Source of the DNA: Symmachiella dynata
Lineage (GTDB): Bacteria; Planctomycetota; Planctomycetia; Planctomycetales; Planctomycetaceae
Assembly: GCF_007747995.1 (NCBI RefSeq)
Contig: NZ_CP036276.1
Coordinates: forward strand, 3,711,001 to 3,775,000
Length of the DNA stretch: 64,000 nt
Direction: 5' to 3'
Under the pieces are notes generated by a model. It was not told the origin of the DNA. It made no database searches and saw only the letters and a program-made list of their open reading frames with translations. Every line of letters begins with the position of its first letter. Position 1 is the stretch's first letter. A program made the translations under genes and the position numbers. Shown in pieces: positions 1 through 64,000 of the stretch.

Positions 1-1
1 C

Positions 2-886
2 GGCATGCGTCGCGGCGAGATTCCGCTGGCTTGTAACCACCTCACCATGTTCATCGACGTGCAGCAGAAGCTGTTGTTTTATCTCGTGGCCGCCTGGGAG
101 GACGATTTCACCGGCTACGTGGTCGACTACGGCAGTTATCCGGACCAGAAACGGCAATACTACACATTGCGGGACGCGCGGCAGACACTGGCGGCGGTAG
201 CAGAGGGGACCGGACTGGAAGGTTCCATCTACGCCGGCCTCGAAGCCCTGACCGGCGATCTCCTCACCCGCGAATGGCGTCGGGACGACGGAGCGGCAAT
301 GCGGATTGAGCGCTGTTTAATCGATGCCAACTGGGGGCACTCCACCGACGTCGTCTATCAATTCTGCCGGCAGAGTTCTCATTCCACGATATTGACGCCC
401 TCGCACGGCCGGTTTGTCGGCGCATCGACCATTCCCTTCTCAGAGTACAAGCGCAAACAGGGAGAACGCGTGGGATTGAACTGGCGGATTCCCAACGTTC
501 GTGGCAAGCGAGCCGTGCGGCATGTGGTCTTCGATACGAACTGGTGGAAATCGTTCGTACACGCGCGGCTGGCTGTTGCCATGGGCGACCGCGGCTGCTT
601 GTCGCTGTTCGGCTCGAAAGCCGAGACGCACCGGTTGTTCGCGGAGCACGTCACCGCCGAATACTTCGTCAAAACAGAAGGACGTGGCCGCAAAGTCGAT
701 GAATGGAAAATGCGTCCCGAGCAATCGGACAATCACTGGTTGGATTGCCTGGTTGGAAGCGCGGTGGCGGCCTCGATTCAGGGGGCAGTCTTGTTCGGGA
801 CCGGTGCTTCATCGCCCAAGGAAAAAAAGCGGCTCAAGCTTTCGGAGTTGCAGCGGAGCAAGTGGCAGGTGGTGGGACGGGACTAG
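2..886 (+). CDS. Phage terminase large subunit, GpA type (C-terminal nuclease part, 5' truncated by window)
   Basis: The reading frame is open to the window edge, so the true start lies upstream and only about 294 residues are visible. The segment matches the nuclease half of GpA-type (lambda-like) large terminases, which cut concatemeric phage DNA during packaging. Visible marks are an early IDVQ motif followed by a hydrophobic strand and AAW (the family's first metal-binding Asp), a second acidic strand LIDANWG, and the late DNHWLDCLVGSAVAA helix containing His and Asp, close to the end as expected. The ATPase half is not in view. The stop is followed by 644 bp with no gene, so no portal or capsid gene follows here. 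It probably belongs to a prophage or prophage remnant lying mostly upstream. It is a different terminase lineage from the one at 59010-60668. Confidence 0.72.
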   Translation, partial: GMRRGEIPLACNHLTMFIDVQQKLLFYLVAAWEDDFTGYVVDYGSYPDQKRQYYTLRDARQTLAAVAEGTGLEGSIYAGLEALTGDLLTREWRRDDGAAMRIERCLIDANWGHSTDVVYQFCRQSSHSTILTPSHGRFVGASTIPFSEYKRKQGERVGLNWRIPNVRGKRAVRHVVFDTNWWKSFVHARLAVAMGDRGCLSLFGSKAETHRLFAEHVTAEYFVKTEGRGRKVDEWKMRPEQSDNHWLDCLVGSAVAASIQGAVLFGTGASSPKEKKRLKLSELQRSKWQVVGRD

Positions 887-1530
887 GAGAATGACGCACT
901 TCGAGCTAACGAATTACCGTGTTGTGGCGCCCAGCACTCTTATCTCCACTTTGGACAACACCGACTCTCGGTTATAGTAGTGATCAGGCTTGGTCTTGCC
1001 GTCCAAAATCGCGTATTTTCCGAACATAGTATGCTATGGAGAGCCATACGTGTTTGATACGTGCGCAAACAATTTATTTTGGGGCGCGGCGTCTCATCAA
1101 TAAAAGTCAGGGCATGGGGCGTAAATCGCGAGAACAACGTGAAAGTGTGATTTTGTTTTCGAGGGGTATTGCGAAATGGCACAGAGTTCAATTTGAAGGA
1201 AATTGGCTGGCGACATATTCACCGTGAATAATGTGAAGCGTGGGGTTTGTCACTAATCCAGTGTTTTCTGAGCCTGATGGCTCGAACGGCGACAGTTGGC
1301 GTTCATGGGGAATACCCCAGATCCTTCGGAATGCACGAAAAAAGCTTTGTGTCGACACCATCTCGCGCTGTAAAATAAGAGCGTAGCTCCACTGGCAATT
1401 TGCGACCACCGCTTGGCAAGAGCTTGAGGACGTTTCGGGGAGGGATAAAGCAACCTTCGCAGGTTCCCCGCGTGTTTGCTGGCATGGATTGCACCACATC
1501 AATGCACTCGAATAAATGTGAGCAACAGCA
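887..1530. other. Intergenic stretch, no gene recognised
   Basis: There are 644 bp between the terminase fragment and the peptidase gene. Short open frames occur on both strands, but none has a convincing ribosome-binding site, family motif or length. I see no tRNA or CRISPR repeat. It may be an eroded prophage edge. Confidence 0.5.
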
Positions 1531-3609
1531 ATGCCCAAACGACGAGCCCAACGTCAACGCAAGAAAACCCCAAGCAAAACTCCCAAAACTACCCGTCCCG
1601 AGGCGAAAAATCGTCGGCAGCCGCCTCCGAGAAGAACAGCGGCCGATCGTCTGGGGCGTCGATTTGACGCAGTTCCGGACCGTATCGACATACGTGATTG
1701 GGTGTATCGCCCACACCTTTCGAGCCTTCCCGATGTGCTAATTAACTGCGACAGTGTGCCGGGCATTCTCGATCAAGGCAACGAAGGCGCATGCACGGGG
1801 TTTGCCTTGGCGGCAGTCATCAATTTTTTGTTGATGCGCAGAAACCGCCGGCGATTCGTCAGCTGTCGCATGCTTTACGAGATGGCTCGTCGCTACGACG
1901 AATGGCCTGGAGAACAATACGAAGGCTCGTCCGCACGAGGGGCAATGAAAGGCTGGGTTTCACACGGGGTCTGTTCGTCAGATTCATGGCCAGATGACCT
2001 CCGCGGCCACGACAACCTAAACGGCGATCGCGCTGAGGAGGCCCAACATACGCCCGGCGGCGCCTATTTTCGCGTCGATCACCGACAGGTCCGGGACGTG
2101 CATGCGGCACTCGCCGAAGTGGGGATCGTGTATGCAACATTGATGGTGCATTCAGGGTGGGGCGATCCAGGGCCGGTGACGCGCTCAATCACATACGTCG
2201 AGAATGGCAACCTCCGCACTCGAGAATTTCCGGTGATCACTCGTCAGGGACGTGCGGACAGTGGACATGCCGTAGCAATCGTCGGTTATACGGCAGACGG
2301 ATTCGTGATTCAGAATTCTTGGGGGACAAGCTGGGGCGTCAACGGATTCGCGCTGTTGCCCTACGAAGACTACATGCTGCATGTCACCGACATCTGGGTG
2401 GCCCAACTTGGCGTTCCCGTATCGATGAATCTCTGGGAGCAATACGGCGCGACGGATTCGACCGCAGGATTACATCGTGCCACGCCGACGGTGCCCATGA
2501 GCGATATACGACCTTTCGTCGTCGATCTTGGCAACAATGGGGGGTTGTCAGATAGCGGCAATTATTGGACGACCGAAGCCGACATCAAACGCCTCTTCGA
2601 CGAAGAAATCCCTCGACGGGCCGCGGAGTGGGATAAACTCAGGATTCTGTTTTATTTGCACGGAGGCCTAAACGGCGAAGCCGAAACGGCACGACGCATT
2701 GTCGCTTTCAAGGATGTATTGCTCGAAAACGAGATCTACCCGATCCACATCATGTGGGAATCAGGACTTCGCGAAACCGTCTATGGCATTCTCGAAGATC
2801 TTTTCACCGACACGGATGAACGTGCTGCCGGACCGGCCGAATGGCTCAAGCGGTTTCGCGACGGTCTCCTTGAAGCGCGTGACCGAACCTTAGAGTTGAC
2901 CGCTGCATTGCCCGGATCGCTGTTTTGGTCAGAAATGAAGGAAAATGCACGATTGGCATCGCATCATCCGGACGGCCGAGGCGGTATGCAGATTCTTTCG
3001 AAGCATGTGAAAGACGTAGTCGCTGACGCTGTGCGTGACAAGTCGCGAAAGATCGAGTTGCACGTCGTAGCCCACAGTGCCGGAAGCATTTTCGCGGCGC
3101 ATGCAATCGACCTGATCCTGAATTCAAAGGTGCCGTTCAAGAGCTTCCATCTAATGGCGCCGGCGATTCGCGCTGATCAATTTAAGAGTCTGGTGCTGCC
3201 GAAGATCAAGTCTGGGAAATGCCCGCATCCGACGCTGTATGTCTTGAGTGATTCTGGAGAACGTGATGACACCGTTGGTCCCTATGGGAAGTCACTGCTT
3301 TATCTTGTGAGCAATGCGTTCGAGGGCGAATTTGGAACGCCGCTCCTCGGTATGGAACGCTTTGTTAGCGAAACGACCAATGGAGATGCCGAAGACGTCG
3401 ACGAGGACTTGGCACGTCTTTTTTCAAGGCCGGTCGATGAAAAGCCAAGTTTGATCGTTGCCGGAAAAGCGGGCGATGAATCGTCCGTGTCACGCAGTGA
3501 TTCCCACGGTGGGTTTGACAACGATCCCGCCACTATGAATTCAATCTTGCGGCGGATTTTGAAGAACATCCCTAATCGGGAGTTCACCGTAAGAGATCTG
3601 CAATTTTGA
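1531..3609 (+). CDS. Papain-like (C1) peptidase fused to an alpha/beta-hydrolase-like domain
   Basis: A 692-residue, two-domain protein. The first 50 residues are very basic (Lys/Arg/Pro-rich) with no signal peptide, suggesting a cytoplasmic or nucleic-acid-associated protein. Residues about 70-290 form a C1A papain fold: oxyanion Gln82 and catalytic Cys88 in DQGNEGACTGF, His246 in SGHAVAIVGY, Asn262 in QNSWGTSWG, so the triad is intact. Residues about 365-600 look like an alpha/beta hydrolase: strand LRILFYLHGG (His-Gly oxyanion motif, about 376-379) and a nucleophile elbow AHSAGS with Ser516. The substrate cannot be read from sequence. A peptidase joined to a hydrolase in one chain is unusual and suits an effector acting on protein plus ester or lipid bonds. 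Downstream, across an IS insertion, are two membrane proteins in the same direction, so the original unit may have been three genes. The ATG has only a weak upstream purine stretch; the start could be slightly further in. Confidence 0.72.
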   Translation: MPKRRAQRQRKKTPSKTPKTTRPEAKNRRQPPPRRTAADRLGRRFDAVPDRIDIRDWVYRPHLSSLPDVLINCDSVPGILDQGNEGACTGFALAAVINFLLMRRNRRRFVSCRMLYEMARRYDEWPGEQYEGSSARGAMKGWVSHGVCSSDSWPDDLRGHDNLNGDRAEEAQHTPGGAYFRVDHRQVRDVHAALAEVGIVYATLMVHSGWGDPGPVTRSITYVENGNLRTREFPVITRQGRADSGHAVAIVGYTADGFVIQNSWGTSWGVNGFALLPYEDYMLHVTDIWVAQLGVPVSMNLWEQYGATDSTAGLHRATPTVPMSDIRPFVVDLGNNGGLSDSGNYWTTEADIKRLFDEEIPRRAAEWDKLRILFYLHGGLNGEAETARRIVAFKDVLLENEIYPIHIMWESGLRETVYGILEDLFTDTDERAAGPAEWLKRFRDGLLEARDRTLELTAALPGSLFWSEMKENARLASHHPDGRGGMQILSKHVKDVVADAVRDKSRKIELHVVAHSAGSIFAAHAIDLILNSKVPFKSFHLMAPAIRADQFKSLVLPKIKSGKCPHPTLYVLSDSGERDDTVGPYGKSLLYLVSNAFEGEFGTPLLGMERFVSETTNGDAEDVDEDLARLFSRPVDEKPSLIVAGKAGDESSVSRSDSHGGFDNDPATMNSILRRILKNIPNREFTVRDLQF

Positions 3610-3720
3610 CTGCTTGTGGCCGGTTAGTCCTTTGGTGTTCCATGTACAGACATTGCAAGACAGTTTCTCGACAAGGAATCGACCGTGATGTGTCGCATTC
3701 GTAATATTTGGTATGCATGT

Positions 3721-5232
3721 TAGCAGCCCGTTGAAAAACCCCCGTTTGACACATCGATTACAATCTCCACCTGAATATGATCATCGTACGGAGGATTCCA
3801 AAATGGCGTTGGGGAAGCGGCGGTCGGAACGGCAGGGGGAGTTTTGGGTGGCGGCGACCGACTTGTCGAGCGGGCCGCAGCATCTGTTTTATGAAAAGCT
3901 TAATGCGATCCTGGCCGAGGCTGACTTCGATGACTTTGTCGAAGAGTTGTGCGAACCTTTTTACGCAGGCGGCGGTCGGCCGTCGATTCCGCCGGGCGTG
4001 TTTTTTCGCATGATGTACGTGGGCTATTTCGAGGGCATCGATTCGCAACGCGGCATCGCTTGGCGGTGCGCAGACAGCCTGTCGATCCGGCGATTTCTGG
4101 GCTACCGGCAGCACGAAGCGACGCCCGATCATTCGAGCCTGAGCCGCATCCGCACCCGCTTGCCGCTGGAAGTCTTTCACGACGTGCACGTCTGCGTGCT
4201 GCAGTTGTTGATCGCAAACAAGCTCGTCGACGGGACGACAGTCGGCGTGGATGCGACACTGCTTGAAGCCAACGCGGCGATGAAATCGATCGTCCGCAAA
4301 GACAACGGCGAGGATTGGGAAGAGTACATCAAGCGACTGGCGGCCGAGGACGGCATCGAAATCAAAACCAAGGCCGAGCTCATTCGCTACGACAAACAGC
4401 GCAGCAAAGAGGGAAAGAAGAAAGTTTCCAACGACGAGTGGGAGTCGCCGTCCGACCCCGATGCTCGCATCGCCAAGATGAAAGACGGTCGCACGCATCT
4501 GGCCTACAAGGCCGAACACGTCGTCGACCTCGACACCGAAGCGATTCTCGACGCGGAAATTTATCACGCGAACGAAGGGGACACCGCCACGCTGATTCCG
4601 AGTCTTGAGCAGGCGCAAAAGTATTTGGATCGGGCGAGCGGTTGGACACGGGACATTAAAAAGGTGGTGGCCGACAAAGGTTATCACGCAGTTGAAACGT
4701 TGGCGCGTTGTGCGACATTGGGTTGGGGGTGCGGCGGCATGAAGACGTATATCCCCGAACCGGAAAGGAAGTACGAATGGAGTTGGCTCGACCGGCCCGA
4801 TGCACAACAGCAAGCCGTGACGAACAACCACCGCCGCATGCAGCGCGCGTACGGCAAGCGGTTGCAGCGTCGTCGCAGCGAAGTGGTGGAGCGCAGTTTC
4901 GCACACGTGTGCGAGACGGGCGGCGGCCGTCGCAGTTGGCTTCGCGGGATCGACGAAGTCAGAAAACGGCACCTGATGACGGCAACAGCGCACAATTTAG
5001 GCCTGGTGCTGCGCAAGCTGTTGGGAACGGGAAAAGTGCGACAATTCGGGTCGTTGTGCGCGGGAGTTTTTGTGCAATCTTGCGGCGTAATCCGCCGATT
5101 CGCGTGTCTGGGGTCGTGTGCTAGACAACTGCGCGCCATATTTCGCAAACATCACATCAACCAAGCCCAGGCCGCGTGAGCCCAAAACCAATCGTGACAG
5201 TCGCGGACGCGGAGTAATTCAACGGGCTGTTA
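3721..5232 (+). mobile_element. Complete IS1182-like insertion sequence
   Basis: A 1.5-kb element carrying one transposase gene. The ends are 15-bp inverted repeats: TAGCAGCCCGTTGAA at 3721-3735 and, read on the other strand, TAACAGCCCGTTGAA at 5218-5232 (14 of 15 match). No clear target duplication is visible. The left end with its next nine bases recurs exactly at 26168-26191. The element separates the peptidase gene from the two membrane-protein genes. Confidence 0.8.
3803..5179 (+). CDS. IS1182-like DDE transposase
   Basis: A 458-residue transposase of the cut-and-paste DDE type. The N-terminal part is a DUF772-like domain ending in the signature PDHSSLSRIRTRLP. The catalytic part has Asp in VGVDATLLEAN, Asp in VVADKGYH and Glu in EVVERSFAHVCETGG. 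The ATG at 3803 (MALGKRR) is chosen because GGAGG lies at 3790-3794, while the longer frame from 3713 would start inside the terminal inverted repeat. The gene looks intact and the ends are well preserved, so the copy may be active and recent. A 411-codon open frame on the opposite strand is a shadow of this gene. Confidence 0.88.
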   Translation: MALGKRRSERQGEFWVAATDLSSGPQHLFYEKLNAILAEADFDDFVEELCEPFYAGGGRPSIPPGVFFRMMYVGYFEGIDSQRGIAWRCADSLSIRRFLGYRQHEATPDHSSLSRIRTRLPLEVFHDVHVCVLQLLIANKLVDGTTVGVDATLLEANAAMKSIVRKDNGEDWEEYIKRLAAEDGIEIKTKAELIRYDKQRSKEGKKKVSNDEWESPSDPDARIAKMKDGRTHLAYKAEHVVDLDTEAILDAEIYHANEGDTATLIPSLEQAQKYLDRASGWTRDIKKVVADKGYHAVETLARCATLGWGCGGMKTYIPEPERKYEWSWLDRPDAQQQAVTNNHRRMQRAYGKRLQRRRSEVVERSFAHVCETGGGRRSWLRGIDEVRKRHLMTATAHNLGLVLRKLLGTGKVRQFGSLCAGVFVQSCGVIRRFACLGSCARQLRAIFRKHHINQAQAA

Positions 5233-5522
5233 GCTCTGACTCGTATACCTACATTCCCAGTCGTAAAACGCCATCAGCTGTTGTGGAGGCATTTCACCAA
5301 GTATACTGGAAGTGGCATCAACGCGATCCATTATCGAGTGGTCTCGCTCACACCTAGCAAACGTCAACGTTCTGTCTTCTCTGGACCGTGAGTGCAATTA
5401 TGCTGACAACTTTAGCATTACGGACACACGTATTGACAATTGGACGACATCCGCTCGCATAGGCATCTGCGACACTGGTACCAACACTACGTATCGGACC
5501 TACTCATAGAAAGGGATACCTA

Positions 5523-7442
5523 TTGTTTGACAATTGGAAGCACATATCGTCCATTCTTCCCAGCGGCCGCACTGATGCGTCGCAGAAGGCTGTTGCAGAG
5601 GTGCTACAGCCGTGTGACGACATATTGGATTCATTGATCCATTGCAGGTTTACTCGCGACCCAGAAGAGTTTGGTAGTCAACATCGCAATGTAATGCGTT
5701 TACTCGAGTCATTTGAGCGACCGTTGTTGACATCCATTTCCGCTATTGTGCCCGCATCTATCGCGGACGACTTCGGAAGCATGCAAGACAATGCTACCGA
5801 ATTGATAAGGTCTCTAACCTCAACGGCTGAGGCCCTGACGCCGGATAAACCAAACCTCATTACCAGTTGTGTGGCAATGACACAACAACTTCGCTCATTA
5901 ATATTATCATTTCATGCAACACTTTTGCGACATTTGAAGTTTCGCTCTTTCATTCGCCGCAGCATAGTGGTGTTCCCGGTGTGTTTGACCATTATTGCAA
6001 CCCTGTATTTTGTGGTATTGGGTGACATCTATGTTGACACTGTCGAATCCACTTTTCCATACGTTTCGTCAGCCAGCGTCGATACCGAAATTCCGGTTCT
6101 CGACACGAGACCAACGAATCCTGAGCGCTATTTTGAAGATTTCGCATCATTTTGTTTTGGCGATAAATCATCGGCAATGGCATTTTTGCAAAAACATTAT
6201 GAGCATGCCTCAGACGCGGATCACGTGTCGCCTGGCAGCGCGGTACACCCCTTTTTGTATCACCGCTGGAAAGTCACGCTCAGAAATTCCTCGGCCCTTG
6301 ACGGCAAGTTTATTTCTTCAATATCAGTTAAAGCGAAGCTGATCGAACAGGCGCCTTTCCCATGGCCAAAAGTAAATTCGGAACCGAAAGTGGCGTTAAG
6401 AGCGATTGATTTCAACGACGAGATGCCTGAAGCATGGCGAACCGAGGACGAAATACCATCGGGAAGCGGCGGAGACATGCCGAGTTTTATGCTGTCGCAT
6501 CTCGACTACGGCCCGGCACTGAATGCAAAAGTCACGATTAGAACGGCACTTGGAGAAAGCCATAACAAGAATGTGGGGCAGATTTATCGTTGGGACGGTC
6601 AAAATTGGGTTTCCGTACCAATCTGTTATGTTGGTGGCCCCATTTCAATCTGGAAGGTGGCAATGGAAAAAGAGGATTCTATTTTGGGGCCACGGGAATA
6701 TCCGCACGAACATCTAAATGTCAATGGAGTTCCTAAAAGTGATGGCAATAAGTCGCTTTTGGAATGGCCCATGTATCTTGCACTGGGAGATGTTGAAATT
6801 GTTGGAGGTGAAAATAAGTTTCGACACGGTAAATATGCTTATGAGAAAGTGGTGACATTGGAACGCCTGCGAGAACTTACAGACGTAAGCTACAAGGATC
6901 TGGTGTTCGCAGATCTAGAGTATTCATCATTGTCCGGGGCCAAATATGCGATTACAACAACAGCGCGACTTCCTGGGCGTGTGTTGCTTTATGCGCGGAA
7001 CGAACGCCTGTTGGAGTTCGATCCAAGGATCGAGCGGCATCGAGCGGGAGTAATTGAAACCGGTCTCGCTCCGGCAGCGGTGTCGTTCGACGCCATCTTA
7101 AAGCAGTTTGTTAAGCCGGAAGATAGTGGTAAGGGCGTTGATCAAATCAGCCTTGATATGGACATAGATGCTACGCAAGTAGGATTTCGTGATACGGCCG
7201 CGCAAAGTGTAATGGTCGATCGGTTTTTAAATCCAGAGGGGCAAGTATGTCTTTACGTTCGGCTATTTGGTTTGAAAACTGGCCGTTACGAATGTCGTGT
7301 GTATGTAAATGGAGGCATCAAAAAAGAATTTGTTGCTGACGTGTTAAGCCCTGATGTGTTGCGATATGACACTATTGCAGCACAAGAGCCCATCAGTAAC
7401 GCCTATCGCTTGCGGCGCAGACTGATAGGGGATGATGAATAA
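5523..7442 (+). CDS. Membrane-anchored protein of unknown function
   Basis: I do not recognise a family. The frame gives 639 residues from a TTG start; AAAGGG about 8 bases upstream supports it. Residues 1-140 look helical and cytoplasmic. One strong transmembrane segment lies at about 147-167 (IVVFPVCLTIIATLYFVVLG), followed by about 470 residues of mixed, beta-rich sequence with several Trp and Gly-Asp turns, probably on the far side of the membrane. The next gene begins 42 bp downstream on the same strand and also encodes a membrane protein, so the two are likely co-transcribed. The peptidase-hydrolase gene upstream has the same orientation and the IS lies between them; a three-gene unit is an inference. 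Codon use looks AT-richer than the secretion genes, consistent with acquisition. Confidence 0.7.
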   Translation: MFDNWKHISSILPSGRTDASQKAVAEVLQPCDDILDSLIHCRFTRDPEEFGSQHRNVMRLLESFERPLLTSISAIVPASIADDFGSMQDNATELIRSLTSTAEALTPDKPNLITSCVAMTQQLRSLILSFHATLLRHLKFRSFIRRSIVVFPVCLTIIATLYFVVLGDIYVDTVESTFPYVSSASVDTEIPVLDTRPTNPERYFEDFASFCFGDKSSAMAFLQKHYEHASDADHVSPGSAVHPFLYHRWKVTLRNSSALDGKFISSISVKAKLIEQAPFPWPKVNSEPKVALRAIDFNDEMPEAWRTEDEIPSGSGGDMPSFMLSHLDYGPALNAKVTIRTALGESHNKNVGQIYRWDGQNWVSVPICYVGGPISIWKVAMEKEDSILGPREYPHEHLNVNGVPKSDGNKSLLEWPMYLALGDVEIVGGENKFRHGKYAYEKVVTLERLRELTDVSYKDLVFADLEYSSLSGAKYAITTTARLPGRVLLYARNERLLEFDPRIERHRAGVIETGLAPAAVSFDAILKQFVKPEDSGKGVDQISLDMDIDATQVGFRDTAAQSVMVDRFLNPEGQVCLYVRLFGLKTGRYECRVYVNGGIKKEFVADVLSPDVLRYDTIAAQEPISNAYRLRRRLIGDDE

Positions 7443-7484
7443 CGCATGTAATGGACGTCTTGTTAGATATCAGGAATAGCGAAA

Positions 7485-8240
7485 ATGTTAATCTTGGCGA
7501 TGCTGAACGGGGTGATTGTGGTGTTGATGGTTGTGGCCGCGTGGCGGGCCCCAAGTGAATCCGAACAATCGCGCCGTGGTGAAGAAGCGCATTCGCGAAA
7601 GCGGAGGAACCTGTTGATGGTAACGCTTGCTGTGGGAAGTGTGTCGATAATGACCTTCATTAGCATGCAAACAAGGAAAATGTCGGTCGATGACAGTCGC
7701 GAAAAAGATACGGTTATACCGAAACGAATTACAGCAATATTGGACGAGGCAATCGTCGACGGTGTCGTGTCTGACGAATCGGCTATTCAATTGAACAACT
7801 GGCTAAACTCGAGCGTGAGAGCCGTTTCGCGTGATATAGAAACAATCGCCCTTAGAGTGGAGGTGGCGGAACCAGTCAATAGTCTTCGGAAAATTGTTGG
7901 AGGCACAATATTGGATGAATCGGACAAGGTCGAAATTGCCTGTTGGTTAAGTCAGGTACCTCAGGACACGCTGCCTAAAAGTGTTAGGGGCGTGATTGCA
8001 GCAGCGATATTAGAGACATCGAAGGCACGGGAACGCGACGTTCTGATACTTGATCGATGGCTCGGCCGTCGCGAGTCCGGAAGGCGACTGAGCGGACCAA
8101 ATTCCAGCTACTTCGAGTTGGATTCCCCGCGTGATCCTTCAGTGTTCCACGCCGTCCCGGCGCCTGCGGCACACGAGGCACCACCTGCGAATGGCGGTCC
8201 CGCTCCCGCTCCGGCTCCGCCGGCCGAACCCGAGGCATGA
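7485..8240 (+). CDS. Small two-TM protein with Pro/Ala-rich tail, unknown function
   Basis: A 251-residue protein with AGGAA about 8 bases before the ATG. Two hydrophobic segments (about 2-20 and about 43-62) flank a short charged Arg/Glu-rich loop, giving a hairpin membrane anchor. The middle, about residues 80-205, is helical and acidic. The last about 35 residues are Ala/Pro-rich, ending in repeated APAP and PPA units that resemble a spacer or wall- or envelope-spanning tail. No catalytic motif is visible. It probably partners the 639-residue membrane protein just upstream. No downstream gene in the same direction follows before the broken transposase. Confidence 0.65.
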   Translation: MLILAMLNGVIVVLMVVAAWRAPSESEQSRRGEEAHSRKRRNLLMVTLAVGSVSIMTFISMQTRKMSVDDSREKDTVIPKRITAILDEAIVDGVVSDESAIQLNNWLNSSVRAVSRDIETIALRVEVAEPVNSLRKIVGGTILDESDKVEIACWLSQVPQDTLPKSVRGVIAAAILETSKARERDVLILDRWLGRRESGRRLSGPNSSYFELDSPRDPSVFHAVPAPAAHEAPPANGGPAPAPAPPAEPEA

Positions 8241-8939
8241 TCGAGAAATGTCGGTCGTAATGGGTTTGTGAGAGTCACTTGTTCGGTGGCTGACGATAAT
8301 ATTTGCGCTTCTTAGTTGTCGATATGGCGCATAAGGGGTTTGCGTGAAAAATAAATAAGAGGTGGATGACGGAATACGTGGTTGAAATGAACATGAAACG
8401 ATGTTGTGGCAAAGCGAGGTGGCTTTCGGTCCGACCTGTTCCCCTTTCTTGATCCATACGCAATGTGAGAAGTGTGGTGCTTTGGCATTTATAGGAGGAG
8501 TAAAGCATGCCAGACCATTAATTCGACTTTCGCGCCAATATCGCCGATTTCTCTACGTCGGCGCCTAAATCCGCCGATACAGAAATCTCAAACACGGTCT
8601 CTCGCTCGATCTCTTCGCCCGCCCAGGTCCATCGCTGCAGCGACGAAATGTGAGAATAGTTGCCAATGCCCCAACCGCGGAAGCCGCTCCCGGACGGCCG
8701 GTCCACGGGAATTCGTCCGACGTAAATCTTCACATTTGGGCCGGGAGTATGTTTCTGCGCGCGGTTCAAAAACATGACGGACACAAGTCGAACGCCGAAA
8801 CAAGGTTCGCCTGAAACTCATTTGGAAAAACTGTCGTCGGAAGTGATTGTATGCAGCCGCAATTGCGATTGCAAATTTCGAATCTTTTGCCATACGCGCA
8901 GGGAGAGCGCAGCTCGTATCAGAATTGCGTGTCAAGATT
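8241..8939. other. Gene-poor stretch before a transposase remnant
   Basis: About 700 bp with no convincing gene. A near-perfect ribosome-binding site GGAGGAG (8494-8500) precedes an ATG at 8507, but the frame closes after four codons, suggesting a decayed gene start. On the minus strand an 88-codon frame (8518-8784) has protein-like composition but no ribosome-binding site; I do not call it. Confidence 0.45.
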
Positions 8940-9620
8940 TCACGCAGCCCGTTCGTACCACTGGATCAGCCCGCCGAGTCGTTCGTGGCGGATGATGTCA
9001 TCGAGTACGATGGTGTTGTTCTCGGGTGGCGGATCTGCGCATGACGGCGGTAAATGCCTACAGGCAGAATGCGCGCGGTCATCGTTATAATAGCGGACGT
9101 ATTCACGGACGAGGTAATTCAGGTGCCGTTCGCCAAACACCAGAAAATTTTCCAAGCATTCCTGTTTGATGCTCTGAATGACCCGTTCGCAGCGCGAATT
9201 GAGATTGGGGCTCTGGACCGGCAGAACCTTGACTTTCAATCCCTCCGCTTTGAGGACTTCGTCGAAGCTTGCCGTGAACTTTGTGTCGCGATCGCGCATC
9301 AGATTAGTCGGTTTTTCGTCGCGATCGGCGGTGTGCATCAAAAAGTTCCGCCCCTGCTGTGTGACCCACGCGGAATCGGGATGCGCCGTGGAGTTGGTGA
9401 CGAAGATCTCGCGAGTCTCAACGTTAATGAAGACCAGCAGGAAATAGTTCACGATTCCGCGCGGCGTGATGACGCGTTGCGTGAAGAAATCGCAGGCCCA
9501 AAGCGTTTTGGCGTGGATCTTGATGAAATGTTCCCAGGAGCCGCGGGAACGCTTGGGCGAGGTGTCGATCCCCCGTGGGGGATAGTGGCTTGCTTCAAGA
9601 TTCGCGGTATCAAGAGTTGA
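8940..9620 (-). pseudogene. Truncated rve/DDE transposase (IS3/IS481-like)
   Basis: This is the C-terminal two thirds of an integrase-core transposase. It aligns by eye along its length with the complete 354-residue copy at 21663-22727, starting near that copy's residue 150. Asp in WACDFFTQRV, Asp in LMRDRDTKF and Glu in NSRCERVIQSIKQE preserve the catalytic triad. The helix-turn-helix N-terminal about 150 residues are missing, and the sequence before about 9570 does not match, so it cannot make a working enzyme. It marks an old insertion at the upstream edge of the 9826-21606 operon. Confidence 0.8.
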
Positions 9621-9825
9621 AACAACGGTGGAACTCGAGATAACGGCCATGCATTTACGTATGTCGCTATCCTGCGGCGGATCGCATCGAAATTGCCGTA
9701 CCTGAATATCCGACGCACATAGGGTTTTTACTAGCCCCTTGGGAATTCTTGGAATTTCCCCAGAAAACTTGGTAGGGTTTGGTAATCGCTATTCCAACGC
9801 AGCTATGAGCGTGGAGGGCCATACA

Positions 9826-10059
9826 ATGCCAAGGTTGGACGAGTATCTGACGATCACGGAAGCGGCGGATTACCTCGGTGTGTGTACGAACACATTGAGG
9901 AACTGGGGAGCGAGTGGAAAGATTAAGGAACGCCGAAATCCCATTAATAGTTATCGCTTGTACGCTCGCGATGACCTTGATGCCGTGCTTCAGCAAATCA
10001 ATGACTCTGGCGAATACCCATCGGGCTGGTCGAAGCCTCGCAAGCGAAAACCTCGTTGA
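9826..10059 (+). CDS. Small MerR/excisionase-like HTH DNA-binding protein
   Basis: A 77-residue winged-helix protein. The segment YLTITEAADYLGVCTNTLRN is a classic MerR/excisionase recognition helix, followed by a wing with RNPINSYRLY and a C-terminal basic tail RKRKPR. The start at 9826 is set by GGAGGG at 9813-9818; a longer frame to 9739 lacks such support. Its stop lies within 20 bp of the next gene's start, so it is translationally linked to the giant helicase. The most likely job is autoregulation of the operon, as small HTH proteins often do in defence loci; target sites were not identified. Confidence 0.75.
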   Translation: MPRLDEYLTITEAADYLGVCTNTLRNWGASGKIKERRNPINSYRLYARDDLDAVLQQINDSGEYPSGWSKPRKRKPR

Positions 10060-10073
10060 GAAATGAGAAGTCT

Positions 10074-13000
10074 ATGGTCGATTCGAAATCAATTCTGGAG
10101 AAGCTGGAAAGCGCGCGGCGTGACCTGCTTGACCTAACTGGTCGTAACCGATTGATCAGTACGCCCCGATCGAGCACACGTTCGGGGCGACTGGAGATCG
10201 TGGACGAATTGGCCGAGGCCGTATACCGAATCCTCGTTCAAGAAAACAAGATGATGTCTTTTCTAGCCCGTCCTGAAGATGGCGGTGAAGAGACTGATTC
10301 AACGAACGGCGAACTCTTACTGTTCCAGCCGGACGACGAAGACGAGCAAGATAATAGTGGGGTCGCAGAACGCCATGTCGATCGAAATCTCCAAACGACG
10401 TTTGCATCGGAACAATTGCAGCGAAAGCTGCTTAAGCTCTATTACGATGCACGAACGTTCAAAGAGGAACAAGGTGTCAACATTCTTTACCTGGCGATCG
10501 GGTTTCTGAAGTGGTACGAAGATGACAACTCGGACAGAGAACGCTATGCACCCTTGCTGTTGATTCCTGTTGAACTCGACCGGAAATCTGCGAACGCTCG
10601 ATTCCGATTGCGCTACACCGATGACGACATCACGACCAACCTGTCTTTACAGGAAAAACTCAAAGCCGACTTTGGGATATCCTTACCAGACGTTCCTGAT
10701 GTGGATGAACTTGCGCCTCAAAATTACTTTGAGCAAGTGCGAACTGCCATCGAGCGGAAGGAGCGGTGGCAGGTTCTGGACAATGACATGGTGTTGTGGT
10801 TTTTTTCGTTCGCCAAATTCTTGATGTACAGGGACCTCAAGCCGGAGACGTGGGATGGGGAACGCCAAATTGAAGGACATCCGCTGGTTTCGGCATTGCT
10901 GCAAGATGGATTTCGCCAAGATCCATCCTTTTGCCCTGACGATCAGAATATCGACCGCTTTCTGCAACCGTTGGACATGATTCACGTTATGGATGCTGAT
11001 AGTTCACAGACGGTGGCGATTGAGGAAGTACGGCAAGGAAGAAACCTAGTCATTCAGGGCCCCCCTGGCACTGGGAAATCGCAAACGATCACAAATCTCA
11101 TTGCCACTGCCGTCAAAGAAGGGAAGCGGGTACTATTTGTCGCCGAGAAAATGGCTGCCCTCGAAGTTGTGAAAAGGCGCTTGGATAACGTGGGGCTGGG
11201 CGACATGTGCCTAGAACTACACAGCCACAAGGCTAATAAGAAGGCTGTGTTAGAGGAGCTTAGCCATACTCTCAATCTTGGCCGTCCCAGTATGGACGAC
11301 GTGGTCGGCCAAGCCGAGGATTTAACTGCCTATCGCGATAAGTTGAACCGCCACGCCGAGATCATGCATTCCTATTTGGAGCCGGGACACGTCACTCCCT
11401 TTCGAGCATTGGGCGAGTTGGTCAGGCTACGTGCGATGGGGATGCAGCCGGCAGATTTTAAACTGGTGGATGCATTGACTTGGAGTGCTACCGACCTTCG
11501 AGAAAAGCAGCACATGCTGGAGGACCTAGCAGTCCACATGCGTGAAGTTGGGAATCCGCGTCAGCATCCATGGCGCGGGGTCCGGTTGCAGTCCGTGTTG
11601 CCGATGGACAGATCACGGATTGCTTCGACACTACCGGGGTTGTTAGAGCGTCTTGACAGGCTAATCACGGCGACGAATGATCTCGCTGATATGCTTTGTT
11701 TTGGCGACGCCGATACACTCGGGGCCATTTCATCACTTGCCAAATTTGCTGACCGTCTGCGTAAGGCGCCACGCATGGATCGACAGGCAATGGCGAATCC
11801 GGCGTGGATTGAACGACGGCAAACACTTGTGGAATGTCAGAAAGCTGGGCAGGAGCTTGCCGCCAACCGTGCCAGCCTTGGGCCGCTGGTGGCGGAAGTC
11901 GCCTGGACGACGGACGTAGGTGCGGCACGCCGCGACCTGGCTGCACATGGCCGCTCCTGGTTCCGCTTTTTCAATAGCGACTACCGTCGTGCTCAAGCGA
12001 CGCTGCGCGGGATTCTCAGCGCCGAGCTTCCCCCCCCTCTCGACGAACGGCTTGAGATCCTCGACCGTCTCATCCAGACGCAACAGGCAACTCAGATGCT
12101 GAGCGACTCCCATCACAATCAAATCGGCCAAGAAGCGTTTGGAATGCTTTGGCGCGGTGCAGACTCTAATTGGACCGAGATCAATGAGGTGCTGACATGG
12201 GAACGAGAGTGTCAAGAAGCCGATATTCCCGACAATTTCCGTTATGTCCTAGCGCAGATAGAAGACCTCGAGGCGGTCAAGTTGCTGTTCAAACGAATTG
12301 CCAAAGACCTCAAGCCACTATTCACAGAAGTTCAGCTGCTTTTCAAGCAACTCGATTTGGATCTGCAGCAATCTTTTGATACGCGCGATGTCAAGGTCGT
12401 ACCACTTGTTGATCTCCGCGAGCGGATTCAATCCTGGCATGATGATCCAGAAGCGTTGACAAAGTGGATTGCGTATTTCATACGCTGGCGCAAGCTAGAT
12501 GAGAATGGAATGGGGCCGTTGGCCGAAAAGCTGGGAGAGGGGACAATTTCGGCGGACAATTCTCTCAACCGTTTTCAGATGGCTTATTTCGAAGACTTAA
12601 TGCGGGAAGCATTTCAACAGCATTCTGAGTTGGCGGAGTTCGATGGCGTATCACACGAAAAGCTCTTAAAGAAATTTCGTGAGCTAGATCTCCAACGCAT
12701 CGCTTTGGCCAGGCAGGAGGTTGCGAACGCTCATTTCCAACGCATGCCGACGCAAGGTGGAGATGCCGGCGAACTCGGGATATTGCGACGAGAGATGAAG
12801 AAAAAGCGAAAACACCTACCTCTCCGCAAGCTACTACTACAAGCGGGCCATGCCGTTCAGGCCGTGAAGCCGGTGTTCATGATGAGTCCAATATCTGTTG
12901 CTCAATACCTCGAGCCGGGAATATTGGATTTTGATCTCCTGGTTATTGACGAAGCCAGTCAAGTACGGCCAGTCGATGCGATAGGCGCCGTTGCACGAGC

Positions 13001-14849
13001 ACGGCAAGTAGCCGTTGTGGGCGATGATCGCCAACTGCCGCCGACTCATTTCTTCAGTCGCGTGGTGGGTGAGGAAAACGAGCCAGACGATGACGGCGAC
13101 TTCCAGGCAAGTGATCTTGAGAGCATCCTGGGACTCTGTTTGGGACAGAACATGCCGCAGCAAATGCTGAAATGGCACTACAGGAGCCGACACCATTCGT
13201 TAATCGCCGTGTCCAATCGCGAGTTTTATGGGGACGGACTCTACGTTGTCCCGAGCCCCTTCAATGGCAAAAGTAATTCTGGGCTGAGTTTTCGTCATAT
13301 TCCCGATGGGATTTATGATCGTGGCGGTTCGAGAACGAATGCGAGAGAGGCGATTGCTATTGCTGAAGCTGTCATTGAACACGCGCAACGAACCCCAGAC
13401 AAAACACTTGGTGTGGGAGCTTTTTCCGTTTCGCAACGCGATGCGATTCTCAATGAATTGGAATTGAGGCGTCGACAAACGCCTGAATTGGAAGCCTTCT
13501 TCTCTACGTCCCAGGCAGAGCCATTCTTCGTTAAAAACCTGGAGAATATCCAGGGGGACGAACGCGATGTGATTCTGATTTCCGTAGGGTATGGAAAGGA
13601 TGCGTCCGGGTACATGTCGATGAGCTTTGGCCCACTCAATAGTGATGGCGGCGAACGACGGCTGAACGTGCTCATTACCCGCGCTCGCGAGAGATGTGAA
13701 ATTTTTTCCTCGATCACTGCGGATGACATCGACCTCAATCGTACCAAGGCACGTGGTGTTCAAGCATTTAAGACTTTCTTGACCTACGCGAAATCAGGTT
13801 TCCTTGATTCGGCCGGCGTCGCAGGTGGTGTACACGACTCGGAGTTTGAAAGACAGGTTTGCCAGGCCCTAGTGGGGTTGGGGTTTCAGGTTGATGCACA
13901 GATTGGCGTTGCCGGTTTTTTCATTGACCTGGGGGTTGTTGATCCAGATCAGCCCGGTCGTTATCTCCTGGGTATTGAATGCGACGGGGCGTCTTATCAT
14001 TCGTCTCGATCGGCCCGCGATCGAGACCGGTTGCGTCAGCAGGTGCTTGAAGATCGTGACTGGATCATCCACCGAATCTGGAGTACCGACTGGTTTCATC
14101 GCCCGGAAGATCAACTTCGAAAAGTGGTGGCGGCCATTGAGGACGCGCGTGCAACTTGGGCAAGTCGCTCTGGCATTTACACGCAACCGACAGACAGGCT
14201 TGCGTTAAAACCTGTGAATGAAGCTATTGTTCGACATGATGAGATAATCGATGACGACGTTCCTCCCGATGCGATTAGTGTCATCCCCTACGTTGAGGCT
14301 GCCTTTGTCGTGGATACGACTTATGACATCCACCAGGTCGATTTGGGGCAATTAGCAAAGATTGCTTCTCGTGTCGTCAGCATCGAGGGACCAGTGCATC
14401 AAGATGAAGTTGTCCGGCGCGTCGCGACTCTATGGGGTCTCAAGCGTGCGGGAAAGCGAATCGCAGCGGCAGTTGAAGAGGCACTTGCGGAAGCAGCTTA
14501 TCGGAGCAGTATCGCCCAGTATGGTCTTTTCTACAGTCCAGCTAAACAGGAATGTGTTCCGATTCGCGATCGTACCGAAGTCATTTCGGCAAATCTTCGC
14601 AAAACAGAATACCTGCCGCCCACCGAAATACGGGAAGCGCTAGCGGCCGTCGTTGGGGTAAATTTGGGAATGGACTCAGATGAAGCAGCAACCGAGGTTG
14701 CGCGACTATTGGGCTACAAATCTACCAGTTCGCAGCTCAAACAAGTTATCAGCGACGAAGTCTCAGCGTTGATTGAATGCGAATTGTTAGAACAAAGAAA
14801 TGGGAAGCTTTACGTTCGTACCGAATCAATGAGCGTTTCGACGAACTAA
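10074..14849 (+). CDS. DUF4011 - SF1 helicase - Vsr/REase-like nuclease - DUF3320 giant protein
   Basis: About 1,591 residues. Residues 5-190 resemble DUF4011 (SARRDLLDLTGRNRLIS near the start). A superfamily I helicase core follows, with Walker A GPPGTGKS at about 329-336, Walker B VIDEASQ with Asp959-Glu960, GDDRQLPPT as motif III, and late motifs with NIQGDERDVILIS and LNVLITRAR. Residues about 1240-1360 form a Vsr/MTES_1575-type endonuclease domain with GIECDGASYHSS and HRIWSTDWF. The end matches DUF3320. This architecture is known from stand-alone antiphage proteins (HheA-like; recalled, not searched) and implies DNA unwinding plus cleavage. The start is uncertain: ATG at 10074 has GAGAAG close upstream, while TTG at 10056 overlaps the preceding stop. 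It is the core of the six-gene operon, with no frameshift or missing helicase motif. Confidence 0.85.
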   Translation: MVDSKSILEKLESARRDLLDLTGRNRLISTPRSSTRSGRLEIVDELAEAVYRILVQENKMMSFLARPEDGGEETDSTNGELLLFQPDDEDEQDNSGVAERHVDRNLQTTFASEQLQRKLLKLYYDARTFKEEQGVNILYLAIGFLKWYEDDNSDRERYAPLLLIPVELDRKSANARFRLRYTDDDITTNLSLQEKLKADFGISLPDVPDVDELAPQNYFEQVRTAIERKERWQVLDNDMVLWFFSFAKFLMYRDLKPETWDGERQIEGHPLVSALLQDGFRQDPSFCPDDQNIDRFLQPLDMIHVMDADSSQTVAIEEVRQGRNLVIQGPPGTGKSQTITNLIATAVKEGKRVLFVAEKMAALEVVKRRLDNVGLGDMCLELHSHKANKKAVLEELSHTLNLGRPSMDDVVGQAEDLTAYRDKLNRHAEIMHSYLEPGHVTPFRALGELVRLRAMGMQPADFKLVDALTWSATDLREKQHMLEDLAVHMREVGNPRQHPWRGVRLQSVLPMDRSRIASTLPGLLERLDRLITATNDLADMLCFGDADTLGAISSLAKFADRLRKAPRMDRQAMANPAWIERRQTLVECQKAGQELAANRASLGPLVAEVAWTTDVGAARRDLAAHGRSWFRFFNSDYRRAQATLRGILSAELPPPLDERLEILDRLIQTQQATQMLSDSHHNQIGQEAFGMLWRGADSNWTEINEVLTWERECQEADIPDNFRYVLAQIEDLEAVKLLFKRIAKDLKPLFTEVQLLFKQLDLDLQQSFDTRDVKVVPLVDLRERIQSWHDDPEALTKWIAYFIRWRKLDENGMGPLAEKLGEGTISADNSLNRFQMAYFEDLMREAFQQHSELAEFDGVSHEKLLKKFRELDLQRIALARQEVANAHFQRMPTQGGDAGELGILRREMKKKRKHLPLRKLLLQAGHAVQAVKPVFMMSPISVAQYLEPGILDFDLLVIDEASQVRPVDAIGAVARARQVAVVGDDRQLPPTHFFSRVVGEENEPDDDGDFQASDLESILGLCLGQNMPQQMLKWHYRSRHHSLIAVSNREFYGDGLYVVPSPFNGKSNSGLSFRHIPDGIYDRGGSRTNAREAIAIAEAVIEHAQRTPDKTLGVGAFSVSQRDAILNELELRRRQTPELEAFFSTSQAEPFFVKNLENIQGDERDVILISVGYGKDASGYMSMSFGPLNSDGGERRLNVLITRARERCEIFSSITADDIDLNRTKARGVQAFKTFLTYAKSGFLDSAGVAGGVHDSEFERQVCQALVGLGFQVDAQIGVAGFFIDLGVVDPDQPGRYLLGIECDGASYHSSRSARDRDRLRQQVLEDRDWIIHRIWSTDWFHRPEDQLRKVVAAIEDARATWASRSGIYTQPTDRLALKPVNEAIVRHDEIIDDDVPPDAISVIPYVEAAFVVDTTYDIHQVDLGQLAKIASRVVSIEGPVHQDEVVRRVATLWGLKRAGKRIAAAVEEALAEAAYRSSIAQYGLFYSPAKQECVPIRDRTEVISANLRKTEYLPPTEIREALAAVVGVNLGMDSDEAATEVARLLGYKSTSSQLKQVISDEVSALIECELLEQRNGKLYVRTESMSVSTN

Positions 14850-14913
14850 GTCTTCAGGATTGTTTCAGCGAGTTAAGAAAATTCGTGAAGCCAGAAATGT
14901 GTCGGAGGCGGAC

Positions 14914-15852
14914 ATGGCGTTCGAGTGGTATTTTCAAAATAATGGTAAAGAATCTGGGCCAGTATCTCCCAAGACGTTGTTGCAATTGGCCCGCGACGGA
15001 TATCTGAATCCTGATGATTTCGTCCGCAGAAATGATATGGAAAAATGGCAGCCAGCCCGCAAGGTCAAGGGATTGACTTTTCCTGACGGTCAACCTGGGG
15101 TCGACGCAGATTCGGGGCACACCAAGAATTCGTTACCTGAGCGTAGTAATTCTCAGAAGAGCGCGGTCCGGCAATTGGTAGAAAGTGCCGTGACGGAGAG
15201 TGGGAAATCGGTACAACTATTTGATGATGGTACTTGGCATTTGGTCGCTACTCCGGTTCTGGAAAAAGATTCTGATGAAAAGTCGACGTCGATTGCCGTC
15301 GTGTCTTCAAATAGACCTCAAAGTACGTTGGAGAATTCCTTTCGGCAAATTCGGTGGGGGTACTCAGAACGTGAAGTGCGGGACAGTGAAGCGTCGGAAC
15401 CTATTCATGAACATTCCGGCGCGTTGTTTTATGAAGGTCGCATTGCAGACTTTCCGTGCCGCATCATCTACGTATTTGCCAGAGAGATCTGCGTTAGGGC
15501 AAAATACTCCATCCTCGAAGAACACTCAAACGAGAACCTCTACCTTGATGACTATTTCAAATTGAAAGAATTGTTGTTGAAAAAATACGGCCGCCCCGTC
15601 ACTTCAAGCGGACAACATAGCGATTTCGTCTGGTTGGACTCACTTTTTCAAGATGATGAGTCCGATTGGGGTCGCGCAGTTGCTGCCGGTCATCTGGCAC
15701 TGCAGTCTCAATGGGAAACCGAGGACACCTGCATAGACCTAGTGCTCCACGGAGATAATTTCGAGATTTCACTCGCTGTGGAATACTGGAGCAAAGAAAT
15801 GGGACACCTCGAAGAGGAGGAAAAACATGAACAGCACCTCGGCGATCTCTAA
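14914..15852 (+). CDS. GYF_2-domain protein of unknown function
   Basis: A 312-residue protein. The ATG at 14914 is preferred because GGAGG lies five bases upstream; a TTG at 14860 would be longer but is unsupported. Residues about 3-52 form a GYF_2 domain (FEWYFQNNGKESGPVS followed by LLQLARDGYL and WQPARKV), a small module thought to bind proline-rich or partner proteins. A low-complexity linker of about 70 residues follows, then a C-terminal globular part of about 180 residues with no recognised motif and a Glu-rich end. No signal peptide or transmembrane segment. It lies 64 bp after the giant helicase and 52 bp before the GIY-YIG gene, in the same direction. It could be an adaptor or sensor in the complex; that is inference from position. 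Confidence 0.68.
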   Translation: MAFEWYFQNNGKESGPVSPKTLLQLARDGYLNPDDFVRRNDMEKWQPARKVKGLTFPDGQPGVDADSGHTKNSLPERSNSQKSAVRQLVESAVTESGKSVQLFDDGTWHLVATPVLEKDSDEKSTSIAVVSSNRPQSTLENSFRQIRWGYSEREVRDSEASEPIHEHSGALFYEGRIADFPCRIIYVFAREICVRAKYSILEEHSNENLYLDDYFKLKELLLKKYGRPVTSSGQHSDFVWLDSLFQDDESDWGRAVAAGHLALQSQWETEDTCIDLVLHGDNFEISLAVEYWSKEMGHLEEEEKHEQHLGDL

Positions 15853-15904
15853 CAGTTGGGGCTGTTCAACCGAAGAAGGATTGGCCACGCCAGTGGAGTA
15901 ATTC

Positions 15905-16765
15905 ATGGAACTAAATGATCTTTTCAAATCGCACGGCATCGACCCCAAGTCTGTGATTGTGATGCGACATCGACCGATCGAGCCGGAATTGAGAAAAGTA
16001 CTCCCGTGGCTCGCTGCCGAACATCCCGATACCTATAACGCCTATCAGCAGTCGCAAGGTCCCCGTCTGGAAAAATCGATGCAACGGGCTCAATACGTGG
16101 CTTCGTTTATTGGTCATCAACCTTCAAAAGGTCTTTTTGTTGGACTCTACAAGGTCGTCAATTGGAAGGAATACCCACGTCAGAAGTTTTGGAAAATGCC
16201 TGGTGCCAAACAACTCCAAACGTTTGGGATGCTTGAAACAAAACGGGAAGAGTTTCTTTGGTTCAATCTTCCGTTGACGGAGTTTTATTCCGCATGGAAG
16301 GGAAAGCTCGTCATCACATGGCCTGGTAATGAGCGATCTTGGTGGCGTTGGGCCGAACGCAATACTATCCCTATCGGCGCAATTCACGAGCAGAGTCTGC
16401 TCGACGAGAAGATGCCGAGTTGGGATGAATTGATTCTGACATGGGACGAATTGCCGGTATTGCCGTCTACCTGGAAAGCCGTGATGGGACAGTGGCGAGG
16501 TGTCTATTACATTTTTGATGAGTCAGATGGCAAAGGGTATGTCGGCTCCGCATACGGCAGCGAGAATATCTTGGGACGCTGGCTCAATTATGCAGCAACG
16601 GGACATGGTGGCAATAAACTTCTACGTCAACGAGACTGTACTTTTTTTCAATTCTCAATTTTACAGCGAGTGTCGCCAGACTCCGAGGCCAACGAAGTCA
16701 TTCGTTTGGAGTCCTCGTGGAAGGAGCGGTTGCACACCCGTGAATACGGCCTCAACGTAAATTGA
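15905..16765 (+). CDS. GIY-YIG nuclease with novel N-terminal domain
   Basis: A 286-residue protein with GGAG six bases before the ATG. Residues about 196-286 form a GIY-YIG endonuclease: GVYYI at 199-203, YVGSA at 212-216, catalytic Arg225 in LGRW, and the metal-binding Glu269 in RLESSWKERL. All key residues are present. The first about 190 residues (Trp-rich, with SWWRWAERN) are not a family I know and may bind DNA or recognise the target. The nuclease domain sits at the C-terminus, as in many defence-associated GIY-YIG proteins. It lies between the GYF_2 gene and the YhaO-like gene (39 bp gap), giving the operon two nucleases in addition to the Vsr-like one. Confidence 0.8.
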   Translation: MELNDLFKSHGIDPKSVIVMRHRPIEPELRKVLPWLAAEHPDTYNAYQQSQGPRLEKSMQRAQYVASFIGHQPSKGLFVGLYKVVNWKEYPRQKFWKMPGAKQLQTFGMLETKREEFLWFNLPLTEFYSAWKGKLVITWPGNERSWWRWAERNTIPIGAIHEQSLLDEKMPSWDELILTWDELPVLPSTWKAVMGQWRGVYYIFDESDGKGYVGSAYGSENILGRWLNYAATGHGGNKLLRQRDCTFFQFSILQRVSPDSEANEVIRLESSWKERLHTREYGLNVN

Positions 16766-16804
16766 GAACGTACGGTTGATAGACCCAATGGAAGAGACAC
16801 GCGT

Positions 16805-18073
16805 ATGAAGTTCATCCACGCAGCCGACATCCATCTCGACAGCCCCTTATGTGGTTTGTCTCGTTACGACGGAGCCCCCGTCGACGAACTGCGAGGTGCG
16901 ACGCGACGAGCGTTGCAGAATTTGGTCGAAATATCAATCGACGAAGATGCCGATTTCGTGTTGATTGCCGGTGACGTTTACGACGGCGATTGGAAAGACC
17001 ACAACACTGGCTTGTTTTTCGTGTCCCAAATGGCACGTCTAAACGACGCAAATATACCAGTTGTACTCATCAACGGAAATCACGACGCGGCCAACAAGAT
17101 GACCCGCGAGTTGCGACTACCGGTTAATGTGACGCGCCTGTCACACAGGAAGGCTGAGACAGCGAAGTCGCCGCGACTTGAAGAGCTTGGTGTCGCGATC
17201 CACGGCAGGTCCTTTGCCAATGCGGCTGAACATGACAATTTCGCGAGTGATTACCCTGAAAAGAAACCTGGGATGTTTAACATTGGGCTGCTTCACACAT
17301 CTTTAACTGGCGCTGAAGGGCATGAACCGTATGCTCCGTGCACTCTCGACGACCTTCGTAGAAAAGGATACGACTATTGGGCCCTCGGACATGTCCACAC
17401 GCGGGCGATTCTTTGCGATGATCCGTTCGTGGTTTTTCCAGGGAACATTCAAGGACGGCACATTCGAGAACCGGGCCCCAAAGGCTGTTACGTCGTGACC
17501 ACGGAATCATCCGGAGGCTGCCAACTCGACTTCTACGGACTCGACGTGGCCCGATGGGAACAAGTGCTTGTAAACGTGCGAGACACTCAGTCCAAGGAAG
17601 AAGTGCTTGATCGTTGCAATGACGCTTTGGTGGAGCTGGCTGATGGAAACGAAGGTAAACCTCTTGCAGTACGCGTGACGCTTTCCGGAGCAACACCAGC
17701 GCATCAGGCGCTACTTTCCGATCAGGTCGACGCGACAAACCAGATTCGGTCGATAGCCATGTCGGCAACCGGGAATCGGGCTTGGATTGAAAAAGTCGAA
17801 TTCCGGACATCACCGCCGGCTTCTCTCAGCGACGTTTCGGAGACTGACGGACCGCTTGCAGAACTCGTACAATATATTGAGGAGTTGCGGGGCAATCCAA
17901 GTTCGCTGCAGGCCTTGTCGACTGCGCTCTCGGAGTTAAGGAAAAAGCTGCCGGACGACGTGTTGCGTGGCCCAGATGCCATTCTGCTAGACAAAACAGA
18001 TTTCTTGACTGGGGTGATGAACGATGTGCAGGCGATTCTGGTTCAGCGATTGAGCGAGGAGCCGAAAGAATGA
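16805..18073 (+). CDS. YhaO/Mre11-type DNA exonuclease (metallophosphoesterase)
   Basis: A 422-residue Mre11/SbcD-class nuclease, nearest in layout to YhaO. The metallophosphoesterase motifs are all present: Asp8 and His10 in AADIHLDSP, GDVYDG at 56-61, GNHD at 91-94, His164 in LLHTSL and GHVH at 195-198. The C-terminal about 200 residues form the capping and ATPase-binding region. The family degrades DNA ends and opens hairpins with a Rad50-like partner. The stop overlaps the next gene's start by four bases (ATGA at 18070), a sign of tight coupling. In this operon it may process ends produced by the helicase-nuclease or GIY-YIG protein. A housekeeping SbcCD-like role cannot be excluded, but embedding in a mobile, IS-flanked operon argues for defence or specialised repair. 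Confidence 0.88.
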   Translation: MKFIHAADIHLDSPLCGLSRYDGAPVDELRGATRRALQNLVEISIDEDADFVLIAGDVYDGDWKDHNTGLFFVSQMARLNDANIPVVLINGNHDAANKMTRELRLPVNVTRLSHRKAETAKSPRLEELGVAIHGRSFANAAEHDNFASDYPEKKPGMFNIGLLHTSLTGAEGHEPYAPCTLDDLRRKGYDYWALGHVHTRAILCDDPFVVFPGNIQGRHIREPGPKGCYVVTTESSGGCQLDFYGLDVARWEQVLVNVRDTQSKEEVLDRCNDALVELADGNEGKPLAVRVTLSGATPAHQALLSDQVDATNQIRSIAMSATGNRAWIEKVEFRTSPPASLSDVSETDGPLAELVQYIEELRGNPSSLQALSTALSELRKKLPDDVLRGPDAILLDKTDFLTGVMNDVQAILVQRLSEEPKE

Positions 18074-21000
18074 AGGTGTTGCGACTCGATCTTCGAGCAT
18101 TTGGGCCATTCACAAATGTGACTCTGTCACCGGACGATGGCAAGTTTGGGTTGCACATCGTCTATGGCCCCAACGAGGCCGGAAAGAGTTCCTCTCTGCG
18201 GGCGTTGCGGCAGTGGTTGTATGGTATACCCCACAACAGCACTGACGACTTCGTTCACCAGTACTCCGACATGCGGATCGGAGGAGTGCTCGAACACGAT
18301 GGCAAACGATTGGAATTTATCAGACGAAAAGGACGCATCAAAACTATACGAGCTGCAGATGACACCGATGTCATCGACGACGTAGAGCTGTCACGTGTTT
18401 TGGGAGGAGTCGACGAGACTGCGTTTAGTCACCGGTTCGGTGTTGATTACGAGGAGCTGCGACGCGGCGGGCACGCAGTAGCGCATGGCAGCGGTGATCT
18501 CGGCGAGCTTTTGTTTTCGGCCGGCGCCGGAGTGGCCGATCTGGGACGCATTCAGAAGCAGCTCGAAATCGATGCGGAGGAGCTTTTTAAGCCGCGTGGG
18601 TCAAAACAACGAATTAATGAAGCGACTGGCAAACTGAAAGAGGCGACACAGCGCGTTAGGACGCATTTGCTGCCGACAGCCAGATGGAGAGACCTCGACA
18701 AGGCAGTTCGAGACGCCGAAACGCGTAGAAACGAAATTGACGCCGAATTGGGCACGCACAGGAAGCGTGTCAGTTATCTGGATCGGGTGGAAAGTGCACT
18801 TCCCTTGATCGGAAAGAAGCAAGAGCTCACGGTCGCATTTGAATCTGTCGTGGATGCACCGCGGCTGCCCAAGGAGTTTTCAGAAACTCGAAGCCAGCTG
18901 GTCGTAACACGTCGGCATGCGGAAAGCAGCAAGCGTGACGCACAGCGCGACATCGAATCGCTGCGTGAGAAAATCGACGCGATTGTCCTGCCGACGGGAT
19001 TGCTGGAAAAGCGAACAACTATCAATGAGCTCAAAGACAGACTCGGAGCTTGGCAAAAGGCTCAGAAGGATCGTCCGGCACTAATCACACGAAAGCAGAG
19101 TGCGGAAGAACGAGTCGTTGAGATTCTCGGAGAGCTCGGCAAACCTCTCGATCTCACGGCAGCAGAGCATCTAAAAGTCAGTAGCATACTCAGCCAGAGG
19201 ATTCAGTCGCTGGCAAAGCGTCATGTGGCCGTACAAACGGAACTCAATGGTGCACGGAGCCGCAAGGCGACTCTCGAACGCGAACTGAAGTCCAATCAGG
19301 AGAGGATCGCTGCGCTGCCTCCCGATACAGACACCCGGCCGCTGCGTCGAACGCTTCGCGACGTCGCCGAGCGAGGACAGCTCGATCAGAAGTTAAAGCA
19401 AGCCGAAGAATCAGCATCGACCGAGGAAGACAACGCGCAACGAAAACTCTCTCAACTGCGACTCTGGCGGGGACAACTCGACGAATTGGAACAGTTGCCC
19501 ATTCCGGCCATTGATACGATCGAACGATTTGAGGGCGAGCTTCACGACGCAGATCGTTCACTCCAGCAGGCGATGGATGACCTGGATAAGTTGCAGCAGG
19601 AAAATGAAGAGCTGACGAGGGAGCAGAAGTCGCTAGAGCTTGAGCAACGTGTTCCGACGGAAGCGGAACTAGAAAGCGCCCGACGCCGACGCGATGAAGG
19701 CTGGAACCTGCTGGTCCGCATACTCGACGGCACACAGCCTGCCGAGATGCCGGAAACGGCATCGTTCATTCACGAGTTCGCCCCGGACGGAAATCTACAG
19801 GATGCGTTTCATGCAAGCGTGTCACAGGCTGATGAGATCAGTGACCGGCTGCGACGTGAAGCAGATCGGGTATTGCGACTGGCGCAGTTGCGGGCTGACA
19901 TTGACAGCAATCAGAGTCAACAGCGGACGCAAAGTGAGAAATGCGACGATAGGCGAGGAGTCCGATCGGAACTTCAAAAAGACTGGGAAGCACAATGGGA
20001 AGCGGTCGGCATTCGCCCATTGCCGCCACGAGAAATGCGATCTTGGCTTCGCTCACATGAGGAACTGACAGTTATTTCACGGACTCTGCGGACGTATCGA
20101 CTTGAAGTGGAATCTGTTTCTGCAGACATCAAAGATTGCCGTGACAGCCTCGTAAAGTGCCTTGCCTCGCTCGGTAAGTCACCGGAAGCGAATGGTGGCA
20201 GTCTACGATCATTGGTAGATCAGTGCACGGAAATTGCAGATTCGATTGAGGAAGACAACCGCATTCGCAGGGAATGTGCGCAGGAATTAGATCGCAATGT
20301 GAAAGAGCTAAAGAATGTCGAACAGGCCTTGGCACAAGCGGTTGACGCTGCCGAAGAATGGCAGAGTGAGTGGGAACAGGCAATTGCGGAGTTGGACGTG
20401 ACAGCTGCGTCAGACCCAGACGTCGCAAACAGCATTCTGCAGCTGATTACGAAGTTGGAGGAAGAATTACGAGACAGAAACCGTTTCGAAGAGCGCATTA
20501 CCGGCGTTGACAACGAATCAACCGCATTTGCAGACGACGTACGAGTGCTGGTGGAAGCTGTGGCACCCGACCTGCTGGATAGCCCGATTGCCAGTTCGGT
20601 AGATGATCTCTTCGATCGATTGACACGAGCGGAAAAAGACCACGTGAAACAGGAGGGACTGGAGCAACAGTTAAGCGACGCGGAAAAGCGGCTCAACGAT
20701 GCCAGTTCCAATGGGCGTGATGCCGAGCAGCATCTTCAGGAGCTTTGCACTTTGGCGGGTGCCAATTCCGTCGATGAGCTTCCTGAAATAGAACGGCGGG
20801 CCGGTCAGAGGACTGAACTTGAGCGGCAGATCGCAGAAGTAAATTCTAGATTGACGGACTTGGCTGCCGGCGTTTCTCTGCATGATTTCGCTGAATCGGT
20901 ATCCGAGTATGACGTCGACGCCGTTCGTGCTGAGAAAGGGAAACTAGATGACTGCATTGCGTCGCTCGAAAACGAACGGCGGATCACCGATGAGTCGATT

Positions 21001-21606
21001 GGCGAAAACCGAAACGAGTTGCAGCGAATGGATGGCCAGTCGCTGGCAGCCGAGGCCCAGCAGCAGGCGGAATTGCTGGTGTCGGAGATCCGCCAAGACG
21101 CGGAGGAGTTTATACGGCTACATCTGGCATCAGTGGTCCTCAAACAAGCCATTGAGCGGTATCGTGAAAGTAGTCAGGGGCCCGTCCTGGAGCGAGCTAG
21201 TGATTTGTTTGCGCGGCTGACTCTGAACTCTTTCTCCGGCCTGCGAGCTGAATTCAACGATAAGGGCGAAGCGGTCATTGTAGGAGTTCGCGCCGAAAAC
21301 GGACGTCTGGTGTACGTGCATGGCATGAGTGAAGGGACGTGTGACCAGCTGTACCTTGCCCTCCGACTGGCCGTGCTTGAGGCGTCAATCAGTTCCGGGC
21401 GACATTTGCCGTTCGTGGTGGACGATGTGTTAATCATGTTCGACGATGTGCGTGCAGCAGCTGCATTACAGGTTTTTGCGGAGCTATCGAGTAAGACACA
21501 AGTGATTTTTTTCACACATCACGAACACTTGATTGAATTGGCACGTGCAACTGTGCCCGACACTGTTCTGTTCGTCCACCAATTAGAAGGATCAGGCACG
21601 CCGTGA
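18070..21606 (+). CDS. YhaN/Rad50-like SMC-type ATPase
   Basis: An 1,178-residue partner of the preceding nuclease. The N-terminal ATPase half has Walker A GPNEAGKSS at 33-41; the C-terminal half has signature-like GMSEGTCDQLYLALRLA and Walker B LPFVVDDVL followed by a His-rich FFTHHEH switch. Between them about 900 residues are heptad-rich, Glu/Arg/Leu coiled coil interrupted by short breaks. There is no obvious CxxC zinc hook, which fits YhaN better than SbcC. A GAGGAG motif precedes the ATG inside the upstream gene. The expected product is an ATP-driven clamp that presents DNA ends to the YhaO-like subunit. Its stop is 57 bp from an oppositely oriented transposase, so any seventh operon gene would have been cut off there. 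Confidence 0.87.
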   Translation: MKVLRLDLRAFGPFTNVTLSPDDGKFGLHIVYGPNEAGKSSSLRALRQWLYGIPHNSTDDFVHQYSDMRIGGVLEHDGKRLEFIRRKGRIKTIRAADDTDVIDDVELSRVLGGVDETAFSHRFGVDYEELRRGGHAVAHGSGDLGELLFSAGAGVADLGRIQKQLEIDAEELFKPRGSKQRINEATGKLKEATQRVRTHLLPTARWRDLDKAVRDAETRRNEIDAELGTHRKRVSYLDRVESALPLIGKKQELTVAFESVVDAPRLPKEFSETRSQLVVTRRHAESSKRDAQRDIESLREKIDAIVLPTGLLEKRTTINELKDRLGAWQKAQKDRPALITRKQSAEERVVEILGELGKPLDLTAAEHLKVSSILSQRIQSLAKRHVAVQTELNGARSRKATLERELKSNQERIAALPPDTDTRPLRRTLRDVAERGQLDQKLKQAEESASTEEDNAQRKLSQLRLWRGQLDELEQLPIPAIDTIERFEGELHDADRSLQQAMDDLDKLQQENEELTREQKSLELEQRVPTEAELESARRRRDEGWNLLVRILDGTQPAEMPETASFIHEFAPDGNLQDAFHASVSQADEISDRLRREADRVLRLAQLRADIDSNQSQQRTQSEKCDDRRGVRSELQKDWEAQWEAVGIRPLPPREMRSWLRSHEELTVISRTLRTYRLEVESVSADIKDCRDSLVKCLASLGKSPEANGGSLRSLVDQCTEIADSIEEDNRIRRECAQELDRNVKELKNVEQALAQAVDAAEEWQSEWEQAIAELDVTAASDPDVANSILQLITKLEEELRDRNRFEERITGVDNESTAFADDVRVLVEAVAPDLLDSPIASSVDDLFDRLTRAEKDHVKQEGLEQQLSDAEKRLNDASSNGRDAEQHLQELCTLAGANSVDELPEIERRAGQRTELERQIAEVNSRLTDLAAGVSLHDFAESVSEYDVDAVRAEKGKLDDCIASLENERRITDESIGENRNELQRMDGQSLAAEAQQQAELLVSEIRQDAEEFIRLHLASVVLKQAIERYRESSQGPVLERASDLFARLTLNSFSGLRAEFNDKGEAVIVGVRAENGRLVYVHGMSEGTCDQLYLALRLAVLEASISSGRHLPFVVDDVLIMFDDVRAAAALQVFAELSSKTQVIFFTHHEHLIELARATVPDTVLFVHQLEGSGTP

Positions 21607-21662
21607 GTATCGGGTTGTCTGCAGACTTCACTGTCAGAACGGAATAATCGCAGGATTGAAAA

Positions 21663-22727
21663 TCAGGCAGCGCGTCGCTCGTAGTGGCGGAGCAGCCCAC
21701 CCAGTCTTGTCCGACATTCAATCAGAATGGTGTCGGGCGGATCATCTTTCGGTCCCGGCCAGTCTCCTGTGAGCAGAAAGTTGCCAATAGCCTGATGCGG
21801 TCGCTCCGTGTGGTAGTGTTCGATGTACTCTGAAATTAAGTAGTCAAAGTGCTTTGGGCCACACGCGATGAAATAATCCAACGCCTCCTGTTGCAGGCTC
21901 TGGATAAACCGCTCGATGTGCGCCTGTAGGTTGGGAGCCCGCACGCTATTCTTCTTCACCTTGATGCCAGCATCTCGCAGGACTTTGTCGAAGTCCTGGC
22001 GGTAAAGACTGTCCCGATCGCGCAATATCAACGTGGCTTCTTGGCCTGTGGATTTCACGTGTTCCACAAATCGCTGGGCCTGCTCATTCATCCATTCCGT
22101 CGTCGGTTTCCGCGTGCATTTCGTCACGAACACCTTGCGACTGCCTATATGTAGGAATACCAACACGAAGTACTGTCGCGGGCCAAACTTGGTCCAGACG
22201 CGTTTCGAAAAGAAATCGCACTGGTAAAGTGTTTCCGCATGCCGCTTGAGAAACTCATGCCAGCTATCCGGTCCGCGGTTCGGGCCTGGATCGAGGTCAT
22301 GCGATTTCATGATCCTCTTGACCGTGTTGCGAGACGGTGGTTTGAGGCCCAACTTCTTGAGTTCCCCCATGATGCGGGTGTAGCCCCAACCGGTCTCCGA
22401 GCCGATCTTCACGATCAATTTGCGGATCGATTCGGCGGTCCGCGGCCGGCCCATCTTCTTGGGCTTATGACCGCCCCGCTCTTTTCGCAGCCAACTCAGA
22501 AATGTGTTGTACGACACGATCGTGATCAGATGCTTGAGGTCGGACCCGATCCCCTGCCCTAGTTTCATCAGCCGCGCCTTCTCCTCTGGCTCGAGGAAGA
22601 TCCGCTTCTTGCCCACGCGTTTGCGGAGCATTTCGTTTTCCGCTTTGAGCCACTCGACCTGCCGGATCAGTTCGTTACGGGTGCATCGTGCGAGCAGAAA
22701 CAGTAGCGGCTGGAAAACCCGTCCCAT
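21663..22727 (-). CDS. rve-family transposase, full length (IS3/IS481-like)
   Basis: A 354-residue transposase: an N-terminal coiled and helix-turn-helix region (residues about 15-145, including GRPRTAESIRKLI), then an integrase core with Asp171 in QCDFFSKR, Asp237 in LRDRD and Glu272 in AHIERFIQ. The last two acidic residues are 35 apart, as in DD35E enzymes. The C-terminus carries HTERPHQAIGN. It is the intact relative of the truncated copy at 8940-9620; the pair brackets the six-gene operon. Clear terminal inverted repeats were not found, so the element's limits are not given. There is no frameshift, so it could be active. Confidence 0.85.
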   Translation of the reverse strand: MGRVFQPLLFLLARCTRNELIRQVEWLKAENEMLRKRVGKKRIFLEPEEKARLMKLGQGIGSDLKHLITIVSYNTFLSWLRKERGGHKPKKMGRPRTAESIRKLIVKIGSETGWGYTRIMGELKKLGLKPPSRNTVKRIMKSHDLDPGPNRGPDSWHEFLKRHAETLYQCDFFSKRVWTKFGPRQYFVLVFLHIGSRKVFVTKCTRKPTTEWMNEQAQRFVEHVKSTGQEATLILRDRDSLYRQDFDKVLRDAGIKVKKNSVRAPNLQAHIERFIQSLQQEALDYFIACGPKHFDYLISEYIEHYHTERPHQAIGNFLLTGDWPGPKDDPPDTILIECRTRLGGLLRHYERRAA

Positions 22728-23022
22728 TGTGATAGAATCCCTTCAAATACAGCGGTTTCCTGGGGGTGTTCAAAACTATTGATACACCGCTGAGACGCTC
22801 GCCGCACCCGGTTGAAGAGCCCAAATGAGCCCTCCCGACGCATTGACCATCGCTGGTCCGCAAAGCCTGCCCAGATTGCCGCCGCAAAATGTCGCGCGGG
22901 CTGTTAACCAACTTCAAAAAGTTCGAAGAGGGTTGGTTACGATTCGAGCCACCGTGTCGGACTCGAACTTTTGTAAACCCTTGCTACTACTGGGTTTCAA
23001 AAAACAGGTCCAAAGAGCATGG

Positions 23023-24525
23023 TTACGAGGAGGGTTTGGCACGGGGAGGAGTTACGCCGATCGTTCCCTCCTGTCCGTCGTAATCAACCCGCTTCAATAA
23101 ATCCTGCAGCAGGAGCGCTTGTTCCCCCATGGAGAGACCGTCCCAAAGCGGATCGAAACCCGCCAATGCGGCGCGGACGTCGGCTTCTGTTAGGTGCTCG
23201 CGCTGCAATTCGGTCAATTCGTTGCGGATCTCCGCCAACCGGCGTTCGGCCGCCGCCACCTGCTGTTGGGCGTTCGCTAGACGACGCTGATCATCGACTG
23301 CCGCCCAGCGTTCCATTTCGCCCGCAAGTCGTCCTAGTTCCCGCGACAATTCCCGCGCTTCGTCGTCCAAGGATTGCTGGTCTGTCTCCCATTCCGCGCT
23401 CAGGGCGGCCAATGTGTCGGCGACCAGCCTGGGGTCGCGACCAATCTCGCGAATTTGGTCGACGACGAACCGCTCGATCTCGGCGGCGGGAACCGGTTGG
23501 GAGGGGCAAGCGGCCCGGCCTAGCTTTTGTGACTTGTTGCAAACGTAATAGCGGTAGCAGCGGGTCTTTTTGCGGACGGTGTGTGCATGGGACATGTGGC
23601 AACCGCAGGGGGCACAACGTAACAGTCCCTTCAGCGGTGCCGCATAGCCGTTCTGTGCCGCGGCAGTTTTATTGGTGCGGTTCAGTCGCAATAAATGCTG
23701 CACACGCTGAAACGTAGCAGGATCAACGATCCCCGCATGTTGTCCGTCGTAGATCGTCTGTTGGTAGCGGACCTTGCCGCTATAGGCCACATTCGTGAGC
23801 AGCTTATGCAGGCTAGTCTTGTCGAATGCTCGCCCGCCGCGCGTGGTCTCTTTTTTGGTGACCCAGCGTTTTGTCGTCCAACCTTGACGATTCACCTCGG
23901 CGACTGCCGACAACAAGGACTGGTGCTCCAAATAGAACGCGAAGATCGTGCGGACCTGTTCCGCTTCGGCATCGTTGACGACTAATTTCGTGTCGATGAT
24001 GTCGTAGCCCAGGATCGGTGGGCCGCCCACGTATTTTCCTTTGCGACGAGCGGCCGCCATCTTGTCCCGTGTCCGTTCGGAGATCATCTCCCGCTCGAAC
24101 TGGGCAAACGACAACAGAATATTCAGCGTCAACCGCCCCATGGAATGCGTCGTATTGAACTGTTGCGTAACTGAGACAAACGACACACCGTGCGTCTCAA
24201 AGCTTTGCATCATGCGGGCGAAGTCGAGGAGACTGCGGCTGAGCCGGTCGACTTTGTAGACCACGACGCAATCGATCTGGCCCGCCTCGATGTCTTGTAG
24301 CAGCCGTTTCACACCGGGCCGCTGCATGTCGCCTCCCGAAAATCCCCCGTCGGAATAATCGTCGGCTAGCACCTGCCAACCTTCGTGCCGATGACTGGCA
24401 ATGAACGCCTCGGCCGATTCACGCTGTGCGTCGAGAGAGTTGAAATCTTGGTCGAGTCCCTCGCTGGTCGATTTGCGGGTGTAGATCGCGCAGCGGATGG
24501 TAGAAGTTTTGCAATTGCTGTTCAT
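23023..24525 (-). CDS. Large serine recombinase
   Basis: A 500-residue site-specific recombinase. Residues about 10-160 form the resolvase catalytic domain with nucleophile Ser19 in YTRKSTSE and the arginine-bearing YKVDRLSRS motif. A recombinase domain follows (about 170-270), then a zinc-ribbon-like segment with CAPCGC and later Cys residues (about 307-345), then a coiled coil (about 380-445). This is the architecture of enzymes that integrate and excise phages or islands. The ATG overlaps the stop of the DUF2924 gene by a few bases and AAAGGAG lies seven bases upstream, so the two are a translationally coupled pair. It is likely the integrase of an element in this region; the attachment site is not proven. 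Confidence 0.9.
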   Translation of the reverse strand: MNSNCKTSTIRCAIYTRKSTSEGLDQDFNSLDAQRESAEAFIASHRHEGWQVLADDYSDGGFSGGDMQRPGVKRLLQDIEAGQIDCVVVYKVDRLSRSLLDFARMMQSFETHGVSFVSVTQQFNTTHSMGRLTLNILLSFAQFEREMISERTRDKMAAARRKGKYVGGPPILGYDIIDTKLVVNDAEAEQVRTIFAFYLEHQSLLSAVAEVNRQGWTTKRWVTKKETTRGGRAFDKTSLHKLLTNVAYSGKVRYQQTIYDGQHAGIVDPATFQRVQHLLRLNRTNKTAAAQNGYAAPLKGLLRCAPCGCHMSHAHTVRKKTRCYRYYVCNKSQKLGRAACPSQPVPAAEIERFVVDQIREIGRDPRLVADTLAALSAEWETDQQSLDDEARELSRELGRLAGEMERWAAVDDQRRLANAQQQVAAAERRLAEIRNELTELQREHLTEADVRAALAGFDPLWDGLSMGEQALLLQDLLKRVDYDGQEGTIGVTPPRAKPSS

Positions 24526-25019
24526 CGGCTAGCTCCTTTCCCGTCCAGGCGAAAGAACAGAAACCCGTTGGTATGCGAGCCGGTGATCGCCTTGGCGACC
24601 GCCGATAGCGACTTGTACGTCTCCCCTTCGTATTCGAACCCGTCGTCGAGAATGGTCACATTGATCGAGCCTCCTTTATAGTTACGGGTCAGCACCGTTC
24701 CCGGCATGGGAATCCGCTGGTCGTGTGTTTGCGGAAGAGGAACGTTTTTTGTTGCTGTCGATGGTTCGGACAGCTCGTGCCCTTGCGGCGGTTTGAGACG
24801 TAGGTCGGCGTCGTTGGCCAATTCGGTCGCTCGCCGACGTGCGCGCTCCGACAAGTCCCCCTCAGCGTTGGCCTGCAACCGCCAGGCAATCCGTTTGATC
24901 AACCATGTCTTGTGGTTGGACCGGCAAGCTTCGCCGAACAGCTCTTCGAAACGCGTCCGCAATTCGCGGGACGTCATGCGCCGCATGGCGGCTACCTCTT
25001 TGTGAATGTTGAGTGGCAT
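24522..25019 (-). CDS. DUF2924 protein, recombinase partner
   Basis: A 165-residue protein with AAGGAG upstream of its ATG. It has the DUF2924 layout: an N-terminal helical part MTSRELRTRFEELFGE with NHKTWLIKRIAWRLQ, then a C-terminal DNA-binding-like part containing GTVLTRNYKGG, YEGETYKSLSAVAKAITG and NGFLFF. This family is commonly encoded just upstream of serine recombinases, as here. Its role is presumed accessory DNA binding during recombination, but that is not established. Confidence 0.85.
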   Translation of the reverse strand: MPLNIHKEVAAMRRMTSRELRTRFEELFGEACRSNHKTWLIKRIAWRLQANAEGDLSERARRRATELANDADLRLKPPQGHELSEPSTATKNVPLPQTHDQRIPMPGTVLTRNYKGGSINVTILDDGFEYEGETYKSLSAVAKAITGSHTNGFLFFRLDGKGASR

Positions 25020-25270
25020 GTGAGTGCTCCTTAAAAAAATGAGAAACCGCAGGTTGGTGGCTCTCGAAACCCGTTAACCGTGTGTGACACTGAGCCTCAA
25101 ATGGCCGCCCACATCAAGGCATGTCGGGCCGAAATCTGGTGAATCTTTGCCTCTTCACCAAATCTACCGACATCGTGAACGCGGGAGCGCTTTCACGCGG
25201 CGAAAAGCCGAGCAGGTAGCCAGAAGAAGTGCGTAAGGGCCGACGACGATCGTAGGCGTTCGACACGGTT

Positions 25271-25570
25271 ATGCGCAAAAGCTTCGACGGTTTGTTGCGG
25301 TTGGCGGAAGAACATCTTGAGCAAAATGTTTTGGCCGGCGGCTTGTTTGTGTTCGTCAATCGCCGTCGCGATCGCGTGAAGTTGTTGTACTGGAACGACG
25401 ACGGATTGGCGATTTGGTACAAACGGCTCGAAGCGGGCACGTTTGAAATCCCGGCTGTCTCCCCAGAAGTTGCGCGCGTCACGCTGTCGGCCACCGAGTT
25501 AGCGAAGCTACTAGGCGGGATCGAGTTATCGAGTGTGCGGCATCGGAAAAGATTTCAACTTTCGCGATAA
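25271..25570 (+). pseudogene. IS66 TnpB remnant
   Basis: Ninety-nine codons match the IS66 accessory protein TnpB: MRKSFDGLLRLAEEHL, LFVFVNRRRDRVKLLYW and YKRLEAGTFEIP. The usual N-terminal residues before MRKSF are missing or degraded, and the sequence runs directly into a fragment of the next IS66 gene in another frame. Non-functional. Confidence 0.78.
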
Positions 25571-25778
25571 ATTGCGATACTTTTGTAAGCGCTTGATCGC
25601 CAGTTGCAAATCCAACGGGGTGGAACCGTTCGCCTACCTTCACGATTTGTTCAGCAAGATACCGACACTCTCACTCGATGAAAAAACAGGCACCCCGCGA
25701 ACCAAACACCTCATCCCGCTACTACCAGATCAGTGGCTAAAAACCCACCCCCAAACCAAACGAACCTACGCCCGCTAA
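25536..25778 (+). pseudogene. IS66 transposase (TnpC) C-terminal fragment
   Basis: Only the last about 75 codons remain: IASCKSNGVEPFAYLHDLF and LLPDQWLKTHPQTKR, the typical end of IS66 transposases. It overlaps the TnpB remnant in a different frame, showing that an internal deletion removed most of the transposase gene. Confidence 0.72.
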
Positions 25779-25799
25779 ACCAACAGTGCACTTCGTGAA

Positions 25800-26060
25800 G
25801 CGCATACGACATATGGCCGGCGTTCATGGCGAGCGCTTCGGAGCATGATCAAAGTGGGACGAATGCTCAAGCGGCATTTGGACAATCTGGTGACGTGGTT
25901 TCGGCACCCGATCAGCAACGGTCCTGTGGAAGGATTCAACAGCCGCATCCAAGCCATCAAATCCGCCGCACGGGGCTTTCGAAACTTCGAAAACTACCGC
26001 ATCCGCATCCTGTTCTTCTGCGGCAGCCTGAATCTGGAACCGGCGATGTCGTTTGCGTAG
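25800..26060 (+). pseudogene. ISL3-like transposase C-terminal fragment
   Basis: The frame encodes KVGRMLKRHLDNLV, then NGPVEGFNSRIQAIKSAARG and FRNFENYRIRILFFCG, the diagnostic C-terminus of ISL3 transposases. Everything upstream of this, including most of the catalytic core, is absent. The segment follows the IS66 fragment with only a few dozen bases between. Confidence 0.75.
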
Positions 26061-26091
26061 CCATGAAATTCGCCGAAGAGCCAAATGTTTA

Positions 26092-26165
26092 GGCTACCGC
26101 ACGCCACACGAGGTGTTGTTTGATGAATGACGAAGAGGCGTTTGTTGCATTTCAGATTTGAAGGT
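26092..26165 (+). pseudogene. IS30-like transposase tail
   Basis: One frame reads CLGYRTPHEVLFDE, a stop, then a degenerate end. This is the conserved C-terminus of IS30-family transposases (RPRKCLGYRTPHEVF in typical members, recalled). Only about 25 codons survive. Confidence 0.55.
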
Positions 26166-26167
26166 GC

Positions 26168-26191
26168 CGGGGGTTTTTCAACGGGCTGCTA
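26168..26191 (-). repeat. Solo terminal repeat of the IS1182-like element
   Basis: These 24 bases are the exact reverse complement of the left end of the IS at 3721-3744. No matching transposase body lies next to it, so it is a leftover end or the end of a related element. The IS701-like element begins immediately after. Confidence 0.75.
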
Positions 26192-27677
26192 CCTCGACTT
26201 TTGCCATCAGGAGGCAATCGCCAAGGCGTTGAGTATCGTGTGTTTCTTTTGCTTGGTGAGTTTTTCAATGGGCGTGCTGTGATTCTCGTGTTGAAAAAGG
26301 TAATCGTCCCATGCATTGTACCGCACGCCGGCCAGAGCGTCAGAAAAGGTAATTGACGTCTTGCCCACCCAGGTGACATGAATCGTTTCTTGGTTTCTTT
26401 TGGGCAAGTGCACGAACCAGTAGGTGATCAGCGTGTACAGGCAAAACAAGCATGGTTCGACACGAAGCACCGTATTGCGACATCGACCGCGTGTGGTTTC
26501 CAAGCCAAGATGCTCACGCATTTCTTCAAAGGTCACCTCAATATCCCAGCGGCCGACGAACGTTTCGACAATGCGCCGGACACTCATGCGAATCTCCGTG
26601 CTGAAGAAGTATTCGTCTCGATGGTCGCCGGTCAAATCGCGCACGTAGAGCCAACGCACCGCAACCAAGCCTTGGCCTTGTCGATACCAGTGACCCACGC
26701 CAGAGAGAACCTCGATGCGCCGTGTTCCACCGCCGTACCATTTCACGGTCAAACGCCTGCGTTTGTTGGTCAAGGCGACTACGTCTTGGGGACTCGGTAA
26801 TCGCTCTCCCACAACGCGTGGGCGACCACTTTGGCGAGGTTTTCTTAGTGGCGGTTGATCGTGTAGAACGGCCTTTGGCGGAAACTTACTGACCAAGGTC
26901 AAGCGGTTGCGATGACGTGAAGCGAAGTTGGCCAACTCATGCGAGGCAAAGCCGCCATCGCCTGCAAAGACTGTTTTCCGCTGGGGAAACCACCGCATCC
27001 AGACCGCCAGTAAGCCTCGCATTAGCTCGGGAGGCGTCTTGTGGACAACGCCCGCCGTTCGACTTTCTTTCGGCGTGCGATACAAGGCGATCAACATCGG
27101 GAGAGCCCAAGTTCGTGTCGCCCCGGGAACCTGGACTCGCAAAGCCAAAACCACCCACTTGTGCCCCCAGCGATGAACCAGGTGCTGATGGCTCGACCGA
27201 ACGGCATCGCGATGACAGCCTTTGCCATACACGTTTTCACCACGGTGCTGACTCACCGTGTCATCGCCGGCCAACTCCAGAAGCCCCTCGGCAGCAAAAC
27301 GCTTCACGATGGCCATGGCTAATTTTTGCCAACGCGCGACTCGACCAGCGTCGATGCGAAAACACACGATGATAAGAACTGAAGTGGCCCGTAGATCGCG
27401 CACCCGACCAACAAATCAGCCGCCAGATGGTGCGCCTTCCCCGAACCATGACGGTCGCAATCAACAGGCTCGAAAACCGTTGCCACACCGATGGTGTGAA
27501 ACCTTTGGAAAACTCGTCTAACAGTTCGTGCACCGCATCTGGTATCCTCGTCATCGGAGCATCCTTGCTCGGGGGGATGGGTTGTCGTAACAACGCTCAT
27601 TTTACCCGAGAGGGTGCTCTTTCGGCATCACCACTTTTCGCCAGAACAAACTGCAAGATGGCAAAAGTCGAGGCTAC
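26190..27677 (-). mobile_element. IS701-like insertion sequence
   Basis: An element of about 1.49 kb bounded by inverted ends: CCTCGACTTTTGCCATC at 26192-26208 and its complement, GATGGCAAAAGTCGAGG, ending near 27677. It carries one transposase gene in two frames. Its right edge is 10 bp from the stop codon of the first RHS gene, and its left edge abuts the solo repeat. Confidence 0.75.
26207..27554 (-). pseudogene. IS701-like DDE transposase with a single-base frameshift
   Basis: The N-terminus starts at 27554 (MTRIPDAVHELL, with AAGGA upstream) and reads WQRFSSLLIATVMVRGRR and SSYHRVFSHRRW. The rest continues in another frame: DDTVSQHRGENVYGKG, VFAGDGGFASHEL, WDIEVTFEEMREHLGLE. The two halves join exactly at a run of five T on the plus strand (27323-27327; five A in the gene). 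Removing one base restores a full-length enzyme of about 450 residues. The catalytic residues look intact. The cause could be a natural mutation, programmed slippage or a sequencing error. Confidence 0.82.
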
Positions 27678-27686
27678 ATCGCGCAC

Positions 27687-30600
27687 TCAAGGACAACCTT
27701 TGCATTTTTCTTGGACAATGCACGTATGGTTCACAAGAGTGTATTCATCTTCATAATAATTGAAATTGAAACGGGTGAATGGATTTCTTGTACCTGGACG
27801 GTAAACTGTACCCTCTCCGGTCACGGTATGCCGAATCACTTTTTGGCTTCGTTGAACCGTGACCTTCGTGCACCCCGGCACTACCACAGCTACCGTTATT
27901 TTAACTGTACGTGACGTGTCCTTCGAAAAGTTTTGTGTTGTCATTTGTTCTATTTCACCTTTTATCCAACCAAAATCAAAAGCTGGACCACCTCCTTCCT
28001 CTAAAAATCTTCCCAGTTTGACACCAGATTTACTCTCGAACGAATATGTTTTCTTGACTGGGGATTTGCTGCCGCAATTCGCATAGCTCGGCTGTGCTAC
28101 TATTTCCCAATGGGGTATAGTACGATACATCACTTTTTTCGCACTTATTGACATGCCCGGCTTATCGATTTTAAACTTCTTGTTAGCAAAAACTACTCTT
28201 GGGGGCAACGCAGGTCGGTTTTTGCAGATGTTCCGACGCCCCTTAAGGCCTAGGGGGTCCTGCGAGGAAAGCGGTGCGGACGAAACATATTCGTATTGGT
28301 CAAAACTATCATTTACGTAGCCCAATGGGTCGCGTGTTATAAAAACTCCAACCTGAGGGTGGTAATACCTGTTGCGATAGTAGTAGAGTCCAGTTTCGCG
28401 ATCAAAAAGTCGCCCTGTATAGGCAGTGGAGTTGGCTACGTCGGATGTGTTATCCGCATCGGCGGAAAAATCAGGGTCCAGTACTGCGATTTCTCCATAT
28501 GGAGTATAGTGGTAACGCTCCAGAACGGTTCCAGCATTATCGGTTATGGCAGTGACATTAGCATTGGCATCTTGCATGTAGTAATGCCTTTCCGATGTAC
28601 CATCCGTGTTGCTGTCGTAGTCACGCAGTAGCAACGAGTCAATATAATATGGATGCCACACATATGTCTCTAGCGGGTCTTCATCCTCCGTTCCACTGGT
28701 CTCCTTGCGGACTTCAAGTACGCGCCAAAACTCGTCATAATAGTAGTGAAGTGTATAGTCAAGTGCTCCGCCGGAGTACACATGCTTGAGGATACGCTTC
28801 CCGCCTGCATCGTATTCATATTCAGCGACCGTATTTGCACCGCTGCTGAGTTTTACCAAGCGATTCCATGCATCGTACGTAGCAGTGTATGTTGTGGTCA
28901 ATGCCGTGGGGCTTGGAATCGATTCCATGTTGCCGCTTGCATCGTAGGCAGGCGTGGCCCAACTTGGCCCGACCGTTTCGGTGACATTCGTGATTTCATT
29001 AGCCGCATTAACGGTACGGCTCTGGCTCAGATTGGTTGTGGAATTTGATACTTCAGTGAAGTTTGACCAGTTCCCTGAACGCTGGAGGACCCAATCCCGT
29101 TCCTTGGTGGGCGTGCCAGCAATACTGCCGCCAGAAAGCGTGCCTTCCTTGAATGCCTTCACACGATCTAACCCGTCGTGCGCATAAGTTTGATCTTGAT
29201 CATCGGTGGCATAAATAGCACTATCGATGTCCCGATATGTCCGGCTACTGGAGTAATCATATCCATAATGAAAGCGGTCAACATCTGCTGTACTGTTGTA
29301 TCCTTCCCAATAGTGATCCTTCACACGACCGAAGCGATCCATTCCCTCGTAGGTACCACTTGTGCCCTGGGAATAGTCGAGCTTGACATCGATAACAGGG
29401 TAGTCTACGACCGAAAGGTGTTCCGTCGCACTAAGACTGTACTGCGCTAACACCGTACCCGAAGAATTCGCTTCGCGGAGATTGTATATTCGCGACAGCC
29501 TGTTCGAAGGGTAATCGGCGTTTGCGGTATCGTAATCGAAAAAGATGGCAGTACCCGCGGGGTACGTCACGCTTTCTTTTCGGTGCTGCCTACTGTAGGA
29601 TGTTCCATCAGTGGTGGAATCATAGTCATACTGCACCTTTGGTGTGGCAGGCGTACTGACAGCACCTTCATGCGACTGATGGATGTCTGTAAGCTGCCTC
29701 AGATCGTTATATGACAACTGCACTTCATTGCGGACTGTTCCAGTTGCATCCGAGTTGGCATAGCTGGTGAGTGTTTCCAGTTGGCCCAGGTCGCCGTAAG
29801 CTCTCTTTATTGCACGCACATGGCCATCAGTACTGCCACCAAGGGTGGTGACCTTCGACAATTCGAGCTGGCGCTTGTTTGTGTAAGTGAATTGGATGAC
29901 CGTCTCGCGCTGGTCAGTTCGCTGGCTTAGGCTACCGTCTGTGTTGTATGACATTTTGACTTGATCTGTCCCTGATGACGTGGTGTCGGATGACTCAGGG
30001 AATATTATTGATGTCCGCCAGGCAGAATTTACAGGGTCCTCGTACAGCATCGTCGTGACTTGATTGTCGGAAAGATTGCCATCAGCATTGGCATCCATTG
30101 CCACGACGGACTGCAGTTGGCCTATTCCGTTGTACACAGATTTATTCACTCGGTCTTTAGACTTGTCCGAGCTGTCTCCGGTACCAGATTCAGTGCCAGA
30201 GTCAAAGTCAACATAATTATGAATGACATAGGTCTCGCGACCCAGGTCATCGTAAATTGTCTTCACTTTACTGCCGGACGGTTGTGTAATTGTTTCGCTG
30301 CGTCCTGTGTCGCTATTGTACTCAATTAGTGTGACACGTTTTAGCTCATCAGACGCTGTTGGCGAGCTAGGCGACAGAGTCGGGACTGCTGAATATTTCC
30401 ATGTGCCTGCACCAGTCGTGGTGTCACCGGAGCCATAGTCTGCAACTGCTTTGAGCTGGCCGGCACTGTTGTACCAGCTATAAATACTTTGGCGGACATA
30501 ATCATCATTGTTTGTTAAATCAATACCACGACTTGCTGATGCCGCGTCATCGTGATTATCTCCAAATGAATGTGCTTCCGTGGTACCTGCCGGGCCGAAA

Positions 30601-33600
30601 ACTGTGTGATTGAGTACCAGCACCCCGTCGTCACCACCCGACATTGAAGAGAGGGCCGGATGCGGTGAAGGCAGCCTGTACTGAAATGCACCACTTACGT
30701 ATTTGGTGGTTGCCAGCGATAGCACCGTTCGAGTTTGGTAGGAGCGCCCAGCACCATCGTACGCGGTTTCAAGTCCGGCACCGTGATCTCGGGCGGCAGC
30801 AACTTCGCGGTTATTACGATCGTAAAACATATTCTCGGCCAGATTGTTGCCGCCGGTGCCTGTTGCTGCAGAGATGTCATAGGTCTGCGTCTGGTATATT
30901 CGCCCTAAATCGTCATAAGAGTAGCCCTCTCTGGTTCGTCGGTTAGTGGCACTTGATGAAGCGTAGTCTGTATATCCATCGCCCGCGAGAACCGTGCCCC
31001 ATGTCGGAGCGGCGTCATACGAAGAAACGCAGACAGCTTGCCCCTTCCAGTTCACGTCCTCAACAACATACGGACCATAAAGAGTTTCCGTGGAACCATT
31101 CATGTAAAACGGCTCGCCACCTCGGCGGTGGCCACGGTATGTCACCTTGCGATTCACGCCGGTGTAATCGTTCGCTCCTGTACCATGAAACTGCTTGACC
31201 TTGGTGACATAGCCATCACCAACACCTCCGTCGTCATATTCAACTTGCGCAATAATGCGGAGTGTTGGATATGTATTATATGCATCAGTCATGCTGTGAT
31301 TATTTGCAGCCGAGTCACCGCTGACACCTTGCCTGACCTCGACCACTCGTCCGTGCACATCATACACGTTCTGTGTAATTTGCTCCTTCCGATCAGTTGC
31401 CGAAGAGCCACTGACAACACGGACCAAATACTCAGGGCGCCCAGTTGCATCATAATTACTGATCTCACGATAGTAGTTGGCACTAAGGGTTCCATTACCA
31501 CTGGAAGGGATGTCATGATAGCGATCCACATACCGGAGGCGACCATTGTCATCATCATAGGTATTCCTGGTCCAGCGAACGTAATCACTTTGCGATGGTT
31601 CGACTGAAAATCCGGTTGGTGCGCCACTTGTTGCAGTCGAGATACTTGCGTATCCCGCCTTCACAGAAATCGATTGCTCGACCTGTCCGCCTTTGTTGAA
31701 TTGCGTGATCAAAATTGGCATGAGCGTTTCGTTGCCCCCGCTATCCCATTGACGAAATCTGATCGTGCGGTCGTCTTCGTAGACGGTAAAATGCTCCGCT
31801 CCATTACGATCAATGGTTTGCGTCATCCGTCCTTGGTCATCGTAGTATGTTTTTTCAACCAACCCGAGAGCTGTGGGTAAACCCGAATCGCGAGATGGCT
31901 TATTCGTATCGGCACCACCCACCGCCCAGGCACTCCAGTTGTCGCCAGAACCGGAAGTTACATCCAAACCTGGACTAGCGGGATCTACGTCCGATATTTC
32001 ATAGGCCATATCGCCTGTGATCGGATTGTAGCTGTAGTAGCTGATATAGCCTTCTCCGTCTTTCGCCCAACGAAGCTTGCCAAGGCTGCCATAATACTCG
32101 ACCAGCGTGGTTGCCACGCCAGATCCATTTTGGCCGGAAGAAATAACCGGGAGCGTGGTCGTTTTGGTCTTCACCTCGCGGTCGTCGCCGTCCCAAAATG
32201 TGTAACTGTAGCTCGTCTTCTTGCCGCTGGTGCGAGTTGTTGTTTTGACTGGGTAGTCATAAGTGGCAACCAGCAGTGTGTTATTGTCATAGTCGTCGCC
32301 GCTGGAGTCGCCATCACCGTCGCCATAGTCCCAGGCAGCAACATAATACTCGGTACCTGCCCTCCCCTTCTTGACTTTGTGGTCGGTCCGCATTCCGTCG
32401 GAGCTATAATCATACACGTTGATCAAGCCGCCCGACGCATTCAACGTGTTGGTGTCGTTCGTCCAACTAGCCCCTTCGCTGTCGTATGGATCGAGAAAAG
32501 AGCGAAAATGCGCAGCGGTCGTCACGGCATGTGCGCTGGGCATCCGCTCTTCCCCTAAACGAGCTGACTTTCCAGTTGTCGCCATCTTAAACGATTCACA
32601 CCAATACGATGGGCTGCCGACGGGATCCTCAACAAATGCCTTGCGCAACAGCCTTCCAGTATCACTTAGCCCATAAACCGTACGGTACCTTGCGGTACCA
32701 TTGGAATCTTCAGTGTCCTCCACAACAATCCGGACCACCTCGTTCTGATCTAAAGTCACTCCTTGATCCAGATCCAAATAAAAATAACTCCTCTTTATGC
32801 CACCATCAGAACTGCCACAGGATGTACAGCCGCCACCGATTGTTTCGCTTTTGACCATGTCGGCTTCGGTGGCCTCTGAACCACCATAGGTCGTATTCAA
32901 ATTCTCACCACTTGGTGAAAAAGGCGTCACTATATTAGCAGTGGAGGTATTCGATGTGTAATACTCAAAGCTTCGACTTGAAAGCCCTGATATAACGGGA
33001 GTCCCATACGCATCTGCCTTTGTAAGGATATCGTCGGGTGACGAAATCCCCGCATCACTAGTAATAACCCGATTGATCGCATCATCTTCAAACACTGCCT
33101 TAAGCTTACTTCCGGAAGTGTATCGATATTGCGTGTAGCGCACGACCGAAAGCGATGTTGTATCAGTTGTTGCCCGGCGCGACACCTTGACTTGAACCAA
33201 GTCACCACTTGAGCCAATGTCACTAGAGGGATTTGTTACATCGTCATAATAGGTATACTCGACCTGCTCAAGCACATTACTGTCTACATCCTTCACTTCA
33301 ATTTTGGCAATTGATGTCCCACTGTACGTAAACACAATGTTATAATCCTGGCCCTCGGCTGTCGTGACCTGCGTCAGACTGCCGGAGCCATCATAAGCAT
33401 ATAGTGCCCCGATCTTATCTTGCGAACTCCACTGCAGGCTAGATTGCTCTTTTATTTTGCCGCGAGCCGCCGTTGCCGTTATTGTAAAATCATTGAACAC
33501 ATACTTCAGGTTTGCCTTTTTATCAGTGAGGATAAATTCATCCTCCGTCGAATCGTGGGTAAGCCGGAGGTCACTTGTCTCCGAAGCCGAGTAAATCGGT

Positions 33601-34094
33601 GGGCTGCCACTCGCCGTAAAGGTCCTCTTCGAGCTAACATTAACCAAAAGAGAGACATCAGAGCCTTCCATTACAAGATAGGAATCCGCATCGCTGCTAA
33701 GCCACAAATTCCCGTAGGTGGAGCCACCGGTCCACCTACTGCTGTACGACCGACCAGTCATCCAATCGAAACCTGGACCGGGGATCAACAGATCGGTGGC
33801 GCGCTCTAACACTGCCCCATAGCGCAAATCCACGGGCTCGCATGTCGTCGCTCGCGGTTGGCCCGGGCAATCTTCGTACTCTTTTTTCCCGCAACATTTC
33901 TCTTTGCAACTGGGAGTACAATCATCATCCTGATCCCCTCCCCCAGGAGTGGAAGTGCCAAATAGTGGTTGCAGCGGCCCGGCGACAACCAACAGCAAAA
34001 CTGCCGTCGATACAGACAAGGGCAACCAACGAACACGCCGGTTTTCAACACCCCCCCAGGAACTGGATATAACTTCTTGCTTCACGAGTCGCAT
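27687..34094 (-). CDS. RHS/YD-repeat giant protein, copy 1
   Basis: A 2,135-residue protein. The start at 34094 (MRLVKQEV) is chosen because GCGAGG lies just upstream and a hydrophobic export segment follows (VSTAVLLLVVAGPLQPLFG); a longer frame to 34169 lacks this. After the signal is a Cys-rich stretch (DDDCTPSCKEKCCGKK), then RPATTC-like spacing and dozens of YD repeats forming the hollow RHS shell. The core ends with NRYYHPQVGVFITRDPLGY and a final DPLGL. The last about 185 residues form a distinct beta-rich tail ending in CIVQEKCKGCP. The first about 1,950 residues are encoded by DNA with no difference seen from copy 2. RHS proteins display or deliver C-terminal domains at the cell surface; the tail here has no toxin motif I recognise. 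An IS lies 10 bp after the stop and may have displaced a downstream partner gene. Confidence 0.88.
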   Translation of the reverse strand: MRLVKQEVISSSWGGVENRRVRWLPLSVSTAVLLLVVAGPLQPLFGTSTPGGGDQDDDCTPSCKEKCCGKKEYEDCPGQPRATTCEPVDLRYGAVLERATDLLIPGPGFDWMTGRSYSSRWTGGSTYGNLWLSSDADSYLVMEGSDVSLLVNVSSKRTFTASGSPPIYSASETSDLRLTHDSTEDEFILTDKKANLKYVFNDFTITATAARGKIKEQSSLQWSSQDKIGALYAYDGSGSLTQVTTAEGQDYNIVFTYSGTSIAKIEVKDVDSNVLEQVEYTYYDDVTNPSSDIGSSGDLVQVKVSRRATTDTTSLSVVRYTQYRYTSGSKLKAVFEDDAINRVITSDAGISSPDDILTKADAYGTPVISGLSSRSFEYYTSNTSTANIVTPFSPSGENLNTTYGGSEATEADMVKSETIGGGCTSCGSSDGGIKRSYFYLDLDQGVTLDQNEVVRIVVEDTEDSNGTARYRTVYGLSDTGRLLRKAFVEDPVGSPSYWCESFKMATTGKSARLGEERMPSAHAVTTAAHFRSFLDPYDSEGASWTNDTNTLNASGGLINVYDYSSDGMRTDHKVKKGRAGTEYYVAAWDYGDGDGDSSGDDYDNNTLLVATYDYPVKTTTRTSGKKTSYSYTFWDGDDREVKTKTTTLPVISSGQNGSGVATTLVEYYGSLGKLRWAKDGEGYISYYSYNPITGDMAYEISDVDPASPGLDVTSGSGDNWSAWAVGGADTNKPSRDSGLPTALGLVEKTYYDDQGRMTQTIDRNGAEHFTVYEDDRTIRFRQWDSGGNETLMPILITQFNKGGQVEQSISVKAGYASISTATSGAPTGFSVEPSQSDYVRWTRNTYDDDNGRLRYVDRYHDIPSSGNGTLSANYYREISNYDATGRPEYLVRVVSGSSATDRKEQITQNVYDVHGRVVEVRQGVSGDSAANNHSMTDAYNTYPTLRIIAQVEYDDGGVGDGYVTKVKQFHGTGANDYTGVNRKVTYRGHRRGGEPFYMNGSTETLYGPYVVEDVNWKGQAVCVSSYDAAPTWGTVLAGDGYTDYASSSATNRRTREGYSYDDLGRIYQTQTYDISAATGTGGNNLAENMFYDRNNREVAAARDHGAGLETAYDGAGRSYQTRTVLSLATTKYVSGAFQYRLPSPHPALSSMSGGDDGVLVLNHTVFGPAGTTEAHSFGDNHDDAASASRGIDLTNNDDYVRQSIYSWYNSAGQLKAVADYGSGDTTTGAGTWKYSAVPTLSPSSPTASDELKRVTLIEYNSDTGRSETITQPSGSKVKTIYDDLGRETYVIHNYVDFDSGTESGTGDSSDKSKDRVNKSVYNGIGQLQSVVAMDANADGNLSDNQVTTMLYEDPVNSAWRTSIIFPESSDTTSSGTDQVKMSYNTDGSLSQRTDQRETVIQFTYTNKRQLELSKVTTLGGSTDGHVRAIKRAYGDLGQLETLTSYANSDATGTVRNEVQLSYNDLRQLTDIHQSHEGAVSTPATPKVQYDYDSTTDGTSYSRQHRKESVTYPAGTAIFFDYDTANADYPSNRLSRIYNLREANSSGTVLAQYSLSATEHLSVVDYPVIDVKLDYSQGTSGTYEGMDRFGRVKDHYWEGYNSTADVDRFHYGYDYSSSRTYRDIDSAIYATDDQDQTYAHDGLDRVKAFKEGTLSGGSIAGTPTKERDWVLQRSGNWSNFTEVSNSTTNLSQSRTVNAANEITNVTETVGPSWATPAYDASGNMESIPSPTALTTTYTATYDAWNRLVKLSSGANTVAEYEYDAGGKRILKHVYSGGALDYTLHYYYDEFWRVLEVRKETSGTEDEDPLETYVWHPYYIDSLLLRDYDSNTDGTSERHYYMQDANANVTAITDNAGTVLERYHYTPYGEIAVLDPDFSADADNTSDVANSTAYTGRLFDRETGLYYYRNRYYHPQVGVFITRDPLGYVNDSFDQYEYVSSAPLSSQDPLGLKGRRNICKNRPALPPRVVFANKKFKIDKPGMSISAKKVMYRTIPHWEIVAQPSYANCGSKSPVKKTYSFESKSGVKLGRFLEEGGGPAFDFGWIKGEIEQMTTQNFSKDTSRTVKITVAVVVPGCTKVTVQRSQKVIRHTVTGEGTVYRPGTRNPFTRFNFNYYEDEYTLVNHTCIVQEKCKGCP

Positions 34095-34208
34095 GAAAAC
34101 CTCGCATATGTTTAAAAGGAGCCCAACTGCATGTATCACAACAAAGTAGTTAAATCCGTCGATGCACAAGCACGCTTTGACATCACACCTCGGCTAAATA
34201 CGATTGAA
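28244..34208 (-). repeat. 5,965-bp direct repeat, unit 1
   Basis: Matches 37079-43043 at a constant offset of 8,835 bp, with no indel and no difference seen. It covers 114 bp upstream of the RHS start plus all codons down to the final PLGL of the core, and stops exactly where the two tails begin to differ. Confidence 0.9.
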
Positions 34209-34449
34209 TATATCTGTCTCGGTAATGATCATATCTTCCACAATTTCACTCAGCCCGCCGTCCCAGACCCTGCCTCCTCGCTGCTGAGCTAAGTATCCCG
34301 CCTGACCTGCCCCCCTGAATGACACCAGTACTATGAATTAGTGTTCAATTGTATCAATGGCTTTTCTGCTTGAATGCTGTAGCGTAGTGGAGGCATTCGA
34401 ACAGAAAAGCTTCGTCTCCGGCACCGTGAGCCCGTTATTCAAGAGAACT

Positions 34450-35505
34450 GCGAGGCCTGATCGTGATTGTGCTCTCTTCGCCAACGTTCAATCAGCACCT
34501 TGGCTTCAAGTAACGTATTGAGATTATGCCATCTAGCAAATTGCCCCGCAGTATTCCATTGAAGGATTCCACGCAACCATTCTCCCAGGGACTCTCAGGT
34601 TTAATAAACAACGTCATCACCTCCACCTACTTGAGTCACTTACGAGCCCTATGCAGAGAACTCCGAGACGCTATCACCTAGAAGACCGAGACACACAAAC
34701 AGGTCGCTGCGAAGTTCCAAAACATTTTCGCTATTGAGCTTCCGCTCTAAATTAATCGCTAGGCACTCTCGCGTGTATTCACCAATCAGATTTAACATCC
34801 AAAAAGGACGACCATCGTGAGTTCGGCAATGCACGAACTCATACCTCCAGGATAGTCCTTTCATGGAGGCTGAAATCGCACACACGACCCGCTGTTGAAC
34901 CACAGGCGACACCTTTTGGGCTGTTTTTGTGGCATATTCAGTCACTCCTGCATCTATAAACGCTCGGTGCGATTGCGGTTGACCTCCCAGCCTTTTTGGC
35001 GAAGCGGTTCGATCATACGGCGATAGCCGTAACGACCGCACTGTGTCGCCAACTCCATTATCTCACAGGTCAGCCGGGGTTCATTATTCGGAATAACTCG
35101 CTGCTTTCTCTGAGTGGTACGGGCTTGGCCCATCGTCCAGCAGGAACGCCGTTCTGAAACACGATTCCGTCTTATAGAAGACCGCACGAAGTCCACTGCC
35201 TTGCCACGCTTCGCCGGGCCTATAAATTTCCCGACTCGGCCTCTTTCGGAATGGCTATGCTCAAATCCAATTCAATGAGCAACCTTTTGAGACGAATGCT
35301 CTTTTTCTCAAGTTCTTTCAAACGTTCCGCCTGGACCATCCGCAGACCACCCTAATCGTGTCGCCACATGTGATAGGTCTGTTGATGAATTCCTAGCTTC
35401 TTGCACATCAGAGGAAGGTCATCCTTTGGGGAAGATGAACCTCAGCTCCTCGAAGCTTTGTAATGATCTATCCTGGCATATGACGCTTTGATGGCATGTT
35501 TCCTC
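34450..35505 (-). pseudogene. Decayed IS3-family element (orfA and orfB remnants)
   Basis: Read on the minus strand, 35505-35222 gives a broken OrfA (KRHMPG, IITKLRGAEVHL, later RLLIELDLSIA-like pieces). 35196-34954 gives OrfB start motifs (VSERRSCWTMGQARTTQR, GRYGYRRMIEPLRQKGWEVN). 35041-34649 gives the integrase core (WRYEFVHCRTHDGRPFWMLN, GEYTRECLAI). 34620-34450 gives PESPWENGCVESFNG, then EAKVLIERWRREHN. Several frame changes and stops separate them. This is an old insertion between the two RHS copies, so it predates or accompanied their present arrangement. Confidence 0.78.
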
Positions 35506-35568
35506 CTTACATCTGGGGCCAGAAACCTGAATCGTATACGAGCATCTGATCTCGGTTAAAGGGGCATG

Positions 35569-36057
35569 TCACTTTTTAGTTTCCACGTCGCCCCCCTGGT
35601 GTAACACTCGCACCTTGATGGCCGGTTCATCCAACAGCACAGCCGAGGTACCGTCTTTCACTGACACAGTTTTATGTGTGATGTACTCACTGCCATTCCA
35701 ATACTTAATTACATACTTACATGTGCCAGCACCTGGGGCGGTACGGATATACTTCCAACTCAACTTAAACATCTCTTTCTTGTCTTCGGAATACGATTGC
35801 GACCCTTCAGGCAACTCCCCGATGGGCAGGGTTTTACCCCAAGCCATCGTGCCAGGCAATCGCCAGGCGATTTTTATTACTGCATCAGGACCACGGGAGA
35901 CGCCTGCCGCCCCGCTATCTGCCTTTGGTGACTTAGCTCGAAACAGTCCCCCAAAAACCACAAACACGACCGCAATGGCAGACAGGCATAAGACGAGCAA
36001 TGCTACGACTATAGTTTGCGATCGAACTTTTCTCACTTTGCCTGGCGATTCAACCAC
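35569..36057 (-). CDS. Small membrane-anchored protein with homopolymeric start region
   Basis: A 162-residue protein from a GTG start. One transmembrane anchor at about 16-40 (IVVALLVLCLSAIAVVFVVFGG) is followed by a soluble domain of about 120 residues, beta-rich, with IKIAWRLPG, KYVIKYWNGSEYITHKTV and VRVLHQGG. I recognise no family. The start codon is the last base of a 15-base G run (on the coding strand) with TG following, so the run also stands in for a ribosome-binding site. It lies downstream of RHS copy 2 in the same direction, but 446 bp away. It could be a partner or immunity protein of that RHS tail, or unrelated; sequence alone does not decide. Confidence 0.6.
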   Translation of the reverse strand: MVESPGKVRKVRSQTIVVALLVLCLSAIAVVFVVFGGLFRAKSPKADSGAAGVSRGPDAVIKIAWRLPGTMAWGKTLPIGELPEGSQSYSEDKKEMFKLSWKYIRTAPGAGTCKYVIKYWNGSEYITHKTVSVKDGTSAVLLDEPAIKVRVLHQGGDVETKK

Positions 36058-36071
36058 CCCCCCCCCCCCCC
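36057..36071. repeat. Homopolymer C15 (G15 on the coding strand) at a gene start
   Basis: Fifteen consecutive C on the plus strand overlap the GTG start of the 162-residue protein. Such tracts slip during replication and can switch or tune expression. No other homopolymer of this length was noticed in the window. Confidence 0.9.
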
Positions 36072-36503
36072 TTGATTAATAGGTATTCACAATATGTGTG
36101 AATTTCATAACATGCTGCGTGCCCACCCAGTACACACTACAATGCAACTGAAGAAGTCGAGCACACAAGATTCTAAAGCATGGCTCTTCTCAGTTTAAGT
36201 GTTTTTACGAAAAGAATGCCAACCAGCTGTAGTGAACAATAGCCAAGGAGTTTACTAGGGGCAACTTTAAGCACAGCCCCATAAATCATGAGACTTAAAA
36301 CCGCCTGTAGTTCCTCGCCCAGGCTGGATTGACATGTGTCGTAGCCACCTCGAGATACATTAATAGGTGTCGTTTCAGGTCATCGACCACCTACTCTCGC
36401 AATCCCTCGGCAGTGTCCAAGTTGATTGTCCAGACGACGAACTGCTACCTCAAACACAAGTTGACGCCAACGTGTATTGTAGATGCATTTCAGGCACTTT
36501 CGC
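36072..36503. other. Non-coding gap after RHS copy 2
   Basis: 432 bp between the stop of RHS copy 2 and the homopolymer. Short frames only; no motif, tRNA or clear terminator found. It may hold the promoter of the 162-residue protein. Confidence 0.4.
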
Positions 36504-39500
36504 TTATTTGCAATCACCGCATTTTTCCATTTTAAAATTGCATTCTCGGAAACTGGGATCGTATTCCTTTTCGGACCCTTGAAATGTAAAGTTAACTTCG
36601 CCGTGGAGACCATAGGGGCCATGAATGATATACTTTCCTGTACCTGCTACGCGGTGTAAAGTATACGGTTGAAACCCTTGCACGCGAATCCTGCCACAAC
36701 CACCAACTTTTATGTCAGTTGACGTGCTAATGGTAATCGCCGCACTTTTTGAAAAAGTCCGTCCCGTTTTTGCTTTGACAACGCCACCCAACCACGTCGT
36801 GGTGCCAGCTTTACCGCTTGTCGTCAATCCGGTCGAAGAATCAATTCCTTGCTTGTAGCTAAATGCCACTACCAATGTGGCGGGCTCTTTGTTGCCGCAA
36901 TTGTCCAGTTGCTCGTCGTAAATAAGCTCCCATTCTTCCTTTTGCCAATACGACATCTTCCCCCTCGTCCTCGTTCTCGAAAGGGATTCCCAAAACGGTG
37001 GCATAGGCCCAATATACTCCTTGTTCTTGAATATCAACACTTCCTTTCCTTCAGGAAGCTTCATGCACCTCTCTTCCCTAAGGCCTAGGGGGTCCTGCGA
37101 GGAAAGCGGTGCGGACGAAACATATTCGTATTGGTCAAAACTATCATTTACGTAGCCCAATGGGTCGCGTGTTATAAAAACTCCAACCTGAGGGTGGTAA
37201 TACCTGTTGCGATAGTAGTAGAGTCCAGTTTCGCGATCAAAAAGTCGCCCTGTATAGGCAGTGGAGTTGGCTACGTCGGATGTGTTATCCGCATCGGCGG
37301 AAAAATCAGGGTCCAGTACTGCGATTTCTCCATATGGAGTATAGTGGTAACGCTCCAGAACGGTTCCAGCATTATCGGTTATGGCAGTGACATTAGCATT
37401 GGCATCTTGCATGTAGTAATGCCTTTCCGATGTACCATCCGTGTTGCTGTCGTAGTCACGCAGTAGCAACGAGTCAATATAATATGGATGCCACACATAT
37501 GTCTCTAGCGGGTCTTCATCCTCCGTTCCACTGGTCTCCTTGCGGACTTCAAGTACGCGCCAAAACTCGTCATAATAGTAGTGAAGTGTATAGTCAAGTG
37601 CTCCGCCGGAGTACACATGCTTGAGGATACGCTTCCCGCCTGCATCGTATTCATATTCAGCGACCGTATTTGCACCGCTGCTGAGTTTTACCAAGCGATT
37701 CCATGCATCGTACGTAGCAGTGTATGTTGTGGTCAATGCCGTGGGGCTTGGAATCGATTCCATGTTGCCGCTTGCATCGTAGGCAGGCGTGGCCCAACTT
37801 GGCCCGACCGTTTCGGTGACATTCGTGATTTCATTAGCCGCATTAACGGTACGGCTCTGGCTCAGATTGGTTGTGGAATTTGATACTTCAGTGAAGTTTG
37901 ACCAGTTCCCTGAACGCTGGAGGACCCAATCCCGTTCCTTGGTGGGCGTGCCAGCAATACTGCCGCCAGAAAGCGTGCCTTCCTTGAATGCCTTCACACG
38001 ATCTAACCCGTCGTGCGCATAAGTTTGATCTTGATCATCGGTGGCATAAATAGCACTATCGATGTCCCGATATGTCCGGCTACTGGAGTAATCATATCCA
38101 TAATGAAAGCGGTCAACATCTGCTGTACTGTTGTATCCTTCCCAATAGTGATCCTTCACACGACCGAAGCGATCCATTCCCTCGTAGGTACCACTTGTGC
38201 CCTGGGAATAGTCGAGCTTGACATCGATAACAGGGTAGTCTACGACCGAAAGGTGTTCCGTCGCACTAAGACTGTACTGCGCTAACACCGTACCCGAAGA
38301 ATTCGCTTCGCGGAGATTGTATATTCGCGACAGCCTGTTCGAAGGGTAATCGGCGTTTGCGGTATCGTAATCGAAAAAGATGGCAGTACCCGCGGGGTAC
38401 GTCACGCTTTCTTTTCGGTGCTGCCTACTGTAGGATGTTCCATCAGTGGTGGAATCATAGTCATACTGCACCTTTGGTGTGGCAGGCGTACTGACAGCAC
38501 CTTCATGCGACTGATGGATGTCTGTAAGCTGCCTCAGATCGTTATATGACAACTGCACTTCATTGCGGACTGTTCCAGTTGCATCCGAGTTGGCATAGCT
38601 GGTGAGTGTTTCCAGTTGGCCCAGGTCGCCGTAAGCTCTCTTTATTGCACGCACATGGCCATCAGTACTGCCACCAAGGGTGGTGACCTTCGACAATTCG
38701 AGCTGGCGCTTGTTTGTGTAAGTGAATTGGATGACCGTCTCGCGCTGGTCAGTTCGCTGGCTTAGGCTACCGTCTGTGTTGTATGACATTTTGACTTGAT
38801 CTGTCCCTGATGACGTGGTGTCGGATGACTCAGGGAATATTATTGATGTCCGCCAGGCAGAATTTACAGGGTCCTCGTACAGCATCGTCGTGACTTGATT
38901 GTCGGAAAGATTGCCATCAGCATTGGCATCCATTGCCACGACGGACTGCAGTTGGCCTATTCCGTTGTACACAGATTTATTCACTCGGTCTTTAGACTTG
39001 TCCGAGCTGTCTCCGGTACCAGATTCAGTGCCAGAGTCAAAGTCAACATAATTATGAATGACATAGGTCTCGCGACCCAGGTCATCGTAAATTGTCTTCA
39101 CTTTACTGCCGGACGGTTGTGTAATTGTTTCGCTGCGTCCTGTGTCGCTATTGTACTCAATTAGTGTGACACGTTTTAGCTCATCAGACGCTGTTGGCGA
39201 GCTAGGCGACAGAGTCGGGACTGCTGAATATTTCCATGTGCCTGCACCAGTCGTGGTGTCACCGGAGCCATAGTCTGCAACTGCTTTGAGCTGGCCGGCA
39301 CTGTTGTACCAGCTATAAATACTTTGGCGGACATAATCATCATTGTTTGTTAAATCAATACCACGACTTGCTGATGCCGCGTCATCGTGATTATCTCCAA
39401 ATGAATGTGCTTCCGTGGTACCTGCCGGGCCGAAAACTGTGTGATTGAGTACCAGCACCCCGTCGTCACCACCCGACATTGAAGAGAGGGCCGGATGCGG

Positions 39501-42500
39501 TGAAGGCAGCCTGTACTGAAATGCACCACTTACGTATTTGGTGGTTGCCAGCGATAGCACCGTTCGAGTTTGGTAGGAGCGCCCAGCACCATCGTACGCG
39601 GTTTCAAGTCCGGCACCGTGATCTCGGGCGGCAGCAACTTCGCGGTTATTACGATCGTAAAACATATTCTCGGCCAGATTGTTGCCGCCGGTGCCTGTTG
39701 CTGCAGAGATGTCATAGGTCTGCGTCTGGTATATTCGCCCTAAATCGTCATAAGAGTAGCCCTCTCTGGTTCGTCGGTTAGTGGCACTTGATGAAGCGTA
39801 GTCTGTATATCCATCGCCCGCGAGAACCGTGCCCCATGTCGGAGCGGCGTCATACGAAGAAACGCAGACAGCTTGCCCCTTCCAGTTCACGTCCTCAACA
39901 ACATACGGACCATAAAGAGTTTCCGTGGAACCATTCATGTAAAACGGCTCGCCACCTCGGCGGTGGCCACGGTATGTCACCTTGCGATTCACGCCGGTGT
40001 AATCGTTCGCTCCTGTACCATGAAACTGCTTGACCTTGGTGACATAGCCATCACCAACACCTCCGTCGTCATATTCAACTTGCGCAATAATGCGGAGTGT
40101 TGGATATGTATTATATGCATCAGTCATGCTGTGATTATTTGCAGCCGAGTCACCGCTGACACCTTGCCTGACCTCGACCACTCGTCCGTGCACATCATAC
40201 ACGTTCTGTGTAATTTGCTCCTTCCGATCAGTTGCCGAAGAGCCACTGACAACACGGACCAAATACTCAGGGCGCCCAGTTGCATCATAATTACTGATCT
40301 CACGATAGTAGTTGGCACTAAGGGTTCCATTACCACTGGAAGGGATGTCATGATAGCGATCCACATACCGGAGGCGACCATTGTCATCATCATAGGTATT
40401 CCTGGTCCAGCGAACGTAATCACTTTGCGATGGTTCGACTGAAAATCCGGTTGGTGCGCCACTTGTTGCAGTCGAGATACTTGCGTATCCCGCCTTCACA
40501 GAAATCGATTGCTCGACCTGTCCGCCTTTGTTGAATTGCGTGATCAAAATTGGCATGAGCGTTTCGTTGCCCCCGCTATCCCATTGACGAAATCTGATCG
40601 TGCGGTCGTCTTCGTAGACGGTAAAATGCTCCGCTCCATTACGATCAATGGTTTGCGTCATCCGTCCTTGGTCATCGTAGTATGTTTTTTCAACCAACCC
40701 GAGAGCTGTGGGTAAACCCGAATCGCGAGATGGCTTATTCGTATCGGCACCACCCACCGCCCAGGCACTCCAGTTGTCGCCAGAACCGGAAGTTACATCC
40801 AAACCTGGACTAGCGGGATCTACGTCCGATATTTCATAGGCCATATCGCCTGTGATCGGATTGTAGCTGTAGTAGCTGATATAGCCTTCTCCGTCTTTCG
40901 CCCAACGAAGCTTGCCAAGGCTGCCATAATACTCGACCAGCGTGGTTGCCACGCCAGATCCATTTTGGCCGGAAGAAATAACCGGGAGCGTGGTCGTTTT
41001 GGTCTTCACCTCGCGGTCGTCGCCGTCCCAAAATGTGTAACTGTAGCTCGTCTTCTTGCCGCTGGTGCGAGTTGTTGTTTTGACTGGGTAGTCATAAGTG
41101 GCAACCAGCAGTGTGTTATTGTCATAGTCGTCGCCGCTGGAGTCGCCATCACCGTCGCCATAGTCCCAGGCAGCAACATAATACTCGGTACCTGCCCTCC
41201 CCTTCTTGACTTTGTGGTCGGTCCGCATTCCGTCGGAGCTATAATCATACACGTTGATCAAGCCGCCCGACGCATTCAACGTGTTGGTGTCGTTCGTCCA
41301 ACTAGCCCCTTCGCTGTCGTATGGATCGAGAAAAGAGCGAAAATGCGCAGCGGTCGTCACGGCATGTGCGCTGGGCATCCGCTCTTCCCCTAAACGAGCT
41401 GACTTTCCAGTTGTCGCCATCTTAAACGATTCACACCAATACGATGGGCTGCCGACGGGATCCTCAACAAATGCCTTGCGCAACAGCCTTCCAGTATCAC
41501 TTAGCCCATAAACCGTACGGTACCTTGCGGTACCATTGGAATCTTCAGTGTCCTCCACAACAATCCGGACCACCTCGTTCTGATCTAAAGTCACTCCTTG
41601 ATCCAGATCCAAATAAAAATAACTCCTCTTTATGCCACCATCAGAACTGCCACAGGATGTACAGCCGCCACCGATTGTTTCGCTTTTGACCATGTCGGCT
41701 TCGGTGGCCTCTGAACCACCATAGGTCGTATTCAAATTCTCACCACTTGGTGAAAAAGGCGTCACTATATTAGCAGTGGAGGTATTCGATGTGTAATACT
41801 CAAAGCTTCGACTTGAAAGCCCTGATATAACGGGAGTCCCATACGCATCTGCCTTTGTAAGGATATCGTCGGGTGACGAAATCCCCGCATCACTAGTAAT
41901 AACCCGATTGATCGCATCATCTTCAAACACTGCCTTAAGCTTACTTCCGGAAGTGTATCGATATTGCGTGTAGCGCACGACCGAAAGCGATGTTGTATCA
42001 GTTGTTGCCCGGCGCGACACCTTGACTTGAACCAAGTCACCACTTGAGCCAATGTCACTAGAGGGATTTGTTACATCGTCATAATAGGTATACTCGACCT
42101 GCTCAAGCACATTACTGTCTACATCCTTCACTTCAATTTTGGCAATTGATGTCCCACTGTACGTAAACACAATGTTATAATCCTGGCCCTCGGCTGTCGT
42201 GACCTGCGTCAGACTGCCGGAGCCATCATAAGCATATAGTGCCCCGATCTTATCTTGCGAACTCCACTGCAGGCTAGATTGCTCTTTTATTTTGCCGCGA
42301 GCCGCCGTTGCCGTTATTGTAAAATCATTGAACACATACTTCAGGTTTGCCTTTTTATCAGTGAGGATAAATTCATCCTCCGTCGAATCGTGGGTAAGCC
42401 GGAGGTCACTTGTCTCCGAAGCCGAGTAAATCGGTGGGCTGCCACTCGCCGTAAAGGTCCTCTTCGAGCTAACATTAACCAAAAGAGAGACATCAGAGCC

Positions 42501-42929
42501 TTCCATTACAAGATAGGAATCCGCATCGCTGCTAAGCCACAAATTCCCGTAGGTGGAGCCACCGGTCCACCTACTGCTGTACGACCGACCAGTCATCCAA
42601 TCGAAACCTGGACCGGGGATCAACAGATCGGTGGCGCGCTCTAACACTGCCCCATAGCGCAAATCCACGGGCTCGCATGTCGTCGCTCGCGGTTGGCCCG
42701 GGCAATCTTCGTACTCTTTTTTCCCGCAACATTTCTCTTTGCAACTGGGAGTACAATCATCATCCTGATCCCCTCCCCCAGGAGTGGAAGTGCCAAATAG
42801 TGGTTGCAGCGGCCCGGCGACAACCAACAGCAAAACTGCCGTCGATACAGACAAGGGCAACCAACGAACACGCCGGTTTTCAACACCCCCCCAGGAACTG
42901 GATATAACTTCTTGCTTCACGAGTCGCAT
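36504..42929 (-). CDS. RHS/YD-repeat giant protein, copy 2
   Basis: A 2,141-residue protein. Its first about 1,950 residues (signal, Cys-rich segment, YD-repeat shell, DPLGL boundary) show no difference from copy 1, including the 114 bp before the start. The start at 42929 is chosen for the same reason as in copy 1. After DPLGL the tail of about 191 residues differs: REERCMKLPEG, WLGGVVKAKTGRTFSKS, VQGFQPYTLHRVAGTG, ending in CNFKMEKCGDCK. Both tails keep an NCGxK/S element, an FSK element in mid-tail and a closing C-x(5-6)-C-x2-C, so they are diverged relatives rather than unrelated cassettes. No nuclease or protease motif is visible in the tail. It is probably exported; substrate and target are unknown. 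Confidence 0.88.
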   Translation of the reverse strand: MRLVKQEVISSSWGGVENRRVRWLPLSVSTAVLLLVVAGPLQPLFGTSTPGGGDQDDDCTPSCKEKCCGKKEYEDCPGQPRATTCEPVDLRYGAVLERATDLLIPGPGFDWMTGRSYSSRWTGGSTYGNLWLSSDADSYLVMEGSDVSLLVNVSSKRTFTASGSPPIYSASETSDLRLTHDSTEDEFILTDKKANLKYVFNDFTITATAARGKIKEQSSLQWSSQDKIGALYAYDGSGSLTQVTTAEGQDYNIVFTYSGTSIAKIEVKDVDSNVLEQVEYTYYDDVTNPSSDIGSSGDLVQVKVSRRATTDTTSLSVVRYTQYRYTSGSKLKAVFEDDAINRVITSDAGISSPDDILTKADAYGTPVISGLSSRSFEYYTSNTSTANIVTPFSPSGENLNTTYGGSEATEADMVKSETIGGGCTSCGSSDGGIKRSYFYLDLDQGVTLDQNEVVRIVVEDTEDSNGTARYRTVYGLSDTGRLLRKAFVEDPVGSPSYWCESFKMATTGKSARLGEERMPSAHAVTTAAHFRSFLDPYDSEGASWTNDTNTLNASGGLINVYDYSSDGMRTDHKVKKGRAGTEYYVAAWDYGDGDGDSSGDDYDNNTLLVATYDYPVKTTTRTSGKKTSYSYTFWDGDDREVKTKTTTLPVISSGQNGSGVATTLVEYYGSLGKLRWAKDGEGYISYYSYNPITGDMAYEISDVDPASPGLDVTSGSGDNWSAWAVGGADTNKPSRDSGLPTALGLVEKTYYDDQGRMTQTIDRNGAEHFTVYEDDRTIRFRQWDSGGNETLMPILITQFNKGGQVEQSISVKAGYASISTATSGAPTGFSVEPSQSDYVRWTRNTYDDDNGRLRYVDRYHDIPSSGNGTLSANYYREISNYDATGRPEYLVRVVSGSSATDRKEQITQNVYDVHGRVVEVRQGVSGDSAANNHSMTDAYNTYPTLRIIAQVEYDDGGVGDGYVTKVKQFHGTGANDYTGVNRKVTYRGHRRGGEPFYMNGSTETLYGPYVVEDVNWKGQAVCVSSYDAAPTWGTVLAGDGYTDYASSSATNRRTREGYSYDDLGRIYQTQTYDISAATGTGGNNLAENMFYDRNNREVAAARDHGAGLETAYDGAGRSYQTRTVLSLATTKYVSGAFQYRLPSPHPALSSMSGGDDGVLVLNHTVFGPAGTTEAHSFGDNHDDAASASRGIDLTNNDDYVRQSIYSWYNSAGQLKAVADYGSGDTTTGAGTWKYSAVPTLSPSSPTASDELKRVTLIEYNSDTGRSETITQPSGSKVKTIYDDLGRETYVIHNYVDFDSGTESGTGDSSDKSKDRVNKSVYNGIGQLQSVVAMDANADGNLSDNQVTTMLYEDPVNSAWRTSIIFPESSDTTSSGTDQVKMSYNTDGSLSQRTDQRETVIQFTYTNKRQLELSKVTTLGGSTDGHVRAIKRAYGDLGQLETLTSYANSDATGTVRNEVQLSYNDLRQLTDIHQSHEGAVSTPATPKVQYDYDSTTDGTSYSRQHRKESVTYPAGTAIFFDYDTANADYPSNRLSRIYNLREANSSGTVLAQYSLSATEHLSVVDYPVIDVKLDYSQGTSGTYEGMDRFGRVKDHYWEGYNSTADVDRFHYGYDYSSSRTYRDIDSAIYATDDQDQTYAHDGLDRVKAFKEGTLSGGSIAGTPTKERDWVLQRSGNWSNFTEVSNSTTNLSQSRTVNAANEITNVTETVGPSWATPAYDASGNMESIPSPTALTTTYTATYDAWNRLVKLSSGANTVAEYEYDAGGKRILKHVYSGGALDYTLHYYYDEFWRVLEVRKETSGTEDEDPLETYVWHPYYIDSLLLRDYDSNTDGTSERHYYMQDANANVTAITDNAGTVLERYHYTPYGEIAVLDPDFSADADNTSDVANSTAYTGRLFDRETGLYYYRNRYYHPQVGVFITRDPLGYVNDSFDQYEYVSSAPLSSQDPLGLREERCMKLPEGKEVLIFKNKEYIGPMPPFWESLSRTRTRGKMSYWQKEEWELIYDEQLDNCGNKEPATLVVAFSYKQGIDSSTGLTTSGKAGTTTWLGGVVKAKTGRTFSKSAAITISTSTDIKVGGCGRIRVQGFQPYTLHRVAGTGKYIIHGPYGLHGEVNFTFQGSEKEYDPSFRECNFKMEKCGDCK

Positions 42930-43043
42930 GAAAACCTCGCATATGTTTAAAAGGAGCCCAACTGCATGTATCACAACAAAGTAGTTAAATCCGTCGATGC
43001 ACAAGCACGCTTTGACATCACACCTCGGCTAAATACGATTGAA
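37079..43043 (-). repeat. 5,965-bp direct repeat, unit 2
   Basis: Partner of 28244-34208. Both flanks differ completely from unit 1: at 43044 upstream of the gene, and at 37078 in the tail. The limits are therefore sharp at both ends. Confidence 0.9.
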
Positions 43044-43407
43044 GACAAGCTGCCCTGTCAAACATTCTCACATATCGACAATTTCCTTGATGCCAACGTG
43101 CGTCGTTTTCGAGTACGCTTTGAGAATCGCAATTGCCCGAAATTGCGGCGGTGCGAAACCCCGCGGGCTTTGAGGGTGTAAACAGGGCTGGATGAAATTC
43201 GTGGACAGCCTCAACGAGAGTGCCGCGAGTTCCAACAGCACGCTCGCCTAATAGGTCATGCGCATGGGAAGTATACTCTGCTCGATAGAGCCAATATCTC
43301 AAGGGACGCTTTCAACAGGGCAAAGAATCTCCAAAACGAGTCCGGCTAACCCCAAGACCCCAAAATTAAATAAGGTTTTGAGACTCCCTGCAGAAAGCCA
43401 AACGTAC
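43044..43407. other. Intergenic region between RHS copy 2 and the PA14 gene
   Basis: 364 bp without a recognised gene. A few short plus-strand frames exist but lack ribosome-binding sites. No structural RNA seen. Confidence 0.4.
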
Positions 43408-45459
43408 CTACTCTTCTACAACATTGGCATCAATCTTCAAATTGTATCGATCGACCGCGGCGGAATCGCCGACTGCGGCAGCGCGGTCACGCCGACGTAC
43501 CAGTGCGTCGACGTAGGCTTTTCTTGCAACCCCGGAACGAGCGACTATAGCGGCGGCGTGATCTGCCTCAAATTTGTCGATGCTCGCTTTCCAGTCGGCG
43601 ATGTCGGCTGCTCGTCCTACAGGGGCCAAACTCGCGGCTTCATCGAGCAATGCACGGGCCTTGTCAAACTTTCGCGTAGCGGAGAGCCGCGCTGCGATTT
43701 GCTTCATAACCTTCAACTTTAAGTCGGGGTCCTGGGCTGCCAGCATCGCCGTGTCCAACATGTAGCGTGCGTCCATCGGCCTAGTCTTAATGGTGGCGTA
43801 GGGATTGCGTGATCCCAGGCGAATCTCTTGTGCATGCGCGCGGGCAATTAACCAATTCACGCGCTTGTCACCGGTCAGCGACTCTTCAGCCAACCTAGTG
43901 TCAAGCAATTCGGTCCATTCCTCCAGCTTATCGCGGCCCAAATAACTATAACCGAGCACATACGCCACTGGCAGACTGCAACTTCCGTCGGGCAGCTCCA
44001 AAAACTCGTCCCGTAAACGATCCGCGTGCGCGGGCAGCTCCTGCGTCACGGCGACAGCCATGAAGTGATAGGCCTCCCGATTTTCTAAGTCGATTCCGGG
44101 CAGCCACGTCTCGTGCGGCATCCGACATTCACAATTCGCGTTGCGGATGGCCCATTGACCGAAAACATCCAAGGCCAACTCGGTCGCACCGATTCGGAAA
44201 TCGCGATAGAGATCGACTGCCCCTCCAGCACCCAGCGGATCAAGCAGCGCGGGACGCGTCAGCAACATCTCCAAGAACTGCTTACGCTCATCCGACGCCA
44301 TGCCCTGCGACGAGTCTTTCGCATTACTCATCCGTGGATGCAACATAACCGGCTTACCATCCGGTACCAGCGTGTCAAGAAACTGCGTTGACATCTGTTT
44401 TTTCCAAGCGGCCCAAAGATTGACCTCCTCCTGCTCTGAGGCACCACTATTGACGATTACCTTGCCGGATGTCCAAGCGAAGTCGATGGCGTCGTCGATT
44501 TTGGCGACAGTGATTGGCAGGCCGCTTTCCGTCCAAGTGTAGGTGGCCCGCAATCCGTTATCATCGCTGCCGGGAAGCTTTAACTGTTCATTCGGCACGA
44601 TTTTCTTACTGATGCCGGGGCCTTCCCAGGAAAATGTGGCATGCAAGGCATGCAGGGGCAATCGCGGTGAAACGACCGCCATGTTAACCTGAATGGGAAC
44701 GATTTGCCCAGCCGTCAGTTGCACCGGCTGCGATTCCGAACTCCAGTTCTCCGGTGTGGCGGAGATGATTTGTTGCCCATTGAGCGACACGTTCATGGTC
44801 TGCTCAACACTGTAGTTGCCATAGGTAGCATTGACGTTGATAGGGCTAATCGAGAAGGTGTATTGCCCCGTCTGCGGTGCGGTCAACCGCCCTTCCCATT
44901 GGACCGTGAAACTGCTCCGACACACCTTTGGATCGGCCGCCGTGAACAATGCAAAGAAATGGAGATCTTCGTCCCTGACCGTCGAGACGTCGCCTCCGGC
45001 ATTGACCCAACTCCGAGCGTCCTGGGAGTAGATTTCATAAGGCACCCCAATCCACTCCATGACGATCACTTTCGACCGCAATTCTTCGTAAGGTCTCCCG
45101 TTCCAATTATCCTGTCGAGCGGCAAGCACGGTACGCACCGCTGCCCTCTGTTTCTGGTCAAGCTTGTGCCACCCCGCACGGAAAAGCTTCAAAATAACAG
45201 GGAATTCAGTGGTCGCCGCCTGCTCCAGGTCTATTTCCAAAAACAGCGAAGCCGCATGTTTCATCACGGCATTGCTGTCGAAATTCCCCGCAGGCCGTTT
45301 GTCCTGTTCGTCAAAAACCTTGTCCACTTCATTCGCGAAATCCGCAGCCGGCAACTGCTGCCAATTGGCGGGTAAATCCTGAGCCGAGGCATTGCCGGCT
45401 ATAATTGAAAACATCGCAAACAGGGCCAGGAGCGTGAAGCAGCAGCGAATCGGTTTCAT
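43408..45459 (-). CDS. Secreted PA14-domain protein of unknown function
   Basis: A 683-residue exported protein. The ATG at 45459 is chosen because GGGAGGAA lies just upstream and a textbook signal peptide follows (MKPIRCCFTLLALFAMF, cleavage near NASAQ). The longer frame to 45801 has no such support. Residues about 165-320 resemble a PA14 module: WEGRLTAPQTGQYTFSIS, VSLNGQQII, TFSWEGPGISKKIVP. PA14 binds carbohydrate in many surface enzymes. A helical, TPR-like C-terminal half of about 300 residues follows with no catalytic motif seen. The gene stands alone between RHS copy 2 and gspD, and could be a client of the neighbouring secretion system; that is inference. Confidence 0.75.
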   Translation of the reverse strand: MKPIRCCFTLLALFAMFSIIAGNASAQDLPANWQQLPAADFANEVDKVFDEQDKRPAGNFDSNAVMKHAASLFLEIDLEQAATTEFPVILKLFRAGWHKLDQKQRAAVRTVLAARQDNWNGRPYEELRSKVIVMEWIGVPYEIYSQDARSWVNAGGDVSTVRDEDLHFFALFTAADPKVCRSSFTVQWEGRLTAPQTGQYTFSISPINVNATYGNYSVEQTMNVSLNGQQIISATPENWSSESQPVQLTAGQIVPIQVNMAVVSPRLPLHALHATFSWEGPGISKKIVPNEQLKLPGSDDNGLRATYTWTESGLPITVAKIDDAIDFAWTSGKVIVNSGASEQEEVNLWAAWKKQMSTQFLDTLVPDGKPVMLHPRMSNAKDSSQGMASDERKQFLEMLLTRPALLDPLGAGGAVDLYRDFRIGATELALDVFGQWAIRNANCECRMPHETWLPGIDLENREAYHFMAVAVTQELPAHADRLRDEFLELPDGSCSLPVAYVLGYSYLGRDKLEEWTELLDTRLAEESLTGDKRVNWLIARAHAQEIRLGSRNPYATIKTRPMDARYMLDTAMLAAQDPDLKLKVMKQIAARLSATRKFDKARALLDEAASLAPVGRAADIADWKASIDKFEADHAAAIVARSGVARKAYVDALVRRRDRAAAVGDSAAVDRYNLKIDANVVEE

Positions 45460-46233
45460 CGATAGTTCCTCCCGTAAGAGCCAAACGTACGAACCTCTAT
45501 ACAAAGAACCGGCGGTTGCGCGCAGCGTCCACGCAGACCGGCGCATGGTGAGCATGCGATAGGAAACAACAAGCAAGCAATCAGAGTTGGCTCGGGGGCG
45601 TCTTATCGAGCAAGCCAACCACGACAGGCAGCCCTGTTTAGTACGGAGACATGGGTAACAGCAGAATCTTTCAATCGTTGGAAACGTAGCGAGATGTATG
45701 AAACGGTTGTAGAGAACGGCAATCAACAAACGTTCAAGTGTTGGCCACGAAGAAATGCAGAGGCCCGCAATTGAGCGATACGACTCAGCATACAAACTCA
45801 ACTCATGACGTCAAGAAAATTCTGAAGGTTTTGAGAATCTTTTTTAAATCGGGATTTCTTCCCAGTGCGTGAAGCTTTGGTCATTGGCAACGTCATGATT
45901 AATTTCCAAAACGAATTCACACATGCAACTATTAATTCAAGCAAACCGTAACAAGCGAAACTACATCGACAACACGGACAGATAAGTTTTCGTTCAACGA
46001 TATGGACGCACCTGTCCTCTCGTTCAGTCACAGTCATATACGACTGCATTGATCTTGACGATTTCGAAATACCGAGTTACCGTTCCGCCGCTACCTTTCT
46101 CTCACTACCTTATCTCAAAAAACTCAAGCTGGCTCTGCTGCAATCGTGGGCAACTAGTGTCTAGTATATTATTGAAACTGGACGCGTTGATCACGCCCTG
46201 TAAGGAGCCGAGCTTCGGGAAAGCGCTCGCCAC
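45460..46233. other. Divergent intergenic region upstream of gspD
   Basis: 774 bp between two divergently transcribed genes. It must contain both promoters, but no pair of -35/-10 boxes stands out. The open frame extending the PA14 gene upstream is not protein-like. Confidence 0.4.
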
Positions 46234-48564
46234 ATGTTCCATTTTCTCTCGCGGCATCTTCCCAGAATCTTGCGGTGGCGCCGCGCATTGGCTGCCTTCA
46301 CGCTCATCGCCTGCAGCTGCCCCGCCGTCTTAATGGCTCAACAACCTGCAGCCGGGCCTGCGAATCAACCCACCGGTCAAGTCAGGACCGTCGAATTGAC
46401 TTTGCCGCCGGTGACAGAGCTGAAACTGCTCATCGACTATGTGAGTGAGGAGTTAGGAATCCAATTCTTGTATGAGGATGAAGTCGCCCAAGAGAAGATC
46501 TCGGTTAGAGCACCCCAGGAGATCCCGGTCGATACGCTGCTGGATATCCTGCGCAGCGCTTTGAAGATGAAGGGGTTTGCACTCGTCGACGCGGACGTCA
46601 AAGGCTGGATGAAGGTCGTGAAGGCGGATGATTTGCCACGAATCGCCATGCCCCGCCAGGACCGCCCAATCCAAGACTTCCGCGGCACTGAAGCGGTTAC
46701 GCAAACCTTCCTGCTCTCGCACATGTCGCCCGACAAACTGAGTGGAATCATCAAACCCTTTCTGTCCAAGCAGGGGGCCAACGACATTACACTCCCCGAC
46801 CAAAACTTATTAATCGTGACCGACTACGCCGACAATCTGCGACGGATCGCCAAACTGATTGAGACAATCGACCAAGCGGGACCGGCTCGCGAAATTCAAT
46901 TCTACACAGCGCGGCACATCGCCGCCGGCGATTTGGTCAAACAATTGACCGCGACGCTCGCAGCCCGTGCCGCGACCGGGCAAGTGGGCCTTCGGCCGGT
47001 AACAATATCACAGGATGAGCGGACCAACCAATTGATGATCGTCGGGACCAAGGCGCAAATCGCGGAGGTGGATCGATTGGTCAAGGCCTTCGACGTCTCG
47101 CTAGAACAGCGAACCGAGATTTATTCGTTCCAGTACATCGACGCCATGCGGATCGATCGGTTGGTCAAGGATATTCTCGATCCGCTCACCGCCAAACGGC
47201 TCTATAGATCGGCGATCGACCGAGACGATAACCTGTTGATTGCGACCGGTACCGAAGCGGTTCACAAACGGATCATTTGGCTCCGTGAACAGATGGACGT
47301 GGCGACCAAACGTCCCAGTAGCGGCATGAAGATTTACCGTCTCAAATACGCCAACGCGCAGGATGTGCTCAATACGCTGCGGTCAGTTCCGTCTGCGAAC
47401 GTAGGAGGCGAGACTTTTGGGCCACGCCGTGGTGTTTCTGCCTTGGGACGCGGCGGTGTCAACTTGTCTCGAAATCTCGGCGGGAACGACTCGCCTATCG
47501 AATTTGTCCCTGGTCCCAATACACCAGATCAGCCGGGTGAACCGTCACCAGTGCCGCCTGCCGTGCGCGACGAACCTCGGGACGAACGTCCTCAAGACGA
47601 AATCCCCGGAATTGCCCCTCCCGCAGGATCAGTACTACCAGGTAATGCCAATGTCACCGTGGATGAGAATACCAACTCGCTGATTGTCTTTGCTGATCGG
47701 ACGGTGCAGGAGATGTATGCCGAATTGATCAAGGCACTCGATCGGCGGCGGTTGCAAGTGATGATCGAGGCCAAAGTGGTCATCATTGATACCAGCGATA
47801 ACTTCTCGCTGGGAGTTGAAGTGTCGGGGTTTAGCTCAAACGGCCTGCGGAGGATGTTTGAATTTACTTCCTACGGGCTGAGTAACGTGAATCCAGCCAC
47901 CGGAGCGCTCTCGCTAATCCCCGGTACCGGTTTCAACTGGACGCTCGTCGATCCGTCTGTTGCCGACGCGGTGATCCGAGCACTCACAACACATCGCCGG
48001 GCACAGGTCATGTCGGCTCCCCGGATATTAGTCAACGACAATGCTGTGGGGACTTTGGCCAGTGTCACAGAGGTTCCCTTTTCTAGTATCAATGCCTCGA
48101 ATACCGTGGCGACGACCAGCTTTGCTGGGTTCGCTGAAGCGGGGACGACCATTGACGTCAAACCCCGCATCACCGATGAAGACCATTTGCAGTTGGAGTT
48201 CAATGTTGCCCTGAACAGTTTTACTCAAACCGGGACGGATGGTGTGCCACCCCGGCAGACAGACCAGTTGAAGAGTGAAGTCATGATCCCCGACGGATAT
48301 ACGATCATCGCCGGCGGGTTGACACGACGCAACATGTCGCAGGGCCACGACGGTGTTCCCTTCTTGGAGAACATTCCCATCCTGCGGGAACTGACCAGTA
48401 GTTATGCTGAAGCGCAGAGCCAAACGACCTTATTCATTTTCTTGCGACCGGTGATTCTTCGCGACGACAAATTCCGCGATCTGAAGTATTTGTCCGATCT
48501 CGATCTTACCGAGGCATTGGAGCCGGGAAACTATCCCGTAGCCGCGCCCTTGTTGATAAAATAG
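46234..48564 (+). CDS. gspD: Type II secretion outer-membrane secretin GspD
   Basis: 776 residues, the usual secretin length. A basic signal peptide (RILRWRRALAAFTLIA) ends near VLMAQQ. Several N domains follow, including VPFSS-type loops; for example EIQFYTARHIAAGDLVKQL and MKIYRLKYANAQDVLNTL are N1/N2-like KH folds. A Pro/Asp-rich insert lies at about 420-460. The C-terminal secretin domain has VEVSGFSSNG, SAPRILVNDN, GTTIDVKPRITDEDHLQLE and MIPDGYTIIAGGL. It forms the gated outer-membrane channel of the pathway. Stop to gspE start is 82 bp, same strand. Rows of inner-membrane genes lie on the opposite strand further on. Confidence 0.92.
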   Translation: MFHFLSRHLPRILRWRRALAAFTLIACSCPAVLMAQQPAAGPANQPTGQVRTVELTLPPVTELKLLIDYVSEELGIQFLYEDEVAQEKISVRAPQEIPVDTLLDILRSALKMKGFALVDADVKGWMKVVKADDLPRIAMPRQDRPIQDFRGTEAVTQTFLLSHMSPDKLSGIIKPFLSKQGANDITLPDQNLLIVTDYADNLRRIAKLIETIDQAGPAREIQFYTARHIAAGDLVKQLTATLAARAATGQVGLRPVTISQDERTNQLMIVGTKAQIAEVDRLVKAFDVSLEQRTEIYSFQYIDAMRIDRLVKDILDPLTAKRLYRSAIDRDDNLLIATGTEAVHKRIIWLREQMDVATKRPSSGMKIYRLKYANAQDVLNTLRSVPSANVGGETFGPRRGVSALGRGGVNLSRNLGGNDSPIEFVPGPNTPDQPGEPSPVPPAVRDEPRDERPQDEIPGIAPPAGSVLPGNANVTVDENTNSLIVFADRTVQEMYAELIKALDRRRLQVMIEAKVVIIDTSDNFSLGVEVSGFSSNGLRRMFEFTSYGLSNVNPATGALSLIPGTGFNWTLVDPSVADAVIRALTTHRRAQVMSAPRILVNDNAVGTLASVTEVPFSSINASNTVATTSFAGFAEAGTTIDVKPRITDEDHLQLEFNVALNSFTQTGTDGVPPRQTDQLKSEVMIPDGYTIIAGGLTRRNMSQGHDGVPFLENIPILRELTSSYAEAQSQTTLFIFLRPVILRDDKFRDLKYLSDLDLTEALEPGNYPVAAPLLIK

Positions 48565-48646
48565 CCCTGCCGCCACGCGATGTCGCCAGCACCCCATCGT
48601 CGGATTGCGGAGCGTGTCGGAATGCTGAACTGGGAGCGGAATCGAA

Positions 48647-50377
48647 ATGGCGCTCGGCGAATTACCAAATCAAGAGTCGCAACTCGGGTCACTCACTCAG
48701 CGGTGGCTGGATGCGGTGACCGCCGTCGCAGGAGAACACGACACTCCCCTTCCCACGTCGGCACCTGAGCCGGGCGAATCGGCCACTGCCTGGGCGCGGC
48801 GAATCGAATTGCCGGATGTGATTGTGGCGGCTGCAGCCGCTCGTATCCTGGATGCTCCCTATGTGGAGTCATTGGTTGAATACCGACCGTCAGCGGAGTT
48901 CGTGGGGCAATTCCCGATTGGCTTCGCCCGCCAGCACGCCGTGTTGGCCTTCATCGAGGGAGAGAATATTACCCTCGCATTGCCCGGTCCCCAAGCCTGG
49001 GCGGTTTTGGACCGTGTGGCCCGCATCCTCAAGACCTATCCCACACCTTTTTTTGCACCGCGCGAACAGATCCTCCGCTCCATCAACACTGCCTATGAAC
49101 GGCAAAGTTCCCAACCGGACAATGTGCTGGACGCGCTCTCGCTCGACGACGCGAAGGCGAAACTTCAGGCGATGGAACAGCGGGACGACTTGTTGGCGAC
49201 TGCTGGACAGGCGCCTGTGGTGGAATTGGTCAACCTGATTTTGCTCGATGCGGTCAAAGGGGGCGCCAGCGATGTGCATTTCCAACCGTACCGCGAGAAA
49301 CTGATCGTCCGCTATCGAATCGATGGTGTGCTTTTTGACGCACACGAACTTCCCAAACAAATTCAGGAAGAAGCACTGAGCCGCGTCAAAGTCATGGGCA
49401 AAATGAACATCGCCGAAAAACGTTTGCCGCAGGACGGACGGGCCACCGTAGCAGTCGGAGACCGCATGATCGATCTGCGGATCGCTTCACTTCCTGGTAG
49501 CGACGGCGAGCGGGTGGTGCTACGACTGTTGGATAAAAGTTCGCAGATCTTCTCGTTGGCCAAGCTGGGCATGAGCGTCGACAATCAGGAACAGTTCCGC
49601 AAATTGATCAGCATGGAGCATGGGCTGATTCTGCTCACTGGACCGACTGGCAGCGGCAAGACGACAACGCTATATGCGGGACTCCAGGAAATCAATACCA
49701 GTGACCGCAACGTGGTCACACTGGAAGACCCGATCGAATATGACATCGATGGCATTAGTCAAACGCAGATCAATACCAAGAAAGGACTGACCTTTGCCAG
49801 CGGGTTGCGAAACGTGTTGCGGCAAGATCCCGACATCATCATGGTGGGGGAAATCCGCGACCAGGAAACGGCCGTGATGGCAATTCAGTCGGCACTCACC
49901 GGCCACTTGGTGTTTTCGACGCTGCATACTAATGACGCAGCCAGCGCGGTTACACGATTGTTGGATCTGGGGATTGAACCGTATCTCGTGAGCAGTTCCC
50001 TGCTTGCTGTATTGGCGCAGCGGCTGGTTCGCAAAGTCTGTTCAGCGTGCGGCACCCCCCAGTCGTTGACCGGCGAAGAGTGCGAGCAATTGGGCATTGA
50101 TCCTAACGACGCAAACGGGACCACTTACCAAGCGGGCAAAGGGTGCAACGCCTGTCGGCAGACCGGCTATCGCGGACGGATCGCTATCTCGGAGTTGTTG
50201 GTCATCGACGGAGCGCTCCGCAAACGGATTCAAGCACGGGCGGGAGCCAGTGAGATTCGCGAGACGGCCCAACAGTCCGGCCTGCGGCTGCTACGTGAGG
50301 ACGGAGTTGAGAAGATTCGTATCGGCACAACGACCCCCGAGGAAGTCAATCGGGTGACCGTCCGTTCGCAGACCTAA
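48647..50377 (+). CDS. gspE: Type II secretion assembly ATPase GspE
   Basis: 576 residues. An N-terminal domain of about 170 residues binds GspL in the family. The motor core has Walker A GPTGSGKTT at 332-340, the Asp box with EDPIEYDIDG, Walker B IIMVGEIRDQET and the His box STLHTNDA. A tetracysteine zinc module is present (CSACG then CNAC with 31 residues between). All catalytic motifs are intact. It powers pseudopilus assembly from the cytoplasm. GGGAGCGG precedes the ATG. It follows gspD and is probably co-transcribed with it; the inner-membrane genes are on the opposite strand. Confidence 0.95.
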   Translation: MALGELPNQESQLGSLTQRWLDAVTAVAGEHDTPLPTSAPEPGESATAWARRIELPDVIVAAAAARILDAPYVESLVEYRPSAEFVGQFPIGFARQHAVLAFIEGENITLALPGPQAWAVLDRVARILKTYPTPFFAPREQILRSINTAYERQSSQPDNVLDALSLDDAKAKLQAMEQRDDLLATAGQAPVVELVNLILLDAVKGGASDVHFQPYREKLIVRYRIDGVLFDAHELPKQIQEEALSRVKVMGKMNIAEKRLPQDGRATVAVGDRMIDLRIASLPGSDGERVVLRLLDKSSQIFSLAKLGMSVDNQEQFRKLISMEHGLILLTGPTGSGKTTTLYAGLQEINTSDRNVVTLEDPIEYDIDGISQTQINTKKGLTFASGLRNVLRQDPDIIMVGEIRDQETAVMAIQSALTGHLVFSTLHTNDAASAVTRLLDLGIEPYLVSSSLLAVLAQRLVRKVCSACGTPQSLTGEECEQLGIDPNDANGTTYQAGKGCNACRQTGYRGRIAISELLVIDGALRKRIQARAGASEIRETAQQSGLRLLREDGVEKIRIGTTTPEEVNRVTVRSQT

Positions 50378-50516
50378 TGTGCGGTCTCTGCCTCCCAATG
50401 CCCCTGCGGTTGATGTCGATGACATCTACGCAGAATCGTCGTGCTGGCCCAATAGATCCCATGGACTAGGCGTCTGTGATTTTGCCCACGGCTTAATCGA
50501 GACTCACGCATCCGTG

Positions 50517-51458
50517 CTACGACTCTTCATCAGTCGGCGGAAGCAGCGGAGGCTGAAAGAGAGGCTCAGCTTGTTCAGGGTCGGGAAGTACGACTGTTCC
50601 GGTTTCTTGTGGCTGGTCCACACTAGAAGGCGAGTCGGGCTCAGGCAACGGATCAGGCACAGGCGGGATACGCAGCACACCGGGCGGCGATGACTTGTCT
50701 TTGTCCAGCGGTTCGGGAGCGGGAGGAACCAGAGGACGTTCCTGGGAGGAATCGCCGCCATTCCAGTCGACCGAACCGTTCTCGTCAGAGATCGATTCGT
50801 AGTCGACCAGGCAATGGGGATTGAGCTCGATTTGCCGAGTGGCCCACGTGATCCAACCCGGTCGCGTGTCGTATAACAGCGTGTCTTGCAAGAGCGGCCG
50901 CACCATGTCGACCGTTTCTCCGTTGCGCACGCGGGCACGAGCCAAGTTGCCGATGACGTAAGGGTTTTGGGGATCTAATTGATACGCCATCTCATAATAC
51001 ATCAAGGCTTGATCGAGGTTCTTCGCGCTCTCGTACACCATGCCCAAGTTATACAGTGGTTCCAGTTTATCCGGCATCAGCTTGGCCGCGTATTGGTACT
51101 CCCAAGCTGCCAAATAGAGTTTCCGTTGCCAATAATAGAGCATCCCCAAAGTGTTGTGTGCGGGACCATAGGTGATATCGGCAACCAAAGCTGCCTGCAG
51201 ATGCTCTTCGGCCTTGGCTAAGTCGGAATGATGAGGTTTCCCATCCAAATACCGTTGAATGATTTTGAGCGCCTTTTCGTGTTGCTTGATTGCCGTTTCA
51301 GTGTCATGCCCGGGGGCAGCGGAAATTGTCTCATAGGTGGCCTCCTCATCGCTCTCCAGCAGTGCACATCCCACCAGCGCGAACCAACAGACAGTCACGA
51401 TCGTGCACCGCAGCAATCGCGACAAGTCGGCGGCAAGTGGACGTGGCGAGCAATTCAC
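50517..51458 (-). CDS. TPR-repeat lipoprotein at the end of the gsp operon
   Basis: About 313 residues using the GTG at 51458, which has GAGG eight bases upstream; a longer GTG frame reaches 51485. A signal sequence ends in lipobox ALVGC, so it should be lipid-anchored. Residues about 50-190 hold three to four TPRs (PAHNTLGMLYYWQRKLYLAA, LEPLYNLGMVYESAKNLDQA, NPYVIGNLARARVRNG). The C-terminus is Pro/Asp/Glu-rich and disordered. Lipidated TPR proteins commonly help secretins reach or assemble in the outer membrane (pilotins such as PilF). Placement last in the run of secretion genes supports such a role, though it is not proven. Confidence 0.75.
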   Translation of the reverse strand: MNCSPRPLAADLSRLLRCTIVTVCWFALVGCALLESDEEATYETISAAPGHDTETAIKQHEKALKIIQRYLDGKPHHSDLAKAEEHLQAALVADITYGPAHNTLGMLYYWQRKLYLAAWEYQYAAKLMPDKLEPLYNLGMVYESAKNLDQALMYYEMAYQLDPQNPYVIGNLARARVRNGETVDMVRPLLQDTLLYDTRPGWITWATRQIELNPHCLVDYESISDENGSVDWNGGDSSQERPLVPPAPEPLDKDKSSPPGVLRIPPVPDPLPEPDSPSSVDQPQETGTVVLPDPEQAEPLFQPPLLPPTDEES

Positions 51459-51641
51459 GCGGAAGACCTCGGTGAGCACAGACACAATGAGTAACGGTAT
51501 AAGGCGGCCATGCAGCGGTTCCTAGAAGGAGGCTGCAACAATCGCCGGGCTAGCATTATTTTGGAGTGTGAAATCAAGATGTGTGGGTGACGCCGATAAA
51601 TCAGGCGGAACGCACCGCACAAATTCAATGTGGCTATGTCA

Positions 51642-52187
51642 CTAGGGAGAGGCGGGGAGTTTAGGCTCGTAGATGTAAGTGGTCAATGCCAGTTGGACAT
51701 TCCACATCTCAATTTTCTTTTCCAACTCTTCCTCACCAGGCGGTATCCGCACGGCAATCGAACTCGCGTGCAGTCCTGCATCCAGGCGGTGGATTGCCAA
51801 CGCGAACTCGATCAATTGACGAAGTGTGACTTGCCGCAATTCCACATCGGTGACCTGTTCCAGATACGGTGAATCATTTATGCGACGCGGTGCGTGGGGA
51901 GCGATCTCCACGATGCTTTCTGTTTTGAGACCAATTTCCGTGGCTGCCATCTCACAAAGGTGATTGAACGATGCGCTCGTGCGGACGTCCTCCTCCACAA
52001 CGACCGGGGCAGTCCGCAAGCCTTTGATCTGTGCGGCGAGCATTGCGCAATCCTCCAACTGTGCCTCGGCCGCGTCCGCATCCGCGATTGCAGTCGCACA
52101 AGTCCAGGCCATCCAGAGGTCTCCCAGCGCCACCGTAGCGAATAGCGTGATGACCAGTGTGGGACGTTGGAACCAGGGACGGGTCAT
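51642..52187 (-). CDS. GspM-like inner-membrane secretion protein
   Basis: 181 residues with one N-terminal transmembrane helix (about 9-30, TLVITLFATVALGDLWMAW), a short helical coil and a ferredoxin-like periplasmic domain (about 60-175), as in GspM/PilO proteins. AGGAGG lies six bases before the ATG. Sequence similarity within this family is always low, so the call rests on size, topology and position just after the GspL-like gene, with which it overlaps by four bases. Confidence 0.7.
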   Translation of the reverse strand: MTRPWFQRPTLVITLFATVALGDLWMAWTCATAIADADAAEAQLEDCAMLAAQIKGLRTAPVVVEEDVRTSASFNHLCEMAATEIGLKTESIVEIAPHAPRRINDSPYLEQVTDVELRQVTLRQLIEFALAIHRLDAGLHASSIAVRIPPGEEELEKKIEMWNVQLALTTYIYEPKLPASP

Positions 52188-53545
52188 GATGGACCTCCTG
52201 TCTCGGAATTCACCGGTGCTGGGAGACGCCCCGAAATCCGAAACTCAATCTCGCGTTTGTCCTGCTGATGCGTGGTCGGCTGTGGTACATCCAGTCCTTG
52301 TTCGCGCAAGGCGGCTGCAATCCGCTCAGCATCGCTGTGAACTCGGACGTGCCCGACCAAGTGGAGTCGGTCTTGTTCTATTCGTGTCTCCAAGATCTGC
52401 AGCCGCATATCCTTCGGTAACGACTTGAGCACGCGCAACAGAATATCTGCCGATTCCACCTTTCGGGGCAGGTCGGTCCCCGTGCCTCGCAAACCCTTCA
52501 GCCGCGTCAATTCGCTCTGCAAATGCGCATGAACCCCAACCGGCACCTTGCGGTTGGGAAAGACGCGATGGAACAGATCCATCTGTGCGTCCCCGGCTGC
52601 CGTCCGGCGATGATCATGCTGACCGGCCTGCCACCACAGCGCAACGCCCACAGCAACAAACATCACCAGCGCGGCAGTTAATAGCGCTGTCAAATAGCCC
52701 CGCAAAGCACGGTATCGGTCGCCAACCCCCAGCGTGTCGCGCCGCAGATTGAGCGGTGGTGTCCGTTTACCCCGCAGGATTTCAGCGGCCTCGCGATAGG
52801 CGGCGGCCCGATAATCGGTCGCGTCGGAAATCAGCTCGACTTGGAGGCAGTCGCCGCTTGCCGCGCTCAGTTCGGAAGATTCCTCCTCGGTAAAACCTTG
52901 GGCGTGAATCGTCAATGTTTCCTCTTCAGCCATCAGCCGGGCGATCACCGCTCGTGACACACAACGCGAATCGGCCGGCAGGCACTGCCAATCGACGGGT
53001 CGGCCTCGGTCGAGTAGCCAAAACTCAACGGTCTCCTCGTGTTGCCACAACAGCGCATAACGCTCCAGTAAGCCAACCGTTTGACGCAGATGTTGCTGAA
53101 GTGCCAAGCGAGCCAGTGGCACGATCGCGTCGACGAGTACGCCCCGTGACTCCAGTTGGCCAATCAAGGGTGACCACGGAGCGGTTTCAGCCGCCACCAT
53201 GAAGGCGGTCGCTCCAGACACTTCAAAATCCAGTGCCACGTCTTCAGCGGCCCACGGCGCATACGGCTCGAATAGATAGGCCATCGCTTGACGTTTTTTT
53301 GCATGGCGGGAGGTCGGCAACGGAACGGTGGCTGCTACGCACCAAGCCGAGCCCAGCGCCAACAGCACCGGCTCACTTTGATAGCCGAGACCGACGAGCG
53401 CCTCATGCACCGGTTCGGTCAATTCGGCAGTCTGTGCAGGGTCCAGCGGTCGCGGATCGGTTTCCTCGATCGCGCGCGCGGAGACTCGCGCCACGCGCCA
53501 GTGCGAATCATCGCAAAGCACCACCCATTGTCGATCACCGGCCAT
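52184..53545 (-). CDS. GspL-like inner-membrane secretion protein
   Basis: About 453 residues from the ATG at 53545 (MAGDRQWVV); AAGAAGTG lies upstream. The longer frame to 53698 runs into the previous gene and is rejected. The N-terminal about 280 residues resemble the actin-like cytoplasmic domain of GspL/PilM. One transmembrane helix at about 325-345 (YLTALLTAALVMFVAVGVALWW) is followed by a small periplasmic domain. The protein should anchor GspE to the membrane and pair with GspM encoded next. The assignment is by architecture and order. Confidence 0.72.
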   Translation of the reverse strand: MAGDRQWVVLCDDSHWRVARVSARAIEETDPRPLDPAQTAELTEPVHEALVGLGYQSEPVLLALGSAWCVAATVPLPTSRHAKKRQAMAYLFEPYAPWAAEDVALDFEVSGATAFMVAAETAPWSPLIGQLESRGVLVDAIVPLARLALQQHLRQTVGLLERYALLWQHEETVEFWLLDRGRPVDWQCLPADSRCVSRAVIARLMAEEETLTIHAQGFTEEESSELSAASGDCLQVELISDATDYRAAAYREAAEILRGKRTPPLNLRRDTLGVGDRYRALRGYLTALLTAALVMFVAVGVALWWQAGQHDHRRTAAGDAQMDLFHRVFPNRKVPVGVHAHLQSELTRLKGLRGTGTDLPRKVESADILLRVLKSLPKDMRLQILETRIEQDRLHLVGHVRVHSDAERIAAALREQGLDVPQPTTHQQDKREIEFRISGRLPAPVNSETGGPS

Positions 53546-53558
53546 TGGATTCACTTCT

Positions 53559-54068
53559 TTAAAATTCCACCTTGATTTCTTGTGAGTGCTCTCCGCGGCG
53601 AACGTGGATCGATCCCTTCTCGATTTTGATAACCTCCACATCCGCATCCGGATCGCCCGCGTTACCCAACATTTCGCCCACCTTGCGGAAGACCTCATTT
53701 CCGCTACTCAGCCGGATGAGGGCCATGGACTTGGATGCGGTGCGCGCGTTGATCATCGTTGCCCGCAATTGCGATCGGATGGGCGGCGGTTTGGGTTTGG
53801 GAGGAGGTGCTTTCTTGGGGGGTGGGGGAGGATCGTAGAGTGGTCGCCGCAAGGGACGGTCCCAAACGGCGGCAAAGTCGCTTTTAGTGAGAGCGACCGC
53901 TTGCTCGGTTTGTGGCGGGGCGATTGTCGTGGCAACTATTTTGCCCCTCGGCGGCGCAGAATGTGCCCCCGGCGGTGGCGACCAACCCCAGGCCAGTATG
54001 GCGGCCGTCGCCAACAGCAATAGCAGCGTGGCCATCACGCAAATTTGTTTCCGGTGTCGCAACGTCAT
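53559..54068 (-). CDS. GspC-like secretion protein with proline-rich linker
   Basis: 169 residues from ATG 54068, with AAGGAAG upstream; the frame extending to 54401 lies inside gspK. One transmembrane helix near the start (VMATLLLLLATAAILAWGW) is followed by DFAAVWDRPLRRPLYD, a linker of about 20 residues almost all Pro and Lys, then an HR-like domain (SQLRATMINARTASKSMALIR in part, RKVGEMLG, VEVIKIEKGSIHVRRGEHS). This fits GspC/PilP proteins that connect the inner-membrane platform to the secretin. No PDZ domain is present, which is common in short GspC forms. Confidence 0.72.
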   Translation of the reverse strand: MTLRHRKQICVMATLLLLLATAAILAWGWSPPPGAHSAPPRGKIVATTIAPPQTEQAVALTKSDFAAVWDRPLRRPLYDPPPPPKKAPPPKPKPPPIRSQLRATMINARTASKSMALIRLSSGNEVFRKVGEMLGNAGDPDADVEVIKIEKGSIHVRRGEHSQEIKVEF

Positions 54069-54079
54069 CAAGAGCTTCC

Positions 54080-55006
54080 TTACCACGTAAACTGCAAAGT
54101 CTCGGCACCGCTGCCGTCTCCCGGCCGATCGACGATCAAAGTGTTCCAAGTGCGTTGGTGGCTGCGGCAGGTGATCCAGGCAGCGTGGCATTTGGATTCG
54201 TCGATAATCAATCGCCGTAATGCCGAGCGATCCTTGTTGTTGATTGTCATCCGCGACGTGAGCGCACTCAAACCCGTTTGTCCCGGCTCGGCCCGGAGGG
54301 CCAGTAATTGACCAACGGCCTCTTGACTGACAGTCGATGTACAAACTGTACGAACCGTAGTGGCGTCCGCCCGACGGATATTCAATTTGCCGCTGCCCCA
54401 ACAGGTCATCCGCCGGGTCGCTTTGCGGATGGACTGCGGGATGCGGCCGGGTTCCGTCACACCCACCGGTTCAAAGATCTGTCCCCAACTCCCCAGAGGG
54501 CTCATCTCGCGACTCAGCAATTTTGCGTTCGGCAAACGCACGTTGGTCATCACAACACCGCTTCCCGCACCACCGGCAAGGAGACCCACCACCCGCCGGA
54601 CTTCCTCCGGCGAGCGACGATAGATCATATTGAGATTTGCCTTCGCGTCCTCATCTGAGATGTAGAATTCAAATTGCAGCCCCCCCAGTTCGACTGTGCC
54701 GGAAAGCGTCGCTGGTAAGGGCCAAGTCAATTCCTCCGGTTTCACGGTGGCGGCTTGCGTTTCCAGTAACTCCTCCGCACGATCCAAGAACATCTGTTGG
54801 CAACTGATCGTCCCCCACCGCCGCTGCAAGCGTTCCTGCTCCTCCGCAGCATGCTGTGCCAATCGCAGGCTGCGCCGTGCCAAGCCCGCCAGTGAAATCC
54901 CCGCCATCGCGATCAACACCAGCACCATCACCAGCACAAACCCCGACCGTCGCCGTGGGCGACGTGTAAAGGACCGCATCAAATGTGGGGAGAATTGGTT
55001 TCGCAT
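54080..55006 (-). CDS. GspK-like minor pseudopilin
   Basis: 308 residues, the usual size for GspK, larger than other pseudopilins. A basic leader is followed by GFVLVMVLVLIAMAGISLAG, the hydrophobic helix with Gly at the prepilin peptidase site. The expected Glu at +5 is absent (Leu or Met there), as is typical of GspK. The globular part includes ISDEDAKANLNMIYRRS, resembling the family's helical domain. It should cap the pseudopilus tip with GspI and GspJ. Confidence 0.8.
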   Translation of the reverse strand: MRNQFSPHLMRSFTRRPRRRSGFVLVMVLVLIAMAGISLAGLARRSLRLAQHAAEEQERLQRRWGTISCQQMFLDRAEELLETQAATVKPEELTWPLPATLSGTVELGGLQFEFYISDEDAKANLNMIYRRSPEEVRRVVGLLAGGAGSGVVMTNVRLPNAKLLSREMSPLGSWGQIFEPVGVTEPGRIPQSIRKATRRMTCWGSGKLNIRRADATTVRTVCTSTVSQEAVGQLLALRAEPGQTGLSALTSRMTINNKDRSALRRLIIDESKCHAAWITCRSHQRTWNTLIVDRPGDGSGAETLQFTW

Positions 55007-55085
55007 GTTTGTTTGCGCACGCGCGAAGGAGTGGACCGTTTTTTGATTGATGATGAGGCTGATGGGTTAAGACACAGGACGCGAA

Positions 55086-55694
55086 TTATCGCAAATAGAA
55101 TGTTTTCTGAAGGAGCGGAGTGGCGTCACCGTTGCAAACCAGGAATGCCGTCACACGATTAGGCAGCGGACCATTTTCGACACCGTTCTGAAGGTCTGCT
55201 GCATAATCCGGATCGAACGAACGCATTTCGTCGGCAGGGAGCAGGACCAAGCGGCCCACATTGATACCCACGACTTCGGTCGCGCGGTTGTCGAGATTCA
55301 ACGAGTCACCGTGGATTTCATGGCGAAGCAACAATGGCGGGTGCTCCGTCGTCACGGCCACATATTGGATCGTCGTGGCGCGATGCAATGGCCGACCATC
55401 GCTAAAATCGCGCCCAGCATAACCAGTCAGTTCGAACCCGCCTGGAATCGGTTTAATGGTGCGGGAGTTTTTTAGGTCCCACTCCAATTGGTCGATCAAT
55501 CGTGTATGCCACGGCTCAGACGTCACGTCCGCCAGTAATACCTTACGTCCGTGGGTCATCGACTTCAGGACACCCAACATGGCCACCGTCAGCAGCGTAG
55601 CCAGTACGATCGCGGCCAACATCTCCACCATCGTCACGCCGGTGTGCCGGCTGAATGGTCTGACGATCGGTCTTTTCGAGTAATTTCTGATCAT
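55086..55694 (-). CDS. GspJ-like minor pseudopilin
   Basis: 202 residues. Prepilin-type leader then TGVTMVEMLAAIVLATLLTV with Glu at +5 after the cleavage Gly. The globular part is beta-rich with FSDGRPLHRATTIQYV. The start overlaps gspI's stop by four bases, showing coupling. Assigned as GspJ by length and position in the tip set (H, I, J, K). Confidence 0.75.
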   Translation of the reverse strand: MIRNYSKRPIVRPFSRHTGVTMVEMLAAIVLATLLTVAMLGVLKSMTHGRKVLLADVTSEPWHTRLIDQLEWDLKNSRTIKPIPGGFELTGYAGRDFSDGRPLHRATTIQYVAVTTEHPPLLLRHEIHGDSLNLDNRATEVVGINVGRLVLLPADEMRSFDPDYAADLQNGVENGPLPNRVTAFLVCNGDATPLLQKTFYLR

Positions 55695-56101
55695 TGTTGT
55701 GTGCCCCGCCGAGGCTGAGGCGTGAGGAATTCGACCGAAGCCAGCACCGTACTCCCCTTCGATCGCGGTGCCGCTTGCACCTCAAGCCGCGCCACTTGCA
55801 GACCATATGGCGTTTCCGCAGTCGTTTCTCCGCGCATGATCCGCCACGTGAATTGACCATCTGTAGATTCCCCCCATTTGCCGAGTCCCGGAACGCGGCG
55901 TGCCGACATCCAGGCAGCCATCTGTTGATCGGCGAACTCAATCGCCCGCAGCCGCTGCTTGGCAGCGCGGACTTGGCCCGCATGGGCGCGGTAGCTCATC
56001 AGGATTGTCACCAACAGCGTGGAAAGCAGGGCAATTCCTGCAACCACCTCAATCAGCGTCAACCCCCGCCGCGCGGAGTGCTTGGAAAATCCGTTCCACA
56101 T
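55691..56101 (-). CDS. GspI-like minor pseudopilin
   Basis: 136 residues, the shortest pseudopilin here, as GspI usually is. Leader MWNGFSKHSARRG, then LTLIEVVAGIALLSTLLVT with the conserved Glu. It overlaps gspH by 53 bases and gspJ by four. Likely partner of GspJ/GspK at the pseudopilus tip. Confidence 0.75.
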   Translation of the reverse strand: MWNGFSKHSARRGLTLIEVVAGIALLSTLLVTILMSYRAHAGQVRAAKQRLRAIEFADQQMAAWMSARRVPGLGKWGESTDGQFTWRIMRGETTAETPYGLQVARLEVQAAPRSKGSTVLASVEFLTPQPRRGTQQ

Positions 56102-56624
56102 CCTGCTGTTCCTCCATTTGTGTGACTTGCCCCGTCAGGCCCGCAAACATCAGCCACGTCACCTCTCCTCCGGTCGACGTCAATTCGATGGCAAACGTTT
56201 CACTGCTCCCTTGGCGTGAATAATCGACCGTGATTCGCCCGCCGTTGGTCTCCCGCATTGCCGTGAGCACGCGACTGATCTGTACCGTGCGGCCTAATTC
56301 CACACTCCGCGACATCCGCTCATCTCTGCCGGACAGTCGTTCGATGAGGCCGGTCTCCAGATCCAATCGCAGTGTTGCCGGTTCGGCACGTCGCGCGGCT
56401 TGAGTACGCAAGGAGATGTCGAGTGCGGAAATCCGTTCGACTTCCGCCTGCAGTCGTGCTCGATTCGTCACGCCTCCCAGTCTTGTCATCGCCAAGCTTG
56501 CCAATAAGCCGATCACCACGATCACCACCAGCAGTTCCACCAACGTGAAACCCCAAGATGTGGGCCGACCGGATTTGCGGGGATGTTGTCGAACCATCCT
56601 TGATTTATATGCCATTGTCTTCAT
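56049..56624 (-). CDS. GspH-like minor pseudopilin
   Basis: About 191 residues from the ATG at 56624. Alternatives at 56615 and 56597 are equally possible because none has a good ribosome-binding site. The pilin helix GFTLVELLVVIVVIGLLASL is textbook. The rest is a beta-rich domain (VELGRTVQISRV, GRITVDYSRQG). It overlaps both gspG and gspI. Confidence 0.78.
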   Translation of the reverse strand: MKTMAYKSRMVRQHPRKSGRPTSWGFTLVELLVVIVVIGLLASLAMTRLGGVTNRARLQAEVERISALDISLRTQAARRAEPATLRLDLETGLIERLSGRDERMSRSVELGRTVQISRVLTAMRETNGGRITVDYSRQGSSETFAIELTSTGGEVTWLMFAGLTGQVTQMEEQQDVERIFQALRAAGVDAD

Positions 56625-57090
56625 CGAGTTGGTTGCTGGAAATGTCAGCATCACCGCCGCTCCCTCCCTCACGGTGATCGGCGCCGTAGCAGATTATGTC
56701 AAACGGCCCATTTTGACCCGGAGAGTGATACTCAAAATCGTGCCCCCAAGGGTCTCTGGGGAGTTTATTCAGCAAGCCGTCGGGAAAAGGAGTCGATGGT
56801 TCGACCAACACTTGCAGGCCTTCTTCGTTCGTGGGGTAGCGGCCGACCTCCGTATAAAATGTGTCGAGTGCGGTGGAGATTTTCGAGATTTCCAGGCGGG
56901 CCACGTTTCGTTTGCTGCGGATCATGTAACTCCGCACGCTGATCGTCGTCACGCCCGCCAAGAGGCCGATAATTACGATCACCACCATCAACTCGACCAA
57001 CGTAAACCCTTGTCGTGATCGCCGAGTGAAACGAATAGGGCAATGATCTATTCTCTGCTGATCGTGAATTCGGCCGTGCGTTTTTGTCAT
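56605..57090 (-). CDS. gspG: Major pseudopilin GspG
   Basis: About 161 residues from ATG 57090, which lies just past the gspF stop; a second ATG at 57105 is possible. Motif GFTLVELMVVIVIIGLLAGV is followed by the GspG signature: ISTALDTFYTEVGRYPTNEEGL, LLNKLPRDPWGHDFEY, PFDIICYGADHREGG, a calcium-binding-type end. This is the shaft subunit of the pseudopilus. Confidence 0.92.
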   Translation of the reverse strand: MTKTHGRIHDQQRIDHCPIRFTRRSRQGFTLVELMVVIVIIGLLAGVTTISVRSYMIRSKRNVARLEISKISTALDTFYTEVGRYPTNEEGLQVLVEPSTPFPDGLLNKLPRDPWGHDFEYHSPGQNGPFDIICYGADHREGGSGGDADISSNQLDEDNGI

Positions 57091-57094
57091 TGCG

Positions 57095-58300
57095 CTAGAG
57101 TACATTGCCCGCCTCCAATATGGGTAGGATTGTTGCAAATAGGATGAAGCCCACAAAAATTGCCAAACAAACAATCAAAATCGGTTCGAGTGCTGCCGAC
57201 AATCGCGCTGTGGCGCTGGCGACTTGCCGTTCATAACCGCTGGCCAAACGGTCCAACATCTCTTCCAACTGGCCGGTCTGTTGTCCCACCACAAAAATCT
57301 GCACCACCATAGGTGGAAATGCACCGGTAGCTTGCAGGGCTTCTCCAATATCCCGCCCCGATTGCACGCTCGCCCGCATCGTATCCAATGCGTCGCGTAA
57401 CAGCACGTTTCCAGTGACACGCCCGGCGATTTCCACTGCGTCGACAAACACAATACCGTTGCGCATCAGCGTCGATATCACGATCGCCGCCCGCGCAATC
57501 TCTTGCTTGCGAGCCAACGGGCCAAGAATCGGTAATGCAAACAACGCGCGATGCCACAACCTTTTGCCGGGTGCCGTGCGGAGAAGAGCCACAACGACCA
57601 TCGCCACAACTCCCAATGCGATCACGATCCACCAACCGTGGCTTATCGCCGTTTCGCTCATCCATTTGAGAACTCGTGTCGGCCAGGGGAGCGGACGGCC
57701 CGACTCGACGAGGTTTTCGAGCAGCATCGGCAAGACAACGGTCATCAGAAAGATCGACACGCCGATCGCTAGTGAGATCACAATTGCCGGGTACATCAGC
57801 GCCGTGGTGATGCGATCTTTGAACAGCAAATAGCGCTCGCGGAAATCCGCCAAACGGTCCAATACGGTATCGAGCGTGCCGGCGTTTTCGCCGACTCGGA
57901 CCATCTGCACCGTCAACTCGTCGTAGACGCCCGGTTCTTCCGCCATCGCATCGGACAGACTGTTGCCGCTGGCCACGCGTTCGCGGAGGGACAACAACGA
58001 TGAGTGAAAGCGACCCTTGTACTGGGCGCACAGTGTGTCCAGTGCATCGACCAAGCCAATCCCCGTGGCGAGGAGCGTCGCCAAATCGCGGACGGCCAAG
58101 CTCACCTGCGCCGCATGCCGACCAGGTCGATCCCGCATTCGATAGCGCCGCTTTGCGACCTCAACTTGCGGAACAACCGCCTCAACCAATAATCCCTGTG
58201 CCCGTAACTGATCGCGCGCTTCGCGCGGAGAGTCTGCGACGATCGTTCCTTGAACATTTGAGGCGGATGAATTCATCGCCTGATAGACAAACACACCCAC
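57095..58300 (-). CDS. gspF: Inner-membrane platform protein GspF
   Basis: 401 residues from a GTG with AGGGAAG upstream. Two repeated GspF domains (FLAT-type: SLAVRDLATLLATGIGLVDAL and ARAAIVISTLMRNGIVFVDAV) each precede transmembrane helices, giving three in total (about 170-190, 220-240, 375-395). GspF is the rotor-like platform against which GspE works. First gene of the minus-strand run F-G-H-I-J-K-C-L-M. Confidence 0.93.
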   Translation of the reverse strand: MGVFVYQAMNSSASNVQGTIVADSPREARDQLRAQGLLVEAVVPQVEVAKRRYRMRDRPGRHAAQVSLAVRDLATLLATGIGLVDALDTLCAQYKGRFHSSLLSLRERVASGNSLSDAMAEEPGVYDELTVQMVRVGENAGTLDTVLDRLADFRERYLLFKDRITTALMYPAIVISLAIGVSIFLMTVVLPMLLENLVESGRPLPWPTRVLKWMSETAISHGWWIVIALGVVAMVVVALLRTAPGKRLWHRALFALPILGPLARKQEIARAAIVISTLMRNGIVFVDAVEIAGRVTGNVLLRDALDTMRASVQSGRDIGEALQATGAFPPMVVQIFVVGQQTGQLEEMLDRLASGYERQVASATARLSAALEPILIVCLAIFVGFILFATILPILEAGNVL

Positions 58301-59009
58301 GGGAGCGCTTCCCTGTTTGGTGAAGGAAGTGATTTCGACGGAATCATGGGCAGATTATAACGTGGAGGTCGTAAAATTGAATAGAGCATTTTAGAGATCT
58401 GCGCGGCCTGGACTGCTGTGGGATCGATGCCAAGCGTCGCAGGTTGCTTGAATTTTTAACTCTGCCACGCTTGTTCGGCAATTGGTGTGCTGCGCATTCA
58501 TTATAGCGCCAGTGGCATGAAAAACGTCCTGTCGAGAGTTTCAGTGACAAAAACCAGTCAGCGAATGAAGTTGAACTTCCCGCCGCGCCAGCAAACTTAA
58601 TGTTCACTGTCCATATCGCCGCGCCCCCAACGCGACGTGCGCAGCTCGAGGAGACCGCCAACGAGACGCGCAGAACCGAGGCGGAAAGTGGAAATTCACG
58701 TTACCCATGGACCAATCTTGGGGTTGGGTTCAAAAAACGTGAATCCCAATCGGGTGGTTCGCTCAACTATGGGGAGTAGTCAATCCCACGTGGTGCTGTT
58801 TAGCGAGCAGAAGGCGGCAACAGCCGTCACCAGTTCGTCGGCTATCCAGGTTAGACATTCCCACTCATTCGGTCGGAAGGGGAATTCTTTCAGCGCGGAC
58901 TGCCGCGCGTTCACATTCCAGGGGGAAAGAACGTGGTCAGCCCGACGATCCCAGCGATTACTAAATGATCATTCCGCATACTGAATCTGACATCCACTTT
59001 GCGGCTGGC
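58301..59009. other. Gap between gspF and the prophage terminase
   Basis: 709 bp without a recognised gene. The end nearest gspF holds the candidate promoter. In an intact phage a portal gene would be expected just after the terminase, at about 58900 reading left, but none is present. Confidence 0.5.
58354..58359 (-). promoter_or_regulatory. Candidate -10 box (TATAAT) for the gsp F-M operon
   Basis: On the minus strand a perfect TATAAT lies 54 bp before the gspF start. The -35 region is poor (TTCAAT at 16-bp spacing), so activation by another factor is possible. It is the only good match in the upstream gap. Confidence 0.4.
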
Positions 59010-60668
59010 TTACCAGTACCGCTCCTCCCAACGGTCCCACTCATCATCTTCATGATCGCGATCCTGCTCGTCGTAATAATCGTGGATCTGCTTCATCTCT
59101 TCCGGCATGGTGGCGATGTCTTCGGCGGTCATCGGCTCATAATCCCAAGCGTACACATGCTTGCTAAGGTCGTCGTATTCCCGTGAATAATGCAGCACCC
59201 AAGCAGCCAGCGCCAGCGAGTCCGCGCGATCGGGACTGCGACCAAGGAGTTGACGGATTGATTTTTCGGTCGAACTGCCAGCGTGGCGATGCTGTTTGGG
59301 CGGGAGTGCCAACCGCCCTTCACTGTCGTGCCTGAGCGGCAGAATGTTCAGTTCGGCACGCAGTTCTTGAGCGTCCGGGGGAAGTGCAAAGATCCCCTCT
59401 TCGCGGTCGGCGTCAAACAACTCCGACAATTTTCCATACATTTCCGCCCGCCGATTGAGGAACGCCTTCTTCTCCTTCGCACCTTCACTAAAATTGACGG
59501 ACGATACATAGACCCCCTGTTCTCGAATCCGGTCGGTGATTTGTTGACCGCCACCGCCCGCGTCAAAGAGCACGCGGCTGGCCGCCAAGTTGTGCTTGTG
59601 CATCAGGTGTTGCGTCATTCCAGCAACTTCCATGCTGTTCCTCATATCGCGGACGATCTGCTCGATAATGCCAAATCGATCGATGATCGTCCAGCAGGTC
59701 TTATCACGTCCCCCCCAGGCCACGTCCACGCCCATTGCTTCCGCCTGGCGATCGCGCTGTTGCAAGTCCAGCCATCGCGTCCGGTCCATGGCGATATCCA
59801 ATACAGTTGCCGGGTATAAGAATTGATACCCCCCTTCATAAAACTTCCCATCGAGGCGGGTGGTGCGTTTTACTTCATCCCACATCGCTTTTCGCCGAAG
59901 ATATTCGGCATAGGTCAACAGTCCCGGAATATAGACCGGGGGTTTGGCCGTCAATCCGAGCTTTTTCATCGCCAGCCCCATTTTGACATTGGGGACATCA
60001 CGACCGTCGATGTGAATTACACGCCGCATCAGTACCTCTTTGTCGGCCGGATCGACCAGATCCCCCTGTTTGCAGCCGTGGTAAAAGAAGTTGTCGGTGC
60101 TGAGCGGATTGCCGATCACCAACATCCTCTGCGCCCAGGACTGGGCTGCGTCGTAGAATTCATCCTGGATACCGGATGTCTCATCAAATATAGCCAGGAC
60201 CCTGGGCTTGTCCGAAGGCAAATGGTGTCCTTGAAAACTCTCCACGGTATGCGTCACGTGTGCCAACATAAAACTTTGGTGGTCCGGGCGTTGACCGGGA
60301 CCTTCGGGAAGTTTGAGGATTTCTAGATCCTTGATTTCTAACGGCAGTTTGCGCGCAGAGGTGGCGATTAGGTGTTTGATGTCTTTCCAGAGGATGTTAC
60401 GCAGCTGCCGCTCGCTGGAAGAGGTGAAGATCACCCGCGCCGGGGTGCGGCTGCAAAAGAACCAAATCGCTGTGATTGCTGCGATACGAGACTTTCCGGT
60501 CTTGTTGGCGGCGTGCACGAACGTCTCTCCGTTGTCAACGACCGAACGTAGGACGTCCTCCTGCTTGTCGTAGAGCCTCATCTCTGGCCAGCAGAGTGCG
60601 ATGAACTGCATCGGATCAGTCGCTAATTCGGCAATTCTACGTTCGTCGTCAGGGTTTTTAGCAATCAT
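59010..60668 (-). CDS. terL: Phage terminase large subunit
   Basis: 552 residues from ATG 60668; AAAGGAA lies seven bases upstream, better placed than for the ATG at 60674. The ATPase half has Walker A AANKTGKS (about residues 53-60), Walker B VLAIFDET and a coupling motif with MLVIGNP. The nuclease half has GVDVAWGGRDKT, LFDAGGGG and GRSPDRADSLALAAW, the three acidic sites of the RNase H fold. All key residues remain, so the protein could be functional. It overlaps terS by 11 bases. No portal gene follows. Confidence 0.88.
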   Translation of the reverse strand: MIAKNPDDERRIAELATDPMQFIALCWPEMRLYDKQEDVLRSVVDNGETFVHAANKTGKSRIAAITAIWFFCSRTPARVIFTSSSERQLRNILWKDIKHLIATSARKLPLEIKDLEILKLPEGPGQRPDHQSFMLAHVTHTVESFQGHHLPSDKPRVLAIFDETSGIQDEFYDAAQSWAQRMLVIGNPLSTDNFFYHGCKQGDLVDPADKEVLMRRVIHIDGRDVPNVKMGLAMKKLGLTAKPPVYIPGLLTYAEYLRRKAMWDEVKRTTRLDGKFYEGGYQFLYPATVLDIAMDRTRWLDLQQRDRQAEAMGVDVAWGGRDKTCWTIIDRFGIIEQIVRDMRNSMEVAGMTQHLMHKHNLAASRVLFDAGGGGQQITDRIREQGVYVSSVNFSEGAKEKKAFLNRRAEMYGKLSELFDADREEGIFALPPDAQELRAELNILPLRHDSEGRLALPPKQHRHAGSSTEKSIRQLLGRSPDRADSLALAAWVLHYSREYDDLSKHVYAWDYEPMTAEDIATMPEEMKQIHDYYDEQDRDHEDDEWDRWEERYW

Positions 60669-61272
60669 TGTCATGTTCCTTTGTTTCTGGGGGAGGATTG
60701 GTTTCTGACTTTTCCTGGATTTGACTCAATTGTTGTTCGAGGAATTCAGCGTCGATCACCGTGGGACCCACGGGGGTTTCTTCAGCGAGTTTGAATAGTT
60801 TTTGTAGAACGTGGACGTCATAGGCCTCGTCACCATCAGGACTGGTGGGTGCGATTCGCGTCGGTGCATCCAAGCCGAGTAAGCTGCGGCGGCTGGAAAT
60901 CGTCCGCTGTACCAATTCCAGAAACCGGGGATCGCCGTGCTGTTGCCGAGACGATTTCTCAGCCTTTTTGTCGGATCCAGTTTGGGTGACGCGTGTGGTT
61001 TCCAACGACAGCTGCGATCGTCTCCAGCCGTCCCAGGCCTCCCGCTCTAGCAACTGCAGCTTGTGCAATTCCTGCCCCACGGCCTCTTCGAAGTCGCGAA
61101 TCCCCGATTCCTTCCAATCCTGTCGAATCGCTTTGAGATCGTTGGAGACGGTCGCTTGAGAGACTGCGAGTTGTCTGGCGATCGCAGCCTGGGTGCTGCC
61201 TTGCAGATACATCTCCGCCACCTCCTGGCGGCGGTGCTGTATTTGCATCTCTTCCTGCGGTGTGCGGCCCAT
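60658..61272 (-). CDS. Terminase small subunit-like DNA-binding protein
   Basis: 204 residues. Residues about 15-55 form a helix-turn-helix (VAEMYLQGSTQAAIARQLAV then SQATVSNDLKAI). A helical middle (LHKLQLLEREAWDGWRRSQ) suits oligomerisation; the C-terminus is acidic. Small terminases bind pac/cos sites and hand DNA to the large subunit. The assignment rests mainly on the HTH plus position directly before terL, 12 bp after the methyltransferase. Confidence 0.78.
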   Translation of the reverse strand: MGRTPQEEMQIQHRRQEVAEMYLQGSTQAAIARQLAVSQATVSNDLKAIRQDWKESGIRDFEEAVGQELHKLQLLEREAWDGWRRSQLSLETTRVTQTGSDKKAEKSSRQQHGDPRFLELVQRTISSRRSLLGLDAPTRIAPTSPDGDEAYDVHVLQKLFKLAEETPVGPTVIDAEFLEQQLSQIQEKSETNPPPETKEHDNDC

Positions 61273-61284
61273 ATTGATACCTCT

Positions 61285-62658
61285 TTAATCACTTACAGAA
61301 CCGGTCAGGTGGGAGTCAGATCGCGCGGACGACATATCTTGAGATTCGTGGTCCGTATTGCAGACAGGCTGAATGCGACGTGCACTTTGTCCCGTGAATT
61401 GCTCCCAGCGATGGACAATCACGTCGCAATACGGCTGATCGAGCTCCATCAGGAACGCGCGGCGTCCCGTTTGCTCTGCGGCGATCAACGTGGAGCCGCT
61501 GCCGCCGAATAGATCGAGCACGTTCTCTCCCGGCCGTGAAGAATATTGCAAAGCGCGGACAGCCAATTCGACCGGTTTTTCGGTGAGGTGGATCATGCCG
61601 GCCGGATTCACCTTTTTAACTGACCAGACATCCGTGGCATTCGGTGGGCCAAAGAACTTGTGCGCTGCACCTTCCCGCCAGCCGTAGAAACACCACTCGT
61701 GATTGCCCATCAGATCTTTGCGAGTCAACACAGGATGTTCCTTGACCCAGATGATCGATTGTGAGAAATACAATTCACACAACTTGAGCACGGGCGGGTA
61801 GTTTCCGCAATTGGCGTAGCCACCCCAGATGTAGAAGGATCGTCCTGGCTGCAGCACCCGCGCCGCGTTGCCGAACCACGCCTGCAGCAGTGTGGTAAAC
61901 GCTTCATCGCTGACAAAGTCGTTCACTATCGGGCGGTCTTTGGCGCGCAGTTTTGCGGTGGTCGACTTCGACTTAGCCGGATCGCGATGCAAGTCAAAGC
62001 TTTGGTGATGCGTTTTGGAAAAGGAGCTATGGCCGGCAGCGATCGCGTTATTACTGCGCGGTTCGACGCGGACGTTGTACGGGGGATCCATATTCACGAG
62101 ATGCACGAGTGCACCGGCCAACAGCCGATCGACATCGTCGGGACTGCCGGCATCGCCGCACAGCAACCGGTGCTCGCCGAGAATCCACAGGTCACCCGGC
62201 TGTGTGATGGGATCATCGGGAGGTTCCGGAATCGCATCCGGATCGGTTTCGCCTTCCGCGACCTGTTGGCCAAATAATTCGGCCAGTTCGTCCGCATTGA
62301 ATCCGAGCAGTTCCAGATCGATATTCATCTCCTGGAGTTGCTGCAATTCGGCTGCGAGAAGCTCCTCGTTCCAACTAGAGAGTTCGCCTAGCTTGTTGTC
62401 GGCGATCCGGTAGGCCTGTATTTGCTCGAGCGTCAAGCCTTCAGCGACATGGACCGGTACGGTCTCCAGTCCCAGATGACGGGCCGCTTTGAGCCGGGTG
62501 TCGCCGACGACGAGTAAGCGTTCCGGCGTCACAACCAGCGGTTGTCGAAATCCGAACTCAGTAATCGAACGTGCCACGGCCGCCACTGCTTGGTCGTTTT
62601 GTCGTGGATTTCGCTCGTAAGGAATAATGTCGTCGACGTTTAAGTATTCAATTTTCAT
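61285..62658 (-). CDS. ParB-like nuclease domain fused to DNA (N4/N6) methyltransferase
   Basis: 457 residues. Residues 1-90 form a ParB/sulfiredoxin-type domain (IIPYERNPRQND, VVGDTRLKAARHLG). Residues about 150-425 form a beta-class methyltransferase: catalytic DPPY at 191-194 and SAM-binding DLFGGSGSTLIAAEQ near residue 393. Such fusions are widespread in phages and protect phage DNA from restriction by adenine or cytosine-N4 methylation. It lies just upstream of the terminase genes. A hairpin terminator sits between this gene and the next upstream one, so it probably has its own promoter in the 62659-62705 area. Confidence 0.9.
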   Translation of the reverse strand: MKIEYLNVDDIIPYERNPRQNDQAVAAVARSITEFGFRQPLVVTPERLLVVGDTRLKAARHLGLETVPVHVAEGLTLEQIQAYRIADNKLGELSSWNEELLAAELQQLQEMNIDLELLGFNADELAELFGQQVAEGETDPDAIPEPPDDPITQPGDLWILGEHRLLCGDAGSPDDVDRLLAGALVHLVNMDPPYNVRVEPRSNNAIAAGHSSFSKTHHQSFDLHRDPAKSKSTTAKLRAKDRPIVNDFVSDEAFTTLLQAWFGNAARVLQPGRSFYIWGGYANCGNYPPVLKLCELYFSQSIIWVKEHPVLTRKDLMGNHEWCFYGWREGAAHKFFGPPNATDVWSVKKVNPAGMIHLTEKPVELAVRALQYSSRPGENVLDLFGGSGSTLIAAEQTGRRAFLMELDQPYCDVIVHRWEQFTGQSARRIQPVCNTDHESQDMSSARSDSHLTGSVSD

Positions 62659-62706
62659 AAGCTTCTAATTTTCACCTCAAAAGGATTTCAATGGACAATA
62701 AAAAAA

Positions 62707-62749
62707 CGCCTCGCCAGATAACGCACCGTGTGCATTATTTGGCGAGGCG
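62707..62749 (-). terminator. Rho-independent terminator
   Basis: Arms of 20 bp (62707-62726 and 62730-62749) with two mismatches and a three-base loop. Read on the minus strand it is followed by six or more T. It ends transcripts coming from the zinc-ribbon gene. Confidence 0.8.
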
Positions 62750-62799
62750 CTCATCTCTCGCATGTGGCCGACACGGCCAGCAGTGTTCAATTATCCGTG

Positions 62800-63114
62800 T
62801 TACCTACGTTTCTCGTCAGTTCGGTGCCAGATGAAGAGTTGGCCACAATTGCCACAGATGAGTTCAACCCGTTTCGTTTGAATGACAGTGGCACAAACCA
62901 GATCGCTCAACTCGTAATCCTTCTGATCGAATTGCCCGAATATTATACCGCGGCTGTTGCTTAGACAACCCAAGTGATGGCCGCATTTCCGACACATCAG
63001 CCAATTTGGCTGATCCCGCGACGAGGGCAACACCGCAGTCAGCTGGGCTGTGCGGTGGATGGCGTCGAGGTAATAAATCGTAGAGTCAAAGATCAATTCT
63101 TTAGCTTGGCGCAT
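62800..63114 (-). CDS. Small zinc-ribbon protein
   Basis: 104 residues with two CxxC knuckles (MCRKCGHHLGC near 41-50, LICGNCGQLF near 86-95), a probable zinc ribbon. No other family sign. It overlaps the upstream HTH gene by 14 bases, so the two are co-translated. Phage-encoded zinc ribbons often bind nucleic acid; function here is unknown. Confidence 0.68.
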   Translation of the reverse strand: MRQAKELIFDSTIYYLDAIHRTAQLTAVLPSSRDQPNWLMCRKCGHHLGCLSNSRGIIFGQFDQKDYELSDLVCATVIQTKRVELICGNCGQLFIWHRTDEKRR

Positions 63115-63640
63115 TTCGTCCTCCAGCAGTTGTTCGCCGGGATTTTGGCGAAGATTTCTTCTTCCGGTTGGTTTTCCTCTTCGGTTTTTGTTTCTGAGTT
63201 GTTTCGGGCTCCTGCGGCTGCAACGCGTCGCTGACTCGCTCGAGCTTTGACAATGGTAATCCGCATTTGCGCTTTAGCGATGCGATCAAACAGGCGATGA
63301 ACGCGTCGCGCCGACTAAACAGCATTGCTCGGCCCTTTGTACCGCTGCGGTCGCGGATCGAGGGAGTCAGGATATCTGCCTTGATCCAGGCGTGTACGGT
63401 GGGGCCCTTCTGTTGCGCCATGGTGGCGACCTCGGTCAACATAAAAGTCTGCCGTGGAGGAGCTTCGCGCTCAAACTTTTCCAGGAGTTCCTCCAAGTCG
63501 ATCACGGCCATTTGCATGGGACCTGGCCCCTCTGGGCGGACAAAGACCTCATCCTGTTTCATGAGCGCGGCCGTGCCCTCGAGAAGTTCGATCACGAGGT
63601 ATTTTTGGCCGTTCGCGATTTGTTGCTGTATGGTGTGCAT
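63101..63640 (-). CDS. MerR-like HTH protein with basic C-terminal tail
   Basis: 179 residues. Residues about 65-115 look like a MerR/excisionase winged helix (FMLTEVATMAQQKGPTVHAW, then RAMLFSRRDAFIACLIA). The last 40 residues are very Lys/Arg-rich (KPKRKTNRKKKSSPKSRR), likely for DNA binding. First gene of the minus-strand prophage cassette, so a regulatory role is plausible but unproven. Confidence 0.65.
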   Translation of the reverse strand: MHTIQQQIANGQKYLVIELLEGTAALMKQDEVFVRPEGPGPMQMAVIDLEELLEKFEREAPPRQTFMLTEVATMAQQKGPTVHAWIKADILTPSIRDRSGTKGRAMLFSRRDAFIACLIASLKRKCGLPLSKLERVSDALQPQEPETTQKQKPKRKTNRKKKSSPKSRRTTAGGRNAPS

Positions 63641-63916
63641 AGCTGATTTTAAAAGTCATATTCAATGGTATGAAATGGTAAGGGCATTGATGCTCCTGGG
63701 CAAGATGATTTCCCGGAATTTTTCAAAAATTTATTTATTCGCGGTTCGGAGCGGTTATTGATTGTGGCATACTGACGACGATGCCCTGAAGGTTCGGCAA
63801 CCACGTCGTCAGTTGTACATTCGTCCGCAGCAATTGCATCGTTTGTCATGTCGATCCGGGGGCGGCGCTATGTTCACCGCAAACTCCAAAGGATGTCGAT
63901 TTCACTGAACTAATAA

Positions 63917-64000
63917 AAAAGCCTCGTCCCACGAGAAGAAGAGAGCGCACCTTTTACGTTGGTGGGGATCGGCTCTTCTTCTCGTGGGACGAGGCTTTTA
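63917..64000. terminator. Long hairpin, probable bidirectional terminator
   Basis: Arms 63917-63946 and 63971-64000 share a stem of about 28 bp (core CCTCGTCCCACGAGAAGAAG) with A-runs before and T-runs after, so it can stop transcription from either side. The 24-base loop is unstructured. It shares the AAAAAAGCCTCG-type start of the hairpin at 62707. The window ends within it. Confidence 0.75.

Follow-up and report, generated by a model that had tools for sequence, protein, structure and literature searches.

A probable stack of separate defense and DNA-processing modules in a strain-variable region of Symmachiella dynata

The gene row and its flanks

The window analyzed here, a stretch of 64,000 nucleotides of Symmachiella dynata contig NZ_CP036276.1 (positions 3,711,001 to 3,775,000), encompasses a row of six open reading frames at 9826-21606, all on the plus strand and with intact catalytic motifs. 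The row consists of genes for a small HTH protein, a giant helicase-nuclease, a GYF_2 protein, a GIY-YIG nuclease, YhaO and YhaN, with successive intergenic distances of 14, 64, 52 and 39 bp and a 4-bp overlap between the last two. These coordinates confirm the initial annotation, which had reported six genes in the same direction with gaps of at most 64 bp or small overlaps. Such tight spacing, together with the YhaO/YhaN overlap, favors co-expression of the whole set, an observation that speaks against regarding the genes as separate modules. Promoter and terminator counts were not above those in shuffled sequences (6 vs 7.9 and 12 vs 12.5, respectively).

On both sides, the row is flanked by minus-strand genes for integrase-core transposases, a short one on the left (8940..9650; 236 aa) and a full-length one on the right (21663..22727; 354 aa; rve_3, 38 bits). 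The two proteins are 40% identical over 214 aligned residues and, given this level of identity and the shortness of the left one, are related integrase-core proteins rather than two copies of one IS. The earlier description of related transposases bracketing the row thus holds. A composite transposon was considered and rejected: beyond the limited protein identity, self-comparison of the window detected no DNA match between the two transposase genes at E = 1e-5. The nearby serine recombinase is real; this large protein with Resolvase, Zn_ribbon_recom and Recombinase domains (23023..24525, minus strand) is coupled to a DUF2924 protein (24522..25019, minus strand; 148.6 bits), the pair spanning 23023-25019.

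The right flank (44-64 kb) shows only short, scattered, non-syntenic matches in two congeners. Within the 20 kb that precede the window, about 6 kb aligns with the congener G583 at 92% and 77%, partly in multiple places of that genome, and this partial match counts against the notion of a stack in a variable region. Comparison of the flanks with the two congeners did not yield a clean empty site. The island-like setting proposed earlier is supported to the extent that a defense-type gene set lies in a variable region.

Families of the encoded proteins

The first gene (9826..10059, plus strand) encodes a 77-aa HTH_17/MerR-excisionase-like DNA-binding protein (HTH_17, 45.6 bits in Pfam), a putative regulator. 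Its conservation as a pair with the giant was not apparent: the HTH query, which at 77 aa is a weak one, had no match in 8 loci of the ProA family to which the giant belongs, and the Pfam HTH match was absent from the upstream genes of the ProA loci L077, L078, L079, L082 and L084 and from one more ORF of L081.

The giant (1591 aa; 10074..14849, plus strand) is read from an ATG at 10074, the ORF itself opening at a TTG at 10056. It combines DUF4011, an SF1 helicase (AAA_11 and AAA_12), an MTES_1575 Vsr-like nuclease and DUF3320, and its helicase and nuclease motifs are intact (GTGKSQ, DEASQV, IECDGASYH, TRAR). Residues 11-1586 align with positions 4-1545 of the 1550-position PADLOC model PDC-S37 (1956.5 bits), and the score against the NCBIfam model ProA (NF058533), 1699 bits, passes the cut-off of 1500. 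By these sequence matches, the giant is a member of the described defense family PDC-S37/ProA and a predicted anti-phage nuclease, in agreement with the earlier remark that single-protein DUF4011-helicase-nuclease defense is a known type. A literature search for ProA and PDC-S37 matched no paper.

The GYF protein (14914..15852, plus strand; 312 aa) consists of a GYF_2 domain (56 bits, Pfam) and a C-terminal domain of unknown function, without a membrane segment (top 19-residue hydropathy, 0.9). It was matched in 44 of 246 genomes of the phylum, nearly always through the GYF_2 domain alone; among the scored candidates, relatives of the C-terminal domain were found in G097, G106 (two) and G049, and the two-domain protein was detected in this genome only. 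Plasmid records yielded no match at E = 1e-3, a scan of viral_contigs yielded no relatives, and the single-sequence structural model was not usable (pLDDT 36).

The GIY-YIG nuclease (15905..16765, plus strand; 286 aa) had been described as carrying a new domain. It is not a new family, given that residues 1-286 match positions 3-278 of the 278-position PADLOC model PDLC03973, that is, UzuA of the Uzume system, over the full length (264.9 bits). The catalytic residues Y201, Y212, G214, R225, E269 and N284 are invariant in 40 sequences. The AlphaFold2 model is confident (pLDDT 94.8), and Foldseek matches it to I-TevI (E = 1e-3) and ZmASCH (E = 0.024), the best non-nuclease fold matches being ASCH chains, at a weak level (5y6c_A, E = 0.024, probability 0.91, TM 0.42 by target). 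We infer that the ASCH match falls on the N-terminal half, the Foldseek output carrying no range, so that UzuA is modeled as an I-TevI-like nuclease with an N-terminal domain possibly of the ASCH (PUA-like) fold, a weak match. An ASCH-like domain joined to a GIY-YIG nuclease suggests that UzuA might cleave modified DNA. The best 50 of 631 matches to viral structures were phage GIY-YIG endonucleases covering about one-third of the protein and were of no help with the other domain.

YhaO (16805..18073, plus strand; 422 aa) is an Mre11/SbcD-like phosphoesterase (Metallophos, 56.5 bits in Pfam) with the motifs DIH, GD, GNHD, HTS and GHVH. YhaN (18070..21606, plus strand; 1178 aa) is a Rad50-like AAA_27 ATPase (228.7 bits in Pfam; weak Rad50 match in PDB, 29.5 bits) with a long coiled coil, the Walker A motif GPNEAGKS and the signature GMSEGT. 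Judging from their adjacency and intact motifs, the two form an Mre11/Rad50-like pair. Domain, family-model and motif evidence for the row accordingly supports the count of three nuclease chemistries and two ATP motors given in the initial annotation.

It is conceivable that YhaO/YhaN is a host repair pair beside which the other genes are unrelated insertions. This YhaO is the only close copy in the genome; in the class as a whole, YhaO is widespread (149 of 377 genomes), and it adjoins AddAB in 13 of 121 loci. However, a search of the two congeners with YhaO gave no match at E = 1e-40, and a different Mre11/Rad50-like pair is found at 2.29 Mb of the host genome, among planctomycete-type genes. 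The AAA_27 protein of that pair is present in both congeners (96% and 63% identical), and its phosphoesterase scores 20.4 bits in Pfam, just under the cut-off of 21.5. Because the congeners lack a YhaO match and the host has this other pair, YhaO/YhaN of the row looks accessory and not the sole pair of its kind, as the initial annotation had allowed it might be, and we consider its identity as the host repair pair very improbable. In phages, YhaO matches were limited to 9 of 50,697 records, and in no case did coverage reach 80%.

Neighborhoods of the parts in other genomes

The initial annotation read the row as one composite defense system and proposed searching genomes for co-occurrence of its genes. 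The spacing, shared direction and variable region are compatible with an obligate six-part system, whereas the search argues otherwise: not one of 83 UzuA loci (49 with at least 2 kb upstream and at least 3 kb downstream) contains any of the other five genes, and among 121 YhaO loci (112 with at least 2 kb upstream) none contains UzuA, the GYF protein or the HTH gene, so that none in either sample carries the set. Within the 246 phylum genomes, the full set was seen in this one alone, as was the two-domain GYF protein; UzuA was detected in 5 (E = 1e-3), ProA-like proteins in 88 (E = 1e-30, two candidates scored per genome), and YhaO and YhaN in 30 and 20, respectively (E = 1e-20). ProA and Uzume are each single-gene defense systems, and the ProA and UzuA models describe single proteins. 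The six-part system is thus strongly disfavored, and this part of the initial annotation was mostly not borne out.

Relatives of the parts are also found on plasmids. Among 72,556 plasmid records, YhaO was matched in 229 (214 covering 80% of the query), ProA-like proteins in 336 (34 covering 80%) and UzuA in 387 (37 covering 80%; the others may be the nuclease domain alone), and the whole row had no megablast match.

The co-occurrence that was looked for did surface for one combination, PDC-S37 with YhaO/YhaN, but not for the full set, for UzuA with any of the other genes, or for YhaO with UzuA, GYF or HTH. At two loci from two genera of one other family (L272 and L277), YhaO is preceded at a distance of about 100 bp by a PDC-S37 giant (1160 and 1167 bits; the two giants share 90% identity) and followed by YhaN, with all three genes on the same strand; at a third (L091, from G106), the giant lies about 1.2 kb upstream of YhaO and is distantly PDC-S37-like (177 bits). 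This recurrence, loose in L091, runs against a mere stack and implies that the three genes may cooperate. A three-gene core would be a single end-resection defense machine comparable to AddAB with YhaO/YhaN, in which the helicase-nuclease opens and cuts and the Mre11/Rad50-like pair finishes, GYF and UzuA having been inserted later. Helicase-nucleases do recur next to YhaO/YhaN, given that AddA and AddB are both upstream of YhaO in 13 of the 121 loci and PDC-S37 in the two related genera, and a Methylotuvimicrobium plasmid carries, in a row, a helicase, an AAA ATPase, two further genes, YhaO and YhaN. However, L272 and L277 are orthologous and hence count as one event, a ProA-like neighbor is found at only 3 of the 121 YhaO loci, and a genome of the same family as L272 and L277 (G427, locus L261) has YhaO/YhaN without a giant. 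In none of 15 other phylum genomes with both matches are the genes together: in G152 they are separated by 390 kb, and in the others they lie on different contigs, although many draft genomes are fragmented and adjacency can therefore be missed. An Indioceanicola plasmid carries both about 175 kb apart, and defense genes cluster, which makes chance neighbors commoner than a uniform genome predicts. On balance, we view the three-gene core as unlikely. Its bolder version, a joint immune end-resection machine convergent with AddAB-YhaO/YhaN repair operons and extended here by UzuA, as a modified-DNA nuclease with an ASCH-like reader that makes the first cut, and by GYF as a coupling adaptor, would be a long shot.

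Rather than an obligate six-part system, the row is probably an operon-like stack of defense and DNA-processing modules that were inherited separately and lie in a strain-variable region. By sequence, each of the ProA, UzuA and YhaO/YhaN families is found elsewhere in the absence of the other two and, because relatives carry the parts separately, we favor a local stack of ordinary defense parts over a new six-part machine. Such a stack might be read as one transcript, perhaps under control of the HTH protein. ProA/PDC-S37 would work by itself, as a helicase-nuclease moving along invading DNA and cutting it; UzuA would be a solo nuclease that, in the manner of a type IV restriction enzyme, recognizes a modified base through its N-terminal, possibly ASCH/PUA-like domain; the ends that both leave would be degraded or trimmed by YhaO/YhaN; and the GYF protein could be an orphan cytoplasmic adaptor or a passenger. 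A single-direction row can, then, resemble one elaborate machine and yet consist of locally stacked modules that are separate elsewhere, and the recurrence of YhaO/YhaN beside AddAB and PDC-S37 hints that defense borrows end processing of the repair type.

Relation to described defense and repair systems

The HTH gene that heads the row resembles mad1 of MADS (35 bits, PADLOC), but its 16.1 bits are far below the NCBIfam MAD1 cut-off of 80, and the remaining mad matches in the set of eight scanned proteins are weak (mad8, 35 bits on ProA; mad3, 16 bits on YhaN), so that membership in MADS was rejected. Lamassu was rejected as well: YhaN scores 41.9 bits against LmuB but has no stretch that passes individually, and no LmuA effector was matched at E = 0.1 in the same eight proteins.

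The giant shares the full DUF4011-helicase-MTES_1575-DUF3320 chain with PDC-S37/ProA, a family related to Hhe, but lacks the N-terminal part of ProA, given that the match begins at 348 of the 1903-residue model; with 1132.7 bits against the NF042953 cut-off of 2000, membership in Hhe was rejected.

YhaO/YhaN shares with SbcCD the pairing of a phosphoesterase with an AAA_27 ATPase, both with intact motifs, but has no CxxC hook, and YhaO misses the cut-off of the SbcD model TIGR00619 (62.2 vs 77.65 bits), which rejects SbcD/SbcC proper. In contrast to the 13 YhaO loci headed by AddAB, UzuA and ProA precede the pair here. Publications on YhaO with YhaN have no defense topic by title, and those on Mre11 and defense do not mention YhaN among the matches listed.

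UzuA is a full-length match to Uzume with the GIY-YIG residues kept in 40 relatives, but its setting in a row with ProA, GYF and YhaO/YhaN has no counterpart in the 83 loci of its relatives. CMoRE and the EVE- and wH-GIY-YIG type IV enzymes combine a GIY-YIG nuclease with another domain in one protein (PMC12923530, PMC7641849, PMC11037411), and the second domain of UzuA could likewise read modified bases. The nuclease is N-terminal in CMoRE (PMC12923530) but C-terminal in UzuA, and the other domain of UzuA resembles, weakly, ASCH. A table in a 2026 review groups Uzume with systems marked unknown and largely uncharacterized (PMC12926258); for Uzume, the possible ASCH/PUA-like plus GIY-YIG layout offers a testable lead, modification-dependent cleavage.

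Gene content of the row

The host genome is a single contig of 7.77 Mb, of which the window covers bases 3,711,001-3,775,000; PSCyt and DUF1501 genes located elsewhere in it point to a planctomycete. Six + strand genes in a row (9826-21606) encode, in this order, an HTH_17 protein (77 aa), a DUF4011-helicase-MTES_1575-DUF3320 giant (1591 aa, ATG at 10074), a GYF_2 protein (14914-15852, 312 aa), a GIY-YIG protein (286 aa), YhaO (422 aa), and YhaN (1178 aa), with intergenic spacing of 14, 64, 52, and 39 bp and a 4-bp overlap between yhaO and yhaN. The giant retains the Walker, DEAS, and nuclease motifs, the GIY-YIG residues and the phosphoesterase motifs of YhaO are conserved, and YhaN contains both Walker A and signature motifs, so that analysis of ORFs, domains, and motifs bears out the initial annotation of this locus as six closely spaced, co-directional genes and shows these motifs to be intact.

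Over nearly its full length, the giant matches PDC-S37 of PADLOC (1956.5 bits), and it also matches the anti-phage protein ProA of NCBIfam (1699 bits, above the cut-off of 1500); an assignment to Hhe was rejected, its score falling below the NCBIfam cut-off. In Pseudomonas aeruginosa, a DUF4011 gene has been described as flanking a core defence hotspot (PMC10250203). Another large ProA/Hhe-like protein, a 1758-aa ORF with 34% identity to ProA over ProA positions 904-1357, is encoded at 1.16 Mb of the same genome (L102, 7801-13077). The GIY-YIG protein, initially taken for a new-domain nuclease, matches UzuA, the protein of Uzume, over its full length (264.9 bits) and therefore belongs to an already described defence family. 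YhaN shows weak similarity to Lamassu LmuB (41.9 bits), and the GYF protein reaches no cut-off among the Pfam, PADLOC, and NCBIfam profiles apart from GYF_2.

We conclude that the row is real and operon-like, that it consists of known defence modules, and that it lies in a variable region; this combination of genes is absent from the other loci read. The six genes would be co-transcribed and regulated by the HTH gene product; ProA and UzuA may each act as stand-alone proteins, and YhaO/YhaN would process DNA ends.

The surrounding variable region

The two congeners, G428 and G583, were searched with YhaO and UzuA as the queries from the row, yielding no match for YhaO at E 1e-40 or for UzuA at E 1e-3. 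Within the right flank (44-64 kb), only scattered matches of 65-73%, none longer than 1.2 kb, were found in the congeners; on the other side, left of the window, G583 has matches of 92% and 77% to about 6 kb, the 77% part recurring at another place in that genome. Lack of YhaO and UzuA matches and patchily matching flanks place the row in a strain-variable region, in which comparison with the congeners revealed no clean empty site. The YhaO/YhaN pair of the window accordingly looks accessory rather than housekeeping, and it is not the only Mre11/Rad50-like pair of the host: a second one, at 2.29 Mb, has a phosphoesterase just under the Pfam cut-off and an AAA_27 protein with counterparts of 96% and 63% identity in the two congeners and matches in 15 of 21 genomes, including its own.

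Related transposases flank the row and a serine recombinase lies nearby, but the transposases are only 40% identical to each other, which rules out two copies of one IS. The recombinase and a DUF2924 protein form a pair at 23023-25019, and a second such pair (58% and 66% identical) lies left of the window (L117, 7511-9495). Elsewhere in the window, a ParB_N and N6_N4 DNA methylase protein near the right end (61285-62658) gives the best right-flank congener match (67%), and of the Type II secretion genes at 46234-50377 (secretin, T2SSE ATPase), only the ATPase gene has partial matches in the congeners, at 65-71%. Two DUF6531 giants on the - strand (2160 and 2166 aa), which we take to be RHS-type, contain the two copies of a very recently duplicated 5968-bp stretch (28241-34208 and 37076-43043; 99.98% identity).

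Distribution of the row genes and neighbours of YhaO

The row had been proposed to form one composite six-part system, a reading that the co-occurrence data do not support. Around UzuA, in 83 loci (the best 80 of 262 relatives from a genome contig scan and three plasmid loci; 49 of them have upstream flanks of 2 kb or more and downstream flanks of 3 kb or more), none of the other five row proteins was detected at E 1e-4. UzuA relatives in other phyla are up to 59-60% identical, which points to horizontal spread. In the class, YhaO is frequent: 149 of 377 genomes carry it, about 45 of these 149 lying outside the neighbourhood set. Of the 121 YhaO neighbourhoods, the phylum sample supplied 21 and the class search 100, and 112 extend 2 kb or more upstream. 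None contains a UzuA, GYF, or HTH partner at E 1e-5, whereas a ProA-like neighbour occurs in 3 and AddA with AddB in 13; thus, the full row was found in no other locus read.

In the phylum sample of 246 genomes, limited by draft fragmentation and with ProA scored for only two candidates per genome, UzuA is present in 5, ProA-like proteins in 88, YhaO in 30, and YhaN in 20. By coordinates, ProA lies beside UzuA only in the window's own genome, and wherever else ProA-like and YhaO genes share a genome (15 cases), they are on separate contigs or, in G152, 390 kb apart. Among 72,556 plasmid records, YhaO was found in 229 (214 at 80% query coverage), ProA-like proteins in 336 (34), UzuA in 387 (37), and the GYF protein in none; as far as the incomplete gene tables of these records go, the contexts read show ProA without YhaO and YhaO/YhaN without ProA. 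In the Bacillus cereus group, Uzume genes are described as mostly plasmid-borne (PMC11811056).

A smaller unit, a three-gene core of PDC-S37, YhaO, and YhaN, is possible. In two genera of another family (L272 in G352, L277 in G396), YhaO and then YhaN follow about 100 bp after the end of a 2137-aa PDC-S37 protein (1160 and 1167 bits). A looser case is L091 of G106, where about 1.2 kb separates YhaO from an upstream giant distantly similar to PDC-S37 (177 bits). These are, however, only 3 of 121 loci, the first two giants are 90% identical and so count as one event, and the family of these two includes a further genome, G427, whose YhaO/YhaN pair (L261) lacks the giant. Assuming about one ProA-like gene for every two genomes, each with some 5000 genes, we estimate that fewer than 0.01 immediate same-strand ProA-like neighbours are expected by chance in 112 YhaO loci; because defence genes cluster, this excess is suggestive only.

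The order AddB-AddA-YhaO in the 13 AddAB loci (for example, L104, L105, L246, L312, and L324) is consistent with a repair-type operon resembling the addAB-sbcDC operons of other bacteria. On Methylotuvimicrobium plasmid NC_016108.1 (L332, 1-12714), co-directional genes for a DEAD/DEAH helicase, an AAA ATPase, an unknown protein, an ATP-binding protein, YhaO, and YhaN, followed by a recombinase, make up a candidate defence operon employing YhaO/YhaN. Together with the PDC-S37 loci, these cases form a recurring theme, helicase-nuclease and then YhaO/YhaN, but a minority arrangement: among 101 listed loci, YhaO mostly has mixed neighbours and no shared partner. In G033, a gene for a TIR-domain protein (L094, 3680-5980) precedes a YhaO/YhaN pair at a distance of a few genes.

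The GYF protein and the predicted target of UzuA

The GYF protein, a candidate adaptor or passenger, has no membrane segment by hydropathy. Its C-terminal domain, for which Pfam returned nothing except a doubtful DUF3157, is also found in three other genomes, there in separate proteins that include small ones in G106 (L098, L099); two of these proteins have, as judged by eye, a hydrophobic start resembling that of lipoproteins or secreted proteins.

The UzuA model, built from a 40-sequence alignment (mean pLDDT 94.8), matches I-TevI in one part (E 1e-3), the next distinct matches being Zymomonas ASCH structures (best E 0.024, probability 0.91, TM 0.42 by target), which we infer to align with the N-terminal half, the search output giving no aligned range. 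Sequence-profile search of PDB chains recovered I-TevI only, the rest being at chance level. ASCH is part of the PUA superfamily, in which some proteins are readers of modified bases (PMC7641849); 6mA reading by ASCH has been predicted but not proven, and hydrolysis of N4-acylated cytosines is described for one ASCH protein (PMC11037411). A fusion of ASCH to a restriction-enzyme domain is described in mobile neighbourhoods (PMC10853773), and EVE-GIY-YIG fusions and modification-dependent wH-GIY-YIG enzymes are known (PMC7641849, PMC11037411). From the ASCH-like fold, albeit a weak match, and these reader/GIY-YIG fusions, we predict, with the chances about evenly balanced, that UzuA cuts modified DNA. 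It would resemble CMoRE, a type IV enzyme that is likewise of the GIY-YIG type but has the opposite domain order (PMC12923530).
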